Positions 1 to 64,000 of a stretch of DNA of 64,000 bases are shown here, piece by piece. The notes under the pieces were generated by a model, which was given only the letters and a program-made list of their open reading frames with translations, was not told the DNA's origin and searched no databases. The position numbers and the translations under genes are program-made. The stretch is taken from contig NZ_LATD01000054.1 in NCBI RefSeq assembly GCF_000981895.1, forward strand, positions 1 through 64,000, read 5' to 3'. This stretch comes from Streptomyces odonnellii. Lineage in GTDB: Bacteria; Actinomycetota; Actinomycetes; Streptomycetales; Streptomycetaceae. Position 1 is the stretch's first letter. Every line of letters starts with the position of its first letter.

Positions 1-299
1 GGCACCGCGCCGCTCCAGGGCAGAGGGCGTCGGCGCGAGAGGTGTGGTCCTCTCTCACTGATCAGCCAACCGGAAGAGTGCCCTCACTGTGCAGAGCACC
101 TCTGGGGCTTTTCGCTGATAGTCATCATATGATTACTCGGCCTCGTAGGTGGATCACTTCGGCCTTTTGGTCTCTCCTCTCCCACCCGGCCCACCCGTAA
201 CCGGAGTTGGCGTATCTCGTACGGTTGTCCGTATCGAGCGGTGGGCAGTCAGGGACTGCCGGCACGCGACGAAACCGACGACGGAAACCAACAGTAACG
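1..299. other. upstream region without a supported gene
   Basis: No convincing reading frame is present. The stretch from about 100 to 150 is clearly more AT-rich than its surroundings and probably holds the promoter of the methyltransferase gene that starts at 300, but no clean -35/-10 pair could be assigned. Confidence 0.4.
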
Positions 300-1127
300 A
301 TGCCAGGGGGAGACACGGTGGGGGACAACGGCGCGGTGGACCTGGAGCTGGACCGGGCGCACTCGGCGCGTATGTACGACTATTACCTGGGCGGTACGAC
401 CAACTTCCCCGCCGACCGCGAGGCCGCGGCCCGTGCTATGACGGCCTTCCCCTCGATCCTGGCGACGGCCCGGATCAACCGCCGCTTCATGCACCGTTCC
501 GTACGGTTCCTCGCCAGGAACGGGATGCGCCAGTTCCTCGACATCGGTACGGGCATCCCCACCTCGCCGAATCTCCACGAGGTCGCGCAGGGCGAGGACC
601 CGACCTCCCATGTCGTGTATACGGACAACGATCCGATCGTGCTGGCCCATGCCCGTGCCCTGCTGCACAGCCATCCGGCCGGGCGCACGGCGTATGTGCA
701 CGGTGATGTCCGGGCGCCGGAAGCCCTGTTGGCGACCGAGGAGCTGCGTGCGACGCTGGACTTCACCCAGCCGATCGCGCTGAGTCTGAACGCGCTGCTC
801 CACTTCGTGACCGACGAGTACGACGCCCATGAGATCGTCGAGTTCCTCAAGGAGGAGCTGCCGTCCGGGAGTACGCTCGCGATCGCCCATGTCACGGCCG
901 AGTGGGACCCCGAGGGCATCGCCCGGCTCACCACCGCGTACCGCGCGTCCGGCACACCCGGACAGGCGCGCACCCGCGAGGAGATCACCCGTTTCTTCAG
1001 CGGCTGGGAGCTGCTCGAACCCGGGATCGTCCCCTCGCACGAGTGGCGCCCCGACCCCGAGGACCACGCGGAGACCGTCACCCTCAAGGAAGCGGCCCTC
1101 TACGTCGGCGTGGCACGCAAGCCGTGA
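300..1127 (+). CDS. SAM-dependent methyltransferase, DUF574/SAV2177 family
   Basis: A 275-residue cytoplasmic protein. The N-terminal part has the family's ARMYDYYLGG-like segment (residues about 20-30), followed by a Rossmann-type SAM site with FLDIGTGIPT near residue 80 and an acidic VYTDNDP strand about 25 residues later. These features fit the large actinobacterial family of SAM methyltransferases known as DUF574; the substrate is unknown. The frame is open upstream to 207, but the ATG at 300 is the sensible start because homologues begin close to it. The gene stands alone and ends before a strong hairpin. Function beyond methyl transfer cannot be inferred. Confidence 0.85.
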   Translation: MPGGDTVGDNGAVDLELDRAHSARMYDYYLGGTTNFPADREAAARAMTAFPSILATARINRRFMHRSVRFLARNGMRQFLDIGTGIPTSPNLHEVAQGEDPTSHVVYTDNDPIVLAHARALLHSHPAGRTAYVHGDVRAPEALLATEELRATLDFTQPIALSLNALLHFVTDEYDAHEIVEFLKEELPSGSTLAIAHVTAEWDPEGIARLTTAYRASGTPGQARTREEITRFFSGWELLEPGIVPSHEWRPDPEDHAETVTLKEAALYVGVARKP

Positions 1128-1195
1128 GACCAACGGCACGCAAGCCCTGACGCGGCGGGCGCGGCACCCGTACGGGCCGGACGTGCGGGCGGGAT

Positions 1196-1231
1196 GAGCG
1201 GCCGGTGCTCGGGGCGGAGCACCGGCCGCTC
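1196..1231. terminator. bidirectional hairpin terminator
   Basis: Perfect inverted repeat with 15-bp arms (1196-1210 and 1217-1231) and a 6-base loop. It sits between the 3' ends of the convergent methyltransferase and CNNM genes. Confidence 0.75.
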
Positions 1232-1245
1232 GGTCCGCCGCCCGG

Positions 1246-2277
1246 CTATGCGGCGGTCGGTGAGCCGGCCGCGGGGCCGACCAGTTCGTCGAGGACGTCC
1301 TCCATGGTGACAAAGCCGATAACGGTCTTCTTGTCACCGGTGACGGCCGCGAGATGGGTCCCGGCGGCGCGCATGGCGGTCATGGTGTCGTCCAGCGGGG
1401 TGTCGATCTCAACCCTGATCACCGTGTGCAGCGCGGCACGTGGAAAGGGCCGGGTACGGTCGGCGGCACCGAGCGCGTCCTTGATGTGCAGATAGCCGAG
1501 GATCGTGTTGTCGGGCCCGGTGACGGGCAGCCGGGAGAAGCCCGACGCCGCGGCAGCGCGCTCCAGTTCGCGCGGAGTGATCCGGTGGTCGACGGTGACC
1601 GTCCTGCTCAGCGGCACCATCACCTCGCCCGCCGGACGCGTGCCCAGCTCCAGGGCGTCCCGCAGCCGCTCCCCGTCCGCCGGGTCCAGCAGCCCCGCCG
1701 CACTGGAGTCCTTGACCAGCCGGACGAGTTCGTCGTCGGTGAAGACCGAGCCGATCTCGTCCTTGGGCTCGACCTTCAGCAGCCGCAGGATGGCGTTGGC
1801 GAACGCGTTGATCCCGAAGATCACCGGCCGCAGCGCCCGGGTCAGCGCCACCAGCACAGGACCCAGCGCCAGCGCGGTCGGCGCGGGCGCGGCCAGCGCG
1901 ATGTTCTTCGGCACCATCTCGCCGATCAGCATGTGCAGATACGTCGCCAGGGTCAGCGCGATCACGAACGCGATCGGATGGATCAACGCCTCCGGCACCC
2001 CGGCCGCCTCGAACGGCGGCTCCAGAAGATGCGCGATCGCCGGCTCAGCGACCGCGCCCAGCACCAGCGAGGAGATGGTGATGCCGAGCTGCGCGGTGGC
2101 CATGGCCGCCGACAGATGCTCCAGACCCCACAGGGTGCTCCTGGCACGGCGGCTGCCCCTGGCCGCCAGGGGCTCGATCTGGCTGCGCCGTACGGAGATG
2201 AGCGCGAACTCGGCGCCGACGAAGAACGCGTTGGTGAACAGGGTGAGCACGCCGATCGCGAGCTGGAGGACGGTCAT
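1246..2277 (-). CDS. CNNM/HlyC-CorC family membrane protein (short, without CorC tail)
   Basis: A 343-residue membrane protein with an N-terminal DUF21 transmembrane domain (residues 1 to about 185) followed by a CBS-domain pair (about 200-330). Unlike its upstream neighbour it stops right after the CBS pair and has no C-terminal CorC_HlyC domain. Members of this family are linked to magnesium and cobalt transport or efflux. Its ATG overlaps the stop of the upstream paralogue by 4 bp, so the two are translated from one message and may form a heteromer. The label hemolysin often attached to the family is historical and not supported here. Confidence 0.88.
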   Translation of the reverse strand: MTVLQLAIGVLTLFTNAFFVGAEFALISVRRSQIEPLAARGSRRARSTLWGLEHLSAAMATAQLGITISSLVLGAVAEPAIAHLLEPPFEAAGVPEALIHPIAFVIALTLATYLHMLIGEMVPKNIALAAPAPTALALGPVLVALTRALRPVIFGINAFANAILRLLKVEPKDEIGSVFTDDELVRLVKDSSAAGLLDPADGERLRDALELGTRPAGEVMVPLSRTVTVDHRITPRELERAAAASGFSRLPVTGPDNTILGYLHIKDALGAADRTRPFPRAALHTVIRVEIDTPLDDTMTAMRAAGTHLAAVTGDKKTVIGFVTMEDVLDELVGPAAGSPTAA

Positions 2278-3608
2278 CGGGCGTCTCCCGTCAGCTCGGC
2301 GGCCGGGGCGGGCGCGGTGATCAGCACCCGGTCGGCGCGCCGGTGCTCGACGCGCAGTACGGCGAACCGCCAGCCGCCGACCTCCACCGTGTCCGAGACC
2401 ACCGGCAGCCGTTCCAGCCGGGTGGCCAGCAGGCCCGCGAGTGTCTCGTAGGGGCCCTCGGGCGCGCTGAGACCTATCTCTTCGAGCTGGTCGAGCCGTA
2501 CACCGCCGTCCGCCTCCCAGATCCGGCGTCCGTCCGGGGACGGCTTGCCGGGCACCAGGTCGGGGGTCTCGTCCGGGTCGTGCTCGTCCCGTACCTCGCC
2601 GACGACCTCCTCGACGATGTCCTCCACCGTCGCGACCCCGGCGGTGCCGCCGTACTCGTCGATGACCACGGCCATCGTCCTCGCCTTCCGCAGCCGTCGC
2701 AGCAGCCGGTCGACGGGGAGCGAGTCGGGTACGAGCAGCGGATCGGTCGCCAGCTCGGTGACCGGCGTGCGGTCGCGCCGGTCCTCGTCCAGCGCGAGTA
2801 CGTCCCGGATATGGACCGTACCGATGACCTCGTCCAGGCTGTCGCGGTAGACGGGGAAGCGGGACAGCCCGGTGGCGAGGGTCAGCCGGGCCGCGTCACT
2901 CGCGGTGGCATGGGCCTCCAGGGCCCGGACATCGACCCGGGGCGTCATCACGTTCTCCGCGGTCAGCTCCGCGAGATGCAGCGTCCTGACGAACAGCTCG
3001 GCGGAGTCCGGCGCTATGGCGCCCTCCCGCGCGGAGTGCCGCGCCAGCGCGACCAGTTCCTCGGGGGTACGGGCGGAGGCCAGCTCTTCCGCGGGCTCCA
3101 GCCCGAATCGCCGTACAAGCCGGTTCGCGGTGTTGTTGAGATGCCGGATCAGCGGGGCGAAGGCCGCGGTGAAGCAGCGCTGCGGTCCCGCGACCACCTT
3201 GGCGACCGCCAGCGGACTGGAGATCGCCCAGTTCTTGGGCACCAGTTCGCCGACCACCATCAGCACCACCGTGGACAGGGCGACCCCGAGCAGGGTGGCG
3301 ACGGTGGAGACTCCGCCCGACGGCAGGCCCAGGGCCTCCAGCGGACCGCTCAGCAGCACGGCCAGCGACGGTTCCGCGAGCATGCCGATGACCAGGGAGG
3401 TCACCGTGATGCCGAGCTGGGCCCCGGAGAGCTGGAACGTCAGCCGCCTGGCCGCCGCCAGCGCGCCCGCGGCGCCCCGCTCACCCGCCGCCGCGGCACG
3501 CTCCAGCTCACCCCGCTCCACGGTGGTCAGGGAGAACTCGGCCGCGACGAACACCGCGCAGGCGAAGGTCAGCGCGAGGGCGAGAAGCAGTAGAAGCACT
3601 TCGGTCAC
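2274..3608 (-). CDS. CNNM/HlyC-CorC family membrane protein (full length)
   Basis: A 444-residue protein with three parts: DUF21 transmembrane domain (1 to about 195), a CBS pair (about 210-340, with the VIDEYGGTAGVATVEDIVEE segment typical of the second CBS repeat) and a C-terminal CorC_HlyC domain (about 355-435). It is the first gene of a two-gene operon with the shorter paralogue, overlapping it by 4 bp. The CBS domains suggest control by adenine nucleotides or Mg-ATP. Family role: divalent cation (Mg/Co) homeostasis; the exact ion is not shown by sequence. Confidence 0.88.
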   Translation of the reverse strand: MTEVLLLLLALALTFACAVFVAAEFSLTTVERGELERAAAAGERGAAGALAAARRLTFQLSGAQLGITVTSLVIGMLAEPSLAVLLSGPLEALGLPSGGVSTVATLLGVALSTVVLMVVGELVPKNWAISSPLAVAKVVAGPQRCFTAAFAPLIRHLNNTANRLVRRFGLEPAEELASARTPEELVALARHSAREGAIAPDSAELFVRTLHLAELTAENVMTPRVDVRALEAHATASDAARLTLATGLSRFPVYRDSLDEVIGTVHIRDVLALDEDRRDRTPVTELATDPLLVPDSLPVDRLLRRLRKARTMAVVIDEYGGTAGVATVEDIVEEVVGEVRDEHDPDETPDLVPGKPSPDGRRIWEADGGVRLDQLEEIGLSAPEGPYETLAGLLATRLERLPVVSDTVEVGGWRFAVLRVEHRRADRVLITAPAPAAELTGDAR

Positions 3609-3714
3609 CGTGCCACCTCCGCCCCGGGTCTCGGTGGGACGTCGACGGCACGGCTCGTACTGGGAGGCTCACCCATTGCGGGACCGCGGCTCCTTCTGTG
3701 ATCAGGTGGTCGGG

Positions 3715-3732
3715 ATATCGAAATGTCGAGAT
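3715..3732. promoter_or_regulatory. imperfect palindrome upstream of the CNNM operon
   Basis: ATATCGA-AATG-TCGAGAT, an imperfect 7-4-7 inverted repeat about 110 bp upstream of the CNNM start, in a locally AT-richer stretch. It may be a repressor site, but no matching regulator gene is next to it. Confidence 0.3.
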
Positions 3733-3890
3733 ACTGCGAGGTCAAGCGGTCAGGACATGGCAGGTCGCCACGAGGCGGTGCGAACACCGCTCCCGCTATC
3801 GTAAAGGAATCGCAAAGCTGCGCAACGTGATGTCCAGCACCCGCCACTCGCCACCCGGCGGCCCGGCCCGTATCCGTACGGATCCCCGGA

Positions 3891-5297
3891 TCATCGGGGG
3901 GCCTTGAATTCCGTGCCCACGGTCAGCGTGACCAGCCCGGGGACGGCTCCCGCGTCCTCGCGCGTGACACTGCCCGGCAGCCGCGAGGCCAGTACCTCGG
4001 CCTCCGTCGCCAGCCCCGGCGGATGGACGACCGTGGTCCCGCGGGTGCGCTCCGGCGCGTTGCCGGTCCCGGTGACCGTGAATCCCGCCGTGCCGAGAGC
4101 GTCCGCGACCTCCGCGGCCCGCCCCCGGGTGCCGGTGCCGTTGAGGACCTGGACCCGCACGGTATGGGCGTAGACCGGATTCCGGGAGCCGGCCGTCAGC
4201 CGCTCCCGGTTCACCTCCCTGTCCTTCGCGAGGTCGGTGAACAGCTCGGCGGCCTGCGGATACTGCCAGACGACATTGGCCCGGTCCGTCGGCACATCCG
4301 CCTCGCGCACATAGTTCGGCACGGTCAGAAAGGTCAGCCGGTCGCGGGGCACGTCCTTGATCTCCGAGGCGAGGGCGGAGAGCGGCGCGAGCCCCGCCAG
4401 CTCCTTGTCCGTGGTCAGCGACCGGGTGGCGGAGTCCAGGAATCCGTACAGCGCGCCCGGGCTGGTGAGCTTCGACCGGGCCTTGTCGGCCAGCGCCTCC
4501 ATGAACTCCTGCTGCCGTCCGATACGCCCGAGGTCGGAGCTGTCCCCGATGCTGTAGCGCGTCCGTACGTATCCCAGGGCCTTCTCGTCCCTGACGGTCT
4601 GGCAGCCGGCGGCCAGGTTCAGATGGGCCTTGGTGTCATGGATCGGCGCCTCCGGGCAGACCTCTATCCCGTCCAGCGCGTTGACCATGCCCTTGAAGCC
4701 CTGGAAGTCGACCGACATGAAGTGGTCGATGCGCAGCCCGGTGTTCTGTTCCACGGTCTTGACGGTGCAGGCGGCCGCGCCCGCGATCTCCCCGCTCGTA
4801 CCGCCTATGGCGAAGGCTTCGTTGATCTTGAAGTGGTGCGGTGCGGACCGGCTGCCGTCGCCCCGGTCGCAGGCCGGGATGGCCACCCAGGAGTCCCGGG
4901 GGAGTGAGACCACGGCGGCCCATTTCCGGCTGGCGGCCACATGCAGCACCATCAGCGTGTCCGACTGCATGGTGGTGAGGTTCCGGCCGTACGCGGCGTT
5001 CGCGCCCGCCCGTGAGTCGGAGCCCACGACCAGGATGTTCTTTGAGCCCGGACTCGATGTGACCGGGCGCCCGCTGCCGACCTTGCTGTCGAAGTCGGCG
5101 GAGTGGATGTTGCCGTCGAGATTCCGGTAGATCCAGGTCGCTCCGCCCGCCGCCGCGATCAGCCCGAGGGCCAGGGTCCCGCAGGACCAGACGGCTATCC
5201 GGCCCCTCCTGGTGAGCCTGGTACGGCCCGGGCGGCTCCCGGCGTCCCGGCCGTCGCCGGCCGAGGGGCCGTGCCGTCCACTGGATTCCGTTCCCAC
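3891..5297 (-). CDS. LCP (LytR-CpsA-Psr) family cell-wall glycopolymer ligase
   Basis: A 468-residue membrane-anchored protein: cytoplasmic basic N-terminus, one transmembrane segment (about residues 28-52), an extracellular LCP domain containing the NILVVGSDSRAG and SLPRDSWVAIP motifs and the RTRYSIGDSSDLGRIGRQQEF motif, and a C-terminal LytR_C domain (about 370-465). LCP enzymes move glycopolymers from undecaprenyl-pyrophosphate carriers onto peptidoglycan outside the membrane. The frame is open to 5336, but GTG at 5297 has GGAGG six bases upstream and is preferred. It is divergent from a TerB-like gene, with two BlaI-type palindromes in the shared region. Confidence 0.88.
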   Translation of the reverse strand: MGTESSGRHGPSAGDGRDAGSRPGRTRLTRRGRIAVWSCGTLALGLIAAAGGATWIYRNLDGNIHSADFDSKVGSGRPVTSSPGSKNILVVGSDSRAGANAAYGRNLTTMQSDTLMVLHVAASRKWAAVVSLPRDSWVAIPACDRGDGSRSAPHHFKINEAFAIGGTSGEIAGAAACTVKTVEQNTGLRIDHFMSVDFQGFKGMVNALDGIEVCPEAPIHDTKAHLNLAAGCQTVRDEKALGYVRTRYSIGDSSDLGRIGRQQEFMEALADKARSKLTSPGALYGFLDSATRSLTTDKELAGLAPLSALASEIKDVPRDRLTFLTVPNYVREADVPTDRANVVWQYPQAAELFTDLAKDREVNRERLTAGSRNPVYAHTVRVQVLNGTGTRGRAAEVADALGTAGFTVTGTGNAPERTRGTTVVHPPGLATEAEVLASRLPGSVTREDAGAVPGLVTLTVGTEFKAPR

Positions 5298-5390
5298 ACC
5301 GTTCCTCCGTCCCCCGTTCCGGCCCGCCGTCGCCACTGCCCATGCGCCGTCCGCCGGTCATCGCCGTGCGCGATGCGTAGACTCTACTTT

Positions 5391-5408
5391 CTCTACAAGC
5401 GTGTAGAG
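5391..5408. promoter_or_regulatory. BlaI/MecI-type operator, site 1 (LCP-TerB intergenic)
   Basis: Perfect 7-4-7 palindrome CTCTACA-AGCG-TGTAGAG. It matches the TACA-N4-TGTA core repeated at the two BlaI genes in this window. It lies 94 bp upstream of the LCP start and about 100 bp upstream of the TerB start. Confidence 0.7.
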
Positions 5409-5424
5409 GTGGCTGGGGCCGGTT

Positions 5425-5440
5425 TCTACAGTGCTGTAGA
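5425..5440. promoter_or_regulatory. BlaI/MecI-type operator, site 2 (LCP-TerB intergenic)
   Basis: Perfect 6-4-6 palindrome TCTACA-GTGC-TGTAGA, centred 33 bp from site 1, close to three helical turns. The inner core and spacer are identical to the operator in front of the BlaI gene at 15529. Confidence 0.72.
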
Positions 5441-5507
5441 TTTGCGCTACGGACCGGCCCGTAGCGACCGGCCACCGCAAGCGACCAACACTCCCAGGAG
5501 ACTTCCC

Positions 5508-5963
5508 GTGGCCCTGTGGGACCGCATCAAGGATTCCGCCTCGTCGATGCAGGCACAGCTCAACGCCAAGAAGAACGACCTCAAGAGCGGCGCCTTCCGC
5601 GACGCGAGCATGGCCATGTGCGCCCTGGTCGCCGCCGCCGACGGCTCGATCGACGCGTCCGAGCGGCAGCGCGTCGCCTCGCTGATCATGACCAACGAGG
5701 TGCTCCAGAACTTCCCCGCCGACGACCTCAGGGCGCGGTTCGAGGACTACTGCCAGAAGCTGACGCTCGACTTCGAATTCGGCAAGGTCGGTGTCCTCCA
5801 GACCATCGCCAAGGTCGCCAAGAAGCCCACCGAGGCGCGCGCGGTCATCCAGATCGGCATCGTCATCGGCGGCGCCGACGGCGACTTCGACGAGACCGAG
5901 CGGGCCGTCGTCCGGGAGGCGTGCTTCGCCGTCGGTATCGCGCCGGAGGAGTTCGACCTCTGA
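5508..5963 (+). CDS. TerB-like (tellurite resistance family) protein
   Basis: A 151-residue soluble helical protein with the TerB fold: two repeats of an acidic AADGSID-type and GGADGDFD-type metal-binding loop (near residues 43 and 124). It begins MALWDRIKDSASSMQAQL and ends EEFDL. GTG at 5508 has AGGAG eight bases upstream; the longer open frame to 5103 runs into the divergent LCP gene and is rejected. TerB proteins bind divalent metal and associate with stress complexes at the membrane; a tellurite role is not implied by this gene alone. A close paralogue of the same length lies at 19319-19774. Two BlaI-type operators lie upstream. Confidence 0.88.
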   Translation: MALWDRIKDSASSMQAQLNAKKNDLKSGAFRDASMAMCALVAAADGSIDASERQRVASLIMTNEVLQNFPADDLRARFEDYCQKLTLDFEFGKVGVLQTIAKVAKKPTEARAVIQIGIVIGGADGDFDETERAVVREACFAVGIAPEEFDL

Positions 5964-6012
5964 GCGTGAGGCGCTTCGGCGTACGGCCTTGATCCGGGGC
6001 GTACGTTCATGA

Positions 6013-6050
6013 GCCGGGGGCGTGCCGGCCCCACACGGCACGCCCCCGGC
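6013..6050. terminator. bidirectional hairpin terminator
   Basis: Perfect inverted repeat with 15-bp arms (6013-6027 and 6036-6050) between the 3' ends of the convergent TerB and YihY genes. Confidence 0.75.
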
Positions 6051-6095
6051 GCACCTCAGAGGTGTCGCCGTCAGATCTCCTCGGAGGCGTTGGCA

Positions 6096-6950
6096 TCAGA
6101 TCTCCTCGGCCTCGATATCCCGCTGGAGCCGCAGATGCGTGCGGTGCTCGTGGTACAGCCGCCCCACCAGCGCACTCCCGTACACCACGAAACCGACCCC
6201 GACGAGCCAGGACTGGAGCACCAGCACCGTCCCGAAGGGGCCGTAGGTGACGGCGTTCGCGGCGATCAGCGGCGAGAACACCAGCCGTGAGAACACCCGC
6301 AGACCGAGCAGCCCCAGGGCGGTCGCGATCGCGCCGGGAACCAGCGCGCGCCACAGGACGCGGCCGGCCAGCAGGAAGCGCTGGGACCACCAGAAGAAGA
6401 GGAACGTGCCGACCAGATCGCCCGCGGTCGACAGCACCACCTCGAACCTGGACTCCGAGGTCACCCCCGTATTGACGAAGAGCAGCAGGAAGAAGACCAG
6501 CACCGCGAGCCAGACGACATGGCGCCACATCGTGTGCCAGCGGGCCGTCGGCAGCTCCCAGACCTTCTCGTAACCGATCTGCACCGCCGAGCCGAAGGTG
6601 AGACCGAACGCGGCGAGCGCCGCGAGACCGAACGCCGTCGTGCGCTGAAGCGCCGTCCCCGGTCTGCCGAACAGCTCCTGGATCTCCCGCTGCGCCGTCG
6701 GCGACACCCCCAGTCCCTGCCCCAGCCAGCGGGCGAACCCCTCGCCGCTCGCCGGGTCGGCCGCCGCGACCAGGACCAGCAGGGGCACCAGCGTCAGAAA
6801 GCCGAGCGCGGCGAAGCTCATGGCCCGGTGCATCAGCTCCATCCCCCGGCCCCGGTTCCAGGCGAGCGCGGCGGGCGAGGTCAGCAACCTGCCGTACGCG
6901 CGCTGGAACCGGTGGCGGAGCGCGGCCGCACCGAGACGCTTTCTGGTCAT
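6096..6950 (-). CDS. YihY/virulence factor BrkB family membrane protein
   Basis: A 284-residue polytopic membrane protein with the YihY_UPF0761 layout: a short basic N-terminus, then about six hydrophobic segments, with the AWNRGRGMELMHRAM stretch before the first one and a conserved YGPFGTVLVL segment near the C-terminus. Members were once called ribonuclease BN or BrkB; their molecular role is not established. The frame is open to 7037, but ATG at 6950 gives the usual family start. It forms the end of a leftward block and is probably transcribed alone or with the PIG-L gene upstream. Confidence 0.82.
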   Translation of the reverse strand: MTRKRLGAAALRHRFQRAYGRLLTSPAALAWNRGRGMELMHRAMSFAALGFLTLVPLLVLVAAADPASGEGFARWLGQGLGVSPTAQREIQELFGRPGTALQRTTAFGLAALAAFGLTFGSAVQIGYEKVWELPTARWHTMWRHVVWLAVLVFFLLLFVNTGVTSESRFEVVLSTAGDLVGTFLFFWWSQRFLLAGRVLWRALVPGAIATALGLLGLRVFSRLVFSPLIAANAVTYGPFGTVLVLQSWLVGVGFVVYGSALVGRLYHEHRTHLRLQRDIEAEEI

Positions 6951-7046
6951 GTGTCGTCTACTACCCCGGAGGGCGGGACGGCCCGGGCACGGCCCCCGGA
7001 TGGGTGCCCGGCCCGGACCTCTCGGCGTGCGGCTCACGAGACCCGG

Positions 7047-7829
7047 TCAGACGGGCTCCTCCAGCGCCCAGACCCGCTCGGCGCGCAGCGGGCCGCCGCG
7101 GGCCAGCACACTGCCGTGGTCGACGGCGAGCGGCGCGAGCTGCGAGGCGTAGCACTGCACCGCCGCACGCTTGGCCGCCCACTGCTCGTCGGACAGTTTC
7201 AGCTCGTGCGCCACCCGGAGCCCGAACCGGCTGTCGAGATCCCGGTAGGCCGGTCCGTAGTCCTCGTCCTTGGCGAGCCCCGCCTCCGTCTCCGGGGTGC
7301 CCCACTCCGGAAGGTGTCCGGTGTACGGCAGATCCGCGTAGACCAGGGGCAGCGGCCTGCCCAGCACCCCGATCACATGCAGGGCCCGGTCGCGGACCTT
7401 CGCGTGATCGGGCTGATTGGTGCCCAGCGGAATCAGCAGCCGGGTCCGTGGACCGAGCCCCGAGAGATACGTGTCGATCTCGTCGAGCACACCCCCGTCC
7501 CCGTACGGCCCGTCCGGATGCCCGAGTGCCACCGGCGCGGCGCCGAGCAGCGCGCAGGCCCGCGCGTCCTCCGCCAGCCGCGCGAGATGCGCCTCTCCGG
7601 CCGAGGAGAAACCACACGTGCTGTCCCACCAGGAGACCTCATGGCCGGCGGAGGGCGCCCCGCCGTAGACGGTGACGACGGTGACCGGGGAGTCCAGCGC
7701 CGGGATCAGCCCCGCGAGCGAGAGCACGGCGTCGTCGAAGTGCGGCGAGAGGATCACCGTGGCGGGCGGATCCGCGGCGAGCGTGGGTGTAGGCGGTGTG
7801 GTCATCGGAGAAGCGCTCCTGTCGGTCAT
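7047..7829 (-). CDS. PIG-L family deacetylase
   Basis: A 260-residue protein of the PIG-L/LmbE zinc deacetylase family. The metal site is seen in SPHFDDAVLS (the AHPDDE-like motif) near residue 33, and the second motif appears as NQPDHAKVRD. These enzymes remove N-acetyl groups from amino sugars or sugar conjugates. ATG at 7829 overlaps the stop of the upstream DUF1796 gene as ATGA, implying coupling; an alternative ATG at 7805 has a better AGGAG site and removes only eight residues. It is the last gene of a three-gene unit with DUF1796 and a NodS-like methyltransferase. Confidence 0.85.
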   Translation of the reverse strand: MTDRSASPMTTPPTPTLAADPPATVILSPHFDDAVLSLAGLIPALDSPVTVVTVYGGAPSAGHEVSWWDSTCGFSSAGEAHLARLAEDARACALLGAAPVALGHPDGPYGDGGVLDEIDTYLSGLGPRTRLLIPLGTNQPDHAKVRDRALHVIGVLGRPLPLVYADLPYTGHLPEWGTPETEAGLAKDEDYGPAYRDLDSRFGLRVAHELKLSDEQWAAKRAAVQCYASQLAPLAVDHGSVLARGGPLRAERVWALEEPV

Positions 7830-8485
7830 GGTGCGGTGCTGGTCCTGAGCTGCCGGGCAGCGGCGAACCGCACCTCGCGGAACGCCGCGTCCCACTCGGC
7901 GTCGTCGCCCTGCCAGCGCCCGGGGGCGGCGGCCACGGTGCCCCATGTGATCCCGGGGCCGAGGGCGTCGGCGGCGGTGGCCGTGTCGCCGGGCGGGGTA
8001 CGGCGCAGCCACAGCAGATCGAAACGGTGGCCCGGGTGCGCCGTCGCGATGACCAGCCGCAGCCGGCGCAGATCGGCCGCGGCGAGTTCGTCGAAGGCGT
8101 CGTGATGGACGTACAGCACCCGCGCGGACGATCCCGCGAGCGCCCGCCAGCGGTCCGCGAGCGCCGTGAACTTGGCGCGGACGGAGCCAAGTTGGCTCTC
8201 GATGTCCGGCCGGCTGAGAGTGCTGCCGGAGGATGGGCGGAAGTCGTGGAAGAAGCGGATGTCGGAGCCGCGGTCCAGCGCGCAGAGGCCGTCGCTGAAG
8301 GGCTCGACCATCCCGGGCCGCAGGACGTTCGCGAAGTCGTCCGCGATGGTCTCCACGACCGACTCGAAGTCCAGATCGAGCCAGTCGAAGAAGTGAGCGC
8401 GGTCGTCGCCGGTGATCCTGCGGATCTGATGGGTGGACTCGCAGTGGTAGCCGAGCCCGACGCAGCGGTCGTAGATCTCTGGCAT
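7826..8485 (-). CDS. DUF1796 family putative cysteine peptidase
   Basis: A 219-residue soluble protein starting MPEIYDRCVGLGYHCESTHQ. The N-terminal GxxCE-like segment, the HFFDWL motif soon after it and the later YVHHDAFDEL segment fit DUF1796, a family predicted to have a papain-like cysteine peptidase or transglutaminase fold (likely Cys near residue 15, His near residue 155). No substrate is known. It lies between a NodS-like methyltransferase (20 bp gap) and a PIG-L deacetylase (4-bp overlap), so it probably acts in the same glycoconjugate or capsule-like pathway rather than as a general protease. Confidence 0.72.
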   Translation of the reverse strand: MPEIYDRCVGLGYHCESTHQIRRITGDDRAHFFDWLDLDFESVVETIADDFANVLRPGMVEPFSDGLCALDRGSDIRFFHDFRPSSGSTLSRPDIESQLGSVRAKFTALADRWRALAGSSARVLYVHHDAFDELAAADLRRLRLVIATAHPGHRFDLLWLRRTPPGDTATAADALGPGITWGTVAAAPGRWQGDDAEWDAAFREVRFAAARQLRTSTAP

Positions 8486-8504
8486 GAGGCTCTCCCGGGG
8501 GCGG

Positions 8505-9707
8505 TCAGCCGGCCGTACGCCGCAGCAGCAGCCCCACGCTGCCGCGCTTGCTGAGATAGGCGCGGCCCGCGCAGACCGTTTCGACGCGCGGGGGTACGAG
8601 GACGATCTCCTCCTCCGCCCGCCAGACCGCCGACCGCTCCAGCCAGGGCCGTACGCGCGAGGCGAGCGCCTCGGGTTCGAGGGCGATAAAGACCTGGTCC
8701 GTGCCGAGTCCGTCGAGAAGTGCCAGGTCCTGGCCGTAGTAGAGCATCTCGATCAGCAGATAGGCGGTGGCGCGGGCGGGGCCGTCCTCCTTGGCCAGTC
8801 CGGCGAGATCGGCGTCGTTCACGGTGACGGTGCCGGAGCCGGCGAGCGCCGCGGCGAGCCGGGTCCTGAAGGCCGGGTTGGGCTCGGTGGCCCGTACGGA
8901 GAAGCCCGCCGCGGCGAGCCGGCGGGTCAGCGCGCCCTCGCAGGCCCCCACCTCCACCAGGGTTGCTCCGGCGGTGCCGCAGCGGTCCCGTACCCAGGCC
9001 GCGGTGGTGTCCAGCCGCTGCTCCTCGTACGGCGAGCTGCCGAACTCCCAGGGGTCCGCGACCGACGCGGCCTCGTCGTCCAGGCTGGCGAGCAGCGCGT
9101 AGAGCCGCTCGCGCTGGGCGGGATCGGCGTCGAAGAAGCGCTCGGTGGCCGGGATGCGCGGTGTCTGGACGAGATACTCGGGGTCGGGCTCGGTCAGCAG
9201 TTCCGCGCAGCGGCGGTTGACGAAATCCAGCTTCGCCGCGACATGACGTCGTGCGAGCGGGCGGTCGAGATCGCTGAGGAACTGGAGGTACGGCGAGAAG
9301 CCCACGGCGTGCCGCAGTCCGGCCGGCCCGTACCGGATCTGCTCACAGGCGACGGCGGTGTCCCGGCCGAGCCGGCCACGGCTGCGCCGGTTGTCGGCCG
9401 GGGAGTGGGTCCAGATCCTTACGGTCTCCTCGCCCTGACTCTCCTGGCGGCCCCGCCCGGCCCCGGCTCGCAGCAGAAGCTCCGCGAGGACCTCGGGTCC
9501 CGGCGGGACGACGCCGTCCGTGACGGGCCTGACATGGGGCGCGAGGAGGGCGAGACGCCCGGCAAGATCCGTTCCCGCGGCGAGAGTCAGCGTCTCGGCG
9601 CGGTCGCCGAGGATCACCCGGATCTCCCCGCCCCGGTCATCGGTGAGTACGGACAGGAAGTCGAGAACGGCGTCCTCGGCCCGGAGCACGACAACGATAT
9701 CAATCAC
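8505..9707 (-). CDS. NodS-like SAM methyltransferase with degenerate PIG-L-like N-terminus
   Basis: About 400 residues. The C-terminal half is a class I methyltransferase of the NodS type: PWEFGSSPYEEQRLDTT leads into the SAM site TLVEVGACEGALTRRL and an ATEPNPAF strand. The N-terminal 200 residues contain IWTHSPADNRRSRGRLG, similar to the second PIG-L motif, but without a clear first metal motif, so this half looks like a decayed or non-catalytic PIG-L domain. The GTG at 9707 is the only start before a long arginine/proline-rich stretch of the open frame, although its ribosome site is weak. It is the first gene of the three-gene unit. Confidence 0.72.
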   Translation of the reverse strand: MIDIVVVLRAEDAVLDFLSVLTDDRGGEIRVILGDRAETLTLAAGTDLAGRLALLAPHVRPVTDGVVPPGPEVLAELLLRAGAGRGRQESQGEETVRIWTHSPADNRRSRGRLGRDTAVACEQIRYGPAGLRHAVGFSPYLQFLSDLDRPLARRHVAAKLDFVNRRCAELLTEPDPEYLVQTPRIPATERFFDADPAQRERLYALLASLDDEAASVADPWEFGSSPYEEQRLDTTAAWVRDRCGTAGATLVEVGACEGALTRRLAAAGFSVRATEPNPAFRTRLAAALAGSGTVTVNDADLAGLAKEDGPARATAYLLIEMLYYGQDLALLDGLGTDQVFIALEPEALASRVRPWLERSAVWRAEEEIVLVPPRVETVCAGRAYLSKRGSVGLLLRRTAG

Positions 9708-9993
9708 GATACTTCTGCCCTCGGTTACGGAGCCGACGAGGGAGCGGGACGGGGTGAGGCCGGTCGGGGAAGGCTCGTCAGGGTGTCGGCTGGCAGGGAC
9801 CCTAGCGGGCACCCAGGGATGTGGTCCAGACCAATCGAATGAGTGATCGCCGAATTCCGGCCATGTGCCGCGCCGGATCCGGATGCCGGCCCAGGGCCGG
9901 AAACCGTTCGCATCCGCCCGTGCGGCCGACCTGTCCGGCGGCGGCACGGGCGGAACGGAGGGAAGCGCAGGACGGCCGAAAACCGTCTCGGGC

Positions 9994-11196
9994 TCAGCGT
10001 CTCGCCGGGCCGACGCCGATGTGCACCCGGAACAGGTGGTACGGCTTGCGCCTGAGGTCGTGGCCGCTGTTGTAGGCCGCCTGGCGGTTGAGCTGGTTGG
10101 CGATCACGTACAGGTTCTGGTCGTACCCGATGGACAGGGTGTCCGGCCAGATCAGCCGGTCGTCCTGGACGACCGTCCGGAACACACCGTCCAGGTCCCG
10201 GCGGACAATGGCCTTGCGTTCGATGTCGCCGCCGTAGACACGCCCCGCCCGGTCCATCTCCAGACCGTCGGACATGCCCTTGATTCCCAGGTCGCGCACC
10301 ATGGGCTCGCTCCGCCGCCGTCCCTCGCGGCATTCGATGAGGTCGCTCGTGCGGACCGCGTACAGCTTCCGGCTGGACAGCGGGCAGAAGTACAGCCATG
10401 TGCCGTCCGGGCTGAGCGCGATCCCGTCCGCCCCGATGCCGACGGGAGTCCCGGGCGCGGCACCGGGCTTGTTGAGGAACGGTCTGCCGTCGATCACCGG
10501 TACGAAGTCGGGCTCCGGCAGGGTGAAGGGCGTGTCGTCTAGGCACCGCCACGCCGCGCCGTCGGCCAGCCGCACGATGATCAGGCCGGTGGGACGGTCG
10601 GGGGTGGCATCGGTCAGATACGCGTAGCCCCGGCTGAGGTCGAACCGCACGTCGTTGACGAAGCTGTGCGGTCCCGCGACGTCCCTGGGCAGGACGATGG
10701 TGCGCACCACCTTGTTCGTCGCGAGGTCGATGGCGACGAGCTTCGGCCCGCCGTACGGGGCGTCGGCCCACACGATACGGCCGGTGTCCACGACCCAGAG
10801 GCGCTCCGAGGCATCGACGACCACGCTCTGCACACCGAGGAAGTGGCGTGCGGGATCCGCTGCGTCGGCCTCGTTGATCTGCCGGTTCGGGTACGCGACG
10901 GCCTTTCCGTCGATGATCTCCGCCACCGAGAAGGGCACTTCGTCGCCCCAGTGCGGGAAGTTCACGAAGATCCGGCCGGAGCGCGAGATGGTGACCCCCG
11001 TGGGCATCGCGCCGTAGAAGGCGGCGACCGGCCGAAGCGCCGGACCACGCCGCGCCGCGGCGGGTCCGCGCGGCCCCGCCACGGCCCGCGGCGAGCTGAT
11101 CGCCAGCGACAGGCCCATGGCGGCGGGCAGGGCGACGATCGCGCGCCGGCTGGGTATGGCGGGTGAACCGCCCGTCTGTGCGTCGGAGTTGCGCAT
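9994..11196 (-). CDS. secreted MRJP/yellow-like beta-propeller protein (Tat)
   Basis: A 400-residue protein with a twin-arginine signal (PSRRAIVALPAAMG, residues about 15-30) and a six-bladed beta-propeller of the major royal jelly protein/yellow type: LGVQSVVVDASERLWVVDTG, NDVRFDLSRGYAYLTD and GIALSPDGTWLYFCPL mark successive blades. Bacterial members are often labelled L-dopachrome tautomerase-related or sugar lactonase-like, but catalysis is not proven. ATG at 11196 has AAGGAG ten bases upstream; the longer frame to 11679 is rejected. It stands alone, divergent from the lipase gene. Confidence 0.85.
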   Translation of the reverse strand: MRNSDAQTGGSPAIPSRRAIVALPAAMGLSLAISSPRAVAGPRGPAAARRGPALRPVAAFYGAMPTGVTISRSGRIFVNFPHWGDEVPFSVAEIIDGKAVAYPNRQINEADAADPARHFLGVQSVVVDASERLWVVDTGRIVWADAPYGGPKLVAIDLATNKVVRTIVLPRDVAGPHSFVNDVRFDLSRGYAYLTDATPDRPTGLIIVRLADGAAWRCLDDTPFTLPEPDFVPVIDGRPFLNKPGAAPGTPVGIGADGIALSPDGTWLYFCPLSSRKLYAVRTSDLIECREGRRRSEPMVRDLGIKGMSDGLEMDRAGRVYGGDIERKAIVRRDLDGVFRTVVQDDRLIWPDTLSIGYDQNLYVIANQLNRQAAYNSGHDLRRKPYHLFRVHIGVGPARR

Positions 11197-11532
11197 GATG
11201 GGGGACTCCTTCAGGAGAAGGACGGATCGAGGAGCGCCGGGCGGGCCGGTCACCTGACCGAGTGCGCCCGAGGCGGTCGCTCGCCGAGGGAATCCCGCGC
11301 GGAGGCGGACGACGCGGAGACGGAGGAATCGGGCCCGGGTTCTCGCGTCGGCTTCCGCGTGGCTGTTGTGCTCAGAGTACGGAGTTCCGCCCGTCCCGCC
11401 ACTTGTTCCAAGGCGCGGTGCGAGCGCTTCCGTACGCCGCCCGTGCGGGTGAACGGGGCCCTGGGGCGAGTCCGGAAAGTCGTAAATCATCGGTCTCGCC
11501 AATGAACGCCCGCATCTGACCGGAGGATTGCC
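11197..11532. other. intergenic region between divergent genes
   Basis: 336 bp between the MRJP-like and lipase genes. It must hold both promoters. A locally AT-richer patch just before the lipase start may be its promoter; no specific operator was recognised. Confidence 0.35.
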
Positions 11533-12351
11533 GTGCCTCTCGCCCCGATCGACCACCGGACGACCGGTTACCAGCTGTCGCACGCCTACTGGCTGGCCAA
11601 GGCCTCGGAGCTGGCCTACCGGGACAAGGACATCGCCCGAGCGGCCCTGGCCGAATGGGGGTTCGACCGGTTCCGGCATTTCGAGTCACCGCACGAGATG
11701 CCGTTCCCCCTGGACGACACCCAGGCGTACACCGCCGCCAGCGACCACATGATCATCACCGCGTTCCGCGGGACCACGCCCCAGGAGATCCGTGACTGGC
11801 TGACCGACGGCAACGCCCCGCCCGTCCCCGGCCCCGGGAACAAGGGGTTCGTCCACCACGGCTTCCACCGGGCGCTCGCCTCGGTCTACCCGGAGGTGCG
11901 CGACACCATCGAGAAGTTCCGTACGAACGGCCAGACCGTCTGGGTCACCGGCCACAGCCTGGGCGGCGCGCTCGCCATGCTCGCCGGTACCCGGCTGTAT
12001 TTCGAGGAGCCACGGATCCTGGCCGACGGCATCTACACCTACGGGCAGCCGCGTACCTGTGACCGGCTGCTGGCGGCGGCGTACAACGCGGCGCTGAAGA
12101 GCCGTACGTACCGTTTCGTCAACAACAACGACATCGTGCCGCAGGTCCCGCCGGCGCCGCTGTTCACGCATGTGGACGGCGTCAAGTACTTCGACGCGGA
12201 CGGGAAGATCCATGACCGGCTGCCGTTCGTCGATGTCCTCAGGGACCGGGTGACGGGCCGGACGGCCGATCTGTTCGCGCCCGCCTCCGACGGCATCCGC
12301 GACCACTTCATGCCCGCGTATCTGGCGAACCTTGAGAAGAACCTGGTCTGA
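11533..12351 (+). CDS. class 3 lipase family protein
   Basis: A 272-residue alpha/beta hydrolase. The nucleophile elbow GHSLGG is at residues 140-145 (Ser142), in the strand VWVTGHSLGGALAMLAG; FVNNNDIVPQVPP and DHFMPAYL supply the usual Asp and His regions of class 3 (Lipase_3, Rhizomucor-like) lipases. There is no signal peptide, so the product appears cytoplasmic. GTG start at 11533 is preceded by GGAGG. Substrate (lipid ester or other) cannot be told from sequence. Confidence 0.87.
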   Translation: MPLAPIDHRTTGYQLSHAYWLAKASELAYRDKDIARAALAEWGFDRFRHFESPHEMPFPLDDTQAYTAASDHMIITAFRGTTPQEIRDWLTDGNAPPVPGPGNKGFVHHGFHRALASVYPEVRDTIEKFRTNGQTVWVTGHSLGGALAMLAGTRLYFEEPRILADGIYTYGQPRTCDRLLAAAYNAALKSRTYRFVNNNDIVPQVPPAPLFTHVDGVKYFDADGKIHDRLPFVDVLRDRVTGRTADLFAPASDGIRDHFMPAYLANLEKNLV

Positions 12352-12439
12352 GACCCGGCTCCGAGTCCCTTGTCCGGGTCCCAGTAACGGGTCCCGGATC
12401 CCGGGCCCACGCCTGAGGGCCGGGACCGGAGCCCTTCCG

Positions 12440-12473
12440 GCCGGGCGGTCCCTGCCGGAGGGGCCCGCCCGGC
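12440..12473. terminator. possible bidirectional terminator
   Basis: Inverted repeat with 9-bp arms (12440-12448 and 12465-12473) in the gap between the convergent lipase and PRC-barrel genes. Confidence 0.45.
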
Positions 12474-12511
12474 TCCTGGCCGGCCCTGTCGCTCTGCCCT
12501 GCCCTGCCCGC

Positions 12512-12868
12512 TCAGCGGCGCGCGAGCCGGCGCTCGCCCGCCGTGCCGGTCGTGTAGGGCAGTCCGTAGTGCGAGAAGACCTGGGGCTCGTCCTCCGCGA
12601 GCAGTTCCCCGTCGGTGTCGATGGAGGGGGCGTCCTTGGCCAGGTTCCTGTCCCAGGTGACCTTCAGATAGCCGGGACCGACCGTGGCGTCGCCCAGCGG
12701 GACGAAGACCAGACGCCGCCTGGTGGGCAGCCCGACGGTCACGGTGGCGAACGACGGGGCGTCCGTCGCGGTGTCGACATAGACAGATTCGAGTGAGCCG
12801 ATCTTCTTCTTGTCCGCGTCGACCACATCGTGGCCCCGCCACTCCCGGATGTCCTCAGCTTCGAACAT
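12512..12868 (-). CDS. PRC-barrel domain protein
   Basis: A 118-residue protein starting MFEAEDIREWRGHDVVDADKKK. The segment up to about residue 85 is a PRC-barrel beta domain (KKKIGSLESVYVDTATDAP, then strands ending LVFVPL); the tail is short and ends in arginines. PRC-barrels bind RNA or act as assembly surfaces; actinobacterial stand-alone members are common and uncharacterised. ATG at 12868 has AGAGGTG upstream and is preferred over the in-frame ATG at 12898. Confidence 0.85.
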   Translation of the reverse strand: MFEAEDIREWRGHDVVDADKKKIGSLESVYVDTATDAPSFATVTVGLPTRRRLVFVPLGDATVGPGYLKVTWDRNLAKDAPSIDTDGELLAEDEPQVFSHYGLPYTTGTAGERRLARR

Positions 12869-12875
12869 GGACGAT

Positions 12876-13943
12876 TCACCTCTTTTCGGATCCCTCATGG
12901 ATCCTTCTCGGTATCGCCTCTTTCTTGGTCATTATCCTGCAAAGACGGCGCACTGCCCCGGGGGCGGGAACGCGGGGCCGTCGGTGCGGTACGGCGTGGT
13001 ACGGGGAAAGGGCTGGCGGCCCAGCGGGCCGTACGGGCATCCTGGCCGCATGCCGATCAGGGAAGCCACCACCGAGGACTGGCCCGCCATCTGGCCGTTC
13101 TTCCATGAGATCGTCGCCGCGGGCGAGACCTTCTCGTATCCGCTCGACCTCGGCGAGAGCCAGGGCCGGGAGTGGTGGATGCAGCCGGCTCCGAACCGTA
13201 CCGTCGTGGCCGTCGACGAGGCCGGTACGGTCCTCGGCACCGCGAAGATGGGCAACAACCAGTCCGGGAACGCCGGGCATGTCGCCACCGCCAGTTACAT
13301 GGTCGATCCGGCGCGGTCGGGGCACGGCGTGGGCCGGGCGCTGGTCGAGCACACCCTCGACTGGGCGCGGGCGGCGGGCTTCCGCGCCATCCAGTTCAAC
13401 GCCGTCGTCGAGACCAATACGTACGCGGTGAAGCTGTACGAGTCGCTCGGCTTCACGGTCCTGGGCACGGTGCCGGAGGGCTTCCGGCACCCCGCACAGG
13501 GCTATGTCGGGCTCCACATCATGCACCGTCCGCTCTGAGCTGCGGCTCGCCGAGGGGCCCGGTCCGGGCGGCCAGCGCTCCTGGAGTACGGAGAGCACAT
13601 TGCCCGCCGGGTCGGTGAACCAGGCGATGTACGGCCCGCCGGACCGGTGCACGCCCTTTTCGTCCGCGTCCATGCCGGGGTACCGCTCGAAGGTCACGCC
13701 CCGGCGGCCCAGTTCCTCGACCGCCGCGTCGATGTCGTCGACCGGGAAGTTGAGGACGGTGAAGGTCGCGGGCGTGTGGTCGGCCTTCGGGTAGATCAGT
13801 ACGGTCGTACCGCCGGCGAGACGCAGACGCAGCAGGCCGGACTCCTTGGAGACGTCCAGCCCCAGGGTCTCGTGGTAGAAGCGCTTGGCCTTCTCGATGT
13901 CGTCGACGGCGAATCCGCTGAATGCCTTGGTGGTGCCGAACAT
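12876..13943 (-). CDS. glyoxalase/VOC-fold protein with missing stop codon
   Basis: Residues 1-127 (about 13561-13943) form a complete VOC-fold domain: [22 protein letters not shown], then [18 protein letters not shown] and ending [15 protein letters not shown], the usual end of this roughly 120-residue family. No stop follows. The frame runs on for about 225 more residues on the strand opposite the GNAT gene and ends at 12876; that tail is arginine/histidine-rich and looks like an antisense shadow. Either the natural stop was lost by a small indel or the base sequence is wrong near 13530-13560. A +2 shift would give a stop at about 13527. The VOC domain itself is well supported. Confidence 0.6.
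13050..13538 (+). CDS. GNAT family N-acetyltransferase
   Basis: A 162-residue single-domain acetyltransferase. ATG at 13050 begins [18 protein letters not shown]; the acetyl-CoA loop is seen in [21 protein letters not shown] (residues about 90-110), followed by the [19 protein letters not shown] motif typical of the fold. The frame is open upstream to 12810 but that part is opposite the PRC gene. Substrate is unknown. It converges on the glyoxalase-fold gene, whose open frame runs through it on the other strand. Confidence 0.85.
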
Positions 13944-13944
13944 G

Positions 13945-14754
13945 TCAGTCGTCCTTTCGGGGCGTGTTCCTTCCGGGGGAGCTTCCGAGGGGTGGACGGC
14001 TGAGGCGGCCCGGACTCATCGGTCCCCGCACAAGCGACACAAGCGTCGCACCGAGGCTCAGCCAGAAGGCCGCGTACAGCCATCCCCCGAGGACATCGGT
14101 CGCCCAGTGCACCCCAAGGTAGATCCGGGTCAGTCCGACGGCGACCGCCCAGCAGGCGATGAGTGCGCAGAGCGTGTACGTGAGGACCCGGCGGTCGGCG
14201 GGTCCTCCGCGCCGGCGTGTGAGGGCCCAGATCAGCAGGCCCGCCATGAGCGCCGAGGTGGTGGCGTGGCCGGACGGGAACGCGTAGTTGGAGGCATGCG
14301 TCGCCCAGTCGCCCGCCGGAGGACGCGACCGGTGGACAGCGGCGAGCGGGACGTAACGGAGGAACTGCCCGGCGATGAGGAACAGCAGTGCGCCGGCCGC
14401 GGCCGGCAGGCCGTATCGCAGTGATCCGGCCCATCCCTGTCGCGCTGATTCCCCCGCTCCTTCCGGCGTCTGTCCCCGCCGCTGCCGTATCCCGGGGCCG
14501 GCGAGCAGGCCCGCCACGACCGCGCACAGATAGGGCGGGACCCCGGTACCGGTCGCCGTGATGCCCCGGGCCACCGCTGTGGCCTCCGCCGGGCGGTGGC
14601 CCAGCGACCAGTCGAGCGCGTCGCGGTCCAGTGGGAACGGGGCCCCGTTCCGGCCGGTCACCAGCACCGCCAGCAGGGCGAAGGCCGCCGCGAACAGCGC
14701 GCTCAGCGCCGCCGTACGAACAGGAAGAACCCCCGCCGCCGTACCGGCCTTCAA
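13945..14754 (-). CDS. PAP2 family phosphatase
   Basis: A 269-residue integral membrane protein with five or six hydrophobic segments. The acid phosphatase signature is split as in the family: PSGHATTSA and [16 protein letters not shown] carry the catalytic histidines. Membrane PAP2 enzymes dephosphorylate lipid pyrophosphates such as undecaprenyl-pyrophosphate or phosphatidate. The TTG start at 14754 overlaps the DedA stop as TTGA and has GGGGAG a few bases upstream, so it is translationally coupled to the DedA gene. The frame is open far upstream, but that part lies inside DedA. Confidence 0.83.
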
Positions 14755-15413
14755 CGGGTCTCCCCTTCGGACGCGCGGCGCGAGCGCAGCACCTCCAGTG
14801 CCAGCGGAATGAGCGAGACCACGACCACGACGGCGACGATCGGCAGCAGATAGCGCTCCACATCCGGTACGGACGAGCCCAGCGCGTATCCGGCGAGCAC
14901 CAGACCGACCGTCCAGACCGCGCCGCCGAGGACCTGCCAGAGGGTGAAGAGCCGCGCGGGTACGTTCAGCGCGCCGGCCAGCGGATTGAGCACGGTCCTT
15001 ACGACCGGTACGAAGCGGGCCAGCACGATCGCCTTGGCATGGCCGTACCGGTCGAGCAGCTCCTCGGCGCGCGCCGCGCCCTCGTGCAGTTTCCGGGCCC
15101 GGCTGCGCGCCAGCAGCGCCCGGCCGCCCCGGCGGCCGATCCAGTAGCCGGTCTGCGCCCCCAGCAGGGCTCCGGCGGCCGAGGCGACGAGCACCTGGGG
15201 CAGCGAGAGATGCGCGGGCCCGGTCGCGCCGGGCACGCTCAGCAGCCCCGCGGTGAAGAGCAGCGAGTCGCCGGGGAGGAAGAACCCGATCAGCAGGCCG
15301 GTCTCGGCGAAGAGGACGACGGCGATACCGAGGGCGCCGAACGCGGAGAGCAGGGATCCCGCGTCGAGGAGGTTCACGGCTTGCGGCATCGCGGCGAGCG
15401 CGGATACGGCCAT
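14751..15413 (-). CDS. DedA/VTT family membrane protein
   Basis: A 220-residue polytopic protein with the DedA signatures: an E-containing first membrane helix (VVLFAETGLLIGFFLPGDSL), GYWIGRRGGRAL, and RFVPVVRTVLNPLAG with the conserved arginines. DedA proteins are proposed undecaprenyl-phosphate or phospholipid flippases and affect envelope stress tolerance. ATG at 15413 has GGGAG ten bases upstream. It is the first gene of a two-gene leftward operon with the PAP2 phosphatase and is divergent from the BlaI-M56 pair, with BlaI-type palindromes in between. Confidence 0.85.
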   Translation of the reverse strand: MAVSALAAMPQAVNLLDAGSLLSAFGALGIAVVLFAETGLLIGFFLPGDSLLFTAGLLSVPGATGPAHLSLPQVLVASAAGALLGAQTGYWIGRRGGRALLARSRARKLHEGAARAEELLDRYGHAKAIVLARFVPVVRTVLNPLAGALNVPARLFTLWQVLGGAVWTVGLVLAGYALGSSVPDVERYLLPIVAVVVVVSLIPLALEVLRSRRASEGETR

Positions 15414-15467
15414 AAGGGGGCTGCTCCCATAATGGTGGGCAGGGGTGTCCTGCGTGACGATCTGATT

Positions 15468-15485
15468 GTCTACAGTGCTGTAGAC
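15468..15485. promoter_or_regulatory. BlaI/MecI-type operator, DedA-BlaI intergenic, main site
   Basis: Perfect 7-4-7 palindrome GTCTACA-GTGC-TGTAGAC, 43 bp upstream of the BlaI start and 54 bp upstream of DedA, so it can control both divergent units. Confidence 0.75.
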
Positions 15486-15487
15486 GG

Positions 15488-15503
15488 TCTGCTTCACTGT
15501 AGA
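15488..15503. promoter_or_regulatory. BlaI/MecI-type operator, DedA-BlaI intergenic, weak second site
   Basis: TCTGCT-TCAC-TGTAGA: one perfect half-site and one arm with two mismatches, directly beside the main operator. Tandem sites of unequal strength are usual for BlaI-type repressors. Confidence 0.5.
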
Positions 15504-15528
15504 CGAAAGAAACGGGAGGAGCGTCCCC

Positions 15529-15963
15529 ATGGGCGACGAGAGCGCGGAACGGCGGCCGGCCGGAGAGCTGGAGGCCGGTGTGCTGGCGGCGCTGTGGGCC
15601 GCCGACGGACCGCTCACCCCGGGCCAGGTGCAGGGAGCGCTCGGGACGCGGCTCGCCCGCACCACCATCGCCACGATCCTGTCGCGGCTGTACGAGAAGG
15701 GCACCGTCACCCGGGCCAGATCGGGCCGCGGTTACGCGTACACACCGACCGAGGACGCCCCGGGGCTGACCGCCCGCCGTATGCACTCGGAGCTGGCCAA
15801 GGACGAGGACCGCAGCGCGGTGCTCGCCCGTTTCGTCTCCCAGCTCAACGACGAGGACGAACGGCTGCTGCGCTCACTGCTGGACGGCGGCGAGCCCCGG
15901 ACGGACGACCGGACCGGCGGCGTGGGCAGCCTGGACGGTCCGGACGGCGGGCGCGCCGGATGA
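15529..15963 (+). CDS. BlaI/MecI/CopY family transcriptional repressor
   Basis: A 144-residue protein. Residues 10-75 form the BlaI winged helix (VLAALWAADGPLTPGQVQGAL, then TTIATILSRLYEKGTVTRARSGRGYAYTP), followed by the dimerisation helices (VLARFVSQLNDEDERLLRSLL). BlaI repressors bind TACA-N4-TGTA palindromes and are cut after activation of a partner M56 peptidase. ATG at 15529 has GGGAGGAG upstream. Its stop overlaps the M56 start as ATGA. The palindromes just upstream indicate autoregulation and control of the divergent DedA-PAP2 operon. Confidence 0.9.
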   Translation: MGDESAERRPAGELEAGVLAALWAADGPLTPGQVQGALGTRLARTTIATILSRLYEKGTVTRARSGRGYAYTPTEDAPGLTARRMHSELAKDEDRSAVLARFVSQLNDEDERLLRSLLDGGEPRTDDRTGGVGSLDGPDGGRAG

Positions 15964-16907
15964 TCTACCTCGTCTGGGTCCCGCTGCTGACGCCGTTCCT
16001 CGCGGTGCCCGCCGCCCGCCGGGTCGCCGCGGCCCTGGCGCCGCGCCACGCCGCCTGGCTGCTCACCGCCGTCGCCCTCGTGCTCGCCGCCAGCAGTTCG
16101 GCCGCGCTGGCCCTGCTGGTCGTCCCGGGCGCCTCGTACCTGCCCGTCGTGGCCGTTCTCGGTGAACTCCTGGAGCCGCTGAAGGCGGGGCCGCCCGCGG
16201 TGGCCGTCGCGCTCGCGCCGGTCGCCGGGTCCCTGCTGGTCTGGCGTACCGGCGTACTCGCCGTCGCCGCGCACCGCGGCCGCGCCGAGCTGCGCCGGGC
16301 CAGGGCCGCCGCGGGCGGTACGGCGGGCGAGCTGGCGGTCCTGCGGGACTCCAGGCCCGACGCGTACGCCCTGCCCGGGCGGCCGGGCAGGATCGTGGTG
16401 ACCACGGGAATGCTCCGCGCCCTCGAACCGGCCGAGCGCGAGGCGCTGTTCGCCCATGAGCGCGCCCATCTCCGGGGCCGCCACCATCTCTTTCTCACGG
16501 CCGTGGAGCTGGCCGCGCACTGCCACCCCGCGCTGCGCGCCCTGTGCGAGCCGCTCCGTTACGCGCTGGAGCGCACCGCGGACGAGGCCGCCGCGGCGGC
16601 CGTCGGTGACCGGCGCCTCGCGGCGCGCGCCATCGGCAGGGCCGCCCTGGCGGGCAGGGAGGACCGGGACCGCGCGAGGCCGCGCGCAGTCCTGGCGGCG
16701 ACCGCGGGGCCGGTGCCCCGGCGGGTCGCCGCGCTGCTCGGCGGGAGCGGTGGAGCGAGTGGCCCGGGGCTGCCGTCCCGTACCGGCCGGCTGATCGCGG
16801 GCGCGCTGCTGTGCTGTGTGGTGCTGTCCGGTGCCACGGCGGTGGGCGCGGCGAACGACCTCCACGACCATATAGAAATCGCGCAGGGAGAAAGCGCGGC
16901 GGACTGA
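15960..16907 (+). CDS. M56 family membrane metallopeptidase (BlaR1-like, short)
   Basis: A 315-residue protein with three N-terminal membrane helices, a cytoplasmic-facing peptidase domain with zinc motif HERAH at residues 166-170, and a last helix near the C-terminus. This is the BlaR1/MecR1 peptidase architecture without the extracellular penicillin-binding sensor, so the signal it senses must differ from direct beta-lactam acylation. It overlaps the BlaI gene by 4 bp, which makes BlaI its likely substrate or regulatory partner. Confidence 0.87.
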   Translation: MIYLVWVPLLTPFLAVPAARRVAAALAPRHAAWLLTAVALVLAASSSAALALLVVPGASYLPVVAVLGELLEPLKAGPPAVAVALAPVAGSLLVWRTGVLAVAAHRGRAELRRARAAAGGTAGELAVLRDSRPDAYALPGRPGRIVVTTGMLRALEPAEREALFAHERAHLRGRHHLFLTAVELAAHCHPALRALCEPLRYALERTADEAAAAAVGDRRLAARAIGRAALAGREDRDRARPRAVLAATAGPVPRRVAALLGGSGGASGPGLPSRTGRLIAGALLCCVVLSGATAVGAANDLHDHIEIAQGESAAD

Positions 16908-16953
16908 TCGTCCGCCGTCGCGGGCCGGCCCCGGATCACCGGGACCGCTGTTT

Positions 16954-16973
16954 CGAACCCCCTTTCGGGTTCG
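16954..16973. terminator. possible bidirectional terminator
   Basis: CGAACCC, a six-base loop, then GGGTTCG: 7-bp arms between the convergent M56 gene and the leftward hypothetical gene. Confidence 0.45.
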
Positions 16974-16982
16974 TCCGGGAAT

Positions 16983-17546
16983 TCATCCGTACAACCGGCC
17001 CAACTTCATGGTTTCGGCGAGGGATTCCTCGCTCGTCACCCGCTGCCGGCCGGTGCGGCCCGGGTGTCTTCGGTACTCGTGCGCCGGAGCCGGCGCGGTA
17101 GCGGCGAACGAGCGCTCCTGAAGGGGCGTTTCCGGCAGCGAGGCGGGCGCGAGCATAACCGGAAGAGCCCGGTCCATTCGTAACGCGTCCACCGATTCCG
17201 CGAGCAGTTCGTATTCCGTCGTGTCGTCGCGGGTGGCGACACGCAGAAGCCGTCCTGCGGCCAAGTGCTCGGCGACCAGATCCTGGTGGGCCACATCGTC
17301 CCGCCAGGCGCGCAGGGTCGCCGGGACGTCGGGCACGGTGTCCGCCACCGGAGCCAGTGCCTCCGCCGGAAAATGCTTGCTTTCTGGGCTGGGATCGAGT
17401 CGTTCGGCGATCCATGTCGCGCGATCCCGCAACCACCACAGTGCAAGTGCCAGAGTGGGGGCGCGATATGTGCCGAGGGGTACGCCGATACGCTGTCCAC
17501 CGCAGACTCCATATGCGGTGACATGGCAAAGGAATTCGTCATGCAC
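16983..17546 (-). CDS. hypothetical protein
   Basis: A 187-residue soluble protein starting VHDEFLCHVTAYGVCGGQRIG with two cysteines in the first 20 residues and a middle part rich in Trp, Arg and acidic residues (LWWLRDRATWIAERLD). No known domain recognised. GTG at 17546 has AAGGAG seven bases upstream, so the longer open frame to 17894 is rejected. It may be a small actinobacteria-specific protein; there is no operon partner. Base composition upstream is slightly more AT-rich than the genome. Confidence 0.62.
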   Translation of the reverse strand: MHDEFLCHVTAYGVCGGQRIGVPLGTYRAPTLALALWWLRDRATWIAERLDPSPESKHFPAEALAPVADTVPDVPATLRAWRDDVAHQDLVAEHLAAGRLLRVATRDDTTEYELLAESVDALRMDRALPVMLAPASLPETPLQERSFAATAPAPAHEYRRHPGRTGRQRVTSEESLAETMKLGRLYG

Positions 17547-18013
17547 GGCCGCTCTCCTTGCGCCGTTCTGTGAGGCCGGTGGTCTGGGCCGCAATTCTTG
17601 GCAGTGACATCGCGCGGTGCGGCGGGCGATTCCGCGGGGCGATTTCCCGGGACGGGGAGATCTGCCTTTGGAGGGCCCGAAGTTCCAACTATGAAGGCCT
17701 TGTTGACGACCTGTCACGAGCCCGATCCGGCCAGAGTGGCGTGCATATGCCGACCAGTGGCCGAAAACCGTATGTGATCGGGCGGAGACGCACCGTGCGG
17801 GACCGGAACCGGGGCGTCCGTGACAATTGGGCTCGGAATCTTCACATCCGCCCGGGGGTGGCACGTCGGCCGGGCGGGGGCCACGTGATGACACCCGGGT
17901 TAACGGATGGTTGACAGAGTCGTTAGGGTGCCTTGAATGTTCGCTCCGCTGATTCCCCCCGCAGCCCTGCCAAGAGGTATCCCGGCCGCCCCACGTTCCA
18001 CCGGGGAGGCTCT
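17547..18013. other. intergenic region between divergent genes
   Basis: 467 bp without a supported gene, slightly AT-richer than its surroundings. TTGACA at 17911-17916 is a good -35 hexamer for the acyltransferase gene, but no convincing -10 lies 16-18 bp downstream. No repeats or operators were recognised. Confidence 0.35.
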
Positions 18014-19228
18014 ATGACGCAGATCACCGATCAATCGGCACGGTCCGTGTCCGGCGCCGCCACGGCCGGTACGGCGAAGGACTCGGCGGGAAACGCCGCG
18101 GAGCCGTCCGCGGGAGCCGCGCCGGCCGAGGCGGCCAGCACCCCCAGGAGCCGGGACGCCTTCTTCGACAACGCCAAGTATCTGGCGATCGTCCTGGTCG
18201 CCGTCGCGCACGCGTGGGAGCCGCTCCGGAGCGACAGCCGCGCGGTCTCGGCGCTCTACATCGTCGTCTACGCCTTCCACATGCCCGCGTTCATCATCAT
18301 CTCCGGCTACTTCTCACGGAGTTTCGACTTCCGGCCCGACCGGGTGCGCAGACTGATCACGGGCATCGCCGTCCCGTACATCGTGTTCGAGGTCGCCTAC
18401 AGCCTCTTCCACCGCTGGACGGACAACGATCCGGACATGCCGGTCAGCCTGCTCGACCCGTGGTACCTGACCTGGTTCCTGCTGGCGCTCTTCGTCTGGC
18501 GGATGACGGCGCCCCTCTGGCGGGTGGTGCGGTGGCCCGTCCCGATCGCCCTGCTGATCGCCGCGCTGGCCACCACCTCACCGCAGATCGGCGACGATCT
18601 GGATCTCCAGCGGCTCCTTCAGTTCCTGCCGTTCTTCGTGCTGGGCCTGCGGCTGAGGCCCGAGCACTTCCAGCTCGTACGCCGACGCGCGGTGCGGATC
18701 GCCGCCGTACCGGTCTTCGCCGGCACCGTGGTCTTCGCGTACTGGGCCGTCACCCGGATGAACATGGCGTGGTTCTTCCACCGCGCCAGTGCGGAGGAAC
18801 TGGGCGTGCCCTGGTGGGCGGGGGTGCTGATGACCTTCGCGCTCTTCGGCTGCGCCCTCGTCCTGACCGCTTGTTTCTTCGCCCTGGTCCCCGGGCGGCG
18901 GCTGTGGTTCACGGCGCTGGGGGCCGGCACGCTCTGCGGCTATCTGCTGCACGGGTTCCTCGCCCAGAGCGCGGGCACCTGGGGCTGGTACGACCACGGC
19001 TGGCTGTACGGGCCCGCCGGCGCGGTGTTCGTGTCGCTGGTCGCGGCCGTGGCGGTCACCCTGCTCTGTACGAAGCCGGTCCAGCGGATCCTCCGCTTCG
19101 CCCTGGAGCCGGAGATGGCCTGGGCGTTCAAGAAGGAGCCACCGAGGCAGAAGCCATCGAGGCAGGAGCCCCCGAATCGGGAGTCGCTGAAGCAGGAACC
19201 CGAGAAGCGGGTGCCCGCGAAGAGCTGA
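18014..19228 (+). CDS. membrane acyltransferase, acyltransferase 3 family
   Basis: A 404-residue protein. After a low-complexity Ala/Ser/Gly N-terminus of about 45 residues comes an acyltransferase 3 domain: FFDNAKYLAIVLVAVAHAWEPL contains the conserved active-site histidine in the first membrane helix, followed by YAFHMPAFIIISGYF and about nine more helices. The C-terminus is a charged repetitive tail built of KKEPPRQ/QEP-like units. Such enzymes O-acylate sugars or lipids at the membrane (fucose 4-O-acetylase-like). ATG at 18014 has GGGGAGG upstream. It is monocistronic. Confidence 0.85.
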   Translation: MTQITDQSARSVSGAATAGTAKDSAGNAAEPSAGAAPAEAASTPRSRDAFFDNAKYLAIVLVAVAHAWEPLRSDSRAVSALYIVVYAFHMPAFIIISGYFSRSFDFRPDRVRRLITGIAVPYIVFEVAYSLFHRWTDNDPDMPVSLLDPWYLTWFLLALFVWRMTAPLWRVVRWPVPIALLIAALATTSPQIGDDLDLQRLLQFLPFFVLGLRLRPEHFQLVRRRAVRIAAVPVFAGTVVFAYWAVTRMNMAWFFHRASAEELGVPWWAGVLMTFALFGCALVLTACFFALVPGRRLWFTALGAGTLCGYLLHGFLAQSAGTWGWYDHGWLYGPAGAVFVSLVAAVAVTLLCTKPVQRILRFALEPEMAWAFKKEPPRQKPSRQEPPNRESLKQEPEKRVPAKS

Positions 19229-19267
19229 CGCCGTCAGTCCTTCGGCTCGGCGAGACGGCGGGACAGA

Positions 19268-19299
19268 CGGGGCGGTGGCCTCCGGAAGCCACCGCCCCG
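19268..19299. terminator. bidirectional hairpin terminator
   Basis: Inverted repeat with 12-bp arms (19268-19279 and 19288-19299) between the convergent acyltransferase and second TerB gene. Confidence 0.7.
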
Positions 19300-19318
19300 C
19301 CCCTGCCCGCCGTACCGC

Positions 19319-19774
19319 TCAGAGATCGAACTCGTGCGGGGGCAGGTCCAGCGCGTAGCAGGCCTCGCGGACCACGGCCTGCTCCTGCTTGTCGAAGTTC
19401 CCGTCCGCGCCGCCGATCACAATGCCGATCTGAATGACCGCGCGCGCTTCCGCCGGCTTCTTCTTGGCCTTGGCGACCTCCTGGAGCACTCCGACCTTGC
19501 CGAACGCGAAGTCGGCCGTCAGCTTGTCCAGGGCCGCGTCGAAACGGCGCTGGAGATCCTCCGCCGGGAAGTTCCGCAGCACCTCATTGGTGGCGATCAG
19601 AGTGGCGACCCGCTGCCGCTCCGCGGGGTCCACCGAGCCGTCCGCCGCCGCGACCAGAGCGCACATCGCCATGCTCGCGTCGCGGAAGGCACCGCTCTTC
19701 AGATCGTTCTTCTTCGCCAAGAGCTGCGACTGCATCGTCGTGGCGGATTCCTTGAACCGGTCCCACAGGGCCAT
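19319..19774 (-). CDS. TerB-like protein, paralogue of the gene at 5508
   Basis: A 151-residue TerB-family protein of identical length to the copy at 5508-5963 and clearly its close paralogue: both begin MALWDR, share KKNDLKSGAFRDASMAMCAL and the two acidic loops AADGSVD and GGADGNFD, and end in EFDL. ATG at 19774 has GAGGAG eight bases upstream. Unlike the first copy it has no BlaI-type palindrome in its upstream region, which suggests the two copies are regulated differently. Function: metal-binding stress protein by family, unproven here. Confidence 0.88.
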   Translation of the reverse strand: MALWDRFKESATTMQSQLLAKKNDLKSGAFRDASMAMCALVAAADGSVDPAERQRVATLIATNEVLRNFPAEDLQRRFDAALDKLTADFAFGKVGVLQEVAKAKKKPAEARAVIQIGIVIGGADGNFDKQEQAVVREACYALDLPPHEFDL

Positions 19775-19849
19775 TCCGTCATCTCCTCAGGTGGTGCGCA
19801 GACCAAGGGGTTGAACGTCCGGGACCGCCGCCGCGTGCCCGCGCGGGCA

Positions 19850-21072
19850 TCACGTCGTGCTGCCGGGCACGGTTTCGTCCGCCCGTTCCGCCGGCCTTTC
19901 CGCCCCGGTCCGGGGCGCGGGCGGAGCGGACCGGCCGGGCACCTCGGGACCGCCCGTCCGGTACTGCTCCGAGTGCAGCGTGAACAACTTCCTGAACAGG
20001 CCGGGTCCTTGGTGCCCTTCCGCCATCAGCGCCGCGAAGTCGCCCGCCTCCACCAGCCGGCCCTGGTCCAGGACATGGATGACATCGGCCGACCGGACAC
20101 TGTGCGGCCGGTGCGTGACCAGGATCACCGTCTGCCCGTCGCCCGCGAGATCGCGGATCTGCTGGAACGCGGCGATCTCGGCCGCCGGGTCCATGCTGCT
20201 GGTCGGCTCGTCACAGATCAGCAGGCCCGCCCCGCGGTAGTACGCGCGGACCAGGGCAAGCCGCTGCCACTGCCCGCCCGACAGGTCCACCCCGCCCTCG
20301 TACCCCTTCTCGCACAGGGTGTCCCAGCCACGCGGCAGCTCGCCGACCACCTGGTGCGCGCCCGCAGCTCCGCCGTCCTTCAAGCCGTTCAAGGTCCTCG
20401 ATCTCGGACGGCCGGCTGATGGCGACATTGGCGCGGGCTGTGAACGGCCAGTGCTGGTAGTCCTGGAGCACCAGCGCCACCTGGTCGAAGACCTGATCGC
20501 GGTCCAGCTCGCGGACATCGGTCCCGTTCCAGCGGATCTGCCCCTGCGACGGCAGATACAGCCCGGCGAGCAGCTTGCTGAGCGTCGTCTTGCCACTGCC
20601 GTTGACCCCCACGAGGGCCACGATCCGGCCCCGGCGGATCGTCAGCGACACGGCGTCGAGCGCCGGAGTCTCCCGGCCGGGGTACGTGAACGACACCCGG
20701 TCGAATTCGATCAGCGCGGGCGGTCCGGGCACAGGCCTACCGCCCCTGGGGGGTGACCGCGGCGGTCACCCCGGACAGCGCCGAGGTCACCAGGTCCGTA
20801 CCGGCCTCCCGGTGCGCCGGCTTCGTCTGCTCCTGCGCGGCCCCGACGCCCATCCGGTCGAACTGCTCCAGCAGAAACGGGCCCGCGCCGTGCACCCGTA
20901 GCTCCGGGCCCGCCTTGTGGGAGATCAGCAGCTGGCGCAACTCGCTCTGCTGCCGTACGTGTTCGATCCACACCTGGATCGACTCGTAGGTACGGCGGGC
21001 GGCCCTGACCGTGCCCCAGGCCTTCGGCAAGGCCTCCTGAGCTGGCGACAACGGTTGCGGGTGCTCGGACAA
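19850..21072 (-). pseudogene. ABC exporter remnant (frameshifted ATPase, deleted membrane domain)
   Basis: The right part (20737-21072) still reads as a piece of an exporter membrane domain: HKAGPELRVHGAGPFLLEQF matches the loop between exporter helices. Most membrane helices are missing. The ATPase domain follows in another frame from about 20732: Walker A LVGVNGSGKTTLSKLL and a Q-loop VLQDYQHWPF. At about 20385 the frame shifts by one, and the rest reads in the second frame: LSGGQWQRLALVRA, Walker B LLICDEPTSSMDP and the H-loop VTHRPHSV. With the deletion plus the frameshift it cannot make a working exporter. It lies just left of the transposon. Confidence 0.75.
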
Positions 21073-21135
21073 CGGACCTGATCAAGGGCGTGTAACGGGC
21101 CATCGAGGACGAATCGTCGGACAGAGTTTCGAGTG

Positions 21136-21140
21136 GGCCC
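21136..21140. repeat. 5-bp target site duplication, left copy
   Basis: GGCCC directly before the TGTC end of the Tn7-like element; the same five bases follow the other end at 27894-27898. Confidence 0.72.
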
Positions 21141-21293
21141 TGTCCCGTCCCGTTCGACCTTGCCTATTGGGCATGGCCGTGACCTGCGGAGAGGTAATTT
21201 GCCAGGCTGCGGAAGAGGTGATTAGTCCCAGGACATGTTGCTGGCGGGGGGTGTTCTGGCGGGAACTGTCCCATTCTTTGTTGTCTGACGACA

Positions 21294-21347
21294 CCGTCCG
21301 TGGCCGATCTTCGCCAGCGTGGTCTGGCGAAGATCGGCCACGGACGG
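21294..21347. terminator. long perfect hairpin at the end of the transposon operon
   Basis: Perfect inverted repeat with 24-bp arms (21294-21317 and 21324-21347) and a 6-base loop. It begins 5 bp downstream of the stop codon of the last leftward gene, so it is most likely its terminator; there is no T-run. Confidence 0.65.
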
Positions 21348-21352
21348 GTTGG

Positions 21353-21826
21353 TCACTGTGGCGCCGGGCCGGCTTCGGCGATCTGGGATGCCAGCCGCTG
21401 TATGGCGGATCGGATGCCCTGTCCGTAGCCGTCGTCATGGAGGGCGTCGACGTGCTGCTGTGCCTGGGACAGGTGGGTGCGGGCCTGTTCGTCGTCTCCG
21501 AGCTTGTGGAAGTCCGCCGCGAGGTTGAGGTGCAGAGAGGGATAGAACCCGCGGATCGCTAACGAGGAGTCGTGCTGCTTGGCCCGGTCGTCGGTCACCG
21601 AACCCGCGGCTTCCAGGGCTCGCAGGTCCCACGAGAGTTCGTCTTGCGGGTCTTCTTGCAGGTCGGCCATGTAATGGGCGAGGACACAGCGGTGGAAGGG
21701 GTCGCCGTCCGTGCCGATGTCCTCCCAGATCTCGGAGAAGCGGTGCCGGGCGCCGTCGGTATCGCCTGCCTGTTGCAGGCCCATGGCTTCCTCGATGCGT
21801 TTCATCGTCTTGTCTTCGGTCGTCAC
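21353..21826 (-). CDS. small TPR-like helical protein, last gene of the transposon
   Basis: A 157-residue protein without a recognised named domain. It is mostly helical; MKRIEEAMGLQQAGDTDGARHRFSEIWEDIG and FHKLGDDEQARTHLSQAQQHVDAL look like tetratricopeptide-type helix pairs. GTG at 21826 has AGGAGG five bases upstream. It is the only intact gene of the element and the last of its operon, 79 bp after the XRE-ImmA/IrrE gene. It could be a partner of that regulator or cargo; tetratricopeptide proteins often accompany XRE regulators in actinobacteria. Confidence 0.68.
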   Translation of the reverse strand: MTTEDKTMKRIEEAMGLQQAGDTDGARHRFSEIWEDIGTDGDPFHRCVLAHYMADLQEDPQDELSWDLRALEAAGSVTDDRAKQHDSSLAIRGFYPSLHLNLAADFHKLGDDEQARTHLSQAQQHVDALHDDGYGQGIRSAIQRLASQIAEAGPAPQ

Positions 21827-21904
21827 GTGTGCCTCCTGCCGCTGGTGAGTAGCGCGAGGAAGCGTAGGGGCAGCCACTGACATCGCCCTTCCCGCGCTGT
21901 GATG

Positions 21905-22869
21905 TCACAGGGCGGTGCCTTCTGCCACGGACATGCCCTGGGCCCGGACGAACTCGATGACCTTGAGCAGCAGGCGGCTTGTCTCGGGTGTTCTGTCCGG
22001 GCTCTCGTTGACGGTCGTGTGTGCGAGCTGCTTGATGACGTGGCGGTATGGCCATTCCGGCATCAGGTCCAAGTCGTGGAGGCGGTGGGCGAGGGCTGTG
22101 GCGGGGACACCCCAGGTGCCCTTGGCGGTCAGGAGCCGCTCGCTCGCCGCGTTGCGGAGCATCGCCGCGAGGATCCCGGTGCGGGGCATCAGGAAGGCTG
22201 AGGCGAACCTCGCTGCGGCGGCATGGGACTCCCGGCTTCCCGGTTGGCGGGGAGCAGGACGAGCTGTCCGAGTTCGTGTGCGAGGTCGAGCCGGGCCTGT
22301 TCGCGGGGCAGATCCGGCGGGAGGAAGACGAACGGTGTGCCGTGGTGGACGACCGAGAACGGGCCGGCGTCCGCGCAGTCCGCGGGCAGGGTGAAGACCC
22401 GCACTCCGTTGACTTCGAGTGCGTGCACCAGGTTGGCGATCGGGGCGTCACCGAGACGCCAGTGGGCGCGTGTGACCTCGGCGGCCTCTTCCGGGGCCAT
22501 CCCGGGACAGGACGGGATGTTCGGCAGGGGCATGCGGAGCCGGGCCTCCAGCCAGGTGTTCAGCGCGGCGGTGAGGGTGGCGACGGCGACAGCACTGTTA
22601 CGCTTGATCGCGCTGAGTTTCGAGCGTCGCCGGAAGCTCACGGCTTCGTGCGGCAGCTCGGCGGGCGGCGGGGCGCCGAGGAAGACGGGGGTGACGCCGA
22701 GCGCACCGGCGAGTGCCGCGAGCGACTTCTGGGACGGTGTCTTCCTGCGGTTCTCGAACGCGGTGAGGCTGGCGGTCGTCAGCTCGGCGGCGCGGGCGAG
22801 AGCGGCCAGCGTCATCCGTCGGCGGTGCCGGGCGAGGAGGAGCCGTTCGGGGGTGAACACGGGCGTCAC
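21905..22869 (-). pseudogene. XRE regulator with ImmA/IrrE peptidase domain, frameshifted
   Basis: GTG at 22869 follows GGAGGAACC and overlaps the TniQ stop as GTGA. Residues about 5-65 are an XRE helix-turn-helix (RMTLAALARAAELTTASLTAFENRRKTPS). The C-terminal half is an ImmA/IrrE-type domain whose metal motif reads HELGQ instead of HELGH, so one zinc ligand is replaced. About 10 residues later a one-base loss in a G run near 22230 breaks the frame; the expected continuation HAAAARFASAFLMPRTGIL is in the next frame and ends at 21905. The whole would be about 320 residues. XRE-ImmA proteins cut partner repressors to induce mobile elements; this one looks inactive. Confidence 0.75.
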
Positions 22870-23770
22870 GGTTCCTCCGCCAGGGGATCGGGAAGAGCAC
22901 GGCGGCGGGCCTGGTGCTGGATCCAGCGGACGAGCGGGTCGTTGTCGACGCTCTCGTCGTATTGGTATCCGGGGACGGATCGCGCACGGACCTCGGCGAT
23001 GAAGCGCCGCATGTCGGCCTCCTCGCCCGTGAAGGGCAGTTCCCGGAGGGTGGCGGAGGCCAGGAGCCCGGTGAGGGCGACGATCTCGGGATAGGCGCTG
23101 GCGATGATCCTCGGATCGTTGTCGTAGGCGGACCAGTCGGGGCCGCAGAGCGCCGCCATCCGGGTGCGCCAGCCCTCCTTGAAGGCGTCGTTCTCCCACC
23201 ATCCCCAGCCCAGATCGGTGGCTTCACGCATCGCGAGGGTGACCGCCGCCCAGCCGTGACGGCGGACGAGGCGGTGATGGCGGTGCTGGGCGCGGACGAC
23301 GTCCGGGACGGTGTGCAGGTCGAACTGTTCGTCGCGGTCGTCGGTCCAGCGCCGGTGACGCAGGCAGAGCTTGGTGCTGGAGGGGACCCAGTGCCATGCG
23401 GGGCCGAAGCTCTCGGTGACGCCCTTAGCCATCACGCAGTGTGTGCAGGCCGCCTGGAGCTTCCAGCCGTTGCTGGCCAGGCGGAGGCTGGCGGGTTCGA
23501 GACGCTCGGTGTATCATGCTGGCCGCAGATCGGGGATTGCCCGCAGGAGCCGTTCGCGGGGCTGTCCGGACAGGTCGCAGAGGGCATCCAGCAGTGCCGA
23601 CGGTTCGGGCAGGATCCGGTCGGGTCGTTCATGTGCTCGTGCAGGAGCTTGTGCGGGATGCGGTTGGCCTTGGCGAGCCGCTTGAAGTACGAGTCCCAGG
23701 ACTCCCGGTGCAGCGGCGCGACGGTGCAGGGAAGCGGCGGCAGCCGGCGCGGGGCCAGGACGTCGGTCAT
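22866..23770 (-). pseudogene. tniQ: TniQ family transposition protein, two frameshifts
   Basis: ATG at 23770 overlaps the TniB stop. The first frame gives LPCTVAPLHRESWDSYFKRLA, the N-terminal TniQ signature. Near 23640 it must shift to give SALLDALCDLSGQPRERLLRAIPDL, and near 23522 shift again to enter the long third segment, which carries a zinc ribbon (CTHC, then CLRHRRW about 25 residues later) and ends at 22866. TniQ/TnsD proteins choose the target site. With two shifts it is very probably non-functional unless both reflect base-calling errors. Confidence 0.75.
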
Positions 23771-24805
23771 GCCGCGTCTCCCAGACCGTCGTCGGTTTCC
23801 CGGAGCGGGCGTGGATTGTCGGACTGGGTGTTGTGGTCGACCGAGATCGTGTGCAGCAGGCGGCGGGTGATCTGCTCGCTGCCATCGGCGATCGCACTGA
23901 TCGCGGCGGCGCGGATCAGGTGGGACAGGCTGCTGATGCTGCCGCCGGTGCGGGTACTTCGCCTGCTGGGACAGTGTGCCGGGCTCGTGGTGGTGGAGGC
24001 GGAGGGCCTGCTCCATGGTCGCGATCATCGAGCGCCATTCGGTGCCGCAGGGGAAGTTCGCGGTGTGCTGCATGACACAGCGGGCGGCGATCTGCTTACC
24101 GCGGACCCCGGTGAACAGCCCCTCCCGCTCGACGTTAATGCCGGCATAGACGAAAGTCGCCGGGATGTGCTCGGCGAAGTACTTGAGATGGTCGGACATG
24201 TCCTTGCCGTTGGACGTGCCCATCTGGATGTTGTGGATCTTGTCGACCAGGACCAGGTCGCAGCGGGCGTCGATCAGGATCTCGCAGACCGCGTCGGCGA
24301 TGTCCATCTCGTTGTGACGGCTCTCGAGTGGCAGCCCGAGGAAGTGCGCGAAGCGGGTGGCCAGCTTGCGCGGGGATCCGTTGGGCGGGGCGGAGACGTA
24401 GACGACCGGGATGCGGTCGTGGTCGGGATAGCGTTGGCGTACTCGCAGCTCGTGGACCCGGCCGAGCTGCTTGATGGCGGTGGACTTCCCCGTCGCCCAG
24501 GGGCCGGAGACGATCAAACCCCGGCGGGCGCTGATCTCCCGCCGGTTCACCAGCGTCAGCAGCCTGCCTTGGTGCAGGATTTCCCGGATGGTCGGGGTCT
24601 CCACGATGATCAGCTCGGAGTGGTAGTCGACGCGTGCCTCGTCGTACTCATCCCGCTCTGGTCCGGACAGGGACAGCCAGTCGGTCCCGGCCAGCAGCTC
24701 GAACTCCGGCGGGTCCTCGTTCACGAAGCAATGCCAGGTCGGCAGGGTCGTCGTCGGCATGCGCCGCTTGTCAGGCATGCCGAACTGCTCGGGAACTACC
24801 ACCAC
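23767..24805 (-). pseudogene. tniB: TniB/TnsC-like AAA ATPase, one frameshift near the C-terminus
   Basis: About 345 residues. The AAA domain has Walker A SGPWATGKST near residue 100 and a Walker B strand LVLVDKIHN (normally DE/DD after the hydrophobic strand, here DK, so the catalytic acidic residue may be altered). Similarity continues through FVYAGINVEREGLF. Near 23950 the frame breaks; the correct continuation RTGGSISSLSHLIRAAAI reads in the next frame to the stop at 23767, which overlaps the TniQ start as ATGA. It would be the ATP-dependent regulator linking TniQ and the transposase. Confidence 0.76.
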
Positions 24806-24868
24806 TTCCTTGCCTCCTTGCGGGCGTCGAAGACACGCAGCGGCACGACGTCGGCAGCCGCCTCGCCG

Positions 24869-26890
24869 TCATCGGCCTCTTCCTCCGCCGCCCCGCTCTC
24901 GGGCCGAGAGGCCGGAAGAGGGCGGGGTAGGCCGCGGCCAGGACGGTTCCGCGGCGGCACGGGTGCGGGCAGCGGTCCGCGCGGAGCGACGGTTCCGGGA
25001 CCGCTTGCGGGCCGGCGCCGTGTCTTTCCCGTCTGCCGGGCCGGCGCCCGCGCGTTGAAGCAGGTCGTCCGCCGCCTCGGCGATCGCCTCCTCGGTCACC
25101 GATTTGCCCCGTTGTTCACGCAAGTCCCGGGACACGTGATCCCAGGCCACCTCCCCGAACGGGACCGGCTGCGACGACAACAGCCGCCAGGGGACCGTGA
25201 TCCAGCTGTCCTCGCGGTGATCGTGCAGCCAGACAAGGCGGATGTCGTAGGGGTCGTGGCGTACTTCCCAGCGGTCCTTGTGATCGGCCAGCCCGGACCT
25301 CTCCCTCCGCAGCGTGTCGAGTCCGTCGCAGTCGTAGATCCGGTTGCCGATCTTGAGCCCGTAGGAATTCACCGCCCTCCAGCGGGTCGGCAACAACCTC
25401 AGGTAGTCCTCGACCGACAGCGCCAGCGGCAGGTAGCCGGCCGTCTCCACGAGCGCGGCGTACTTCTCGTTCGGCGAGAACGCCCGGCCCGGAGCGAGCG
25501 GATCCCGCAGACCGTCGTGCGGCCGGTTCTGCCACTTGGCAGTGATCCACTCCTCCAGCAGTTCCTGCAACTGCGGCAGCGATTACAGCGGTTCGTCCTC
25601 GGTCCGGCGGCCGCGGTGCTCGGCAGAGCGGCCGGTATGGCCCGAGACGAACTGCGCGAACATCGTGGCCACGGAGCCCAGCGTGCGCTCGATGGAGGCT
25701 TGTGCGTCGGCGTCCTGGGCGGCGCATGGATCACCTCGGTCCCGAACGCGTCGCAGGCCATGTGGAAGTTCCTCGACAAGCACGCCTTGCCGCCGTCCAC
25801 CACGATCGCTTCCGGGATGACCAGCGGGACCGAGGCCGCGTCCCGCAGCCGCTCATCCAAAGGCAGAAGCCGTGGTAGGGCAGCACCGACCGCTCCAGGC
25901 GAAGAGCCTCCGACCGGCCCGGAGGCATCGGAGCCGGAGTCACCGAACGGGCCAGCAGCAAAGCCGCGTCGACCGACTTCGTCGTCGGCCGCAGCACCGC
26001 CGCGGTGACACTGCGCGTGGCGACGTCGACCAGGCCGGTCGGCTCGACCCTCCCGACCACGCCCTTGTCCAGGCGCACCAGCACATCGAACGGGGTGGAG
26101 TCGATCTCCATCAGCTCGCCCGGCCGGCAGACCGTCGCCTGGCCGAAGACGCCCTCGGGCTGATTCGCCAGGGACCGGCGGGTCCGGGCAGACCCCGTGG
26201 TGTGCCGTCCGCGTTCCAGCCGCTGGAACAGCCGGTAGAACGCCGACCGCTTCGGCACCGCCTCCGGCCCGTACTTGTCCTTGACGACCTTGCTGACGCG
26301 CTGGAAGTAGTAGCTGACCGTCCGGGGCGAGTCGTCCGCGGCCTGGCTCATCAACTGCTGCAACTCATCCACGACTTCCGGCCGCAGCCGCCCGTGCACC
26401 GGCCGACGCGGCGCGTGCCGCCCATCGACCATCCCCACGATGCCCCGCACCTGATGACGGCGCCGCCGCCAGCGCACCGTATGCGCACTGACCGGCCGCC
26501 CCGTCTCCGCACTCAACTCGGCTGCCTTGGCCGCCTCACGCTCGGCCAGCGTCCGCGTGGCCGGGTCGTACTCCGGGCGCGGCAGGGCGCCCTGCGGGGC
26601 GTCCGGAGGCAGCCCCGTCCGCAACTCGACCATGTGCCGGTGCCACCACAACGCGTCCTCGGCCTGGTCCTGCGGGACGTGGCCCAGCAGCCCAGCAGGC
26701 ATCAGCCTCCGGTTGCCGGAACCCAGCACTCGAAACCCGGCGACATCATCAGCGTCGGCAGATGCATCGCGCTGGTGCCGCCGGCCTCGTCGGCGAGCCG
26801 TACCAACATCCCCGACAGCCCCGCGACCGTCTGCACTTTGCCCTCGAACCGGACCCGGTCGCCCGGACGGACGACCAGCGGGTTGAGCAT
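24869..26890 (-). pseudogene. tniA: TniA/TnsB-like DDE transposase, three frameshifts and one stop
   Basis: ATG at 26890 overlaps the TnsA stop (TGATG). About 670 residues if restored. Order of parts: N-terminal MLNPLVVRPGDRVRF, helix-turn-helix region, then the DDE core with D in ELMEIDSTPFDVLV, D in AIVVDGGKAC and E in ASIERTLGSV, then a Mu-type C-terminal domain (WQNRPHDGLRDPL, KWRAVNSYGLKIG-like) and a basic tail. The frame shifts near 26735, 25868 and 25705, and an in-frame TAA sits at 25583-25585 where a Trp codon is expected. The three catalytic residues are still readable, so decay is recent. Confidence 0.8.
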
Positions 26891-27642
26891 CACCACGTCC
26901 CGGCCTCCGCCTGCGACCGGCTGACCATGCAGTCCAGGCCCAGGACCCGCGACTCCAGATCGGTGCCCAACAGCCCCTGCCAGAGCAGGTGATAGAGCAC
27001 CGGCAGCACCGCGATTCGGTCCCCGACCGCCTCCGCTCTGGCCAGCAGCGGCCCCGGCTCCGCGAACACCTCCAGCAACCGCTTGGCCGTCTCCTCGCGC
27101 CAGTTGCGTGGATGGCCGTAGCCCCGCAGCCAGCGCCGTGGCCAGCAGGACCGGGTCGATCGCCCCCACCCGCCGAAACGACCAACCGGTCAGGTCACAG
27201 ACCCGCTCGGTCGCCGCGAACGCCGAGCATCGTCCGGCTCGATCTGGTCATCAGGGCGGACATCGACCACCACTCCGGTGCCGTCGGCAAGCCGGGCGAA
27301 GAAGTCGGGGACGTGCCCCAGGCGCCCACGGCGACCCGGCCAGAACAGCCGGTACGGCTGAGACACCAGTGCCGTCACCCGAGGATCGAAGTCCATCAGC
27401 ATCGCGTGATCACGCTCCAGCCGGGACTCGCACGCAAGTGCCTTCCGCACGGTCGTCGACCAGTAGTCACGGGTCACCGACCGCTGCCCGTCGTACGTAC
27501 GCACCTTCCGCACCGGCGGCAGTGACTCGAACCTCACTGTCCAGGCCGCCGACAGAGCCTCACGACGGCGCACACGCTCCCCATCGACGTACTCGACCTC
27601 GAAAACCCCGTGCCCGACGTCAGCGAACGCCTCGACAGCCAC
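26890..27642 (-). pseudogene. TnsA-like transposase endonuclease subunit, two frameshifts
   Basis: GTG at 27642 has GGAGGGG upstream. The first segment holds the nuclease core: ACESRLERDHAMLMDFDP (Glu), GHVPDFFARLADG (Asp) and VVVDVRP (the position of the catalytic Lys reads Arg). Near 27220 the frame must shift to give FAATERVCDLTGWSFRRVG, and near 27120 shift again to give HPRNWREETAKRLLEVFAEPGPLL, ending at 26890. In Tn7-type elements TnsA cuts the 5' ends so that transposition is by cut and paste. Here the gene is broken. Confidence 0.73.
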
Positions 27643-27893
27643 CCGGCCCCCTCCACAGAGCGAACGACACAAGCCCTGATCACGAGAGAGCCACACAGCC
27701 CGCCAGCCAGCAACGGATCAGCGAGCAAACCGCCCCCGAGAGCGAAAATCAGGCAGGACAAACCACGGCGAGCGACAAGACACCACGGGATACCGAGCCC
27801 CGGTGCACGCTGCGAGCAACAACATGCCCCGGGACGAACAGCGAACTGAACAACTTCACCCGGGACAGCGACAAGATGACGAGGGACAGGACA

Positions 27894-27898
27894 GGCCC
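27894..27898. repeat. 5-bp target site duplication, right copy
   Basis: GGCCC directly after the right TGTC end of the element; identical to 21136-21140. Confidence 0.72.
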
Positions 27899-28083
27899 GG
27901 TAGCCCGTACGGGTTCGTGCCGGTCGGGTCATCGTGTCGCGTTCGAATCACCCGGGAGAGGTGCGTTCACCTGATCGGGGGATTGTGTTGCGGATGCGAA
28001 GCCACGGCGCACCCCCGGTCGTCCGCGGACGGACGGCTCTCTACGATCTCGGTGTCACCGGCCAACATTGAGGAGCACCTGCC

Positions 28084-28788
28084 ATGCCCACCGAACCCGC
28101 CTTCCAGAACGTCTCGTTCCCGAGCGCCGGGGCCACCGCGTACGGCTATCTCGCCGTGCCGCCCGCCGGGCACGGCCCCGGCCTGATCGTCATCCAGGAG
28201 TGGTGGGGGCTGACCGCCCACATCAAGGACGTCACCGACCGTTTCGCACAGGCGGGTTTTGTCGCGCTCGCCCCCGATCTGTACGGCGGCCGGGTCGCCC
28301 ATGACAGTGCCGAGGCGGCGCGGATGATGGCGGATCTGCCCACCGAGAGGGGCGTCGACCTGCTCTCCGGCGCGGTCGGCTATCTGCTCTCGCGGCCCGA
28401 GACCGACGGCGATTCACTCGGGACGGTCGGCTTCTGCATGGGCGGCGGATTCGTGCTCGCCCTCGCCGCCAAGGACCAGCGGGTCGCCGCCGCCGTACCG
28501 TTCTACGGAGTCATCCGGGACGGCGCCCCCGACTTCTCCCGGCTCAGGGCGGAGATCCTCGGCCAGTACGGCGAGGAGGACCCCACCGTGCCGCCCCAGA
28601 GCCTCGACGACCTCAAGGCCAGGATCGTGGCCCAGTCGGGCATCGTCCCCGACTTCCGGCTGTACCCGGGGGCGGGCCACGCCTTCTTCAACGACGCCCG
28701 GCCCCAGGCCTACAACGCCGACGCGGCCAGGTCGGCCTGGGAGAGCACGCTCGCCTTCCTCCGTACGCACCTCGCGCCGTCGGCCTGA
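28084..28788 (+). CDS. dienelactone hydrolase family protein
   Basis: A 234-residue alpha/beta hydrolase of the DLH family. The nucleophile is a cysteine, C118 in GFCMGGGFVLAL, as in carboxymethylenebutenolidase; IVIQEWWGLTAHIKDVTDRFA and LAPDLYGG are the usual N-terminal family motifs and PGAGHAFFND holds the catalytic His. These enzymes open dienelactone rings in aromatic degradation, but many actinobacterial members have other ester substrates. ATG at 28084 has GAGGAG upstream. Monocistronic and directly right of the transposon. Confidence 0.88.
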   Translation: MPTEPAFQNVSFPSAGATAYGYLAVPPAGHGPGLIVIQEWWGLTAHIKDVTDRFAQAGFVALAPDLYGGRVAHDSAEAARMMADLPTERGVDLLSGAVGYLLSRPETDGDSLGTVGFCMGGGFVLALAAKDQRVAAAVPFYGVIRDGAPDFSRLRAEILGQYGEEDPTVPPQSLDDLKARIVAQSGIVPDFRLYPGAGHAFFNDARPQAYNADAARSAWESTLAFLRTHLAPSA

Positions 28789-28821
28789 CCTGCTGCCCCG
28801 TCCGCACGCGCCCGCCCGGGC

Positions 28822-29721
28822 TCAGGCCAGGGCCGTCCCCTGCCGGAGCAGCAGCGCCACATCGACCCCCGCGACGAGAATCGCCGCGAGAAAGGGGACC
28901 CTCGGCCGGTGACGGCCCATCAGCGACCCGCCGGCCGCCATGACCAGGGCCGCGCCCACGGCGACCGCGCTCAGCGGCCCCGGCCTGCCGAGCGCCAGCA
29001 GGACCGTGGCCGCCACCAGCGGGACCGGCAGCAGCAGCCGCACCACGGACGGCCCCAGCCGCTGCGGCCAGCCCCGCACCCCCAGCGCCAGATCGGAGCC
29101 GATGTCGGGCAGCACATTTCCGAGATGCGCCCCGACCCCCAGCAGCGCGGCGGCGGTGACGACCCACCAGACGGGCCGGGGCTGCCCGGGCAGACCGAGC
29201 GTCACAAACGCGGGCAGCGAGGCGAACCCCACCGCGTACGGCAGCCAGGACAGGACGGTGGACTTGAGCCGGAGGTTGTACGACCAGGCCGCCGCGACCC
29301 CGGCGAGATGCACCGTACCGGCGAGCCGCCCGTACGCGAGGGACAGCGGTACGCACAGCGCCAGCGCGACCAGCGCGGCCGTGCGTACGGCCCGCGCGCT
29401 CACGGCGCCGCCCACCACGGGCTTGGCGCTCCGGCCCGCCGCGGTGTCGCGGGCCGCGTCGACCGCGTCATTGCTCCAGCCCACCGACAACTGCCCCGCC
29501 AGCACGGCGGCAGCCACCAGCGCGCATCCGGCGGCGTCCTGCCCGGCGGCCACCGCGAGCCCGGTGATCAGCAGGGTCACGGCGGCGGTGGGACCGGGGT
29601 GGCACGCCCCGAGCAGGGCGGCCGTCCAGCGCGGCCACCGTACCGGCGCGGCGTCGGCGCGCGACCGCCCGCCGGGAAGGTCCACTTCCTCGGCCGTGTC
29701 CACCCCGTCGATGCCGTCCAC
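28822..29721 (-). CDS. UbiA family prenyltransferase
   Basis: A polytopic membrane protein of about 299 residues with seven to nine helices. The first aspartate-rich prenyl-diphosphate site is clear: WSNDAVDAARD (N/D-x-x-D-x-x-x-D). A second acidic segment, LPDIGSDLALGVRG, follows in the family position. It transfers an isoprenoid chain to an aromatic or quinone acceptor. GTG at 29721 is chosen because upstream residues are only Arg-rich; its ribosome site is weak. It is divergent from a type III PKS operon that makes phenolic acceptors, which invites, but does not prove, a shared pathway. Confidence 0.82.
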   Translation of the reverse strand: MDGIDGVDTAEEVDLPGGRSRADAAPVRWPRWTAALLGACHPGPTAAVTLLITGLAVAAGQDAAGCALVAAAVLAGQLSVGWSNDAVDAARDTAAGRSAKPVVGGAVSARAVRTAALVALALCVPLSLAYGRLAGTVHLAGVAAAWSYNLRLKSTVLSWLPYAVGFASLPAFVTLGLPGQPRPVWWVVTAAALLGVGAHLGNVLPDIGSDLALGVRGWPQRLGPSVVRLLLPVPLVAATVLLALGRPGPLSAVAVGAALVMAAGGSLMGRHRPRVPFLAAILVAGVDVALLLRQGTALA

Positions 29722-29875
29722 GCGCCCATCGTAGGCAGCACGCGGCAGGCGGCGCTCCGCGCGTCGTCGTCGGCACCGCCGTGATCGCGCGGCCGTACAG
29801 GCGACTTCGTGTGTGACACGCCGTCGCCGGGGCAGGGATTGCACGTCAGTCACCATCCTCGACCCCGGACCGCAG

Positions 29876-30928
29876 ATGACATACATCGCAGCCGTCCATG
29901 GAGCCCTGGCTCCGCATCAGTATGCCCAGCAGGACCTTACGGACATGGTGGCCGAGGTGTGTCTGCCCGAGGACGCCGACCGCAGGGTGCTGGACAGGCT
30001 GCACCGTGCCGCGCGCGTGTCCACCCGTCACACCGCCCTGCCGCTCGACCGGTACGCCGGGCTCAAGAACTTCGGCGAGGTCAACGACGCGTTCATCGCG
30101 GCGGCCGTACCGCTGGGCGCCGAGGCGGTCGAAGGGGCGCTGGACGCGGCGGGTCTCTCCCCGCGCGATGTCGATCTGCTGATGTTCACCTCGGTGACGG
30201 GCATCGCCGCGCCCTCGGTGGACGCGCGTCTGGTGGGACGGCTCGGTCTGCGGCCCGATGTCAGACGGGTGCCGGTCTTCGGACTGGGCTGTGTCGCGGG
30301 AGCGGCGGGCATCGCGCGGCTGCACGACTATCTGCTCGGGCGGCCCGACGACGTGGCGGTCCTGCTCTCGGTCGAGCTGTGCTCGCTCACCTTCCAGCGA
30401 AACGATCCGTCGCCCGCCAATCTCGTGGCGTCCGGGCTCTTCGGGGACGGCGCGGCGGCCGTCGTCGCCTGTGGCGCCCGGCGCCGGGCCACCGGGCCCG
30501 CCGTCATCGACACCCGCAGCCGGATCTATCCGGACACCGAGGAGGTGATGGGATGGGACATCTCGGCCTCCGGTTTCCGGATCGTCCTGGACGCGAGCGT
30601 TCCCGACCTCGTACGCAAGAACCTCCCGGAGGAGGTCGACGGATTCCTCGCCGGACACGGTCTGAAGCGCGAGGACATCACCGCGTGGGTGTGCCATCCC
30701 GGCGGGCCCAGGGTGCTGGAAGCGGTCGAGGAGGCGCTCGAACTGCCGGCCGGGGCACTGGACATGACCTGGCGTTCACTGGCGGCGGTGGGCAATCTGT
30801 CCTCGTCCTCCGTGCTGCATGTGCTGCGCGACACCCTCGCGGAACGGCCACCGCCGGGCGGGACCGCCGGACTGATGCTCGCCATGGGACCGGGATTCTG
30901 CTCCGAACTGGTCCTGCTCCGGTGGTAG
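29876..30928 (+). CDS. type III polyketide synthase (alkylresorcinol synthase-like, SrsA-like)
   Basis: A 350-residue chalcone synthase-fold enzyme with the full catalytic triad: C139 in VFGLGCVAGAAG, H274 in VCHPGGPRVLEA and N307 in AAVGNLSSSSV. It condenses a fatty acyl starter with malonyl-type extenders and cyclises the chain. The order type III PKS, then an isoprenylcysteine-methyltransferase-type protein, then a flavoprotein matches srsABC of Streptomyces griseus, which makes phenolic lipids; this assignment is by domain order, not by alignment. ATG at 29876 begins MTYIAAVHGAL. The frame is open to 29813. Confidence 0.85.
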   Translation: MTYIAAVHGALAPHQYAQQDLTDMVAEVCLPEDADRRVLDRLHRAARVSTRHTALPLDRYAGLKNFGEVNDAFIAAAVPLGAEAVEGALDAAGLSPRDVDLLMFTSVTGIAAPSVDARLVGRLGLRPDVRRVPVFGLGCVAGAAGIARLHDYLLGRPDDVAVLLSVELCSLTFQRNDPSPANLVASGLFGDGAAAVVACGARRRATGPAVIDTRSRIYPDTEEVMGWDISASGFRIVLDASVPDLVRKNLPEEVDGFLAGHGLKREDITAWVCHPGGPRVLEAVEEALELPAGALDMTWRSLAAVGNLSSSSVLHVLRDTLAERPPPGGTAGLMLAMGPGFCSELVLLRW

Positions 30929-30980
30929 GACCGACCGCACCGGAGGCGGACCGGGTTGGTGGAGAGGGACGGAAAGAGAC

Positions 30981-31505
30981 ATGATCTGGTACGGCGTGCT
31001 GGTGCTGGCCGTCGGCGCGGAGCGGGTCGCCGAACTCGTCGTCGCCCGCCGCCACACCCGCTGGAGCCTGGAGCGCGGCGCGGTCGAGCGGGGGAGCGGG
31101 CACTATCCGCCGATGGTCGTGCTGCACACGGCGCTGCTGCTCGGCTGCCTGGCCGAAGTATGGCTGGGCGAGCGCCCGTTCACCCCGGCGCTCGGCTGGA
31201 CCATGGTCGCCGTGGTGGTGGCCGCGCAGGCGCTGCGCTGGTGGTGCATCCGTACGCTGGGGCCGCGCTGGAACACCCGGGTGCTGGTCGTGCCCGGGCT
31301 GCCGCTGGTCACGGGCGGCCCGTACCGGCTGCTGCGGCACCCCAACTATGTGGCGGTGGTGGCCGAGGGCCTGGCGCTGCCCCTGGTGCACGGCGCCTGG
31401 CTCACTGCGCTGCTGTTCACCGTGCTCAACGCCGTCCTGCTGACCGTCCGGATACGGTGCGAGAACCGCGCCCTGGAGGCAGCGGCCGCCGGTGCGCTGC
31501 CGTGA
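30981..31505 (+). CDS. ICMT-type membrane methyltransferase (SrsB-like)
   Basis: A 174-residue membrane protein of the isoprenylcysteine carboxyl methyltransferase fold. It has about four or five helices; the SAM region is GGPYRLLRHPNYVAVVAEG, with RHPNY strongly conserved in the family, and a late Glu/Asn pair CENRAL. In srs-type operons this enzyme O-methylates the alkylresorcinol product. ATG at 30981 lies 52 bp after the PKS gene and its stop overlaps the start of the flavoprotein gene by 4 bp (GTGA). Confidence 0.82.
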   Translation: MIWYGVLVLAVGAERVAELVVARRHTRWSLERGAVERGSGHYPPMVVLHTALLLGCLAEVWLGERPFTPALGWTMVAVVVAAQALRWWCIRTLGPRWNTRVLVVPGLPLVTGGPYRLLRHPNYVAVVAEGLALPLVHGAWLTALLFTVLNAVLLTVRIRCENRALEAAAAGALP

Positions 31506-32518
31506 TCGACGTACTGGTGGTGGGCGGCGGACCCGCCGGACTCGCCACGGCCGTTCACGCCGCGCTGGCCGGCCTTGAGGCGGTGGTGATCGAACCGCGC
31601 GCCACCCCCGTCGACAAGGCCTGCGGCGAAGGTGTGATGCCCAGCGGCGTACGCGCGCTCACCGCCCTCGGTCTCGACCTCCCGCGCGGGCATCCGCTGC
31701 GCGGTATCCGGTACGTACGCGGAAACCACCGGGCCGAGGCGCCGTTCGACCACGGAACCGGGCTGGGGGTACGGCGCACGGACCTGCACGCGGCGCTGGC
31801 GCGGCGGGCGGAGGAGACCGGGGTACGGATGCTGACCGGCCGTGTCGGCGACGTCGTCCAGAGCGCGGACTCGGTAACCGCCGGCGGGCTGCGGGCACGC
31901 TGGCTGGTGGCCGCGGACGGGCTGCACTCGCCCGTACGGCGCGGTCTCGGCCTGGGCCTGCCCGACCGCGGACCCCGGCGCTACGGCCAGCGGCGTCACT
32001 ACCGTATGAAGCCCTGGACGGACTTCGTCGAGGTGCACTGGTCGTCGGCGGGGGAGGCGTATGTGACACCGGTGGCCGGCGACCTGGTCGGGGTGGCCGT
32101 GCTCAGCCCGGTGAGACGCGGCTACGACGCCCATCTCGAAGGCTTCCCCGGACTGCTGTCCCTGCTGGACGGCGAGCCCGCGAACGCCGTACGCGGAGCG
32201 GGCCCCCTGCGCCAGCGGGTACGCGGCAGGACCGCGGGCCGGGTGCTGCTGGTGGGCGACGCGGCGGGCTATGTCGACGCGCTCACCGGCGAGGGCATCG
32301 CGCTCGCCCTGGCATCGGCCGAGGCCGCCGTACGGTGTCTGCGGGCGGGACGGCCGCAGGAGTACGAGGGCGCCTGGCGCAGACTCTCCAGGCGGCACCG
32401 GCTGCTGACCGAGGGGCTGCTCCGGGTCAGCGGCCACGCGGCCGGGGCCCGGCTGATCGTACCGGCGGCGGCCCGGATGCCGTCGCTGTTCGCGGCGGCG
32501 GTACGCGCCCTGCAGTGA
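31502..32518 (+). CDS. FAD-dependent monooxygenase/reductase (SrsC-like)
   Basis: A 338-residue flavoprotein of the geranylgeranyl reductase/PHBH group. The dinucleotide fold VLVVGGGPAGLATAVHAAL is at residues about 4-22, followed by DKACGEGVMPSG, an ADGLHSPVRR motif and the second FAD motif VLLVGDAAGYVDALTGEGI. In srs-type operons this enzyme hydroxylates the phenolic lipid toward a quinone. GTG at 31502 overlaps the stop of the methyltransferase gene; the longer open frame starts inside the previous gene and is rejected. Confidence 0.84.
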   Translation: MIDVLVVGGGPAGLATAVHAALAGLEAVVIEPRATPVDKACGEGVMPSGVRALTALGLDLPRGHPLRGIRYVRGNHRAEAPFDHGTGLGVRRTDLHAALARRAEETGVRMLTGRVGDVVQSADSVTAGGLRARWLVAADGLHSPVRRGLGLGLPDRGPRRYGQRRHYRMKPWTDFVEVHWSSAGEAYVTPVAGDLVGVAVLSPVRRGYDAHLEGFPGLLSLLDGEPANAVRGAGPLRQRVRGRTAGRVLLVGDAAGYVDALTGEGIALALASAEAAVRCLRAGRPQEYEGAWRRLSRRHRLLTEGLLRVSGHAAGARLIVPAAARMPSLFAAAVRALQ

Positions 32519-32549
32519 CGGCGCCGCCACAGGGCCGGGGCCGGCCGGC

Positions 32550-33800
32550 TCAGGGAGACAGGCCGTTCGCCGGGTCCGGCGGGGTCATCGCCCGTACCGA
32601 ATGCGGCAGCACATGTGCGATGTAGTCCTCGATGGTCGCCTCCAGGCCCACGTCGCGCCCCGCGCGCTCCGACAGATACCAGCGGTGCTCCAGCACCTCG
32701 TGGTAGATCTGCGCCGCGTCCATCTCACCGCGCAGCTCCAGCGGTACGGCCCGTACCGTCGGCCGGAAGACATCGCGGACCCAGCGGTGCGCCAGCACCT
32801 CGGGGCGGGCGCCCAGCGGATCGCCCGGCGCGTAGTCGTCCTCGCCGGCCATCCAGCTCTCCAGATCGTTGAGCAGGCGCCGCGCCTGGTTCTCCTCGGC
32901 GTCCAGACCGGTCAGCCGCAGCAACTGCCGCTGATGGTGGCCGGCGTCCACCACCTTGGGCAGAAACGTCACCGTGTCGCCCATCGGGGAGCGCTCGATC
33001 TGCATCTCCGCCACATCGAAGCCCAGATCGTTGAGGCGCCGGATCCTGCGGTCGATGTAGTGCCGCTTGTCCACCGGATACACCGACTCGCGCGTCACCT
33101 CGTGCCACAGGTCCTCGTACCGCCGGACGATCGCCGCGCCGAACGGCACCGGGTCCACCGACGGATGGAGCGCGCCCGAGGCCTCCAGGTCCATCAGCTC
33201 CCCGGCGATGTTCACCCGGGCCAGCTCGATGTCGTACTCCCGCTGGCCCCGGCTCAGGTTCGGCTGGATCTGCCCGGTCTCGGCGTCCACCAGATACGCG
33301 GCGTACGCCCCGGCGTCCCGGCGGAAGAGGGCGTTGGACAGTGAGCAGTCGCCCCACGCGAACCCGGCGAGATGCAGCCGTACGAGCAGCACCGCCAGCG
33401 CGTCCATGAGCCGCTTGACGGTCGAGGGCCGCATCGTCGACTCGAACATCGAACGGTAGGGGAGCGACCCCTTGAGATGGCGGGTGATCAACGCGGGCTC
33501 CAGCGGCTCGCCGTCCGCGTCCACCCGTCCCGTCACCACCGCCAGCGCGTCCACGGCGGGAATGCCGAGCCGGTGCAGATCGCGCAGCAGCCCGAACTCC
33601 CTGACCGCGCCCCGCTCGGATATCTCCTTGACCGCCACCACCTCGGGTCCGGCGGACGCGAAGCGCACCACATGGCGGGAGATACCACGGGGGAGCGCCA
33701 CGAGGCAGTCGTCGGGCCACTGGTCGAGAGGTGTGTTCCACGGCAGATCGAGGAGCACGGCCGGCTGCTCGGGATTGGTCGCGCTGATCTGGAGCGCCAT
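32550..33800 (-). CDS. DUF4032 family kinase-like protein
   Basis: A 416-residue soluble protein. The N-terminal 250 residues look like a degenerate kinase fold: VVAVKEISERGAVREF resembles the lysine strand, WGDCSLSNALFRRDAG a catalytic-loop-like segment and YLVDAETGQ the metal-binding DxD-like position. The C-terminal part, from about residue 260 to 405, fits DUF4032. Function is unknown; related folds phosphorylate lipopolysaccharide or small molecules. ATG at 33800 has AGGAGG four bases upstream. It stands alone between the phenolic-lipid operon and an MFS-TetR pair. Confidence 0.83.
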   Translation of the reverse strand: MALQISATNPEQPAVLLDLPWNTPLDQWPDDCLVALPRGISRHVVRFASAGPEVVAVKEISERGAVREFGLLRDLHRLGIPAVDALAVVTGRVDADGEPLEPALITRHLKGSLPYRSMFESTMRPSTVKRLMDALAVLLVRLHLAGFAWGDCSLSNALFRRDAGAYAAYLVDAETGQIQPNLSRGQREYDIELARVNIAGELMDLEASGALHPSVDPVPFGAAIVRRYEDLWHEVTRESVYPVDKRHYIDRRIRRLNDLGFDVAEMQIERSPMGDTVTFLPKVVDAGHHQRQLLRLTGLDAEENQARRLLNDLESWMAGEDDYAPGDPLGARPEVLAHRWVRDVFRPTVRAVPLELRGEMDAAQIYHEVLEHRWYLSERAGRDVGLEATIEDYIAHVLPHSVRAMTPPDPANGLSP

Positions 33801-34011
33801 CGTGCCTCCTACGACGGTCGTCGGGCGGGCACCGGATCCGGAACCGCCCACCACAGTGTGCCGGTACGCGTACGGGCCCCTGGACGGGGCCCGGTGGGTG
33901 GCTGGGGTGTACACGCGTTTAACCTGAGGGGGGTGAACAGTTGTGCACCCCCGCACTCCTCGTGACTCCTCTTGATCCCTCACCCTCGATTCCTCACCCG
34001 TACGGAGAGAG

Positions 34012-35484
34012 ATGACCGAAGCGCGAGAAGCGATATCCGGGCCCGGCGCCCCGCACCACCCCCGGTTCCTCGTCGCCGTCCTGGCGTTCTGCGGGGTGGT
34101 GGTGGCGGTGATGCAGACGCTGGTCGTACCGCTCCTGCCGCACATCCCCGCCCTCACCGGAGCCACCCCGACCGCCGCGAGCTGGCTGGTCACCGTCACC
34201 CTGCTCACCGGTGCCATCTGCACCCCCGTACTCGGGCGTGTCGGCGACATGTACGGCAAGCGCAGGGTGCTCCTCGCGTCCCTCGGCGTGCTGGTCGCCG
34301 GGTCCGTGCTGTGCGCGGCCAGCTCGCAGATAGGAGTGCTGATCGCCGGGCGGGCGCTCCAGGGCGCCGCGCTGGCCGTCGTGCCGCTGGGCATCAGCAT
34401 CATGCGCGACGAACTGGCGCTCGAGCGGGTGCTGCCCTCGGTCGCGCTGATGAGTTCGACCCTGGGCATCGGCGCGGCCGTCGGACTGCCGGTCGCCGCG
34501 CTCGTCGTGGAGCACTCCGACTGGCACACCATGTTCTGGGCCTCGGCCGGGCTCGGAGTGCTCGACATCGCACTGGTGCTGCTGTGCGTACCGGAGTCGC
34601 CGCTGCGCACCCGGGGCCGCTTCGACACCCTGGGCGTTCTCGGGCTCTCCGTGGCGCTGGTCTGTCTGCTGCTGGCGGTCACCCAGGGCGGCGGATGGGG
34701 CTGGACATCCGCCCGTACCCTCGGACTGCTCGCGCTGTCGCTGGTGACCGCAGTGCTCTGGGGCTGGTACGAGCTGCGCTTCACCACCCCCATGGTCGAC
34801 CTGCGGGTCTCGGCGCGGCCCGCGGTGCTGCTGACCAATGTGGCCGCGCTGCTCATCGGCTTCGCCTTCTACGCCAACTCCCTGGCCACCGCGCAGATGG
34901 TGCAGGAACCGACGAGCACGGGTTACGGACTGGGCGCGTCCATCGTGGTGAGCGGGCTCTGTCTGCTGCCCGGCGGGCTGACGATGGTCGCGCTGTCCCC
35001 GGTGTCGGCCCGGATCTCCGCCGCGTACGGCCCGAGGACCACGCTGGCGCTCGCCTCGGCCGTGATGGTGGCCGGCTATGTGGTCCGTTTCTTCACAAGT
35101 CACCAGCTCTGGACGATCGTCCTCGGCGCGACAGTCGTCGCCGCGGGCACCGCCATCGCCTACTCGGCGCTGCCCGCGCTGGTGATGCGCGCCGTGCCGG
35201 TGAGCGAGACCGGTGCGGCCAACGGCCTCAACACCCTGATGCGGTCGGTGGGTCAGGCGTTCTGCAGCGCCGCCGTCGCCGCCGTACTCACCCGTGTCAC
35301 CTTCGAGGCCGGCGGGCGCACGGCGCCCACCCTCCACGCGTATCTGCTGGTCTTCCTGATCGCGGGCGGCGCGGCACTGCTCGCACTGGCCGTCACGCTG
35401 TGTCTGCCGGCGCAGCGGATCACCGTCCCGGGTACCGTCGGGCGGGACGACCGGACGGCGTCGCTCGCCCAGGAGGGCACATGA
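34012..35484 (+). CDS. MFS transporter, DHA2-type (14 helices)
   Basis: A 490-residue drug:proton antiporter-type permease. Hydropathy suggests fourteen helices. Motif A of the major facilitator superfamily is GRVGDMYGKRRVLLAS after the second helix, and the region ALQGAALAVVPLG follows as in EmrB/QacA members. It exports unknown compounds in exchange for protons. The stop overlaps the start of the downstream TetR gene (ATGA), so the pump and its likely repressor are cotranscribed. ATG at 34012 has GGAGAG upstream. Confidence 0.87.
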   Translation: MTEAREAISGPGAPHHPRFLVAVLAFCGVVVAVMQTLVVPLLPHIPALTGATPTAASWLVTVTLLTGAICTPVLGRVGDMYGKRRVLLASLGVLVAGSVLCAASSQIGVLIAGRALQGAALAVVPLGISIMRDELALERVLPSVALMSSTLGIGAAVGLPVAALVVEHSDWHTMFWASAGLGVLDIALVLLCVPESPLRTRGRFDTLGVLGLSVALVCLLLAVTQGGGWGWTSARTLGLLALSLVTAVLWGWYELRFTTPMVDLRVSARPAVLLTNVAALLIGFAFYANSLATAQMVQEPTSTGYGLGASIVVSGLCLLPGGLTMVALSPVSARISAAYGPRTTLALASAVMVAGYVVRFFTSHQLWTIVLGATVVAAGTAIAYSALPALVMRAVPVSETGAANGLNTLMRSVGQAFCSAAVAAVLTRVTFEAGGRTAPTLHAYLLVFLIAGGAALLALAVTLCLPAQRITVPGTVGRDDRTASLAQEGT

Positions 35485-36191
35485 ACGGGCAGGCAGCGGG
35501 CGGGACCGCCGACGACGGCGGCTCACCGAGCGGATCTTCCACGGGCGCGGCACCGGAGGCGGCGGGGGGCCCGGAGGCGGGCACCGGACCCGAGGCGGGC
35601 ACCGGGCCTGAGGTCGGCAGCGGACCCGGGACCGGCAGCGGACCCGAGGCCGGCACCGGGCGCGCCGCGATTCTGCGGGCCGCCCGGCGCGCCTTCGCCT
35701 TCCGTCCGTACGCCGAGGTGACCCTGCGCGGGATCGCCGCCGAGGCCGGGGTGAGCGCCTCGCTCATCGTCAAGCATTTCAGCACCAAGGAACGGCTGTT
35801 CAACACCGTCGCCGACTTCGGGCCCGCGGCCGACCTGCTGTTCGCGGCGCCGCCGGACTCGCTCGGCCGCCATCTCGTGCTGACCGTGGTCCGCAGCCGT
35901 CGCGAGCAGCAGGCGGACCCACTGCTCCGCGTCGTCTTCGCCCTCGGCAACGACGACGAGCGCGTCCTGCTGCGCGAACGCTTCGGCGAGCAGATCACCC
36001 GGCGGCTGGCGGCTCTGCTGCCCGGCCGCGAACGGGCCCTGCGCGCCGAGCTGGTCGTCGGTCAGCTTCTCGGTCTCGGCGCCACGCTCAGCCTGCACCG
36101 CGAGGGCGCCAACGCACGGGCCACACCGGAGCAACTGGCCGCGCTGTACGGCCCGTCGCTCCAGCGACTGATCAACGGCTCCACTGACTGA
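35481..36191 (+). CDS. TetR family regulator with repetitive N-terminal extension
   Basis: A 236-residue regulator. The first 60 residues are low complexity, built from repeats like GPEAGT and GPGTGS; then the TetR DNA-binding domain follows (AAILRAARRAFAFRPYAEVTLRGIA, then a helix-turn-helix SASLIVKHFSTKERLF). The C-terminal half is a variable ligand-binding domain. It overlaps the pump gene by 4 bp and probably represses it. The repeat-rich N-terminus is unusual and may be an artefact of choosing the first start; an internal start near residue 60 would give a normal-size regulator, but the ATGA overlap with GGAGG upstream supports the long form. Confidence 0.82.
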   Translation: MNGQAAGGTADDGGSPSGSSTGAAPEAAGGPEAGTGPEAGTGPEVGSGPGTGSGPEAGTGRAAILRAARRAFAFRPYAEVTLRGIAAEAGVSASLIVKHFSTKERLFNTVADFGPAADLLFAAPPDSLGRHLVLTVVRSRREQQADPLLRVVFALGNDDERVLLRERFGEQITRRLAALLPGRERALRAELVVGQLLGLGATLSLHREGANARATPEQLAALYGPSLQRLINGSTD

Positions 36192-36194
36192 TCG

Positions 36195-37934
36195 TCAGCG
36201 GGTGATCAGCAGCTCGGTGTTGCGGTCCATCAGTTTGCCCGCGGGCGCGGTGGTCGAGCCGGGCGCGTTGTGCGCCAGCTCCCGGTAGAGCGCGGCCAGT
36301 CCGGTCTGCGAGAGATCCCCGAAGTCCGTACCGTGCGGCGCCGCCGACTCGATCAGCGTGGTGAACAGGGACAGTGTGCCATCCCTGTTGTCGGTGATCT
36401 CGATGATCCTGGCGAGCTGCGGGAAGTCGATGTGCGAGGCGGTGGTGATCTCCCAGAAGGAGCCACGCGGATTGATCGAGTTCCGGTGGCTGTGACCGTT
36501 GACCCAGGCCAGCACCGACCGGTGCTTGTTCAGCAGCTCCAGCACCTCTTCGCCGTTGTGCCGGGTCTCGCCGGGACGGGCGGGATCGGGATGGGTGTTG
36601 GTCATCGTCCAGCTGTTGTGATGGCTGAAGACGACGACGTACTCGTCCCGGTGCTCCTTGAGCCGCCGCTTCAGCCAGGCGAACTGGGCCGAGTCGAGCG
36701 AACCGGTGAAGTGCCCGGCCCGGTCGGTGGTGTCGAGGCTGATACCGGTGATGTTCTCGCCCATGGGGAAGGTGTAGTAGAGCGTGTCGCTGTCGAGATT
36801 CGCCTTCGTGTAACCATGGCCGACCGGACCCGCCCCCACCCGCGACGGGTCGAGATGTGCGGACACGTACTCACGCGGGCCGAACGGCGCGCGGCCCGGG
36901 TCCGGGGTGATGGAACGCATCGAGCGCTTCGACTCGCGCAGCAGATCGATCAGTTCACCGCCGCCCGGCCGGCTGCCCTTCGCCAGGATCTTCGACAGCG
37001 TCTTGGCGTCACCGTTCGAGACGTCGTACAACTTCCGTGCCCCGACGGCGAATTCGGCCAGATAGCCGGTGCGGTCGGCGATGGCGCCGCTGGCCAGGCT
37101 GTCATGGTTGCCGACGGTCGAGTACCAGGGGAGCCGCAGACCGGGGCTGTTCACCGAGCGGATCGCGGCGTCCAGGAAGCCGTCGATCTGGGGGAAGCCG
37201 TACTCCTTGTCGGTGTCACGACGCGAGTCCTCCGGATGCCAGAACAGCCGCTCGCCGGAGTTCTGCACGCCCTCGTACCGGCGGCTGTCGCCCGTATTGG
37301 GGGAGATGCGCCCACCGCTCATGACCGTGAGATACCAGTCCAGCTCCGCCAGCGAGTTGTTGTCGGTGTTGTCTCCGGTGGTCACGGCGAAGGTCAGCTC
37401 CGCACCGGTCGCGGGCCCGGACCTGATGGCGTTGATCTGCTCGATCAGCGCCACCGCTCCCGGTACGGTCAGCGCCTCCTGGGGCCGCCACCCCGACACC
37501 CCCTGCGAGCGCAGGTACTCCGTGCGCACCGGGTGCTGAACGTCCGTCAGATGCATATCGGTGAGCTGTACGAAGGAGCTGAGCACCGTGCGCCGGGCGG
37601 CCCGGCCGGCCCGGGGCGCCGCCAGGGACTCCCGTACGACCCGACGCCAGCCGGGTCCGTCGCCGAGCCGCCGGAAGGCCGCCGAGGAGTCGCGGGGCGC
37701 GGCGACGGTCTCCAGCGTCGTACGGGCGGGAACGCTGCGCGTGGGCGAGGCCGCGGGGGTACGGGGCACCGGCACCGAGGACGCGGCCGTCGCTCCGGGC
37801 GCCGCGGCGGCCTCACCGGGACCGCCGCCCGCGCCGAGCGCCAGACCGATGCCCGTGGAGATGCCGACCGCTCCGGTCGCGGTGAGGAAGGAACGGCGGT
37901 CGACTGCGGCGACTGCGGAGCGTATGCGTGTCAT
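36195..37934 (-). CDS. Tat-exported metallophosphoesterase (TIGR03767-like)
   Basis: A 579-residue protein with a twin-arginine signal (VDRRSFLTATGAV at about residue 11), a Pro/Ala-rich linker and a calcineurin-like phosphoesterase domain. The metal ligands are seen in order: TDMHLTD, TTGDNTDNNS, TVGNHDSL, VFSHHNSW and VNGHSHRNS. It should act outside the membrane on a phosphate ester of unknown identity. Length and motif order fit the actinobacterial family TIGR03767. It converges on the TetR gene with only 3 bp between stops. Confidence 0.87.
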   Translation of the reverse strand: MTRIRSAVAAVDRRSFLTATGAVGISTGIGLALGAGGGPGEAAAAPGATAASSVPVPRTPAASPTRSVPARTTLETVAAPRDSSAAFRRLGDGPGWRRVVRESLAAPRAGRAARRTVLSSFVQLTDMHLTDVQHPVRTEYLRSQGVSGWRPQEALTVPGAVALIEQINAIRSGPATGAELTFAVTTGDNTDNNSLAELDWYLTVMSGGRISPNTGDSRRYEGVQNSGERLFWHPEDSRRDTDKEYGFPQIDGFLDAAIRSVNSPGLRLPWYSTVGNHDSLASGAIADRTGYLAEFAVGARKLYDVSNGDAKTLSKILAKGSRPGGGELIDLLRESKRSMRSITPDPGRAPFGPREYVSAHLDPSRVGAGPVGHGYTKANLDSDTLYYTFPMGENITGISLDTTDRAGHFTGSLDSAQFAWLKRRLKEHRDEYVVVFSHHNSWTMTNTHPDPARPGETRHNGEEVLELLNKHRSVLAWVNGHSHRNSINPRGSFWEITTASHIDFPQLARIIEITDNRDGTLSLFTTLIESAAPHGTDFGDLSQTGLAALYRELAHNAPGSTTAPAGKLMDRNTELLITR

Positions 37935-38431
37935 GGGTGCGGTCTCCCGAGTGCGAGCGCATCAGCAAGAGCGCCGGGGGACTGCCCCCTGGCTACTCCT
38001 CGATGTTCGGCACACGGCGTGGCCTGCGCGTGAACGACATTCCAACTGCGAACACCCATCACTGCACAGGGATCACCCGCGTCGGCGAACCGTCGTCGGG
38101 TCCATGACCGCAGGACGGAAACCGGTCACTCGGTGTTCACCATGAGGGGAAGTGGCGCGTCCGCGGCATCACACTCCACCGGCCGGGCCCGTCCCTCGGC
38201 TCCGATGTCTCCGCCCTGGGGCCGATCTTAGCTTCTGCTACGGCCGTCGCCGGGGCGTGGCCGCCGCGTGGGGGACTCCGTGAGCGGTCGGTTGTCGTAC
38301 CCCCGTGGCAGAGTCTTCGACGGACCCGGCGCGATGCCGCGTCGAGCCATGGACGTATGCCCGTACGTCCCTATGTCCTTGTGCCCCTGGGCCGCCGTGC
38401 CCCGAGCCGATCCCGAGCAGGAGATGGCGTC
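37935..38431. other. intergenic region between divergent genes
   Basis: 497 bp with promoters for the metallophosphoesterase and the next rightward gene. Open frames here are GC-frame artefacts. No repeat or operator was recognised. Confidence 0.35.
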
Positions 38432-39025
38432 ATGCCCGACCGTACGACCCCCGTCGCCGAGGCGCTCGCCGAACTGGCGGAGCTTCTCGCGCCCGGCCGC
38501 CCCGCCGTCACCGAGGAGGTCCTGCTGGCGTACGAGGACCCGGATACATATGTACGGACGTATGCCGGGCGGCTCGACGAACGGGGGATCGACGAGCCTG
38601 TCGACGACCTCGCCTGGATCGCGCTCGTCGACGCGCTGACCGCGCGGGGGCTGCTCGCGGAGGTCGACTGGAAGGAGAGCGGCGAGGAGATCAGACGCCA
38701 GGTCCGCGCCCTCGAATCCCGTCCGGCCACGGATCCGTGGTCCCTCTCCGGCGAGGCGGACAGGGCGGAAGAGCTCGACACGTACGCCTTTCTGACTCGC
38801 TACGGCGCGCTGCATCTCGACGTGGGCACGGCGCTCGCGGTCCTCGACATCGAATCGGACTGCTATCCACTGGTCCTTCTCCCGGCGGCCCGCGCGGCCG
38901 AGCTGACCTCGCTGGCCCGGCGTGCCGGATTCGCCGCGGCCGTCCTTCGACCGGACGGAATCCAGGGACTCCCGGTTGGATCTTGCTGGGCCCTGAACCA
39001 GCCAGATCCGAACGAAAGACCTTAG
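38432..39025 (+). CDS. hypothetical protein
   Basis: A 197-residue acidic soluble protein. It begins MPDRTTPVAEALAELAELLAPG and is predicted mostly helical with Trp and Asp rich patches (WIALVDALTARGLLAEVDWKE). There is no signal peptide or membrane segment. It may belong to a domain-of-unknown-function family seen across Streptomyces, but no name is certain. ATG at 38432 has GGAG ten bases upstream, better than the open frame start at 38357. Its stop codon shares bases with the stop of the convergent oxidoreductase gene. Confidence 0.7.
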   Translation: MPDRTTPVAEALAELAELLAPGRPAVTEEVLLAYEDPDTYVRTYAGRLDERGIDEPVDDLAWIALVDALTARGLLAEVDWKESGEEIRRQVRALESRPATDPWSLSGEADRAEELDTYAFLTRYGALHLDVGTALAVLDIESDCYPLVLLPAARAAELTSLARRAGFAAAVLRPDGIQGLPVGSCWALNQPDPNERP

Positions 39026-40323
39026 CCCGCCGTGATCACGACCGGGCCGCCGTGCGGGTCCGCGCCGTCTATCCAGTCGGCGGAGGCGTACAGCGGACGG
39101 TTCGGCACACTGCCCCGGCGAAGCCGTTCGCGGTGCAGGAAGCGGCCGTCCTGGGAGATGACCAGCGCCGACAGCCGCCCGGCGGTACGGGTCGTACGGA
39201 GGGTGAACCGGCCCAGCGGCGGCCGGGGGCCCCGGGGGTCGATACGGTTCGGCGCGACCCAGCGCAGCGGCGCGTCCACCTCCACCGGCACCTGCCCGCC
39301 CGGCCAGGCACCGTCCGCGAGATGGCGGAGGACGGGTACGGCGACCAGCGTGCCCTCCCGGGCCGCGGTACCCGCCGGTTCCACGGCGTGCAGCAGATTG
39401 CCCACGGCGAAGACGCCCGCCGCGGCCGTACGGAACGCGGTGTCGACCGCCGGGCCCCGGGTGCCGCGGTCCAGTTCGATCCCGCCGAGGCGGGCGAGTT
39501 CATGGTCGGGGATCCAGTCGCCCGTGAAGACGACCGTGTCGCAGGCGACGGTCGTCGTCCTGCCGTCCCTGTGCCGCAGCGCGACCCCGGCGAGCCGGCC
39601 GCGGCCGAGCAGTCCGGTCACCGTCGTCCCGGTGAGCAGCGGAACGCGGTGATGCAGCCGGGCGCCGAGGCCCGACGCCCAGGAGGTCTGGTGGCGCGGC
39701 TGGTCCGTGACCATGGCCGCGATCTCGACCCCCGCGCCCCGCAGCGTACGGACGGCGGAGTAGCCGACCGGTTCGGCGCCCACGACCAGCGCCCGAGTCC
39801 CGACCCGCTGATGGCGCAGATGGACGGCCTGCTGCAACTCGCCGGTGGTGAACACACCGGCCGGCCGGGTCCCCGGCACCAGTCGCGCGCTGCGCGGGCG
39901 TTCGCGCGCGCCGGTGGCGAGGACGACCGCCCCCGCGGTGATGCGTTCGAGCCCCGCCGGGCTGGTGGTGTCCAGGGCCAGCGTTCCCCGGCCCGGCTGC
40001 TCCGCCCAGCCGGTGACCGAGACTCCCGTACGTACGGTGGCGCCCGCGCCCGCCGCCAGCTCGCACCAGTGGCGCGCGTACGCCGGCCCGCTCATCGGGC
40101 GCCGCAGTTCGCGCAGCCCGAATCCCGAGTGGTAGCAGTGGCGCGGGACACCCCCGGCCTGCTCCTCGCGGTCGACGACCTCGACCGTACCGGCGCCCGC
40201 CGCGGCCAGCCGGGCCGCCGCCGCCAGCCCAGCGGGACCGGCGCCGATCACCAGCACATCGACCGCACGCGTCCGCCGGCCGGGCCCGGGGGCGGCCAGA
40301 CCGTCCCGGTTCGTCGCGCTCAT
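39022..40323 (-). CDS. FAD-dependent oxidoreductase, last gene of the polyol kinase operon
   Basis: A 433-residue pyridine nucleotide-disulfide-type oxidoreductase. The FAD-binding fold VLVIGAGPAGLAAAARLA is at about residue 24, with VVLATGARERPRSARL next and a second nucleotide-binding stretch ALVVGAEPVGYSAVRTL in the middle. There are no active-site CxxC disulfide cysteines. It resembles the FAD subunits (HcnB/GlpB-like or SoxA-like) found beside GlpA-type dehydrogenases. It overlaps the upstream dehydrogenase by 4 bp, so it probably works as its partner, passing electrons or reoxidising it. Confidence 0.8.
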   Translation of the reverse strand: MSATNRDGLAAPGPGRRTRAVDVLVIGAGPAGLAAAARLAAAGAGTVEVVDREEQAGGVPRHCYHSGFGLRELRRPMSGPAYARHWCELAAGAGATVRTGVSVTGWAEQPGRGTLALDTTSPAGLERITAGAVVLATGARERPRSARLVPGTRPAGVFTTGELQQAVHLRHQRVGTRALVVGAEPVGYSAVRTLRGAGVEIAAMVTDQPRHQTSWASGLGARLHHRVPLLTGTTVTGLLGRGRLAGVALRHRDGRTTTVACDTVVFTGDWIPDHELARLGGIELDRGTRGPAVDTAFRTAAAGVFAVGNLLHAVEPAGTAAREGTLVAVPVLRHLADGAWPGGQVPVEVDAPLRWVAPNRIDPRGPRPPLGRFTLRTTRTAGRLSALVISQDGRFLHRERLRRGSVPNRPLYASADWIDGADPHGGPVVITAG

Positions 40324-41822
40324 GGTCCGACCTCCGGCAGCAGGGACGACGTGCCGCTTCCGGACGCACGGGAGGCGGTGGAAGCACCGGTACTGCCCGG
40401 ACCACCGGGACCGCCGGCCGCTTCAGAGGTGCCTTCAGGGCTGAACAGTGCGCGCACGGCCGCGCCGCAGTAGAACCCCTGGCACCGGCCGCCCCGGGCG
40501 CGGGTGCGCCGCCGCAGCCCCTCGGGCGTGCTCGGCGGGATCGTACTCGCGAGCGCGTCCCGGATCTCCCCGTGGGAGACCCGCTCGCAGTGGCAGACGA
40601 TCCGTCCGTACTCAGGATCGGCCGCGATCAGATCGGCGCGCTGGTACGGGCGCGGAAACGCCTCGCCGATGTTCGGCATCCGTACCGCCGGGCGCTCGCT
40701 CGGCTCGCCCAGCTTCTCGCCCGCCTCGGTGAGCAGCTCCACGACATGCGCGGCGATCGCCATCGACGCCGTGAGCCCGGTGGAGCGGATACCGCCCACG
40801 GTGAGACAGCGCCGGTCCGGGTCGCAGCGGATCCGGTAGTCGGACTCCTCGGTGGCGGCGCGCAGCCCCGCGTAGACGGCGGTGACCTCCTCGTCGAGCA
40901 GCTCCGGCAGGATGCGCTCGCCTCTCTCGCGCAGAAAGGCCAGCCCCTCCGCGGTGGAACCGGTCGCCGTCCTGTCGTCGAGATCCTCGGCGGTCGGGCC
41001 GAGCAGTACGTTCCCGTACACCGTCGGCGCCACCAGCACCCCCTTGCCGAGCGCGGTCGGTACCGGCAGCAGGATATGGCGGACCAGGCCGCGGGCCAGT
41101 TTGTCGAAGACCAGGAGCTGACCGCGGCGCGGTGTCACGGTGAAGTCGGCGTGGCCGAGCCACCGGTCGATCTCGTCGGCGTACAGTCCGGCGGCATTGA
41201 TGAGGATGTGCGTACGCAACGGCCCCCGGACGGTGCTGAGTTCATGGGGCGCTCCGCCGCCGACCCCGGTCACCCGGCAGTTGAGATGCAGATCGGCGCC
41301 GTCGCGGACGGCCTCGGTGGCGTACGCGAGCGTGGTCGTCCAGGGGCAGATGATGCTCTCGCCGGGGACGGCCAGCGCGCCGAGCGCGCCCGGGCCGAGG
41401 TGCGGTTCGAGGGCGTACAGCTCGTCGGCGCCGATCAGCCGCGTCTCGTGGTACTCATTGCGGTCCGCCTTCTCCACCAGCCGTGGCAGGGCCGCCAGTT
41501 GCTCCTCGTTCCAGGCGACGAGCAGCGCGCCCACCGGTTCCACGGGGATGCCCGCCTCGGCGGCATAGGCGGCCAGCCGGCGCTGCCCCTCCCGTACGAG
41601 CCGGGACTCCAGCGAACCGGGCACCGCGTCGAAACCGGTGTGCAGAATCGCCGTGTTGGCCTTGGACGTCCCGTCCCCGACATCGCCGGACGCCTCGACC
41701 AGCGCGATACGCAGCGGATACCGGGACAGTTCGCGGGCGATGGCGGCGCCGACGACTCCGGCGCCGATGACGACGATGTCGTACACCTCGTCCGGCAGCG
41801 TTCCGGAGGTCGTGACAGCCAT
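40320..41822 (-). CDS. GlpA-like FAD dehydrogenase with BFD-type [2Fe-2S] domain
   Basis: About 500 residues. The N-terminal DAO domain starts DIVVIGAGVVGAAIARELSRYP at about residue 14 and covers about 370 residues. The C-terminal domain is a bacterioferritin-associated ferredoxin-like [2Fe-2S] module with cysteines in IVCHCERVSHGEI and GGRCQGFYCGAA. This is the layout of the anaerobic glycerol-3-phosphate dehydrogenase subunit GlpA. ATG at 41822 has GGAG upstream. It is the middle gene of a three-gene leftward operon after the FGGY kinase and before the FAD oxidoreductase, together forming a kinase-dehydrogenase path from a polyol to a ketone phosphate. Confidence 0.83.
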   Translation of the reverse strand: MAVTTSGTLPDEVYDIVVIGAGVVGAAIARELSRYPLRIALVEASGDVGDGTSKANTAILHTGFDAVPGSLESRLVREGQRRLAAYAAEAGIPVEPVGALLVAWNEEQLAALPRLVEKADRNEYHETRLIGADELYALEPHLGPGALGALAVPGESIICPWTTTLAYATEAVRDGADLHLNCRVTGVGGGAPHELSTVRGPLRTHILINAAGLYADEIDRWLGHADFTVTPRRGQLLVFDKLARGLVRHILLPVPTALGKGVLVAPTVYGNVLLGPTAEDLDDRTATGSTAEGLAFLRERGERILPELLDEEVTAVYAGLRAATEESDYRIRCDPDRRCLTVGGIRSTGLTASMAIAAHVVELLTEAGEKLGEPSERPAVRMPNIGEAFPRPYQRADLIAADPEYGRIVCHCERVSHGEIRDALASTIPPSTPEGLRRRTRARGGRCQGFYCGAAVRALFSPEGTSEAAGGPGGPGSTGASTASRASGSGTSSLLPEVGP

Positions 41823-41839
41823 GATGCTCCAGTTCCCGG

Positions 41840-43336
41840 CTAGGGTCTTGTGGTGGGCGTCAGAGTACGGGTGAGCACCGCGTCCACCGCCGAGCGGAAG
41901 ACGCCGAGCCGGTCCGCGGCCTCGGCCGGGCCGATACGCGGCTCGTAGATCGCGGAGGGCTTCCACTCGGGCACGACCTGACCGGGCGTCAGCTCGGGGT
42001 CGAGGCCGAGCCGGGCGAGCGTGCCCACTCCCAGCGCCGTGAGGTCCGGCCGCTCCGAGACCTCCACGGGTCTTTGCAGCAAATCAGCCTGAGTCTGCAT
42101 CAGCAATGACGACCGCGTCAGACCGCCGTCGACGCGCAGGCTGCCCAGCGGCTCACCGAGATCACCGGCCACCGCGTCCGCCAGCACCACGACCTGCGCG
42201 GCGAGCCCCTCGCACAGCGCGCGCACCAGATGACCCGCGTTCGTGTCCAGCCCAAGACCGCTGATCGAGCCGCGCAGATCGCCGCGCCACCAGGGCGCCG
42301 CGAGTCCGGCGAGTGCCGGTACGAAGGTGACTCCGCCGCTGTCCGGTACGCCCGAGCCGACCGTGTCCAGATCGGCCGCCCCCGAGATCACCCCGAGCCC
42401 GGCCAGCCAGTCCACCGCGGACGCGGCCGTGAGGACCTGTCCGTCGAGGCAGTAGCTGGTCCGCCCGCCGAGCCGCCAGGCGACACAGCTCACCAGCCCC
42501 GATGTCCCCCGGAGCGGCCGGCCGCCGGTCTGCGCCAGCAGGAACGCCCCTGTGCCGTAGGTGCACTTGGCGGATCCCGGTGCGGTCACGTTCTGCGCGA
42601 GGAGCGCGGCCTGCTGGTCGACGATCACCCCCGTCAGCGGGATCTCGCCGCCGAAGGCCGTGGTGGTGCCGACCGGTTCCGCCGTATCGGTGATGCGGGG
42701 CAGCGCCTCCCCGGACAGCCCGAAGATGTCCAGGGCCTCCGGTGACCAGTCGACGAGGTCGAGGTCGAGCAGTCCGGTACGGCCCGCGGTCGCCGCGTCC
42801 GTGACGAACTCGCCGGTGAGCTGGTGGATCAGCCATGAGTCGCTGGTGGTGACGACCCCTTCGCGGGTCCGGTGCCGCCGGATCCAGGCCATCTTCGGCG
42901 CCGCGATGTACGGGTCGAGGGGCAGCCCGGTGAGATCCCTCAACCGCTCGCCGTGCGAAGCGAGTTCGGCGCAGAGGGACTCGCTGCGTCGGTCGTGCCA
43001 CACGATCGCGTCCGTCAGCGGCGTTCCGGTGACCGGGTCCCAGGCGAGCACCGTCTCCCCCTGGTTGGCCAGACCGACGGCCGCGACCGGCTCCGCCGCC
43101 TCGGCGAGCGCCTCGCGCCCCGCGTCGAGTACGGACCCGAGCAGCACGGCCGGATCGATGTCCGCCGCTCCGCCGGAGCCGTGCCGGGGAGGCGCCGGGG
43201 CCGACCCCGTACCGATCACGCCCCGTTCGGGGCAGATGACCAGGGCCTTGGTGGACGAAGTGCCCTGATCGAGGGCGAGCACCGGCCGATCGGCCGCGTG
43301 GGCGCGCGGACGGCTGGATCGCTGGACTGGCGGCAT
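41840..43336 (-). CDS. FGGY family polyol kinase (glycerol kinase-like)
   Basis: A 498-residue sugar/polyol kinase. The phosphate-binding VLALDQGTSSTKALVICP is at about residue 18, the substrate region reads LANQGETVLAWD, the catalytic aspartate is in GVIVDQQAALLAQNV, and the ADP site follows in the C-terminal half. In typical glycerol kinase the substrate motif is NQRE, with the Arg contacting glycerol; here it is NQGE, so the substrate may be another polyol. It is the first gene of an operon with a GlpA-like dehydrogenase and a FAD oxidoreductase. Confidence 0.82.
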   Translation of the reverse strand: MPPVQRSSRPRAHAADRPVLALDQGTSSTKALVICPERGVIGTGSAPAPPRHGSGGAADIDPAVLLGSVLDAGREALAEAAEPVAAVGLANQGETVLAWDPVTGTPLTDAIVWHDRRSESLCAELASHGERLRDLTGLPLDPYIAAPKMAWIRRHRTREGVVTTSDSWLIHQLTGEFVTDAATAGRTGLLDLDLVDWSPEALDIFGLSGEALPRITDTAEPVGTTTAFGGEIPLTGVIVDQQAALLAQNVTAPGSAKCTYGTGAFLLAQTGGRPLRGTSGLVSCVAWRLGGRTSYCLDGQVLTAASAVDWLAGLGVISGAADLDTVGSGVPDSGGVTFVPALAGLAAPWWRGDLRGSISGLGLDTNAGHLVRALCEGLAAQVVVLADAVAGDLGEPLGSLRVDGGLTRSSLLMQTQADLLQRPVEVSERPDLTALGVGTLARLGLDPELTPGQVVPEWKPSAIYEPRIGPAEAADRLGVFRSAVDAVLTRTLTPTTRP

Positions 43337-43744
43337 GTCCTGTTTCTTCGGTTCGAGGGGCTGCGGGGCTTCGGGTTCGAGGGCCTTTCAAGTGTTCTTC
43401 GAGGTCTTCCGGGGGGCGGCCGGACCGGTTTTCCGGCGCTACGGAAGCCCCGTACCCGGGCGGGTTGATCGCTCAGCGAAAGCGTGGTGCAGGTCAGAGC
43501 AGGCGTCAAGGGTTCCAGGACGCCGCCGCGGAACCGGTTCCGGAGGGGCGTAACCTGCGTTGATCAACGGAGAGTTGCGAAAGATCAGCAAAGTGTTCGA
43601 GTGGACTCACCGCGCCCCCTACACTGATCGCCGCGGCGGCAGGCGTCCTTGACCGGTTTCGCCCTTGCCGTGGCCCACGTCAGGTCGGTGCCCGCGTACC
43701 GCCCATCCGGACCGCTCCACCCCTCTCACCGTTCCAGAGGATCT
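43337..43744. other. intergenic region between divergent transcripts
   Basis: 408 bp upstream of the polyol operon. A relatively AT-rich stretch at about 43555-43605 is the likely promoter area. No specific operator was identified. Confidence 0.35.
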
Positions 43745-43867
43745 ATGACGACCATCTTCTCAGCCGGGCGCCTCGTCGGCCCTGCCCGGCCCCGTCGTTA
43801 CGAGCGGTCCTCGGCCGCCCGGGCCTCGTACCCCGGGTCCTCGGCGGCGCGGACGGATCCGAGCTGA
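43745..43867 (+). CDS. possible 40-residue leader ORF
   Basis: ATG at 43745, preceded by AGAGGATCT, opens a short frame (MTTIFSAGRLVGPARPRRYE...) whose TGA overlaps the ATG of the next gene as TGATG. The overlap and ribosome site suggest translational coupling; the basic, Ser/Arg-rich peptide has no recognised function. It may equally be a chance frame. Confidence 0.3.
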   Translation: MTTIFSAGRLVGPARPRRYERSSAARASYPGSSAARTDPS

Positions 43868-44871
43868 TGGCGAGCGACAACTTCCGCCCCGTCTACCATC
43901 CGGCGGGCCACGACAACGAACTGCGCGCGGCGGTACAGGATCTGCGCACCGGACGCTGGCTCGCGATGCGCAACCTCCTCGCCGGGACGTCCGACTGGGG
44001 CCGGTGGACCCAGCGGACCCAGATCCTCGCCGCCGTCGCCGCCGGTTCCGACGCCGTACAGACCTGGCGCGCCGAGGAGCCGGAGAGCCTCGCCGCCACC
44101 GTGATGCACACCCGGGTCATGGTGGAACGCGCGATACGGGCCCATCGCGACGGCCATACACGCACCCAGGAGCTGTGGCAGCAGGCCTGGGAGGCATGCC
44201 GGAGCGCCACCCGCCACGCTCCGGACGATCCGGTGCCCTGGGTGTGCCTGCTGGCGCTGGCCCGGCTCGACAGCGGGCAGCAGATGGACGAGCACCGGCT
44301 CGCGCCGCCCGGACCGATGCTGTTCCCCGGACCCTGGGGCCTGTTGGCCGAGGCCGAGAAGCGCGATCCGTTCAACCGCGAGGCATACCACCGTATGCTC
44401 CAGTTCGTCTACGCGCGGAGGAGTGACGGATCGCTCTCGGAAGCGGTCAACTTCGTTCAGTGGGCGGCCTCCGCCGCGCCCAAGGGGTCGCCACTGCACG
44501 CGCTGCCGCTGTTCGTCCGGGTCGAGCGCTACCGCCGCGAGAACGGCCACGAGAAGGCGCTCGACCTCCACTGGGTCACCGAGGACGCGACCCGGGACGC
44601 CCTGCGCGCCGTGCATCTCTGGTTCGACCACGCGGACCTGGCCGAGGCGTCGCTGCCCGATCTGAACCATCTCGCGCACGCCCTCTGGGGCTCGCTCCAA
44701 TTCACCGAGGGGGCCAGGGTGTTCGAAGCGCTGGGCCCGTTCTACGCGACGGTGCCATGGGCGTACCGTACGCGGAGTCCCGGTGACGCGGCTCAGGCCG
44801 AGGACGTGTTCGTCCGTGCCCGCAGCCGCTGTCTCGGCAGCCGGGAGGGGCGGAACGGGCCGTCCGGCTGA
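43867..44871 (+). CDS. hypothetical cytoplasmic protein with helical repeats
   Basis: A 334-residue soluble protein rich in Trp, Arg and acidic residues, with no recognised named domain. Helix pairs such as WLAMRNLLAGTSDWGRWTQRTQIL and REAYHRMLQFVYARRS look tetratricopeptide-like, so a protein-interaction scaffold is plausible. There is no signal peptide or membrane segment. ATG at 43867 overlaps the stop of a possible short leader frame; it has no strong ribosome site of its own. Conserved-looking codon use supports a real gene of an actinobacteria-specific family. Confidence 0.72.
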   Translation: MASDNFRPVYHPAGHDNELRAAVQDLRTGRWLAMRNLLAGTSDWGRWTQRTQILAAVAAGSDAVQTWRAEEPESLAATVMHTRVMVERAIRAHRDGHTRTQELWQQAWEACRSATRHAPDDPVPWVCLLALARLDSGQQMDEHRLAPPGPMLFPGPWGLLAEAEKRDPFNREAYHRMLQFVYARRSDGSLSEAVNFVQWAASAAPKGSPLHALPLFVRVERYRRENGHEKALDLHWVTEDATRDALRAVHLWFDHADLAEASLPDLNHLAHALWGSLQFTEGARVFEALGPFYATVPWAYRTRSPGDAAQAEDVFVRARSRCLGSREGRNGPSG

Positions 44872-45182
44872 TCCGCCCCGCCGGGACCGTACGACGCGTC
44901 TCCGGCACGTACCGCGTCGCACGGCACCACTCGTACAGCTCTCCAGGCACAGCACCCGCACGGCACTCGTACGACACCACAGGCACCACCCGTACCGCAC
45001 CACCGCACGGCACCACTCGCACCACCCGTATCGCACCACCCGCACGGCATCACTGGCACCATCCGTACCGCACCACCCGCACGGCACCATCCGTACCGCC
45101 GCACCATCCTGTTCGCTCGTGATTCCCCCTGTCAGTTCTTCTCCGTTTCCCTACTACAGGCGTTTCCCCGGAGGTACTTCCC
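44872..45182. repeat. intergenic degenerate short tandem repeats
   Basis: From about 44917 to 45110 the sequence is built of variants of GGCACCACCCGTACCGCACC and similar CACC/CGTAC units of 9-20 bp, covering most of the gap before the permease gene. No gene is supported. The permease promoter and GGAGG site lie at the right edge. Confidence 0.6.
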
Positions 45183-46712
45183 GTGTCCGTTTCCCCACCG
45201 GCCTGGTCGAAGGCCGATCTCGTCCCGCAGAAGGACGAAGAGCAGCGGCTGCGCGAACTGGGCTATCAGCCCGTTCTCGCCCGTCGCATGGGCGGCTTCG
45301 GCAACTTCGCGATCAGCTTCTCGGTCATCTCCATCCTTTCCGGATGCATGACCCTGTACGGCTTCGGCATGGGCACCGGCGGCCCTTCGGTGATGCTCTG
45401 GGGCTGGGCGGGCGTCGGCCTCTTCGTCCTCTGCGTGGGCATGGCACTGGCCGAGGTGACCAGCGCGTACCCCACCTCGGGCGCGCTCTACTACATGGCC
45501 GACCGGCTCGGCGGACGCAAGTGGGGCTGGTACACGGGCTGGCTCAACCTGCTCGGACTGCTGGGGGCGATCGCCGGTATCGACTACGGCGCCGCGCTCT
45601 TCACCGGGGCTTTCCTGAACCTCCAGTTCGGCTTCGACCCGACGCCCGGCTGGACCATGGTCATATTCATGTGCATCCTGCTGCTGCACGCGACCCTGAA
45701 CCTCTTCGGCGTCCGGCTGGTCAGTGTCCTCAACTCGATCAGCGTGTGGTGGCATCTCGCCGGTGTCGCCGTCATCGTCGGCGCCCTCGCCATCGTCCCT
45801 GACAGCCACCAGTCGCCGTCGTTCGTGTTCACCGAGTTCGTCAATGAGACCGGCTGGGAGAACCCGATCTATGTGGCGGCCATCGGCCTGCTGCTGGCGC
45901 AGTACACCTTCTCCGGATACGACGCCTCCGCGCATCTCTCCGAGGAGACCTCCAACGCCTCGGTGTCGGCGGCGCGCGGTATCGTCCGCGCCATCTGGGT
46001 CTCCTGGATCGCCGGCTTCGTGCTGCTCGCCGGACTCACCTTCGCGATCCAGGACTACGCGGGGACCCGGGAGAGCGCCACGGGCGTGCCGCCGGCCCAG
46101 ATTCTGATCGACGCCCTCGGCACCAGCGGCGCCACGGCGCTGCTGCTGCTCGTGATCGTGGCGCAGCTCTTCTGCGGCAACGCCGAGGTCGCCGCTGCCA
46201 GCCGTATGGTGTTCGCCTTCAGCCGTGACAACGCCCTGCCGGGCTCGGCCCTGTGGCGGCGGGTCAGCAGCCGTACCCAGACCCCGGTTCCGGCGGTCTG
46301 GCTCTCCGTCATCGTCGCGTGCCTGCTCGCCCTGCCGTCGCTGTACTCCACGACCGCGTACGGCGCGGTGACGGCCATCAACGTCATCGGCATCACTCCG
46401 GCGTACGCCATTCCGATCTATCTGAAGCTGCGCGCCGGCAACCGCTTCGAGCACGGCCCCTGGACCCTGGGCCGCTGGAGCAAGCCCATCGGCTGGATCG
46501 CGGTGATCTGGGTCGCGGTGGTCACGGTGCTGTTCTGTCTGCCGCAGTCCAACCCGGTGACCGTCGACTCGATGAACTACGCGGTGATCGCCCTGGCCAT
46601 CGTGCTGATCCTGGCGACGGTGTGGTGGTACGTGGCGCGCAGCGCGTACAGCACTCCGCAGGCGTACGGCAACGCCCGTGAGCAGTCGGAGATCTCCGAA
46701 GGCATCGTCTGA
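45183..46712 (+). CDS. APC family amino acid/GABA permease
   Basis: A 509-residue membrane protein with twelve predicted helices, of the amino acid-polyamine-organocation family, subgroup resembling GABA/choline permeases: MGGFGNFAISFSVISILSG and ALAEVTSAYPTSGALYYMA in the first helices, and FSGYDASAHLSEET in the middle. It imports amino acids or amines using ion gradients. GTG at 45183 has GGAGG upstream. Monocistronic; it converges on the chitosanase gene. Confidence 0.87.
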   Translation: MSVSPPAWSKADLVPQKDEEQRLRELGYQPVLARRMGGFGNFAISFSVISILSGCMTLYGFGMGTGGPSVMLWGWAGVGLFVLCVGMALAEVTSAYPTSGALYYMADRLGGRKWGWYTGWLNLLGLLGAIAGIDYGAALFTGAFLNLQFGFDPTPGWTMVIFMCILLLHATLNLFGVRLVSVLNSISVWWHLAGVAVIVGALAIVPDSHQSPSFVFTEFVNETGWENPIYVAAIGLLLAQYTFSGYDASAHLSEETSNASVSAARGIVRAIWVSWIAGFVLLAGLTFAIQDYAGTRESATGVPPAQILIDALGTSGATALLLLVIVAQLFCGNAEVAAASRMVFAFSRDNALPGSALWRRVSSRTQTPVPAVWLSVIVACLLALPSLYSTTAYGAVTAINVIGITPAYAIPIYLKLRAGNRFEHGPWTLGRWSKPIGWIAVIWVAVVTVLFCLPQSNPVTVDSMNYAVIALAIVLILATVWWYVARSAYSTPQAYGNAREQSEISEGIV

Positions 46713-46838
46713 CGGCGGACGAGGGTGGTGTGTGGTGGATGTGCCGTCCATGGGGTTCCCGGACCGCACGTCCACCGCACACCGTTCCCGGCCCGCCGCC
46801 GGCTCACCGGAGAATCGTTCATTCTTGAAGGGGAATCG

Positions 46839-47717
46839 TTAATTCTCCTGGAGGAACTGCTTCGCCAGTTCCTCGCCCTGACGGGCCGTGGCGCTCTGAT
46901 CCTCCAGGGACGGGACCTGCGAGTCCTTAAAAAGGATATACGTCACGCCTTCCCCCACACCGCCCCTGCTGGGGTCGGTCGCGATTCCGAGACCACGGGC
47001 CGCCGCGAACGACCCCTCCCCGATGATCCCCGGTGGTCCCGTGTCCCCGACGACCGCGTACTGCACCCGGTCGCCATGGATGACCGCCGCGACGGATCCG
47101 CCGCTGATGCCTGAGTTGCGGTAGTTCCAGATCCGGCTCGGGGTCGGCACGACGATGTACGGCAGTTCCTTGGCGTTCAGCGCCCTGCCACTGGACTCCG
47201 TATACGACGTCGCACTCTGGAAGTACGGGTCGGTCCTCTTGTTGCAACGGTCCGTCACCTGGCCGTCGCAGTCGATGTCCATGTCCGCCTTCCAGAACAC
47301 GGCCCCGTTGGCGTCGCAGACGGGCACCGCGGTCGGAGCGCTCTCACGGGTGCGGTAGAGGCCGTTGGAGATCTGCCGGCAGCGGCTGACCTTGGAGAGC
47401 AGTGCCGCCGCGCTGACCGGTCCTTCGCCGACGGGCGCGTCGCCCACCGGTTCGTCCCCGACGATCCCGGGGTCGACGAGCGCGGGGTCGCCGGACCCGG
47501 GATCGACGGGCCCGGCGTCGGCGCGCAGTTCCGGCGCGGGCGGCCCGCCCTGCGGTTTCGCGCCCGGTGGCCCCGGTACACCGAGGCGCTCGGCCCGCGG
47601 CCCGTGACGCGGCTCATCGGTGGGCTGGGCCAGGGCGGGAAATACGGTGATGGGAACGGCCGCGGCGGTCAGCAGTGCCGTACCGGCGGCGATAAGCACA
47701 TAAGTGCGAGGATGCAC
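46839..47717 (-). CDS. secreted GH75 family chitosanase
   Basis: A 292-residue secreted protein: signal peptide about 30 residues (YVLIAAGTALLTAAAVPITVFPALAQ), a Pro/Gly/Asp-rich linker to about residue 100, then a GH75 domain. Catalytic acids fit AVFWKADMDIDCDG and VVGDTGPPGIIGEGSFA, and five cysteines are spread over the domain. GH75 enzymes cut chitosan. GTG at 47717 follows an AGGAAAGG-like site. No other chitin or chitosan gene is adjacent. Confidence in the family is good; activity is untested. Confidence 0.8.
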   Translation of the reverse strand: MHPRTYVLIAAGTALLTAAAVPITVFPALAQPTDEPRHGPRAERLGVPGPPGAKPQGGPPAPELRADAGPVDPGSGDPALVDPGIVGDEPVGDAPVGEGPVSAAALLSKVSRCRQISNGLYRTRESAPTAVPVCDANGAVFWKADMDIDCDGQVTDRCNKRTDPYFQSATSYTESSGRALNAKELPYIVVPTPSRIWNYRNSGISGGSVAAVIHGDRVQYAVVGDTGPPGIIGEGSFAAARGLGIATDPSRGGVGEGVTYILFKDSQVPSLEDQSATARQGEELAKQFLQEN

Positions 47718-47813
47718 GGGGTGATGCCTTTCCTGGTTCCTGGACTGGATGCGGGCTCCCGACGGCTCCTGGACGGCGTTCAGGGACAGCGAGGGGCCCC
47801 GGACCGTGGCGGC

Positions 47814-48308
47814 CTAACGGCCGGGCGGAGGCTGACGCCGGTCGGTGCCTATGCACTCGCCCAGTCGTTCGAGGAACACTCGCTGTCCCGTTACCAGCGG
47901 TTCCACGGCATTCGCCAGATCGAACCAGCCGACACGGTCCAGTTCCGGGAACTCACGCACCACACCGGACCCCCTGGGCCACTCCATGGTGAAGGTGCCG
48001 AACACGGCCAGGGCGGGATCCAGATCCCCCTCCACGGCCCATGCGGTGACGGTCTTTCCGCCGCGCTGACGGGTTTCGCCGAGGGGGATCCAGGGCCCCT
48101 CGGGGACGGGCAGTCCCAGCTCCTCCCGGAACTCCCGGCGGGCGGCGTCCTCGGGCTCCTCCTCCGGCCCGAACTCACCCTTGGGGATCGACCAGGCGGC
48201 GGTATCGCGGCCCGACCAGTAAGGTCCGCCCATGTGTCCGAGAAGCACTTCGGCACCGGCGTTCCCGACCCGGTACAGGAGGAGTCCCGCGCTTCGTTTG
48301 CCCGACAT
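47814..48308 (-). CDS. Nudix hydrolase
   Basis: A 164-residue protein starting MSGKRSAGLLLYR, with the Nudix box at about residues 44-66: GEFGPEEEPEDAARREFREELGL, matching G-x5-E-x7-REUxEExGU. Such enzymes hydrolyse nucleoside diphosphates linked to another group. ATG at 48308 has GGAG ten bases upstream; the longer frame to 48665 is rejected because its first part is arginine-rich and lies over intergenic sequence. Substrate unknown. Confidence 0.85.
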   Translation of the reverse strand: MSGKRSAGLLLYRVGNAGAEVLLGHMGGPYWSGRDTAAWSIPKGEFGPEEEPEDAARREFREELGLPVPEGPWIPLGETRQRGGKTVTAWAVEGDLDPALAVFGTFTMEWPRGSGVVREFPELDRVGWFDLANAVEPLVTGQRVFLERLGECIGTDRRQPPPGR

Positions 48309-48493
48309 GCCGTCAAGTCTCCGTGGGGGCGCGAAGCGTCGCCATTCGCGCGCCGGGGGGAGTGCGCCGCCCTCCGCGAGCGCCGGACCGGCTTTCGGCC
48401 GGGAACACCAGGGGCTCCGGCGCGCGATGACACGCCGGAGCATTACGGTGACGCGCCGAGCCCATCGTATGAACGATTGCGCCGAACGGCGCA

Positions 48494-48525
48494 GGGCCCG
48501 GCCTCCGTGGGGGGAGACCGGGCCC
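48494..48525. terminator. hairpin downstream of the secreted discoidin protein gene
   Basis: GGGCCCGG and CCGGGCCC arms (48494-48501 and 48518-48525) with inner pairing, 45-77 bp after the stop of the leftward gene. Confidence 0.5.
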
Positions 48526-48570
48526 CTGTGTGCCGGGGGATCGGCGTGGGTCACGGGACCGACCGGGGGT

Positions 48571-50763
48571 TTACGGGAACGACGTGATGGTCGACGGGAC
48601 CGTCGAGGTTCCCGAGGTCGGTGACCCCGTGCTGTTGATGACGTGGTTGTACTGGCCCATGCCACCGAGGGATACGACCAGCAGGTCGTGGAACTTCACA
48701 CCGGGTTTCACCGGTGCCTGGAATCCGTGGTCCTGCCGGATGTTCGGGTCCGAGGTGTAGTTGCAGTAGCTGCCCAGACCCCAGCCCTCGTGGTTGTTGA
48801 CGGAATCGGCGACCTTGTAGGCTGCGAATCCCTTGATGCTGCCGTTCTGGATCGACGCCTGGTTGGGCGCGTCGTACGCCTTCTCGTTCTGGAAGAAGAT
48901 CGTCCGGCCGTTCTCGCCGTACCACTCCACGTCGTACTTGTTGAAGTGCTCGACGAACAGACCGGTGGCCAGGACATCGTCACCGTTGACGCGGACGCCG
49001 TAGTCCGCGCGGTTGGTCTCCCAGCCGACGCCCGCGCCATGGTCGGCACGCCAGACCCAGGTGTGGTCGATGATCGTGTCATCGCTGTTGATCACCATGC
49101 TGGTGGTGGCCTTGCCGGGGCCCGCGCCACCGATCCGGATGAAGACGTCCTGGACCGTGGTCGGGTTCGCGGAGTGGTCGGCGGCCGCGCCCGCCGGGCC
49201 GACCTCCAGCAGCGTCGGGGAGTTCACCGGACCGGCGTCGATCAGGAAGCCGGCCAGCTTCACGCCGTCCACATCGGTGACCTTCATCGCCGTCACCCCG
49301 TTGTCCGGGACGATCGTGGCGAGACCCAGACCCAGGACCACCGTGTTGGCGCGGGTCACGTTGATGGTCTGGTCGACGTGGTAGACACCCGGCGTGAAGA
49401 GCAGGTTGAGCCCCTGCGCCAGCGCCTGGTTGATCGTCGCCGCGGTCGCGCCCGGCTTGACCACGTAGAACTGGTCGAGCGGCAGGGACTGGCCCTGCGG
49501 CGCGCCATTGCCCCAGGTGGTGCCCCGGGCGTTGGTGCGCTTGGCGGGGACGAACACCTTGTAGGCGTTGCCGTCCAGGTAGAGGAACGGCTTCTCCCGC
49601 GAGGTGGGCGTGTTGTTCAGAGTGGTGTACGGCGGGTTCGGGAAGCTCTGCGCGGGCGCGCCCTCGACCCCGGAGAACACCATGTTCCAGACGCCGTTGG
49701 TCCAGCCGCCGACGGAGCTGTCACGGGTGTACCACTGCTGCTGGGAGTACGGGCCGACCGTGCCGTCGATCTTGCTGTCGGCGATGTAGCCCCCACTGGC
49801 CCAGCCGTAGCCGTTGGGCGCCAGGTTGAGCCCGCCCTTGACGTGCATACGACGGAACGGCGCGGCCTGCGCGACCGCCCAGCGGTTGGTGCCGCTGACC
49901 GGGTTGAGCGCGAGGTTCTCGGCGGAGCGCCAGAAGTTCTGGGTGGCGTTCCCGTTGAACCAGCCGGCGTCCACGGTCACATCACCGTTGAAGGTGGTGT
50001 CGTCGGGCGACAGACCGAGACCCGAGATCGAGGTGTAGAAGCCGAGCTGGGCGTTGATGTTGTTGTACGTGCCCGGCTTGAACAGGAACTGGTAGCGGCC
50101 GGAACCGAACTGGTCGGCCTCCTGACGCTTGAAGACCTCATCGAGCCTGCCCTGGATGTTCGGCGTCGACGGGTCGAAGACGATGACGTTGGGGCCGAGG
50201 TCACCGCCGCCCGGGATCGGGTCGCCGGTGCCGCCCGAGGTGCCGCCGTAGATCTGGAACTCCCAGAGCGAGTAGCCCCACTGGGTGGCCCGCTGGGTGC
50301 CCGTCAGCTTCACGTAACGGGCGCTGCCCGAGACATTGAGCGTCTCCGTGCCACCGGGTCCCGTGGTGGTGGAGTACGCCTGGGTCCAGCCGTTGCCGTC
50401 GGTCGAGAACTCGATCTTGTACGCCTTGGCGTACGCGGTCTCCCAGTTCAGGACGATCTGGCTGACCGCGGCGGTGGAGCCGAGGTCTATCTGGATCCAC
50501 TGCGGGTCGGCAGCGGCGCTCGACCAGCGGGTCCCGGTGTTGCCGTCGTTGGCGCCGGCGGCGGGGGTGCCCGCGTTCTCCACGCTGGAGACGGTCACGG
50601 CCTTGCCCTGCGAGAGCAGGGTGGGAGCGGCCTGGGCGGTGGTGCTGGGAATGAGGAGCAGCAGCGAGGCGATCAGCGTGGCCGCGACGGAGGCGGCCAG
50701 TCCTCGCCGGCGTCCCGGAGCGGTTCTCCGGAACACCGGTGGAGTGAGCGGAGGAGCGTGCAT
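48571..50763 (-). CDS. secreted discoidin (F5/8C) plus beta-helix protein, probable glycan hydrolase
   Basis: A 730-residue secreted protein: signal peptide (residues about 18-47, LAASVAATLIASLLLLIPSTTAQA), an F5/8 type C or carbohydrate-binding domain (about 50-185: SSVENAGTPAAGANDGNTGTRW, YVKLTGTQRATQWGYSLWEFQIYGG), a Gly-rich linker, then a long right-handed beta-helix domain resembling pectate lyase or GH55-type folds. Catalytic residues cannot be assigned. ATG at 50763 has AGGAG eight bases upstream. A LacI-type palindrome lies 61 bp upstream, fitting sugar control. Likely an extracellular polysaccharide-degrading enzyme. Confidence 0.82.
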   Translation of the reverse strand: MHAPPLTPPVFRRTAPGRRRGLAASVAATLIASLLLLIPSTTAQAAPTLLSQGKAVTVSSVENAGTPAAGANDGNTGTRWSSAAADPQWIQIDLGSTAAVSQIVLNWETAYAKAYKIEFSTDGNGWTQAYSTTTGPGGTETLNVSGSARYVKLTGTQRATQWGYSLWEFQIYGGTSGGTGDPIPGGGDLGPNVIVFDPSTPNIQGRLDEVFKRQEADQFGSGRYQFLFKPGTYNNINAQLGFYTSISGLGLSPDDTTFNGDVTVDAGWFNGNATQNFWRSAENLALNPVSGTNRWAVAQAAPFRRMHVKGGLNLAPNGYGWASGGYIADSKIDGTVGPYSQQQWYTRDSSVGGWTNGVWNMVFSGVEGAPAQSFPNPPYTTLNNTPTSREKPFLYLDGNAYKVFVPAKRTNARGTTWGNGAPQGQSLPLDQFYVVKPGATAATINQALAQGLNLLFTPGVYHVDQTINVTRANTVVLGLGLATIVPDNGVTAMKVTDVDGVKLAGFLIDAGPVNSPTLLEVGPAGAAADHSANPTTVQDVFIRIGGAGPGKATTSMVINSDDTIIDHTWVWRADHGAGVGWETNRADYGVRVNGDDVLATGLFVEHFNKYDVEWYGENGRTIFFQNEKAYDAPNQASIQNGSIKGFAAYKVADSVNNHEGWGLGSYCNYTSDPNIRQDHGFQAPVKPGVKFHDLLVVSLGGMGQYNHVINSTGSPTSGTSTVPSTITSFP

Positions 50764-51123
50764 GGGCAGGTCTCCTGAGTCATTCGGACAACGGGGCAGG
50801 CGGAGCGGGAGGGAAATAAAGCCGGAGAGCGCTCTCTCGGTAGAGGAGATGCTTCTCTCGTGTTTCGGACACGTCAAGAGTTGTGCACGAGGCCGTCAGG
50901 TTCGGTTGTGCTGCCGACAACAAATAACGGGCGGGACGCGGTGATTGTCGGGTTTTGTGGGGTGACCGGAGCGTGTCAGGTGGGTGTCGTTTCAGAATCT
51001 GACGACGGGGGTGGGGTGCGCGAAACATTGCTACGAGATCCGGGTAGCGTCGATAACTGAAGGGTGTTAACGTTGCTTCTGGGGGTGCGGAACGGCGTAC
51101 CCCGACCGGAAGGGAGCACTGTC
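50764..51123. other. intergenic region between divergent genes
   Basis: 360 bp, distinctly more AT-rich than its surroundings in the middle (about 50860-51060). It holds the promoter and LacI-type palindrome of the secreted protein and the promoter of the SDR gene. Confidence 0.4.
50825..50836. promoter_or_regulatory. LacI/GalR-type operator palindrome
   Basis: GAGAGCGCTCTC, a perfect 12-bp palindrome with the central CG step typical of LacI-family sites in Streptomyces sugar genes, 61 bp upstream of the secreted beta-helix protein start. No LacI gene is in this window. Confidence 0.5.
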
Positions 51124-51906
51124 ATGCCTGAGACCCCTGCGAATGCGAACGTCGCGAGCGTTGAGAACGGCACGCTTCCCGGGCCCCGGGTGGCCATCGT
51201 CACCGGCGGCTCGCGCGGCATCGGCCGGCAGAGCGCCGAGCGTCTGGCGGCGGACGGGTATGCGGTCGTCGTCAACTACGCCGGGAGCGAGAAGGAGGCC
51301 GACACGGTGGTCGAGGCCATCACCGCCGACGGCGGCCGGGCCATCGCTGTCCAGGCCGATGTCGCCGACGAGACGGCGGTCGCCGCCCTCTTCGACGCCG
51401 CGACCGAGACCTATGGCGGAGTCGATGTGGTCGTCCACGCCGCGGGCCGGATGGTGCTGTCGCCGCTGGCCGAGCTGGAGCTGGACGCCCTCGACGCCAT
51501 GCACCGCACCAATATCCGCGGCACCTTCGTCGTGGGCCGGGAGGCGGCACGCCGTCTGCGGAAGGGCGGAGCGATCATCAACTTCTCCAGCTCCGTGCTG
51601 GGGCTGGCCCTGCCCGGATACACCGGTTATGCCGCGAGCAAGGGAGCCGTCGAGGCGATCACGTTGATCCTCGCCCGCGAGCTGCGCGGCCGGGACATCA
51701 CGGTGAACGCGGTGGCGCCGGGGCCGACCGCGACCGCGCTGTTCCTGGACGGCAAGGACGAGGAGACCATCGCGCGGATGGCGGCCCAGCCGCCCCTGGA
51801 GCGTCTGGGCACTCCGGAGGACATAGCCGAGGTCGTCGCCTTTCTGGCGGGCCCCGGCCACTGGGTCAACGGGCAGATCCTCCGGGCGAACGGCGGCATC
51901 ATCTGA
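51124..51906 (+). CDS. SDR family oxidoreductase
   Basis: A 260-residue short-chain dehydrogenase. NADP site TGGSRGIGRQSAERLA at about residue 26, catalytic Ser in NFSSSVLG and the YxxxK pair in YTGYAASKGAVEAI; ends ILRANGGII. It is closest in style to 3-oxoacyl-ACP reductase-like SDRs. ATG at 51124 has GGGAG upstream. It is convergent with the TetR gene at 52030; no partner suggests a pathway. Confidence 0.88.
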   Translation: MPETPANANVASVENGTLPGPRVAIVTGGSRGIGRQSAERLAADGYAVVVNYAGSEKEADTVVEAITADGGRAIAVQADVADETAVAALFDAATETYGGVDVVVHAAGRMVLSPLAELELDALDAMHRTNIRGTFVVGREAARRLRKGGAIINFSSSVLGLALPGYTGYAASKGAVEAITLILARELRGRDITVNAVAPGPTATALFLDGKDEETIARMAAQPPLERLGTPEDIAEVVAFLAGPGHWVNGQILRANGGII

Positions 51907-52029
51907 TCGTTTGCCCGCGCGATCCGGGGTGGTCCGTGGCGCCCCGTGATGTTCTGGAGTCCCTCCGTGCGGGTGCGGGTGCCGGCGGGTGGTGATGCGG
52001 GCGCCGACGGGGGTGGCGCACGGTCACGG

Positions 52030-52860
52030 TCAAGAGGTGCTGGAGGTGGCCGTTGGCGAGGAGACCGCGGCGTCCTGTGTGTCGGGCGTGTGGGGGGCGC
52101 CGGGGATATCCGGGGTGTCGTGGGTGCCTGGGGTTCCCGGGGTGTTCGCCACGCGTTCAAGCCACTCGGACAGCAGCGCGGCCTCGACCGCGGTGAGCGC
52201 CGAGGGCGGCGACTGGCGCAGCAGCGCCCCCAGCCGGGCCGCGGCCGCCGGGGTCTCGGTGCCGGGAGCGGCCGGAGCGGCGGACGCTCCGCCGTTGGGC
52301 ATGGGGGAGCGCATTGCCTCGGGGGTGAACACGGCCGCGTGCAGGGAGTCCCGTACCCGCCGGGACATCTCGGGATCGGTGAAGGTGGCGGGCCGGGAGA
52401 CCAGCGTCAGTGCCACGCCCACATTCGCCGACATGATCATCTGGGCAGCCAGCTCGGGCGAGATGCGCAGCAGCCCGAGAGCCGCCGCGCGCTCCAGGTC
52501 GCGGGTGAGGATCCGGTGGGACTCCAGGGCCGAGGCGGGCGGCTTCCGCATCGCGGGAGAGTTCATCAGCCGGTACAGATTGGGATTCGCCACCGCGAAC
52601 GCCACATGGGAGTCCCAGCCCTCGCGCAGGTCCGTGATCGGGTCCGCGCCCGGCTCATGGAGGCGCTTGGTCGCCAGATAGGCGTCGAAGCCATGGTCGA
52701 CGACAGCGGAGAGAAGTCCCTCCTTGTCGCCGAACTGCCGGTAGAGCACCGGCGCGCCGACCTGGGCGGCGTCACAGACCGCCCGCGTGGAGATATCGCC
52801 GTTCGGCGACTTCGCCAGCAGCTCGGCGGCCACCTCCAGAATGCGTGTTCGCGTGCTCAT
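52030..52860 (-). CDS. TetR family transcriptional regulator with repetitive C-terminus
   Basis: A 276-residue regulator. The DNA-binding domain is at residues 4-52 (RILEVAAELLAKSPNGDIS, then helix-turn-helix AQVGAPVLYRQFGDKEGLL). The ligand domain follows to about 225; the last 40 residues are a low-complexity Thr/Pro/Asp tail made of units like TPGTPGTHD and TPDIPGAPH, rare for TetR. The inverted repeat just upstream of its start fits autoregulation. It is adjacent to, and may also control, the convergent SDR gene, but the target is not clear. Confidence 0.84.
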   Translation of the reverse strand: MSTRTRILEVAAELLAKSPNGDISTRAVCDAAQVGAPVLYRQFGDKEGLLSAVVDHGFDAYLATKRLHEPGADPITDLREGWDSHVAFAVANPNLYRLMNSPAMRKPPASALESHRILTRDLERAAALGLLRISPELAAQMIMSANVGVALTLVSRPATFTDPEMSRRVRDSLHAAVFTPEAMRSPMPNGGASAAPAAPGTETPAAAARLGALLRQSPPSALTAVEAALLSEWLERVANTPGTPGTHDTPDIPGAPHTPDTQDAAVSSPTATSSTS

Positions 52861-52869
52861 GAAAGGGAT

Positions 52870-52889
52870 GCTACCAACTGGACGGTAGC
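52870..52889. promoter_or_regulatory. probable TetR operator
   Basis: GCTACC-N8-GGTAGC inverted repeat, 10 bp upstream of the TetR start codon. Confidence 0.55.
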
Positions 52890-53092
52890 GCTGCTATCGC
52901 TTGGGCGTATCTGCCGCTACGGCTCGAAGGCTGGCCATCGGTCTGGGTTTCTCGCGCCTCTGCGATTCCGGATAGAAGGTCCCATATGTAAAGATTTAGC
53001 AAGAAAGGTTAGGCTTCTTGTTCGAACACATGAGCCTCGGCGACCGGGTGGAAGGACGACGGGGCTCCCGGCCCACCTCCGGAGCGGGGCGC

Positions 53093-55162
53093 ATGGCAGG
53101 ACGCAATCGGGACCGCAGCCGAGTGGCGATAGGCGCTGACGAGAGGCTCGCGCTGAACCGTATGGGGAGCTTCGACTGGGATCTGGAGAGCGGGATCCTG
53201 GAGCTCGACGCGGCGGCGCTCGAGGTGTTCGACCTGCGCCCGGACGAGTACGACGGCACGGCCGACGCCCTGTTCTCCCGGTCACCGTGCGAGGAGCGGG
53301 TACGACTCAGGGCCGTCGTGGACGCGGCCGTCCGTGAGGGCCGCTCGTCGTACGGCTCGTACTTCCGGTTGACCCGCCGCAACGGCGCGTACCAGTGGAC
53401 CCACACCCGGGGGCGGATCCTCCGGGACGACGGGGGCCGCGCGTACCGCATCGTAGGAATCGTCCGTAACGCCATGGCCGAACTCACCGAATGCTCCACC
53501 CTGGCCGGTCCTCCGGAGATCGGTCGGCAAGGGCTGAACGGCCTGGTGCAGAGCACTACGGAAGCCCTGTCCAGGGCGGTCACCGTGGACGATGTCGCGG
53601 CCGTGCTGACCGGGGCGGGCGGGCTGGAGCGGTTCGGCGCCGACGGGCTGGCACTCGGCCTGGTCGAGGGCGGCAGGCTCAGACTCATCGCGCTGGCCGG
53701 GGAGTCCATGGAGGCCCTGGACGATCTGCGGCTGCACCGCCTCGACGGATCCCTGCCGCTCGCGGATACCGTCCTCAACCAGCGGCCGCGCTTCGTCACC
53801 TCGCTGCGCGAGCTGGTCATCGACCGCTTCCCGGGGCTGCGGCCCTATGTCGGCAGGCTCGGATTCAAGGCGGCGGCCTTCCTTCCGCTGGTCGCCCAGG
53901 CCCGCTCCATCGGCTGCCTCGCGCTCTTCTACCGACGGCGCACCCACTTCTCGTCCGAGACCCGCACGATGTGCATGGTGCTGGCCGGGATCGTGGCCCA
54001 GTCGCTCCAGCGCGCCGTCCTCTTCGACCAGGAACGCGAGTTCGCGACCGGCCTCCAGGCGTCCATGCTGCCCCGCGACATCCCCGAGTTCCCCGGTGCC
54101 GAGATCGCGGTGCGCTACCACGCGGCCTGGAGCGGCAGAGAGGTCGGCGGCGACTGGTACGACGTCATCGCCCTGCCCAGGAACCGGGTCGGGGTGGTCG
54201 TCGGCGACGTCCAGGGACACGACACCCACGCCGCCGCCGTCATGGGACAGCTACGGATCGCCCTGCGCGCCTTCGCGGGCGAGGGCCACGCGCCCCCAAC
54301 CGTGCTGGCCCGTGCCTCCCGCTTTCTCGCCGAGCTGGACACGGAACGCTTCGCGACCTGCACCTATGCCCAGGTGGACCTGTCCAGCGGGATCGTACGA
54401 GCCGTACGTGCCGGACATCTCGGCCCGCTCATCCGGCACACCGACGGACGGACGAGCTGGCCCAATCTGCGCGGCGGGCTCCCGTTGGGCTTCGCCACCA
54501 CCTTCGGACAGGAGGACTTCCCCGAGACCCGGCTCGATCTCGCCTCCGGGGAGACACTCGTGCTGTGCACCGACGGGCTGGTCGAGGAGCCCGGCCATGA
54601 CATCGCGGCCGGTATGGACACGCTTGCCGGCATCGTCAGATCGGGCCCCGGCCCGGCCGGCTCGCTGGCCGACCATCTCTCGGGCCGGCTCTGGCAACAG
54701 TGGGGGACCGGCGACGACGTGGCGCTGCTCGTCCTGCGCCGCAGGCCCGATCCCGGTACCGGCCAGGCGCCCCGGATCCACCAGTACGTCCATCAGGCCG
54801 ACCCGGAGGGCCTGGTCGAGACCCGCGCCGTGCTCCGCCAGGCCCTGGCGGACTGGGATCTGACGGCGCTGACGGACGATGTGGAGCTGGCCGCCGGCGA
54901 ACTGCTGGTGAATGTGCTGTTGCACACCGAGAGCGGCGCCGTGCTCACCCTGGAGGTCCTGCCCGACCCGGCCCGCCGCGTACGCCTCTGGGTCAAGGAC
55001 CGCTCCAGCGCCTGGCCCCGCCGCCGTAACCCCGGCGAGGCGGCGACCTCCGGCAGGGGCCTGCTGATGGTGGACGCCGTCGCCACCCGATGGGGTGTCG
55101 AACCGAGAGGGGAGGGCAAGGCGGTCTGGTGCGAGTTCGAGTCGATAGGGAAGTGCGCCTGA
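53093..55162 (+). CDS. PAS-GAF-SpoIIE phosphatase with anti-sigma-type ATPase domain
   Basis: About 689 residues. Domain order: PAS (about 15-125), GAF (about 145-310), PP2C/SpoIIE phosphatase (about 325-540; GREVGGDWYDVI, VVGDVQGHDTHAAAVMG, LVLCTDGLVEEPG and GDDVALLVLR hold the metal aspartates), then a HATPase_c domain (about 560-685; ELAAGELLVNVLLH and GRGLLMVDAVATRWGV). This fusion can both dephosphorylate an anti-anti-sigma factor and bind it or an anti-sigma partner, so it is a sensor for partner-switching control of a sigma factor. ATG at 53093 has GGAG nine bases upstream; in-frame TTG 53018 and ATG 53030 are possible longer starts. Confidence 0.86.
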   Translation: MAGRNRDRSRVAIGADERLALNRMGSFDWDLESGILELDAAALEVFDLRPDEYDGTADALFSRSPCEERVRLRAVVDAAVREGRSSYGSYFRLTRRNGAYQWTHTRGRILRDDGGRAYRIVGIVRNAMAELTECSTLAGPPEIGRQGLNGLVQSTTEALSRAVTVDDVAAVLTGAGGLERFGADGLALGLVEGGRLRLIALAGESMEALDDLRLHRLDGSLPLADTVLNQRPRFVTSLRELVIDRFPGLRPYVGRLGFKAAAFLPLVAQARSIGCLALFYRRRTHFSSETRTMCMVLAGIVAQSLQRAVLFDQEREFATGLQASMLPRDIPEFPGAEIAVRYHAAWSGREVGGDWYDVIALPRNRVGVVVGDVQGHDTHAAAVMGQLRIALRAFAGEGHAPPTVLARASRFLAELDTERFATCTYAQVDLSSGIVRAVRAGHLGPLIRHTDGRTSWPNLRGGLPLGFATTFGQEDFPETRLDLASGETLVLCTDGLVEEPGHDIAAGMDTLAGIVRSGPGPAGSLADHLSGRLWQQWGTGDDVALLVLRRRPDPGTGQAPRIHQYVHQADPEGLVETRAVLRQALADWDLTALTDDVELAAGELLVNVLLHTESGAVLTLEVLPDPARRVRLWVKDRSSAWPRRRNPGEAATSGRGLLMVDAVATRWGVEPRGEGKAVWCEFESIGKCA

Positions 55163-55228
55163 GGGGGCGTGCCTAAGGGTGCGTGCCTGGGGGGTGCGGC
55201 TCCGGAAGGCACGACTCAGGAGCACGGC

Positions 55229-56098
55229 TCAGGGGCCGTCCACCGCGTCCGCGACGGTGTCCAGGAACCGCGCGTGCGCGAGATGGCTGCACGGTGCCTC
55301 CGGATTCCAGGCCACGATCCGCGCCCGCTCCTCGATGGCGCGCCAGTGCGTGTTGTCCAGGAGCCGCGTGCGTGGCGCCGCGTTCGCGCGGACATCGGCG
55401 AGCACGATGTCCGGTTCCAGCGCGGCGGCCTCGGCCCAGGTGACCGTACGCCAGTTGGCGCCGCCGCCCTCCTCGGGGTCGATGAGATCCACGCCCAGCT
55501 CACCGACCGCCCGTAGATCCGGCCAGGTCAGCGGCCTGGCCAGATACGCGGTCTCCGAGTCGGCGGCCGACAGGGCCACCACCCGGGGCGCGCCCGGCCG
55601 CCCCGCCGCGGCCCGCAGCCGCGACTCCGCCCGCTCCAGCTCGGCCACCGCGGGCGGGCGTGGCGCGTCCAGCGCGCGGGCCAGTGCCGTGAACCGGTCC
55701 CGGATGCCGTCGAGCGTACGGTCCTTCCCCACGTCCAGGACGACCACCGGCAGCCGCTCCTCCAGATGCTTCGCCGCCTCCGGGTCGATGCCGTACACCT
55801 GCCCGCCGCCATAGCTGACCGCGACCACCAGATCCGGTTCCGCCGCGTGCAGCGCCTCCAGATCGAGTGCGCTGCCCGCGCCGAACGAACGCAGCCCGTC
55901 GAGGGGCAGCTCACCGGCCTTCGCCGGATCGGGAGCCTCCCCGTCATGGTGGGAACCGAAGATTCCCAGGGGCCGCAGGCCGTGGTCCCACAGAGTCGCG
56001 CCCGCCTGTATATAGGCCACGACCCGGGCCGGCCGGCCCGGCGCGACGGTCAGATGGCCTCGGTCGTCAGTGAACTCCCAGCTCTTGCCCGGGTTCAT
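55229..56098 (-). CDS. siderophore-binding-like (PeriBP_2) protein without export signal
   Basis: A 289-residue protein of the type III periplasmic binding fold (Fe3+-siderophore/cobalamin-binding): VVAYIQAGATLWDHGLRPLGIFGSHH and DLEALHAAEPDLVVAVSYGGG are typical. It begins MNPGKSWEFTDDRG and has neither signal peptide nor lipobox cysteine. The frame is open to 56293, but that part is Arg/Gly-rich, not a signal sequence. Thus either it acts inside the cell or the true exported start has been lost. No ABC permease gene is adjacent. It converges on the SpoIIE-type phosphatase gene. Confidence 0.76.
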   Translation of the reverse strand: MNPGKSWEFTDDRGHLTVAPGRPARVVAYIQAGATLWDHGLRPLGIFGSHHDGEAPDPAKAGELPLDGLRSFGAGSALDLEALHAAEPDLVVAVSYGGGQVYGIDPEAAKHLEERLPVVVLDVGKDRTLDGIRDRFTALARALDAPRPPAVAELERAESRLRAAAGRPGAPRVVALSAADSETAYLARPLTWPDLRAVGELGVDLIDPEEGGGANWRTVTWAEAAALEPDIVLADVRANAAPRTRLLDNTHWRAIEERARIVAWNPEAPCSHLAHARFLDTVADAVDGP

Positions 56099-56432
56099 GT
56101 CTCGCCTCGTTCCGCTTGTGATTCCGCTCGGGGTTCCGTGCGTGGTGGCGCGGCGTCCTGCGGGGGTGTTCGTACGCGTTGTTCGCGTGGGCGCCACCCA
56201 CTGTCTGCCCATCCCGGGCTGCCCGAACTCCCGTCGTACGCCCGTCCTCCCGGCCGTTCCGTGCCCGCCCCCGAGGTCCGCTCCCCGGACCACCGTGGCC
56301 GGATGATGGAGAATTCGTGTTCGGGCGGCAGGTACGAGTCATCTGCCGCTCAGGACCAGGGGCCCGGGCGTGTGTCGTGAGACACACCCCGTGCCCATCG
56401 ACCTCTCAGCACGCCCGTACGGAGCGTTTTTC
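56099..56432. other. intergenic region between divergent genes
   Basis: 334 bp with the promoters of the binding protein and the antiporter operon. No recognised operator or gene. Confidence 0.35.
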
Positions 56433-56918
56433 ATGGAGCACACCGCTCACGTCAGCAAAACCGCCCTGCCAGGAGTCGGCACCCGTTACGACCTGAACAC
56501 GGAGGCGGGCAAGCACCTTTCGGTCGTCGTGCACCAGGACGGCCGGCGGATCATCGCCTTCCACGACCCCGAGGACGACGACAACTGCAAGGAGGCCGTG
56601 CCCCTCGCCCCGTACGAGGCGACCGCGCTCTCCAAGCTCCTGGTGCCCGACCCCGTCGCCCATCTCCACCAGCACCTGGAGATCGACCTGCTCACCGAGC
56701 ACATCCCGGTGACCAAGAGGTCGCCGTACGCGGGCCGGACCCTCGGCTCCGCCCAGGTGCGTACCCGGACCGGCGCCTCCATCGTGGCCGTTCTGCGCCG
56801 TACCGCCGCCTTCCCCTCGCCCACGCCGGACTTCCGCTTCGCCTCGGGGGACACCCTCGTCGTCGTCGGAACCCGGGAAGGCGTCGACGCCGTCGCCGAA
56901 CTGATCACCGGAGGATAA
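56433..56918 (+). CDS. TrkA-C (RCK_C) type antiporter regulatory subunit
   Basis: A 161-residue soluble protein. The C-terminal half (about 70-160) is a TrkA-C/RCK_C domain (AGRTLGSAQVRTRTGASIVAVLRR, GDTLVVVGTREGVDAV); the N-terminal half is a short beta domain. It is the usual partner of CPA2 antiporters, binding a nucleotide or ion ligand to gate them. ATG at 56433 has GGAG eight bases upstream. It is the first gene of a two-gene operon, 6 bp before the antiporter gene. Confidence 0.86.
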   Translation: MEHTAHVSKTALPGVGTRYDLNTEAGKHLSVVVHQDGRRIIAFHDPEDDDNCKEAVPLAPYEATALSKLLVPDPVAHLHQHLEIDLLTEHIPVTKRSPYAGRTLGSAQVRTRTGASIVAVLRRTAAFPSPTPDFRFASGDTLVVVGTREGVDAVAELITGG

Positions 56919-56924
56919 GCGCCC

Positions 56925-58244
56925 GTGCACGACACCACCGCACTGCTCATCGAACTCGGTTCCGTCATCCTGGCGCTGGGCATACTCGGCCGCCTCGCAG
57001 GCCGGGTGGGCTTCTCCGCGATCCCGCTCTATCTGCTCGCCGGACTCGCCTTCGGCCATGGCGGACTGCTTCCGCTCAACGCCAGCGAGGAGTTCATCGC
57101 CACCGGCGCGGAGATCGGCGTCATACTTCTGCTGCTTCTGCTGGGCCTCGAATACAGCGCTTCCGAACTCGTCAGCAATCTCAAGACGCAGTACCCCTCC
57201 GGCATCGTCGACTTCGTCCTGAACGCCGTGCCCGGCGCCGTCGCCGCGCTGATCCTGGGCTGGGGCCCGGTCGCCGCCGTCGCCCTGGCCGGTGTCACCT
57301 GGATCTCCTCCTCCGGAGTCATCGCCAAGGTCCTCGGCGACCTCGGCCGGCTCGGCAATCGGGAAACCCCCGTGATCCTCGGGGTCCTGGTGATCGAAGA
57401 CCTCGCCATGGCCGTCTATCTGCCGCTGCTCACCGCCCTGCTGGCCGGACTCAGCCTGGCCGGCGGCAGCCTCACCCTGCTGATCTCCCTCGGCACGGTC
57501 GGCGCGGTCCTCTATCTGGCCCTGCGCCACGGCCGGCTGATCAGCCGCGCGGTCTCCAGCGACAACCCCGAGATGCTGCTGCTGGTCGTCCTCGGGCTGA
57601 CCCTGCTGGTCGCCGGGGTCGCCCAGGAACTCCAGGTCTCCGCCGCCGTCGGGGCCTTCCTCGTCGGTATCGCACTGTCCGGGGAGGTTGCCGAAGGTGC
57701 GCACAATCTGCTCGTCCCGCTGCGTGACCTGTTCGCGGCGGTCTTCTTCGTCTTCTTCGGTCTGAACACCGACCCGGCCGCCATCCCGCCGGTGCTGGTA
57801 CCCGCCCTGATCCTGGCGACGGTCACCGCCCTGACGAAGATCGGCACCGGCTGGTACGCGGCGCGCCGCGCCGGGGTCAGGACCGCGGGCCGCTGGCGGA
57901 CCGGCGGCACACTCGTGGCGCGCGGCGAGTTCTCCATCGTGATCGCCGGTCTCGCGGTCGGCGTCGAACCCAGGATCGGGCCGCTGGCCACCGCGTATGT
58001 CCTGCTCCTGGTGATCCTCGGACCCCTTGCCGCGCGCTGGACCGAGCCGCTGGCGCGCCGGCTCACGCACGGGCTCAGCGGGGTGCGCGGACTGGGCGGG
58101 CCCGGCGGGCTCCGTGGACGCAAGGCGGCGCCGGTGACATCCGCCGAGCCCGAGCCCGAGCCGTCGGCGGAGTCCGCTTCCGTGCTGCCGGCGTCGGAGC
58201 CGAGCGCGCCCGAAGCGACGGATCCGGCACCGAGCCACGGCTGA
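56925..58244 (+). CDS. CPA2 family cation:proton antiporter
   Basis: A 439-residue membrane protein with about twelve to thirteen helices, Kef/CPA2 type: helix one ALLIELGSVILALGILGRLAGR, the EIGVILLLLLLGLEY segment, and the ion-binding helix GVLVIEDLAMAVYLPLL with the ED pair. It exchanges K+ or Na+ for H+. The C-terminal 60 residues are a charged Pro/Glu/Ser tail in the cytoplasm. GTG at 56925 has GGAGG upstream and follows the RCK_C subunit by 6 bp. Confidence 0.88.
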   Translation: MHDTTALLIELGSVILALGILGRLAGRVGFSAIPLYLLAGLAFGHGGLLPLNASEEFIATGAEIGVILLLLLLGLEYSASELVSNLKTQYPSGIVDFVLNAVPGAVAALILGWGPVAAVALAGVTWISSSGVIAKVLGDLGRLGNRETPVILGVLVIEDLAMAVYLPLLTALLAGLSLAGGSLTLLISLGTVGAVLYLALRHGRLISRAVSSDNPEMLLLVVLGLTLLVAGVAQELQVSAAVGAFLVGIALSGEVAEGAHNLLVPLRDLFAAVFFVFFGLNTDPAAIPPVLVPALILATVTALTKIGTGWYAARRAGVRTAGRWRTGGTLVARGEFSIVIAGLAVGVEPRIGPLATAYVLLLVILGPLAARWTEPLARRLTHGLSGVRGLGGPGGLRGRKAAPVTSAEPEPEPSAESASVLPASEPSAPEATDPAPSHG

Positions 58245-58623
58245 CCCGGGTCCGCCGGGATCTGCCGGTGTGAGCTGATCGACCGGCTGACCGGCTGACC
58301 GACTGATCGCCTGGCCGTAATGCCGTAATGCCGCAATGCCGTGACGCCGTAATGGACGGACGACGTCCGTGCGATGTTCGCGTCCGGCAACGTCCCGCGA
58401 TGAAAAACGGGGCACAGAACGCGCGCCCCGCGTCCTGTGCCCCTGCCGTGGTCGCGCCCGCCCACCCCCGTGCCTGGACGGGGGCCGGCCGGTGGACCGG
58501 GATAGAATCTACAGGAGTGTAGAAGTAAGCGGGAGTGGTGACCGCGACAGCGAGGCGTACGCCGGTGCTCAGTAACATGAACGGCTGCCATCCAACGCGG
58601 CGGCGCGGCTGGAGGGAGACAAC
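58245..58623. other. intergenic region with short repeats and BlaI operator
   Basis: 379 bp. Two short direct-repeat blocks occur: GACCGGCT-like units at about 58279-58300 and GCCGTAAT-like units at about 58313-58352. The BlaI-type palindrome at 58508-58523 lies in the right third. No gene is supported. Confidence 0.5.
58508..58523. promoter_or_regulatory. BlaI/MecI-type operator upstream of the second BlaI-M56 pair
   Basis: Perfect 6-4-6 palindrome TCTACA-GGAG-TGTAGA, about 100 bp upstream of the GTG start of the BlaI gene. TAGAAT at 58503-58508 overlaps its edge and could be a -10 element, but no clear -35 was found. Confidence 0.7.
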
Positions 58624-59124
58624 GTGAGGGTGCACGGCGGTCCGAAGGGTCCGGAAGGCCCGGACGGTTCCGGCGGTCCGGACGGGCGCCCCCGCCGGCG
58701 CGGCCAGGGCGAGCTGGAGGCCCAGGTGCTCGCCGCCCTGCGGCAGGCGCCGGGACCCGTCACCGCCGCCTGGGTGCAGGAACGACTCGGCGGGGACCTC
58801 GCGTACACGACGGTCATGACCATCCTGACCCGCCTCCAGGCCAAGAAGGCGGTCACCCGCGAACGGGCAGGGCGCTCCTTCGAATGGCGCGCCGCCTCGG
58901 ACGAGGCCGGGCTCGCCGCCCTGCGGATGCGGAAGGTCCTGGACGCGGAGGCGGACCGCGAGGCCGTACTGGCCCGGTTCGTCACCGCGCTCTCGGCGGA
59001 CGACGAGCGGCTGCTGCGCGATCTGCTCGGTCTGCCCGAGGACTCCGCGGCCGGGACCGGGAGTTCCGGGGCCGGTGCGGAGTCCGTACCCGAACCCGGG
59101 GCCGAGTCCGGGGTGGAGGGCTGA
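58624..59124 (+). CDS. BlaI/MecI/CopY family transcriptional repressor
   Basis: A 166-residue regulator. After a Gly/Pro/Asp-rich N-terminus of 25 residues comes the winged helix (EAQVLAALRQAPGPVTAAWV, then YTTVMTILTRLQAKKAVTRE) and the dimerisation part (VLARFVTALSADDERLLRDLL), closely similar in layout to the BlaI at 15529. The tail is Gly/Ser/Glu-rich. GTG at 58624 has GGAGGGAG upstream. The palindrome upstream indicates autoregulation; the M56 gene follows after 4 bp. Confidence 0.9.
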   Translation: MRVHGGPKGPEGPDGSGGPDGRPRRRGQGELEAQVLAALRQAPGPVTAAWVQERLGGDLAYTTVMTILTRLQAKKAVTRERAGRSFEWRAASDEAGLAALRMRKVLDAEADREAVLARFVTALSADDERLLRDLLGLPEDSAAGTGSSGAGAESVPEPGAESGVEG

Positions 59125-59128
59125 CGGG

Positions 59129-60079
59129 GTGGGGGTGTTCGTCATTCTGCCGCTCGTACTCCCGCTGACCGCGCTGCCCATCGCGCGGCTGGCCGAACCG
59201 TATCTTCATCCCCGTATCGCCACCCGGTTACTGACCGTACTGGCCGGGGTGCTGGCGCTGTGCAGCACGCTCTGTCTGGGACTGCTGGTCGTGGTCGGTA
59301 CGGCACAGCTCCCCGGCAATCCGCTGCCGGACGCCTGGTCCGATCCCGAAGTCCGCGCGGCCGTCCCGTACGACGAGATCGCGGGGAAGGCGGCCATCGT
59401 CGCTCTGGTTGCGGTCGCCGTCGGCTGTGCGGCGGCGGCCGGGCGGCACTGTACGGTGCGCCGCCGGGCCCACCGGGCGCTGGCCGGTCTGCCCGTGGGC
59501 GAGCTCGCCGTACTGACCGACGAGGCACCGTACGCGTACGCACTGCCCGGCGCGGGGGCCGGTACGGGGACCCGGGCCGGGCGGGTCGTGGTGTCGACGG
59601 CCATGCTCGACTGTCTGGACGCCCGGGAGCGCGCGGCGCTGGTCGCCCATGAGCACGCTCATCTCGGCGGGCACCACCACAGATATCTGCTCGCCGTACG
59701 GCTCGCCGCGCGGGCCAACCCGCTGTTGCGCCCGCTGCGTTCGGCTGTGGCGTACACCACCGAACGGTGGGCGGACGAGGAGGCGGCCCGGGTGACCGGC
59801 GAGCGTACGGTCGTGGCACGCGCCATCGGCAAGGCCGCGCTGGTCTCCCGGGGCACGCCCACCCCGACGCTGGCCGGTTTCGCCGCGCCGGGCCCGGTCC
59901 CGCGCCGGGTGGCGGCCCTGCTGGAACCCGCGCCCTCGGCCGTGAGCTGGCCGTCGGTGTTCACCGCGGTCGGCCTAGCGGTCTGGACCGCAGCGGCGGG
60001 AACGCTGGGCTCGGCACTCTCCTCGGCGAACGCGACGATCACGCTCTTCCTGGTGCTCAAGGCCGCGACACCGCTGTGA
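59129..60079 (+). CDS. M56 family membrane metallopeptidase with a TTA codon
   Basis: A 316-residue protein with three N-terminal helices, zinc motif HEHAH at residues 174-178 and one C-terminal helix; like the copy at 15960 it lacks an extracellular sensor domain. A TTA leucine codon occurs at 59228-59230 (residue 34). TTA is rare in Streptomyces and is read by the bldA tRNA, so full expression may depend on the developmental stage. GTG at 59129 follows GGAGGG; a second GTG six bases later is possible. It is cotranscribed with the BlaI gene. Confidence 0.86.
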   Translation: MGVFVILPLVLPLTALPIARLAEPYLHPRIATRLLTVLAGVLALCSTLCLGLLVVVGTAQLPGNPLPDAWSDPEVRAAVPYDEIAGKAAIVALVAVAVGCAAAAGRHCTVRRRAHRALAGLPVGELAVLTDEAPYAYALPGAGAGTGTRAGRVVVSTAMLDCLDARERAALVAHEHAHLGGHHHRYLLAVRLAARANPLLRPLRSAVAYTTERWADEEAARVTGERTVVARAIGKAALVSRGTPTPTLAGFAAPGPVPRRVAALLEPAPSAVSWPSVFTAVGLAVWTAAAGTLGSALSSANATITLFLVLKAATPL

Positions 60080-60208
60080 GCGCGGCGGCTTCGGGGACCG
60101 GGCGCTGAGGATGCTGTGCTGAGCGGGGCGTTGAGGGCGGGGCGTTGAGAGCGGCGCGGGCGCTCCGGTCGGTTCGCTCCGCTGCTGTCCGTCTCGTCTT
60201 CCGCGCGG

Positions 60209-61849
60209 TCAGCCGGCCGCGCTCTCCTTCCGCAGTGGCGGTTCCGTCGGCGCGGGCAGGACCGGGCCGAACAGCACCGCTCGTACGATGCGCGGCGCGA
60301 ACAGCACCGAGACCGGTGACACGAGCGAAGTCGCCGAACGGAACGCCGCACCGACCACCGGATCACCCGGCGCGCGCCGCACCACCCGGGCGAGATACCA
60401 GGCCGCGGGACGGTCCACCGCGCGGGTCCTCGCCGCGTCGCCCCGCGCGCCCGGCGGTTCCTTGTCGGCCCCGGAAGCGATGTCCCAGGCCTGTCGCGAG
60501 GCCCTGAGCAACGCCCGCTGCACTCGGCGTGTCGTAGGGGTACGGCGGGGATCGGCCAGCGCGTCGCGCAGCGCGACCGCGCCGAGCGCGGCGACCGCCA
60601 GGCCCTGCCCGTACACCGGATTGAACGCGCACAGCGCGTCGCCGACAGCGAGGAAGCCGGCCGGACGGCGGCCCGGACGGTCGTACCGGCGCCGGACATT
60701 GGCCGTCGCGCGGAAGGCGTGCACGGGCGATTCGGGCCGGGCCTTCAACAGCCACTCGTGGAGCACGGGATGGGGGAGCTGGGCGGCGAAGTCGATGAAC
60801 GCGGCCTCGTCGGACGGCGGTTCGCTCCCGCGCAGCCCGGAGAGCGTGACGAGATGGCGGCCACCCTCGACGGGCAGGGCGACCCCGCCACGGGCCTGGC
60901 CGCGGCCGGGGACGAAGTAGTAACCGACACTGTCCGTGGCGCCGGTGTCATCCCCACCGGCCACCGGGCCGCCAGTATCGCTGTCCTTATCGCTGTCCGT
61001 GACGCCGGAACCGGCGTCCGAGGTGTCGGCACTGGAATCCGTGGTGTGGACGGTGTGGGCGGTGCCGGTGCCGGTGTCGGTGTCGGCTGGGCTGGCGTGG
61101 GCCGGGGCGGTGTCGGTCGGGCCGGTGTCCGCGGAACCGGTCGTGTCCCCGTGCCGGTAGACCCGGGTCGCGTACGCCAAGCCGGTGTCGAGCGTCTCCT
61201 CGTGCGGCGGTTCCGCGCCGATCGCGGCCAGCCAGTCCGGTGCCCGGGAGCCCCGGCCCGACGCGTCCACGACCAGATCGGCGGCAAGCTGCCGTACGTC
61301 CTGATGGGTCTCCGACCCGCGCCGGCGCAGCCGTACGCCCCGGACCCGGGCCGAGTCCCCGAGCAGCCCCACCACCTCCGTACCCTCCAGCACCGTGATC
61401 CGAGGCTCAGCCAGCACCCGGCGCCGTACCAGCCACTCCAGCAACGGCCTGGTCCCGGTGAGGAGATGGGCGGTGGCGCCGGTACGCCGGTAGTAGCGCC
61501 AGGCCTGCCACTGCACGATGTCGCTGGGCAGTCCGACCCGCGGCGCGCCGTACTCGCGCAATTCGGCGACGATGCCGGGAAGCAACTCGTCGAGCGCCCG
61601 CTGCCCGCCCTCCAGCAGAACATGGGTGTGGCGGCTCTGCGGGACACCCGCCCGTGGCACCGGTCCTTCGGGAAGAAGATCGCGCTCGACGACCGTCACA
61701 CGGTCGGCATGGGCGCTGAGCACATGGGCCGTCAGCAGGGCCGCGACGCTCCCGCCGACGACCACGGCGTGGCGAGTCCGGCCCTCCGGGGAACGGTACG
61801 GACCCTCCGCGCGCGTGCGGTCGGTCTCCGCGTCCGCCGTGTTCACCAT
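60209..61849 (-). CDS. FAD-dependent monooxygenase-like protein with low-complexity insert
   Basis: A 546-residue flavoprotein of the NAD(P)/FAD-dependent oxidoreductase group. FAD fold AVVVGGSVAALLTAHVLSAH at about residue 28, a GRGSRAPDWL segment near 198, and the second FAD motif FLAVGDALCAFNPVYGQGL late. Residues about 235-307 (60929-61147) are a Thr/Asp/Ser/Gly/Ala-rich low-complexity insert of about 73 residues, absent from ordinary members. ATG at 61849 has GGAGG seven bases upstream; the longer frame to 62122 lies over a tandem array and is rejected. Substrate unknown. Confidence 0.82.
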   Translation of the reverse strand: MVNTADAETDRTRAEGPYRSPEGRTRHAVVVGGSVAALLTAHVLSAHADRVTVVERDLLPEGPVPRAGVPQSRHTHVLLEGGQRALDELLPGIVAELREYGAPRVGLPSDIVQWQAWRYYRRTGATAHLLTGTRPLLEWLVRRRVLAEPRITVLEGTEVVGLLGDSARVRGVRLRRRGSETHQDVRQLAADLVVDASGRGSRAPDWLAAIGAEPPHEETLDTGLAYATRVYRHGDTTGSADTGPTDTAPAHASPADTDTGTGTAHTVHTTDSSADTSDAGSGVTDSDKDSDTGGPVAGGDDTGATDSVGYYFVPGRGQARGGVALPVEGGRHLVTLSGLRGSEPPSDEAAFIDFAAQLPHPVLHEWLLKARPESPVHAFRATANVRRRYDRPGRRPAGFLAVGDALCAFNPVYGQGLAVAALGAVALRDALADPRRTPTTRRVQRALLRASRQAWDIASGADKEPPGARGDAARTRAVDRPAAWYLARVVRRAPGDPVVGAAFRSATSLVSPVSVLFAPRIVRAVLFGPVLPAPTEPPLRKESAAG

Positions 61850-62273
61850 GCTTGTTCCTCCGCGGTCCTGTGCCCCTGTACTGATCCTGATCGGTACGGA
61901 GTCAGTATTCCCACGGGGGAGGACCCGGAGGCGCGATGCGCGGATCACGGCGACTATGCGCCGTTTCTCGGTGCTCCGCGCGCCAAAATGCCGCTGGGCC
62001 GTGTATCCCGCGCCCATGTGCTTCCGGTCCATGTGTGTCGCGCCCATGTGTCCAGGATCCATGTGCCCGGGGCACATATGTCCCGGACCCATGTGCGCTG
62101 CCCCTATGCGCGTCCCACCCATGTGCCACCGGGCCCATGTGCCCCCGAGCTATGTGTTCCGCACCCATGTGTTCCACGCCCATGTGCGTCGCCCCCATAT
62201 GGTCTGAGCCGGGCAGCGCCTGGGCCGGGCTGTGCGTGGGCGGCGGCACGATCACCTCGGCCCGCGTGCTCGC
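61850..62273. other. intergenic region dominated by a 15-bp tandem array
   Basis: 424 bp between the monooxygenase start and the dhaM stop. About half of it is the tandem array listed separately. No gene is supported, although the array opens artificial frames on the minus strand. Confidence 0.5.
62015..62201. repeat. 15-bp tandem repeat array (13 units)
   Basis: Thirteen copies of a core CATGTG (with variants CATATG, TATGCG and TATGTG) start at 62015, 62030, 62045, 62060, 62075, 62090, 62105, 62120, 62136, 62151, 62166, 62181 and 62196. Spacing is exactly 15 bp except one 16-bp step. The unit is about CCCATGTGC plus six variable bases. The phase shift of one base breaks any repeat-coded reading frame. 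Confidence 0.75.
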
Positions 62274-62684
62274 TCACACCTTGTGGTACTGGTACGCCTC
62301 GGTCGCCGCCGCCTCCACCGCGTCCAGATTCCCGCCCGCCGAGGCGGTGACCAGCGCGGCCACCGCACCCTCGACGAACGGGGCGTCCACCAGCCTCGCC
62401 CCAGCCGGGAGTTCGTCGCCCTCGGCGAGCAGACTCTTCACCGTCAGTACGGCGCTGCCGAGATCCACCAGTATCGCCACGCCGGCACCCCGGTCCACCT
62501 GCGCGGCGGCGGCCGAGATCAGCTCGGAGCTGGTGCCGAGGCCCCCGTCCGGCGTACCCCCGGCAGCCGCCACCGGCGCGGTCGCGCCACCGCCCGCCAG
62601 CCCCCGGGCCATGACCGCGACGGCCTCTGCCACAGCTCCACTGTGCGAGACGAGCACGATGCCGACCTGCTCCCCGTCGCTCAT
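62274..62684 (-). CDS. dhaM: dihydroxyacetone kinase phosphotransfer subunit DhaM
   Basis: A 136-residue PTS EIIA-mannose-type protein. The phosphorylated histidine is in VLVSHSGAVAEA near residue 14; VAILVDLGSAVLTVKSLL is the conserved later strand-helix. It passes phosphate from the PTS protein HPr to the ADP bound on DhaL, which phosphorylates dihydroxyacetone held by DhaK. Its start overlaps the DhaL stop by 4 bp, so it is the last gene of the dhaKLM operon. Confidence 0.9.
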   Translation of the reverse strand: MSDGEQVGIVLVSHSGAVAEAVAVMARGLAGGGATAPVAAAGGTPDGGLGTSSELISAAAAQVDRGAGVAILVDLGSAVLTVKSLLAEGDELPAGARLVDAPFVEGAVAALVTASAGGNLDAVEAAATEAYQYHKV

Positions 62685-63319
62685 GGCGTCGCCTCCGCGG
62701 CTTCCGCGAGAGCGGCCATCAGCAGAGCGGAGGAGGTGGCCCCCGGATCCTGGTGCCCGATGCTCCGTTCACCGAGATAACTCGCCCTGCCCTTGCGCGC
62801 CTGGAGGGGTACGGTGGCCAGCGCGCCCTTCTCCGCGGCCTCCGCGGCGGCGGAGAACGATGAGAACGAGGCTCCGAGCGCCTCGGCCGCCGGCTCCAGC
62901 GCGTCCAGCATCGTCTTGTCCCCGACCTTCGCTCCGCCGAGCTGAGCCACCGCCGCGACACCGGCGCGCAGCGCCTCGGTGAACTCACCGGGGGTGACCT
63001 CGGTGGCATCGCCGAGTGCCTTGCCCGTACGCCTCAGCAGCGTCCCGTACAGCGGTCCCGACGCACCGCCCACCGTGGAGATGAGCCGGCGTCCCGCCAG
63101 CACCAGTACGGCCCCGGGGCCGGCCGGTGACTCCTTCTCCAGCTCGGCCGTCACCGACCGGAAACCGCGCTGAAGATTACTGCCGTGGTCGGCGTCGCCG
63201 ATCGCCGAGTCCAGTTCGGTGAGCCGGCCGGCCTCGCGCTCCACCATGGCGGCGGCGACCGTCAGCCAGCGGCGGAAGAAGTCGGAGTCGAGTATCCGGT
63301 CGGGTTTCTGATCGGTCAC
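62681..63319 (-). CDS. dhaL: dihydroxyacetone kinase subunit DhaL
   Basis: A 212-residue all-helical nucleotide-binding subunit. The metal/ADP motif DSAIGDADHGSNLQRGF lies at about residue 28 and GGASGPLYGTLL near 85, with GDKTMLDAL later: all typical for DhaL. GTG at 63319 has GGGAG five bases upstream; the in-frame ATG further upstream at 63340 is possible. It is cotranscribed with dhaK (217 bp upstream) and dhaM (overlap). Confidence 0.88.
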   Translation of the reverse strand: MTDQKPDRILDSDFFRRWLTVAAAMVEREAGRLTELDSAIGDADHGSNLQRGFRSVTAELEKESPAGPGAVLVLAGRRLISTVGGASGPLYGTLLRRTGKALGDATEVTPGEFTEALRAGVAAVAQLGGAKVGDKTMLDALEPAAEALGASFSSFSAAAEAAEKGALATVPLQARKGRASYLGERSIGHQDPGATSSALLMAALAEAAEATP

Positions 63320-63536
63320 GTGATCTCCCTCGCCCGTCATTCGTGCCCTGCTGTCCCTGATTCCTGTCCTTGATGCCTGTCCCTGCCCGACCTTGTCCTG
63401 CACTGTTCTGTCCTGGCCCTGCCCCTGCTCCCGCACTGCCAGTCTCCGCTTCCGCTCCGCCGTCCCCGTCGGCCTTGCTGTCTCTTTGCAGTTTTGAGCG
63501 GAACAGCCGGGAGCTTTCGGGAGCCGCCGGGAGCTT
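63320..63536. other. dhaK-dhaL spacer
   Basis: 217 bp with low-complexity CTGTCC/TGTCCTG-type repeats near 63350-63430. No gene recognised. The two genes are on one strand and probably cotranscribed despite the unusually long gap. Confidence 0.4.
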
Positions 63537-64000
63537 TCAGCGGCCCCACCGGAGCGCAGGGGTCTTCACCGGCGCGTCCCAGAGGCGCAGCAGTTCCTCG
63601 TCCACCTGGCAGAGCGACACCGAGCAGCCGGCCATGTCGAGCGATGTCACATAGTTGCCGACGAGGGTACGAGCCACCGGTACGCCACGCTCCTTCAGTA
63701 CTCGCTGCACCTCGGCGTTGAATCCGTAGAGCTCCAGCAGCGGTGTCCCGCCCAGGCCGTTCACCAGGACGATCACCGGGCCGGAGGGCCGCAGATCCTC
63801 CACCACCGCGTCGACGGCGAAGTCGGCGATCTCGCGTGAGGTCATCATCGCGCGCCGCTCGCGGCCGGGCTCGCCATGGATACCGATGCCCAGCTCCAGC
63901 TCCCCCGGGGGCAGATCGAAGGTCGGACTGCCCTTGGCGGGGGTCGTGACAGCGCTCAGGGCGACACCGAAACTCCGCGAGCGCTCGTTGACCCGACGGC
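63537..64000 (-). CDS. dhaK: dihydroxyacetone kinase substrate-binding subunit DhaK (partial)
   Basis: The last about 153 residues of DhaK, cut at its 5' side by the window end. Visible parts are GELELGIGIHGEPGRER, the conserved region that covers the active-site pocket, IVLVNGLGGTPLLELY and ARTLVGNYVTSLDMAGCSVSL near the C-terminus. DhaK binds dihydroxyacetone covalently through a histidine that lies in the visible GIHGEPG motif. First gene of the dhaKLM operon. Confidence 0.9.
   Translation of the reverse strand, partial: RRVNERSRSFGVALSAVTTPAKGSPTFDLPPGELELGIGIHGEPGRERRAMMTSREIADFAVDAVVEDLRPSGPVIVLVNGLGGTPLLELYGFNAEVQRVLKERGVPVARTLVGNYVTSLDMAGCSVSLCQVDEELLRLWDAPVKTPALRWGR

Follow-up and report, generated by a model that had tools for sequence, protein, structure and literature searches.

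A well-bounded element in Streptomyces odonnellii that is very probably a decayed Tn7-like transposon

A cluster of transposition-like genes in Streptomyces odonnellii raises the question of whether the genes belong to a single mobile element with recognizable ends, and of whether that element could still move. Read directly from the window, the 64-kb stretch of DNA analyzed here, the element is a transposon of 6753 bp at 21141-27893 (unstranded) that begins with TGTCCCGTCCC from 21141 and finishes with GGGACAGGACA, whose last base is 27893. The sequence TGTCCNGTCCC has one match per strand in the window, exactly at these two ends, and the assembly (8.28 Mb in 648 contigs) contains the left-end 165 bp just once. 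A target-site duplication, GGCCC, is read directly at 21136-21140 on the left and at 27894-27898 on the right, both copies likewise unstranded. The boundaries and the duplication of the window element are demonstrated: a sequence-only reading had described inward TGTCC-Y-GTCCC termini with GGCCC on both sides, precisely as we see them, and the 6753-bp limits that it drew are borne out by independent copies and by the empty sites of two relatives.

The whole element gave matches in 285 of 295 genus genomes, many of the matches listed being short or 65-70% identical; the 154-bp right end matched eight of the 295, the window's own genome among them, and in four of the seven others (G256, G166, G165, and G082) the match extends to the terminal base. 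A protein search of genome contigs confirmed five loci, including L022 of S. laculatispora; of five relatives with names, four belong to Streptomyces and one to Kitasatospora. Both ends are present in four other copies, namely L022 (8657 bp, flanked by matching GCTGA), L028 in G166 (4944 bp, matching GACCA), L030 in G082 (9756-12438, 2683 bp, matching GGCTG), and L027 in G256 (3390-8777, 5388 bp, flanked by GCTGA and GTCGG, which do not match), so that a 5-bp duplication accompanies the window element and three of the four relatives with both ends. The left flank of L027 terminates GGGGGCTGA and its right flank is GTCGGGGGCTGA; from these flank sequences, a displaced longer repeat in place of a 5-bp duplication is possible. 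The right end alone was detected in L031 (G165), and none of this end type was found in L023, despite open frames there for all four genes (tnsA, tnsB, tnsC, and tniQ).

The identities of the genes inside the window element are established, all of them on the minus strand. The DDE transposase gene tnsB (tniA) occupies 24799-26900 and switches frame near 24920, 25694, 25872, and 26730 when read against L023, L025, L027, and L028; its pieces are 78-90% identical to the TnsB of L028. The TnsB of L023 carries a Mu-transpos_C match of 23.4 bits (cut-off 21.7), with rve below cut-off, and matches Tn6677 TnsB among solved structures (E 3.2e-8). The AAA+ gene tnsC (tniB), at 23770-24805 and broken near 23950, scores 58.2 bits for TniB against a cut-off of 22.4, and HTH/Peptidase_M78 likewise exceeds its Pfam cut-off in the window's ORFs; the TnsC of L022 matches VchTnsC among solved structures (E 1.3e-6). 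The target-protein gene tniQ, of the TniQ/TnsD kind, lies at 22866-23773, with its frame broken near 23600-23624, and its pieces align to the TniQ of both L022 and L023 at 53-59% identity, the L023 protein matching the Pfam family at 31.2 bits (cut-off 27) and that of L022 falling just below at 26.0. The endonuclease gene tnsA, at 26893-27651, loses its frame near 27225 and regains it near 27140; its pieces align with those of relatives, among which L023 matches NF033179 (TnsA_like_Actin) at 279.8 bits (cut-off 110). Several of the relatives' Pfam matches fall below cut-off, those to Pfam TnsA among them, and comparison with solved structures gave nothing meaningful for the TniQ (best E 0.34) or the TnsA (best E 0.79) of L023. 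In TnsA a VD-V/C-R motif is conserved, placing arginine in all 20 aligned relatives and in the window piece at the active-site position that we take to be occupied by lysine in TnsA. A second tnsB/tnsC-like pair, 35-36% identical to the L023 and L022 queries, is present elsewhere in the window's own genome (G000:C66:16906-19383).

All four genes had been named in the sequence-only reading, which did not report frameshifts in tnsA, tnsB, tnsC, tniQ, and the XRE-ImmA gene. Relative to the proteins of relatives, frame changes fall at the positions given above in tnsA, tnsB, and tnsC, near 23610 in tniQ, and near 22220 in XRE-ImmA. Over tnsA-tnsB and the right end, DNA gaps that are not a multiple of three make up 11 of 13 in the alignment with L027 and 9 of 9 with L028, several of them at positions common to both alignments. 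Frame segmentation flagged direct switches at 23951, inside the element, and at 8508 and 20391, outside it, and nowhere else, the remaining breaks in the element appearing as short gaps; because only one switch inside the element was flagged in this way, the case for decay rests on the protein and DNA alignments.

Could the element instead be intact and functional, its frameshifts being sequencing or assembly errors? The assembly is a 648-contig draft and most of each protein is still legible in pieces, as such an account would have it. Against it, the breaks strike tnsA, tnsB, tnsC, tniQ, and XRE-ImmA within 6.75 kb, whereas the right flank, aligned to G028 (L075) over ~8.7 kb at 86-88% identity, shows no break within a gene farther than ~65 bp from a segment end. 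In that control, 22 of 25 gaps are not multiples of three, and all gaps lie between genes or within ~65 bp of the end of a coding segment; it covers the right flank against G028, and only a minority of flanking genes was aligned individually. Moreover, 23 unbroken coding segments of at least 900 bp lie outside the element and none inside, where the longest is 840 bp; tnsB alone is 2160 bp long in L023. We regard sequencing or assembly error as improbable, and the alignments show what reads as a decayed relic with five genes frameshifted.

The relatives that share its ends are damaged as well. In L022 the frames of tnsA, tnsB, and XRE-ImmA are split, and an IS1380 copy has inserted; tnsC and tniQ were not detected in L027 or L028, of which the former has a split tnsB and the latter a tnsB with stops near its end; and in L030 no transposition gene was recognized. 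The search for intact copies by way of the ends, which had been proposed along with the boundaries, turned up four copies sharing those ends, and in none of them are the transposition genes complete and open. As this holds for all five bounded copies, the window element included, present mobility would need help in trans. No helper of the same family was found for L030, the best TnsB in that genome being 41-43% identical to the query.

With regard to classification, we hold with high confidence that the window element is a Streptomyces transposon of the Tn7-like (TnsABC+TniQ) kind, now decayed, whose TnsA is of the actinobacterial type, and the earlier assignment to the Tn7 family is supported by gene content, by the independent copies, and by the empty sites of two relatives. 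A Tn5053/Tn402-type (TniABQR) element would also have a TnsC matching the TniB family and a target protein matching TniQ, as is the case here. Yet that type is marked by a resolvase and the lack of tnsA, whereas this family has a tnsA gene, recognized by the NF033179 match in L023, and no resolvase appears among the ten element ORFs scanned, which did not include all small ORFs; we consider this assignment very unlikely. The TnsA of L023 belongs with the NCBIfam subfamily NF033179, a score taken from that protein and not from the broken window gene.

The Tn7-like transposon that we prefer has clear parallels. Tn7 of Escherichia coli has three TnsB sites at its left end and four at its right, a 5-bp target duplication, and a long TnsD protein. 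The elements described here share with it the tnsA-tnsB-tnsC order followed by a target gene of the TniQ family, the 3+4 sites, and the 5-bp duplication; they differ from it in that the TniQ proteins of the relatives are ~300-420 amino acids in length, that no tnsE was recognized, and that arginine stands at the presumed TnsA lysine. Among titles and abstract openings on Tn7-like, TniA, TniB, or TniQ elements in Streptomyces or Actinobacteria, none describes this family or insertion at padR or acnA. Benler 2021 (PMC8649781) reports 6,549 Tn7-like transposons delimited by arrays of sites, a clade 2 that is dominated by Actinobacteria and without an experimentally characterized member, and ImmA among the cargo, in 295 transposons. 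The combination of tnsB with tnsC, tniQ, and tnsA, the inward site arrays at both ends, and the ImmA cargo are the same here, whereas the median lengths given there are 14-29 kb and the window copy, decayed, measures 6.75 kb; the word "Streptomyces" is absent from the main text. Tn7-like elements with defined boundaries, a clade made up largely of Actinobacteria, and cargo that includes ImmA have therefore already been published, and the window element is one more of that kind, well bounded and dead, with clade 2 as a possible place for it.

Arrays of predicted transposase sites are present at both ends. An 18-bp motif, GTCCCN8TTGTY, read inward with at most one mismatch and derived from these same ends, identifies three sites at 21147, 21225, and 21268 in the left end (21141-21285, plus strand) and four at 27774, 27818, 27849, and 27870 in the right end (27774-27893, minus strand). 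All four exact matches in the window lie inside the ends, and with one mismatch there are 14 matches, of which seven fall in the ends and the other seven outside them. Shuffling the ends by dinucleotides gave a mean of 0.118 and a maximum of two inward sites in 1000 trials, compared with the seven observed. Because the motif was drawn from the window ends, the fixed positions of the sites in relatives are the stronger support: right-end sites stand at 7, 28, 59, and 102-103 in all five bounded copies, and left-end sites at 7, 84-85, and 126-128 in four of the five, L027 having no middle site at up to one mismatch. The arrays are established, and their layout is as expected for putative TnsB sites.

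Empty sites were sought by joining the flanks of each element over one copy of the duplication and matching them to chosen loci of relatives. For L022, an unbroken site exists in G204 (L078, which overlaps L108), where CAACCTTC-GCTGA-GACAGGTCA is identical and the 5-mer single; the L028 site is also spanned in G204, but the sequence there is GACCT. Of 11 loci retrieved for L030 (L155-L165), 8 span its site without a break, the best being that of G057 (L155; 87.7% over 748 columns, with a single GGCTG), and GGCTG is retained in three of the eight spanning loci (L155, L156, and L157). For the window copy, no spanning match was obtained with its left flank against 295 genus genomes, with its right flank against 100 relatives and the 295 genus genomes, or with its joined flanks against the loci chosen for this comparison, and the former adjacency of its two flanks thus lacks independent support. 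One candidate, G028, looked promising, with 86% identity at the right flank and a 46-bp left match, but was ruled out since its contig breaks off within the right flank, while the left match belongs to a different contig and has other genes next to it. That the true ends lie elsewhere and the apparent boundaries are coincidental, as a duplication of just 5 bp in GC-rich DNA and the missing empty site of the window copy might allow, is extremely improbable given identical terminal bases in relatives with unrelated flanks and the empty sites of L022 and L030.

Between the demonstrated ends, the window element carries little besides its transposition genes. The sequence-only reading had listed as cargo an XRE-ImmA/IrrE gene and a small helical protein. 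Both ORFs are present, the former an XRE HTH plus ImmA/IrrE (Peptidase_M78) gene at 21905-22872 on the minus strand, identified by Pfam and relatives and broken near 22200-22240; the latter, a 176-amino-acid ORF at 21353-21883, also on the minus strand, offers nothing firmer than weak TPR matches below Pfam cut-offs. An unstranded inverted repeat of 32 nt with a 6-nt loop (21286-21355) at the 3' end of this cargo gene is terminator-like by position only. DNA related to the TPR-like ORF occurs in many other genus genomes, and far from tns genes in the two that were checked (G007 and G256). Among loci longer than 8 kb, the window's own locus, L022, and L028 were the only ones to yield XRE-ImmA; because two relatives have the gene at a matching place, its status as mere cargo is less clear. 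The left-end slot varies among copies, holding the weakly matched TPR-like ORF in the window, a glyoxalase-like protein in L022 with a near-identical ORF in L028, an M10-like protease and a DUF6281 protein in L027, and TetR, SnoaL-like, and NmrA-like genes in L030. L030 is a 2.7-kb element with both end arrays, a 5-bp duplication, and empty-site relatives, in which no transposition gene is recognized.

The window copy has an ABC-gene fragment on one side and a dienelactone hydrolase gene on the other, and so does not lie at padR, acnA, an Rce1-like gene, or the gene for an HTH regulator. The ABC transporter gene (19940-21030) seems to be without its front part, and many of its listed permease and ATPase profile matches start mid-profile; it has a frame break near 20390, and its similarity to relatives ends ~110 bp before the insertion. 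To the right of the element, a UbiA-type prenyltransferase gene adjoins a type III polyketide synthase-like gene (28825-30919), and G028 matches the window at 86% identity over 28893-35513. An insertion linked to tRNA genes was set aside, as neither the window nor any of eleven loci yielded a tRNA.

On sequence-specific homing the copies point both ways: the close relatives L022 and L028 lie beside padR, and the window element, L027, and L030 do not. L022 and L028 are directly upstream of a PadR gene (PF03551), with right flanks 97% identical, and the left flank of L022 matches the uninterrupted padR locus of G070 (L081) up to 117 bp from the insertion, where extra DNA may be the remnant of another element. 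A padR gene falls within the stretch of 11 of 50 loci examined, a set in which some were picked for known padR proximity and a few are duplicate or overlapping. In the 46 loci with a tnsA position (that of L025 being assumed), the gene beside the tnsA-side end is padR in 9, an HTH regulator in 8, acnA in 6 (assigned by eye from likeness to the aconitase gene of L030), Rce1-like in 4, and another gene in 19, counts that do not amount to a rate. A close downstream padR, faced by the tnsA-side end, is seen in L022, L028, L102-L107, and L120, from several Tn7-like lineages, and padR lies on the opposite side in L108 and L112. Among other Streptomyces Tn7-like lineages, HTH regulators neighbor L033, L034, L128, and L130-L134; acnA neighbors L109, L110, L116, L118, L121, and L126; and an Rce1-like protease gene neighbors L108, L112, L124, and L125. 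Tentatively, and with slightly more doubt than confidence, we propose that the Tn7-like lineages of Streptomyces may form a diverse set, each homing to its own conserved chromosomal gene (padR, HTH regulator, acnA, or Rce1-like), and that the family of the window element may spread partly as cargo carriers reduced to the 3+4 arrays, which would depend on a transposase supplied in trans.

A history for the window element can be outlined along these lines. In an active phase, TnsB would have occupied the end sites, three on the left and four on the right, TnsA and TnsB would have excised the element by what we infer to be a cut-and-paste route, and TnsC and TniQ would have selected the target. 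Insertion with a 5-bp stagger would then have produced the GGCCC duplication, after which the transposition genes would have been lost to frameshifts while the ends and the duplication persisted, and the ends could perhaps still be mobilized in trans. Activity of the family as a whole is putative, as all five copies bounded at both ends fall short of a complete set of open genes.

For a Streptomyces Tn7-like family, our findings fix the ends to the base, propose a motif for the transposase sites, and supply empty sites. The lineage-specific neighbor genes, if they hold up, would be places for natural integration in a genus of industrial use.
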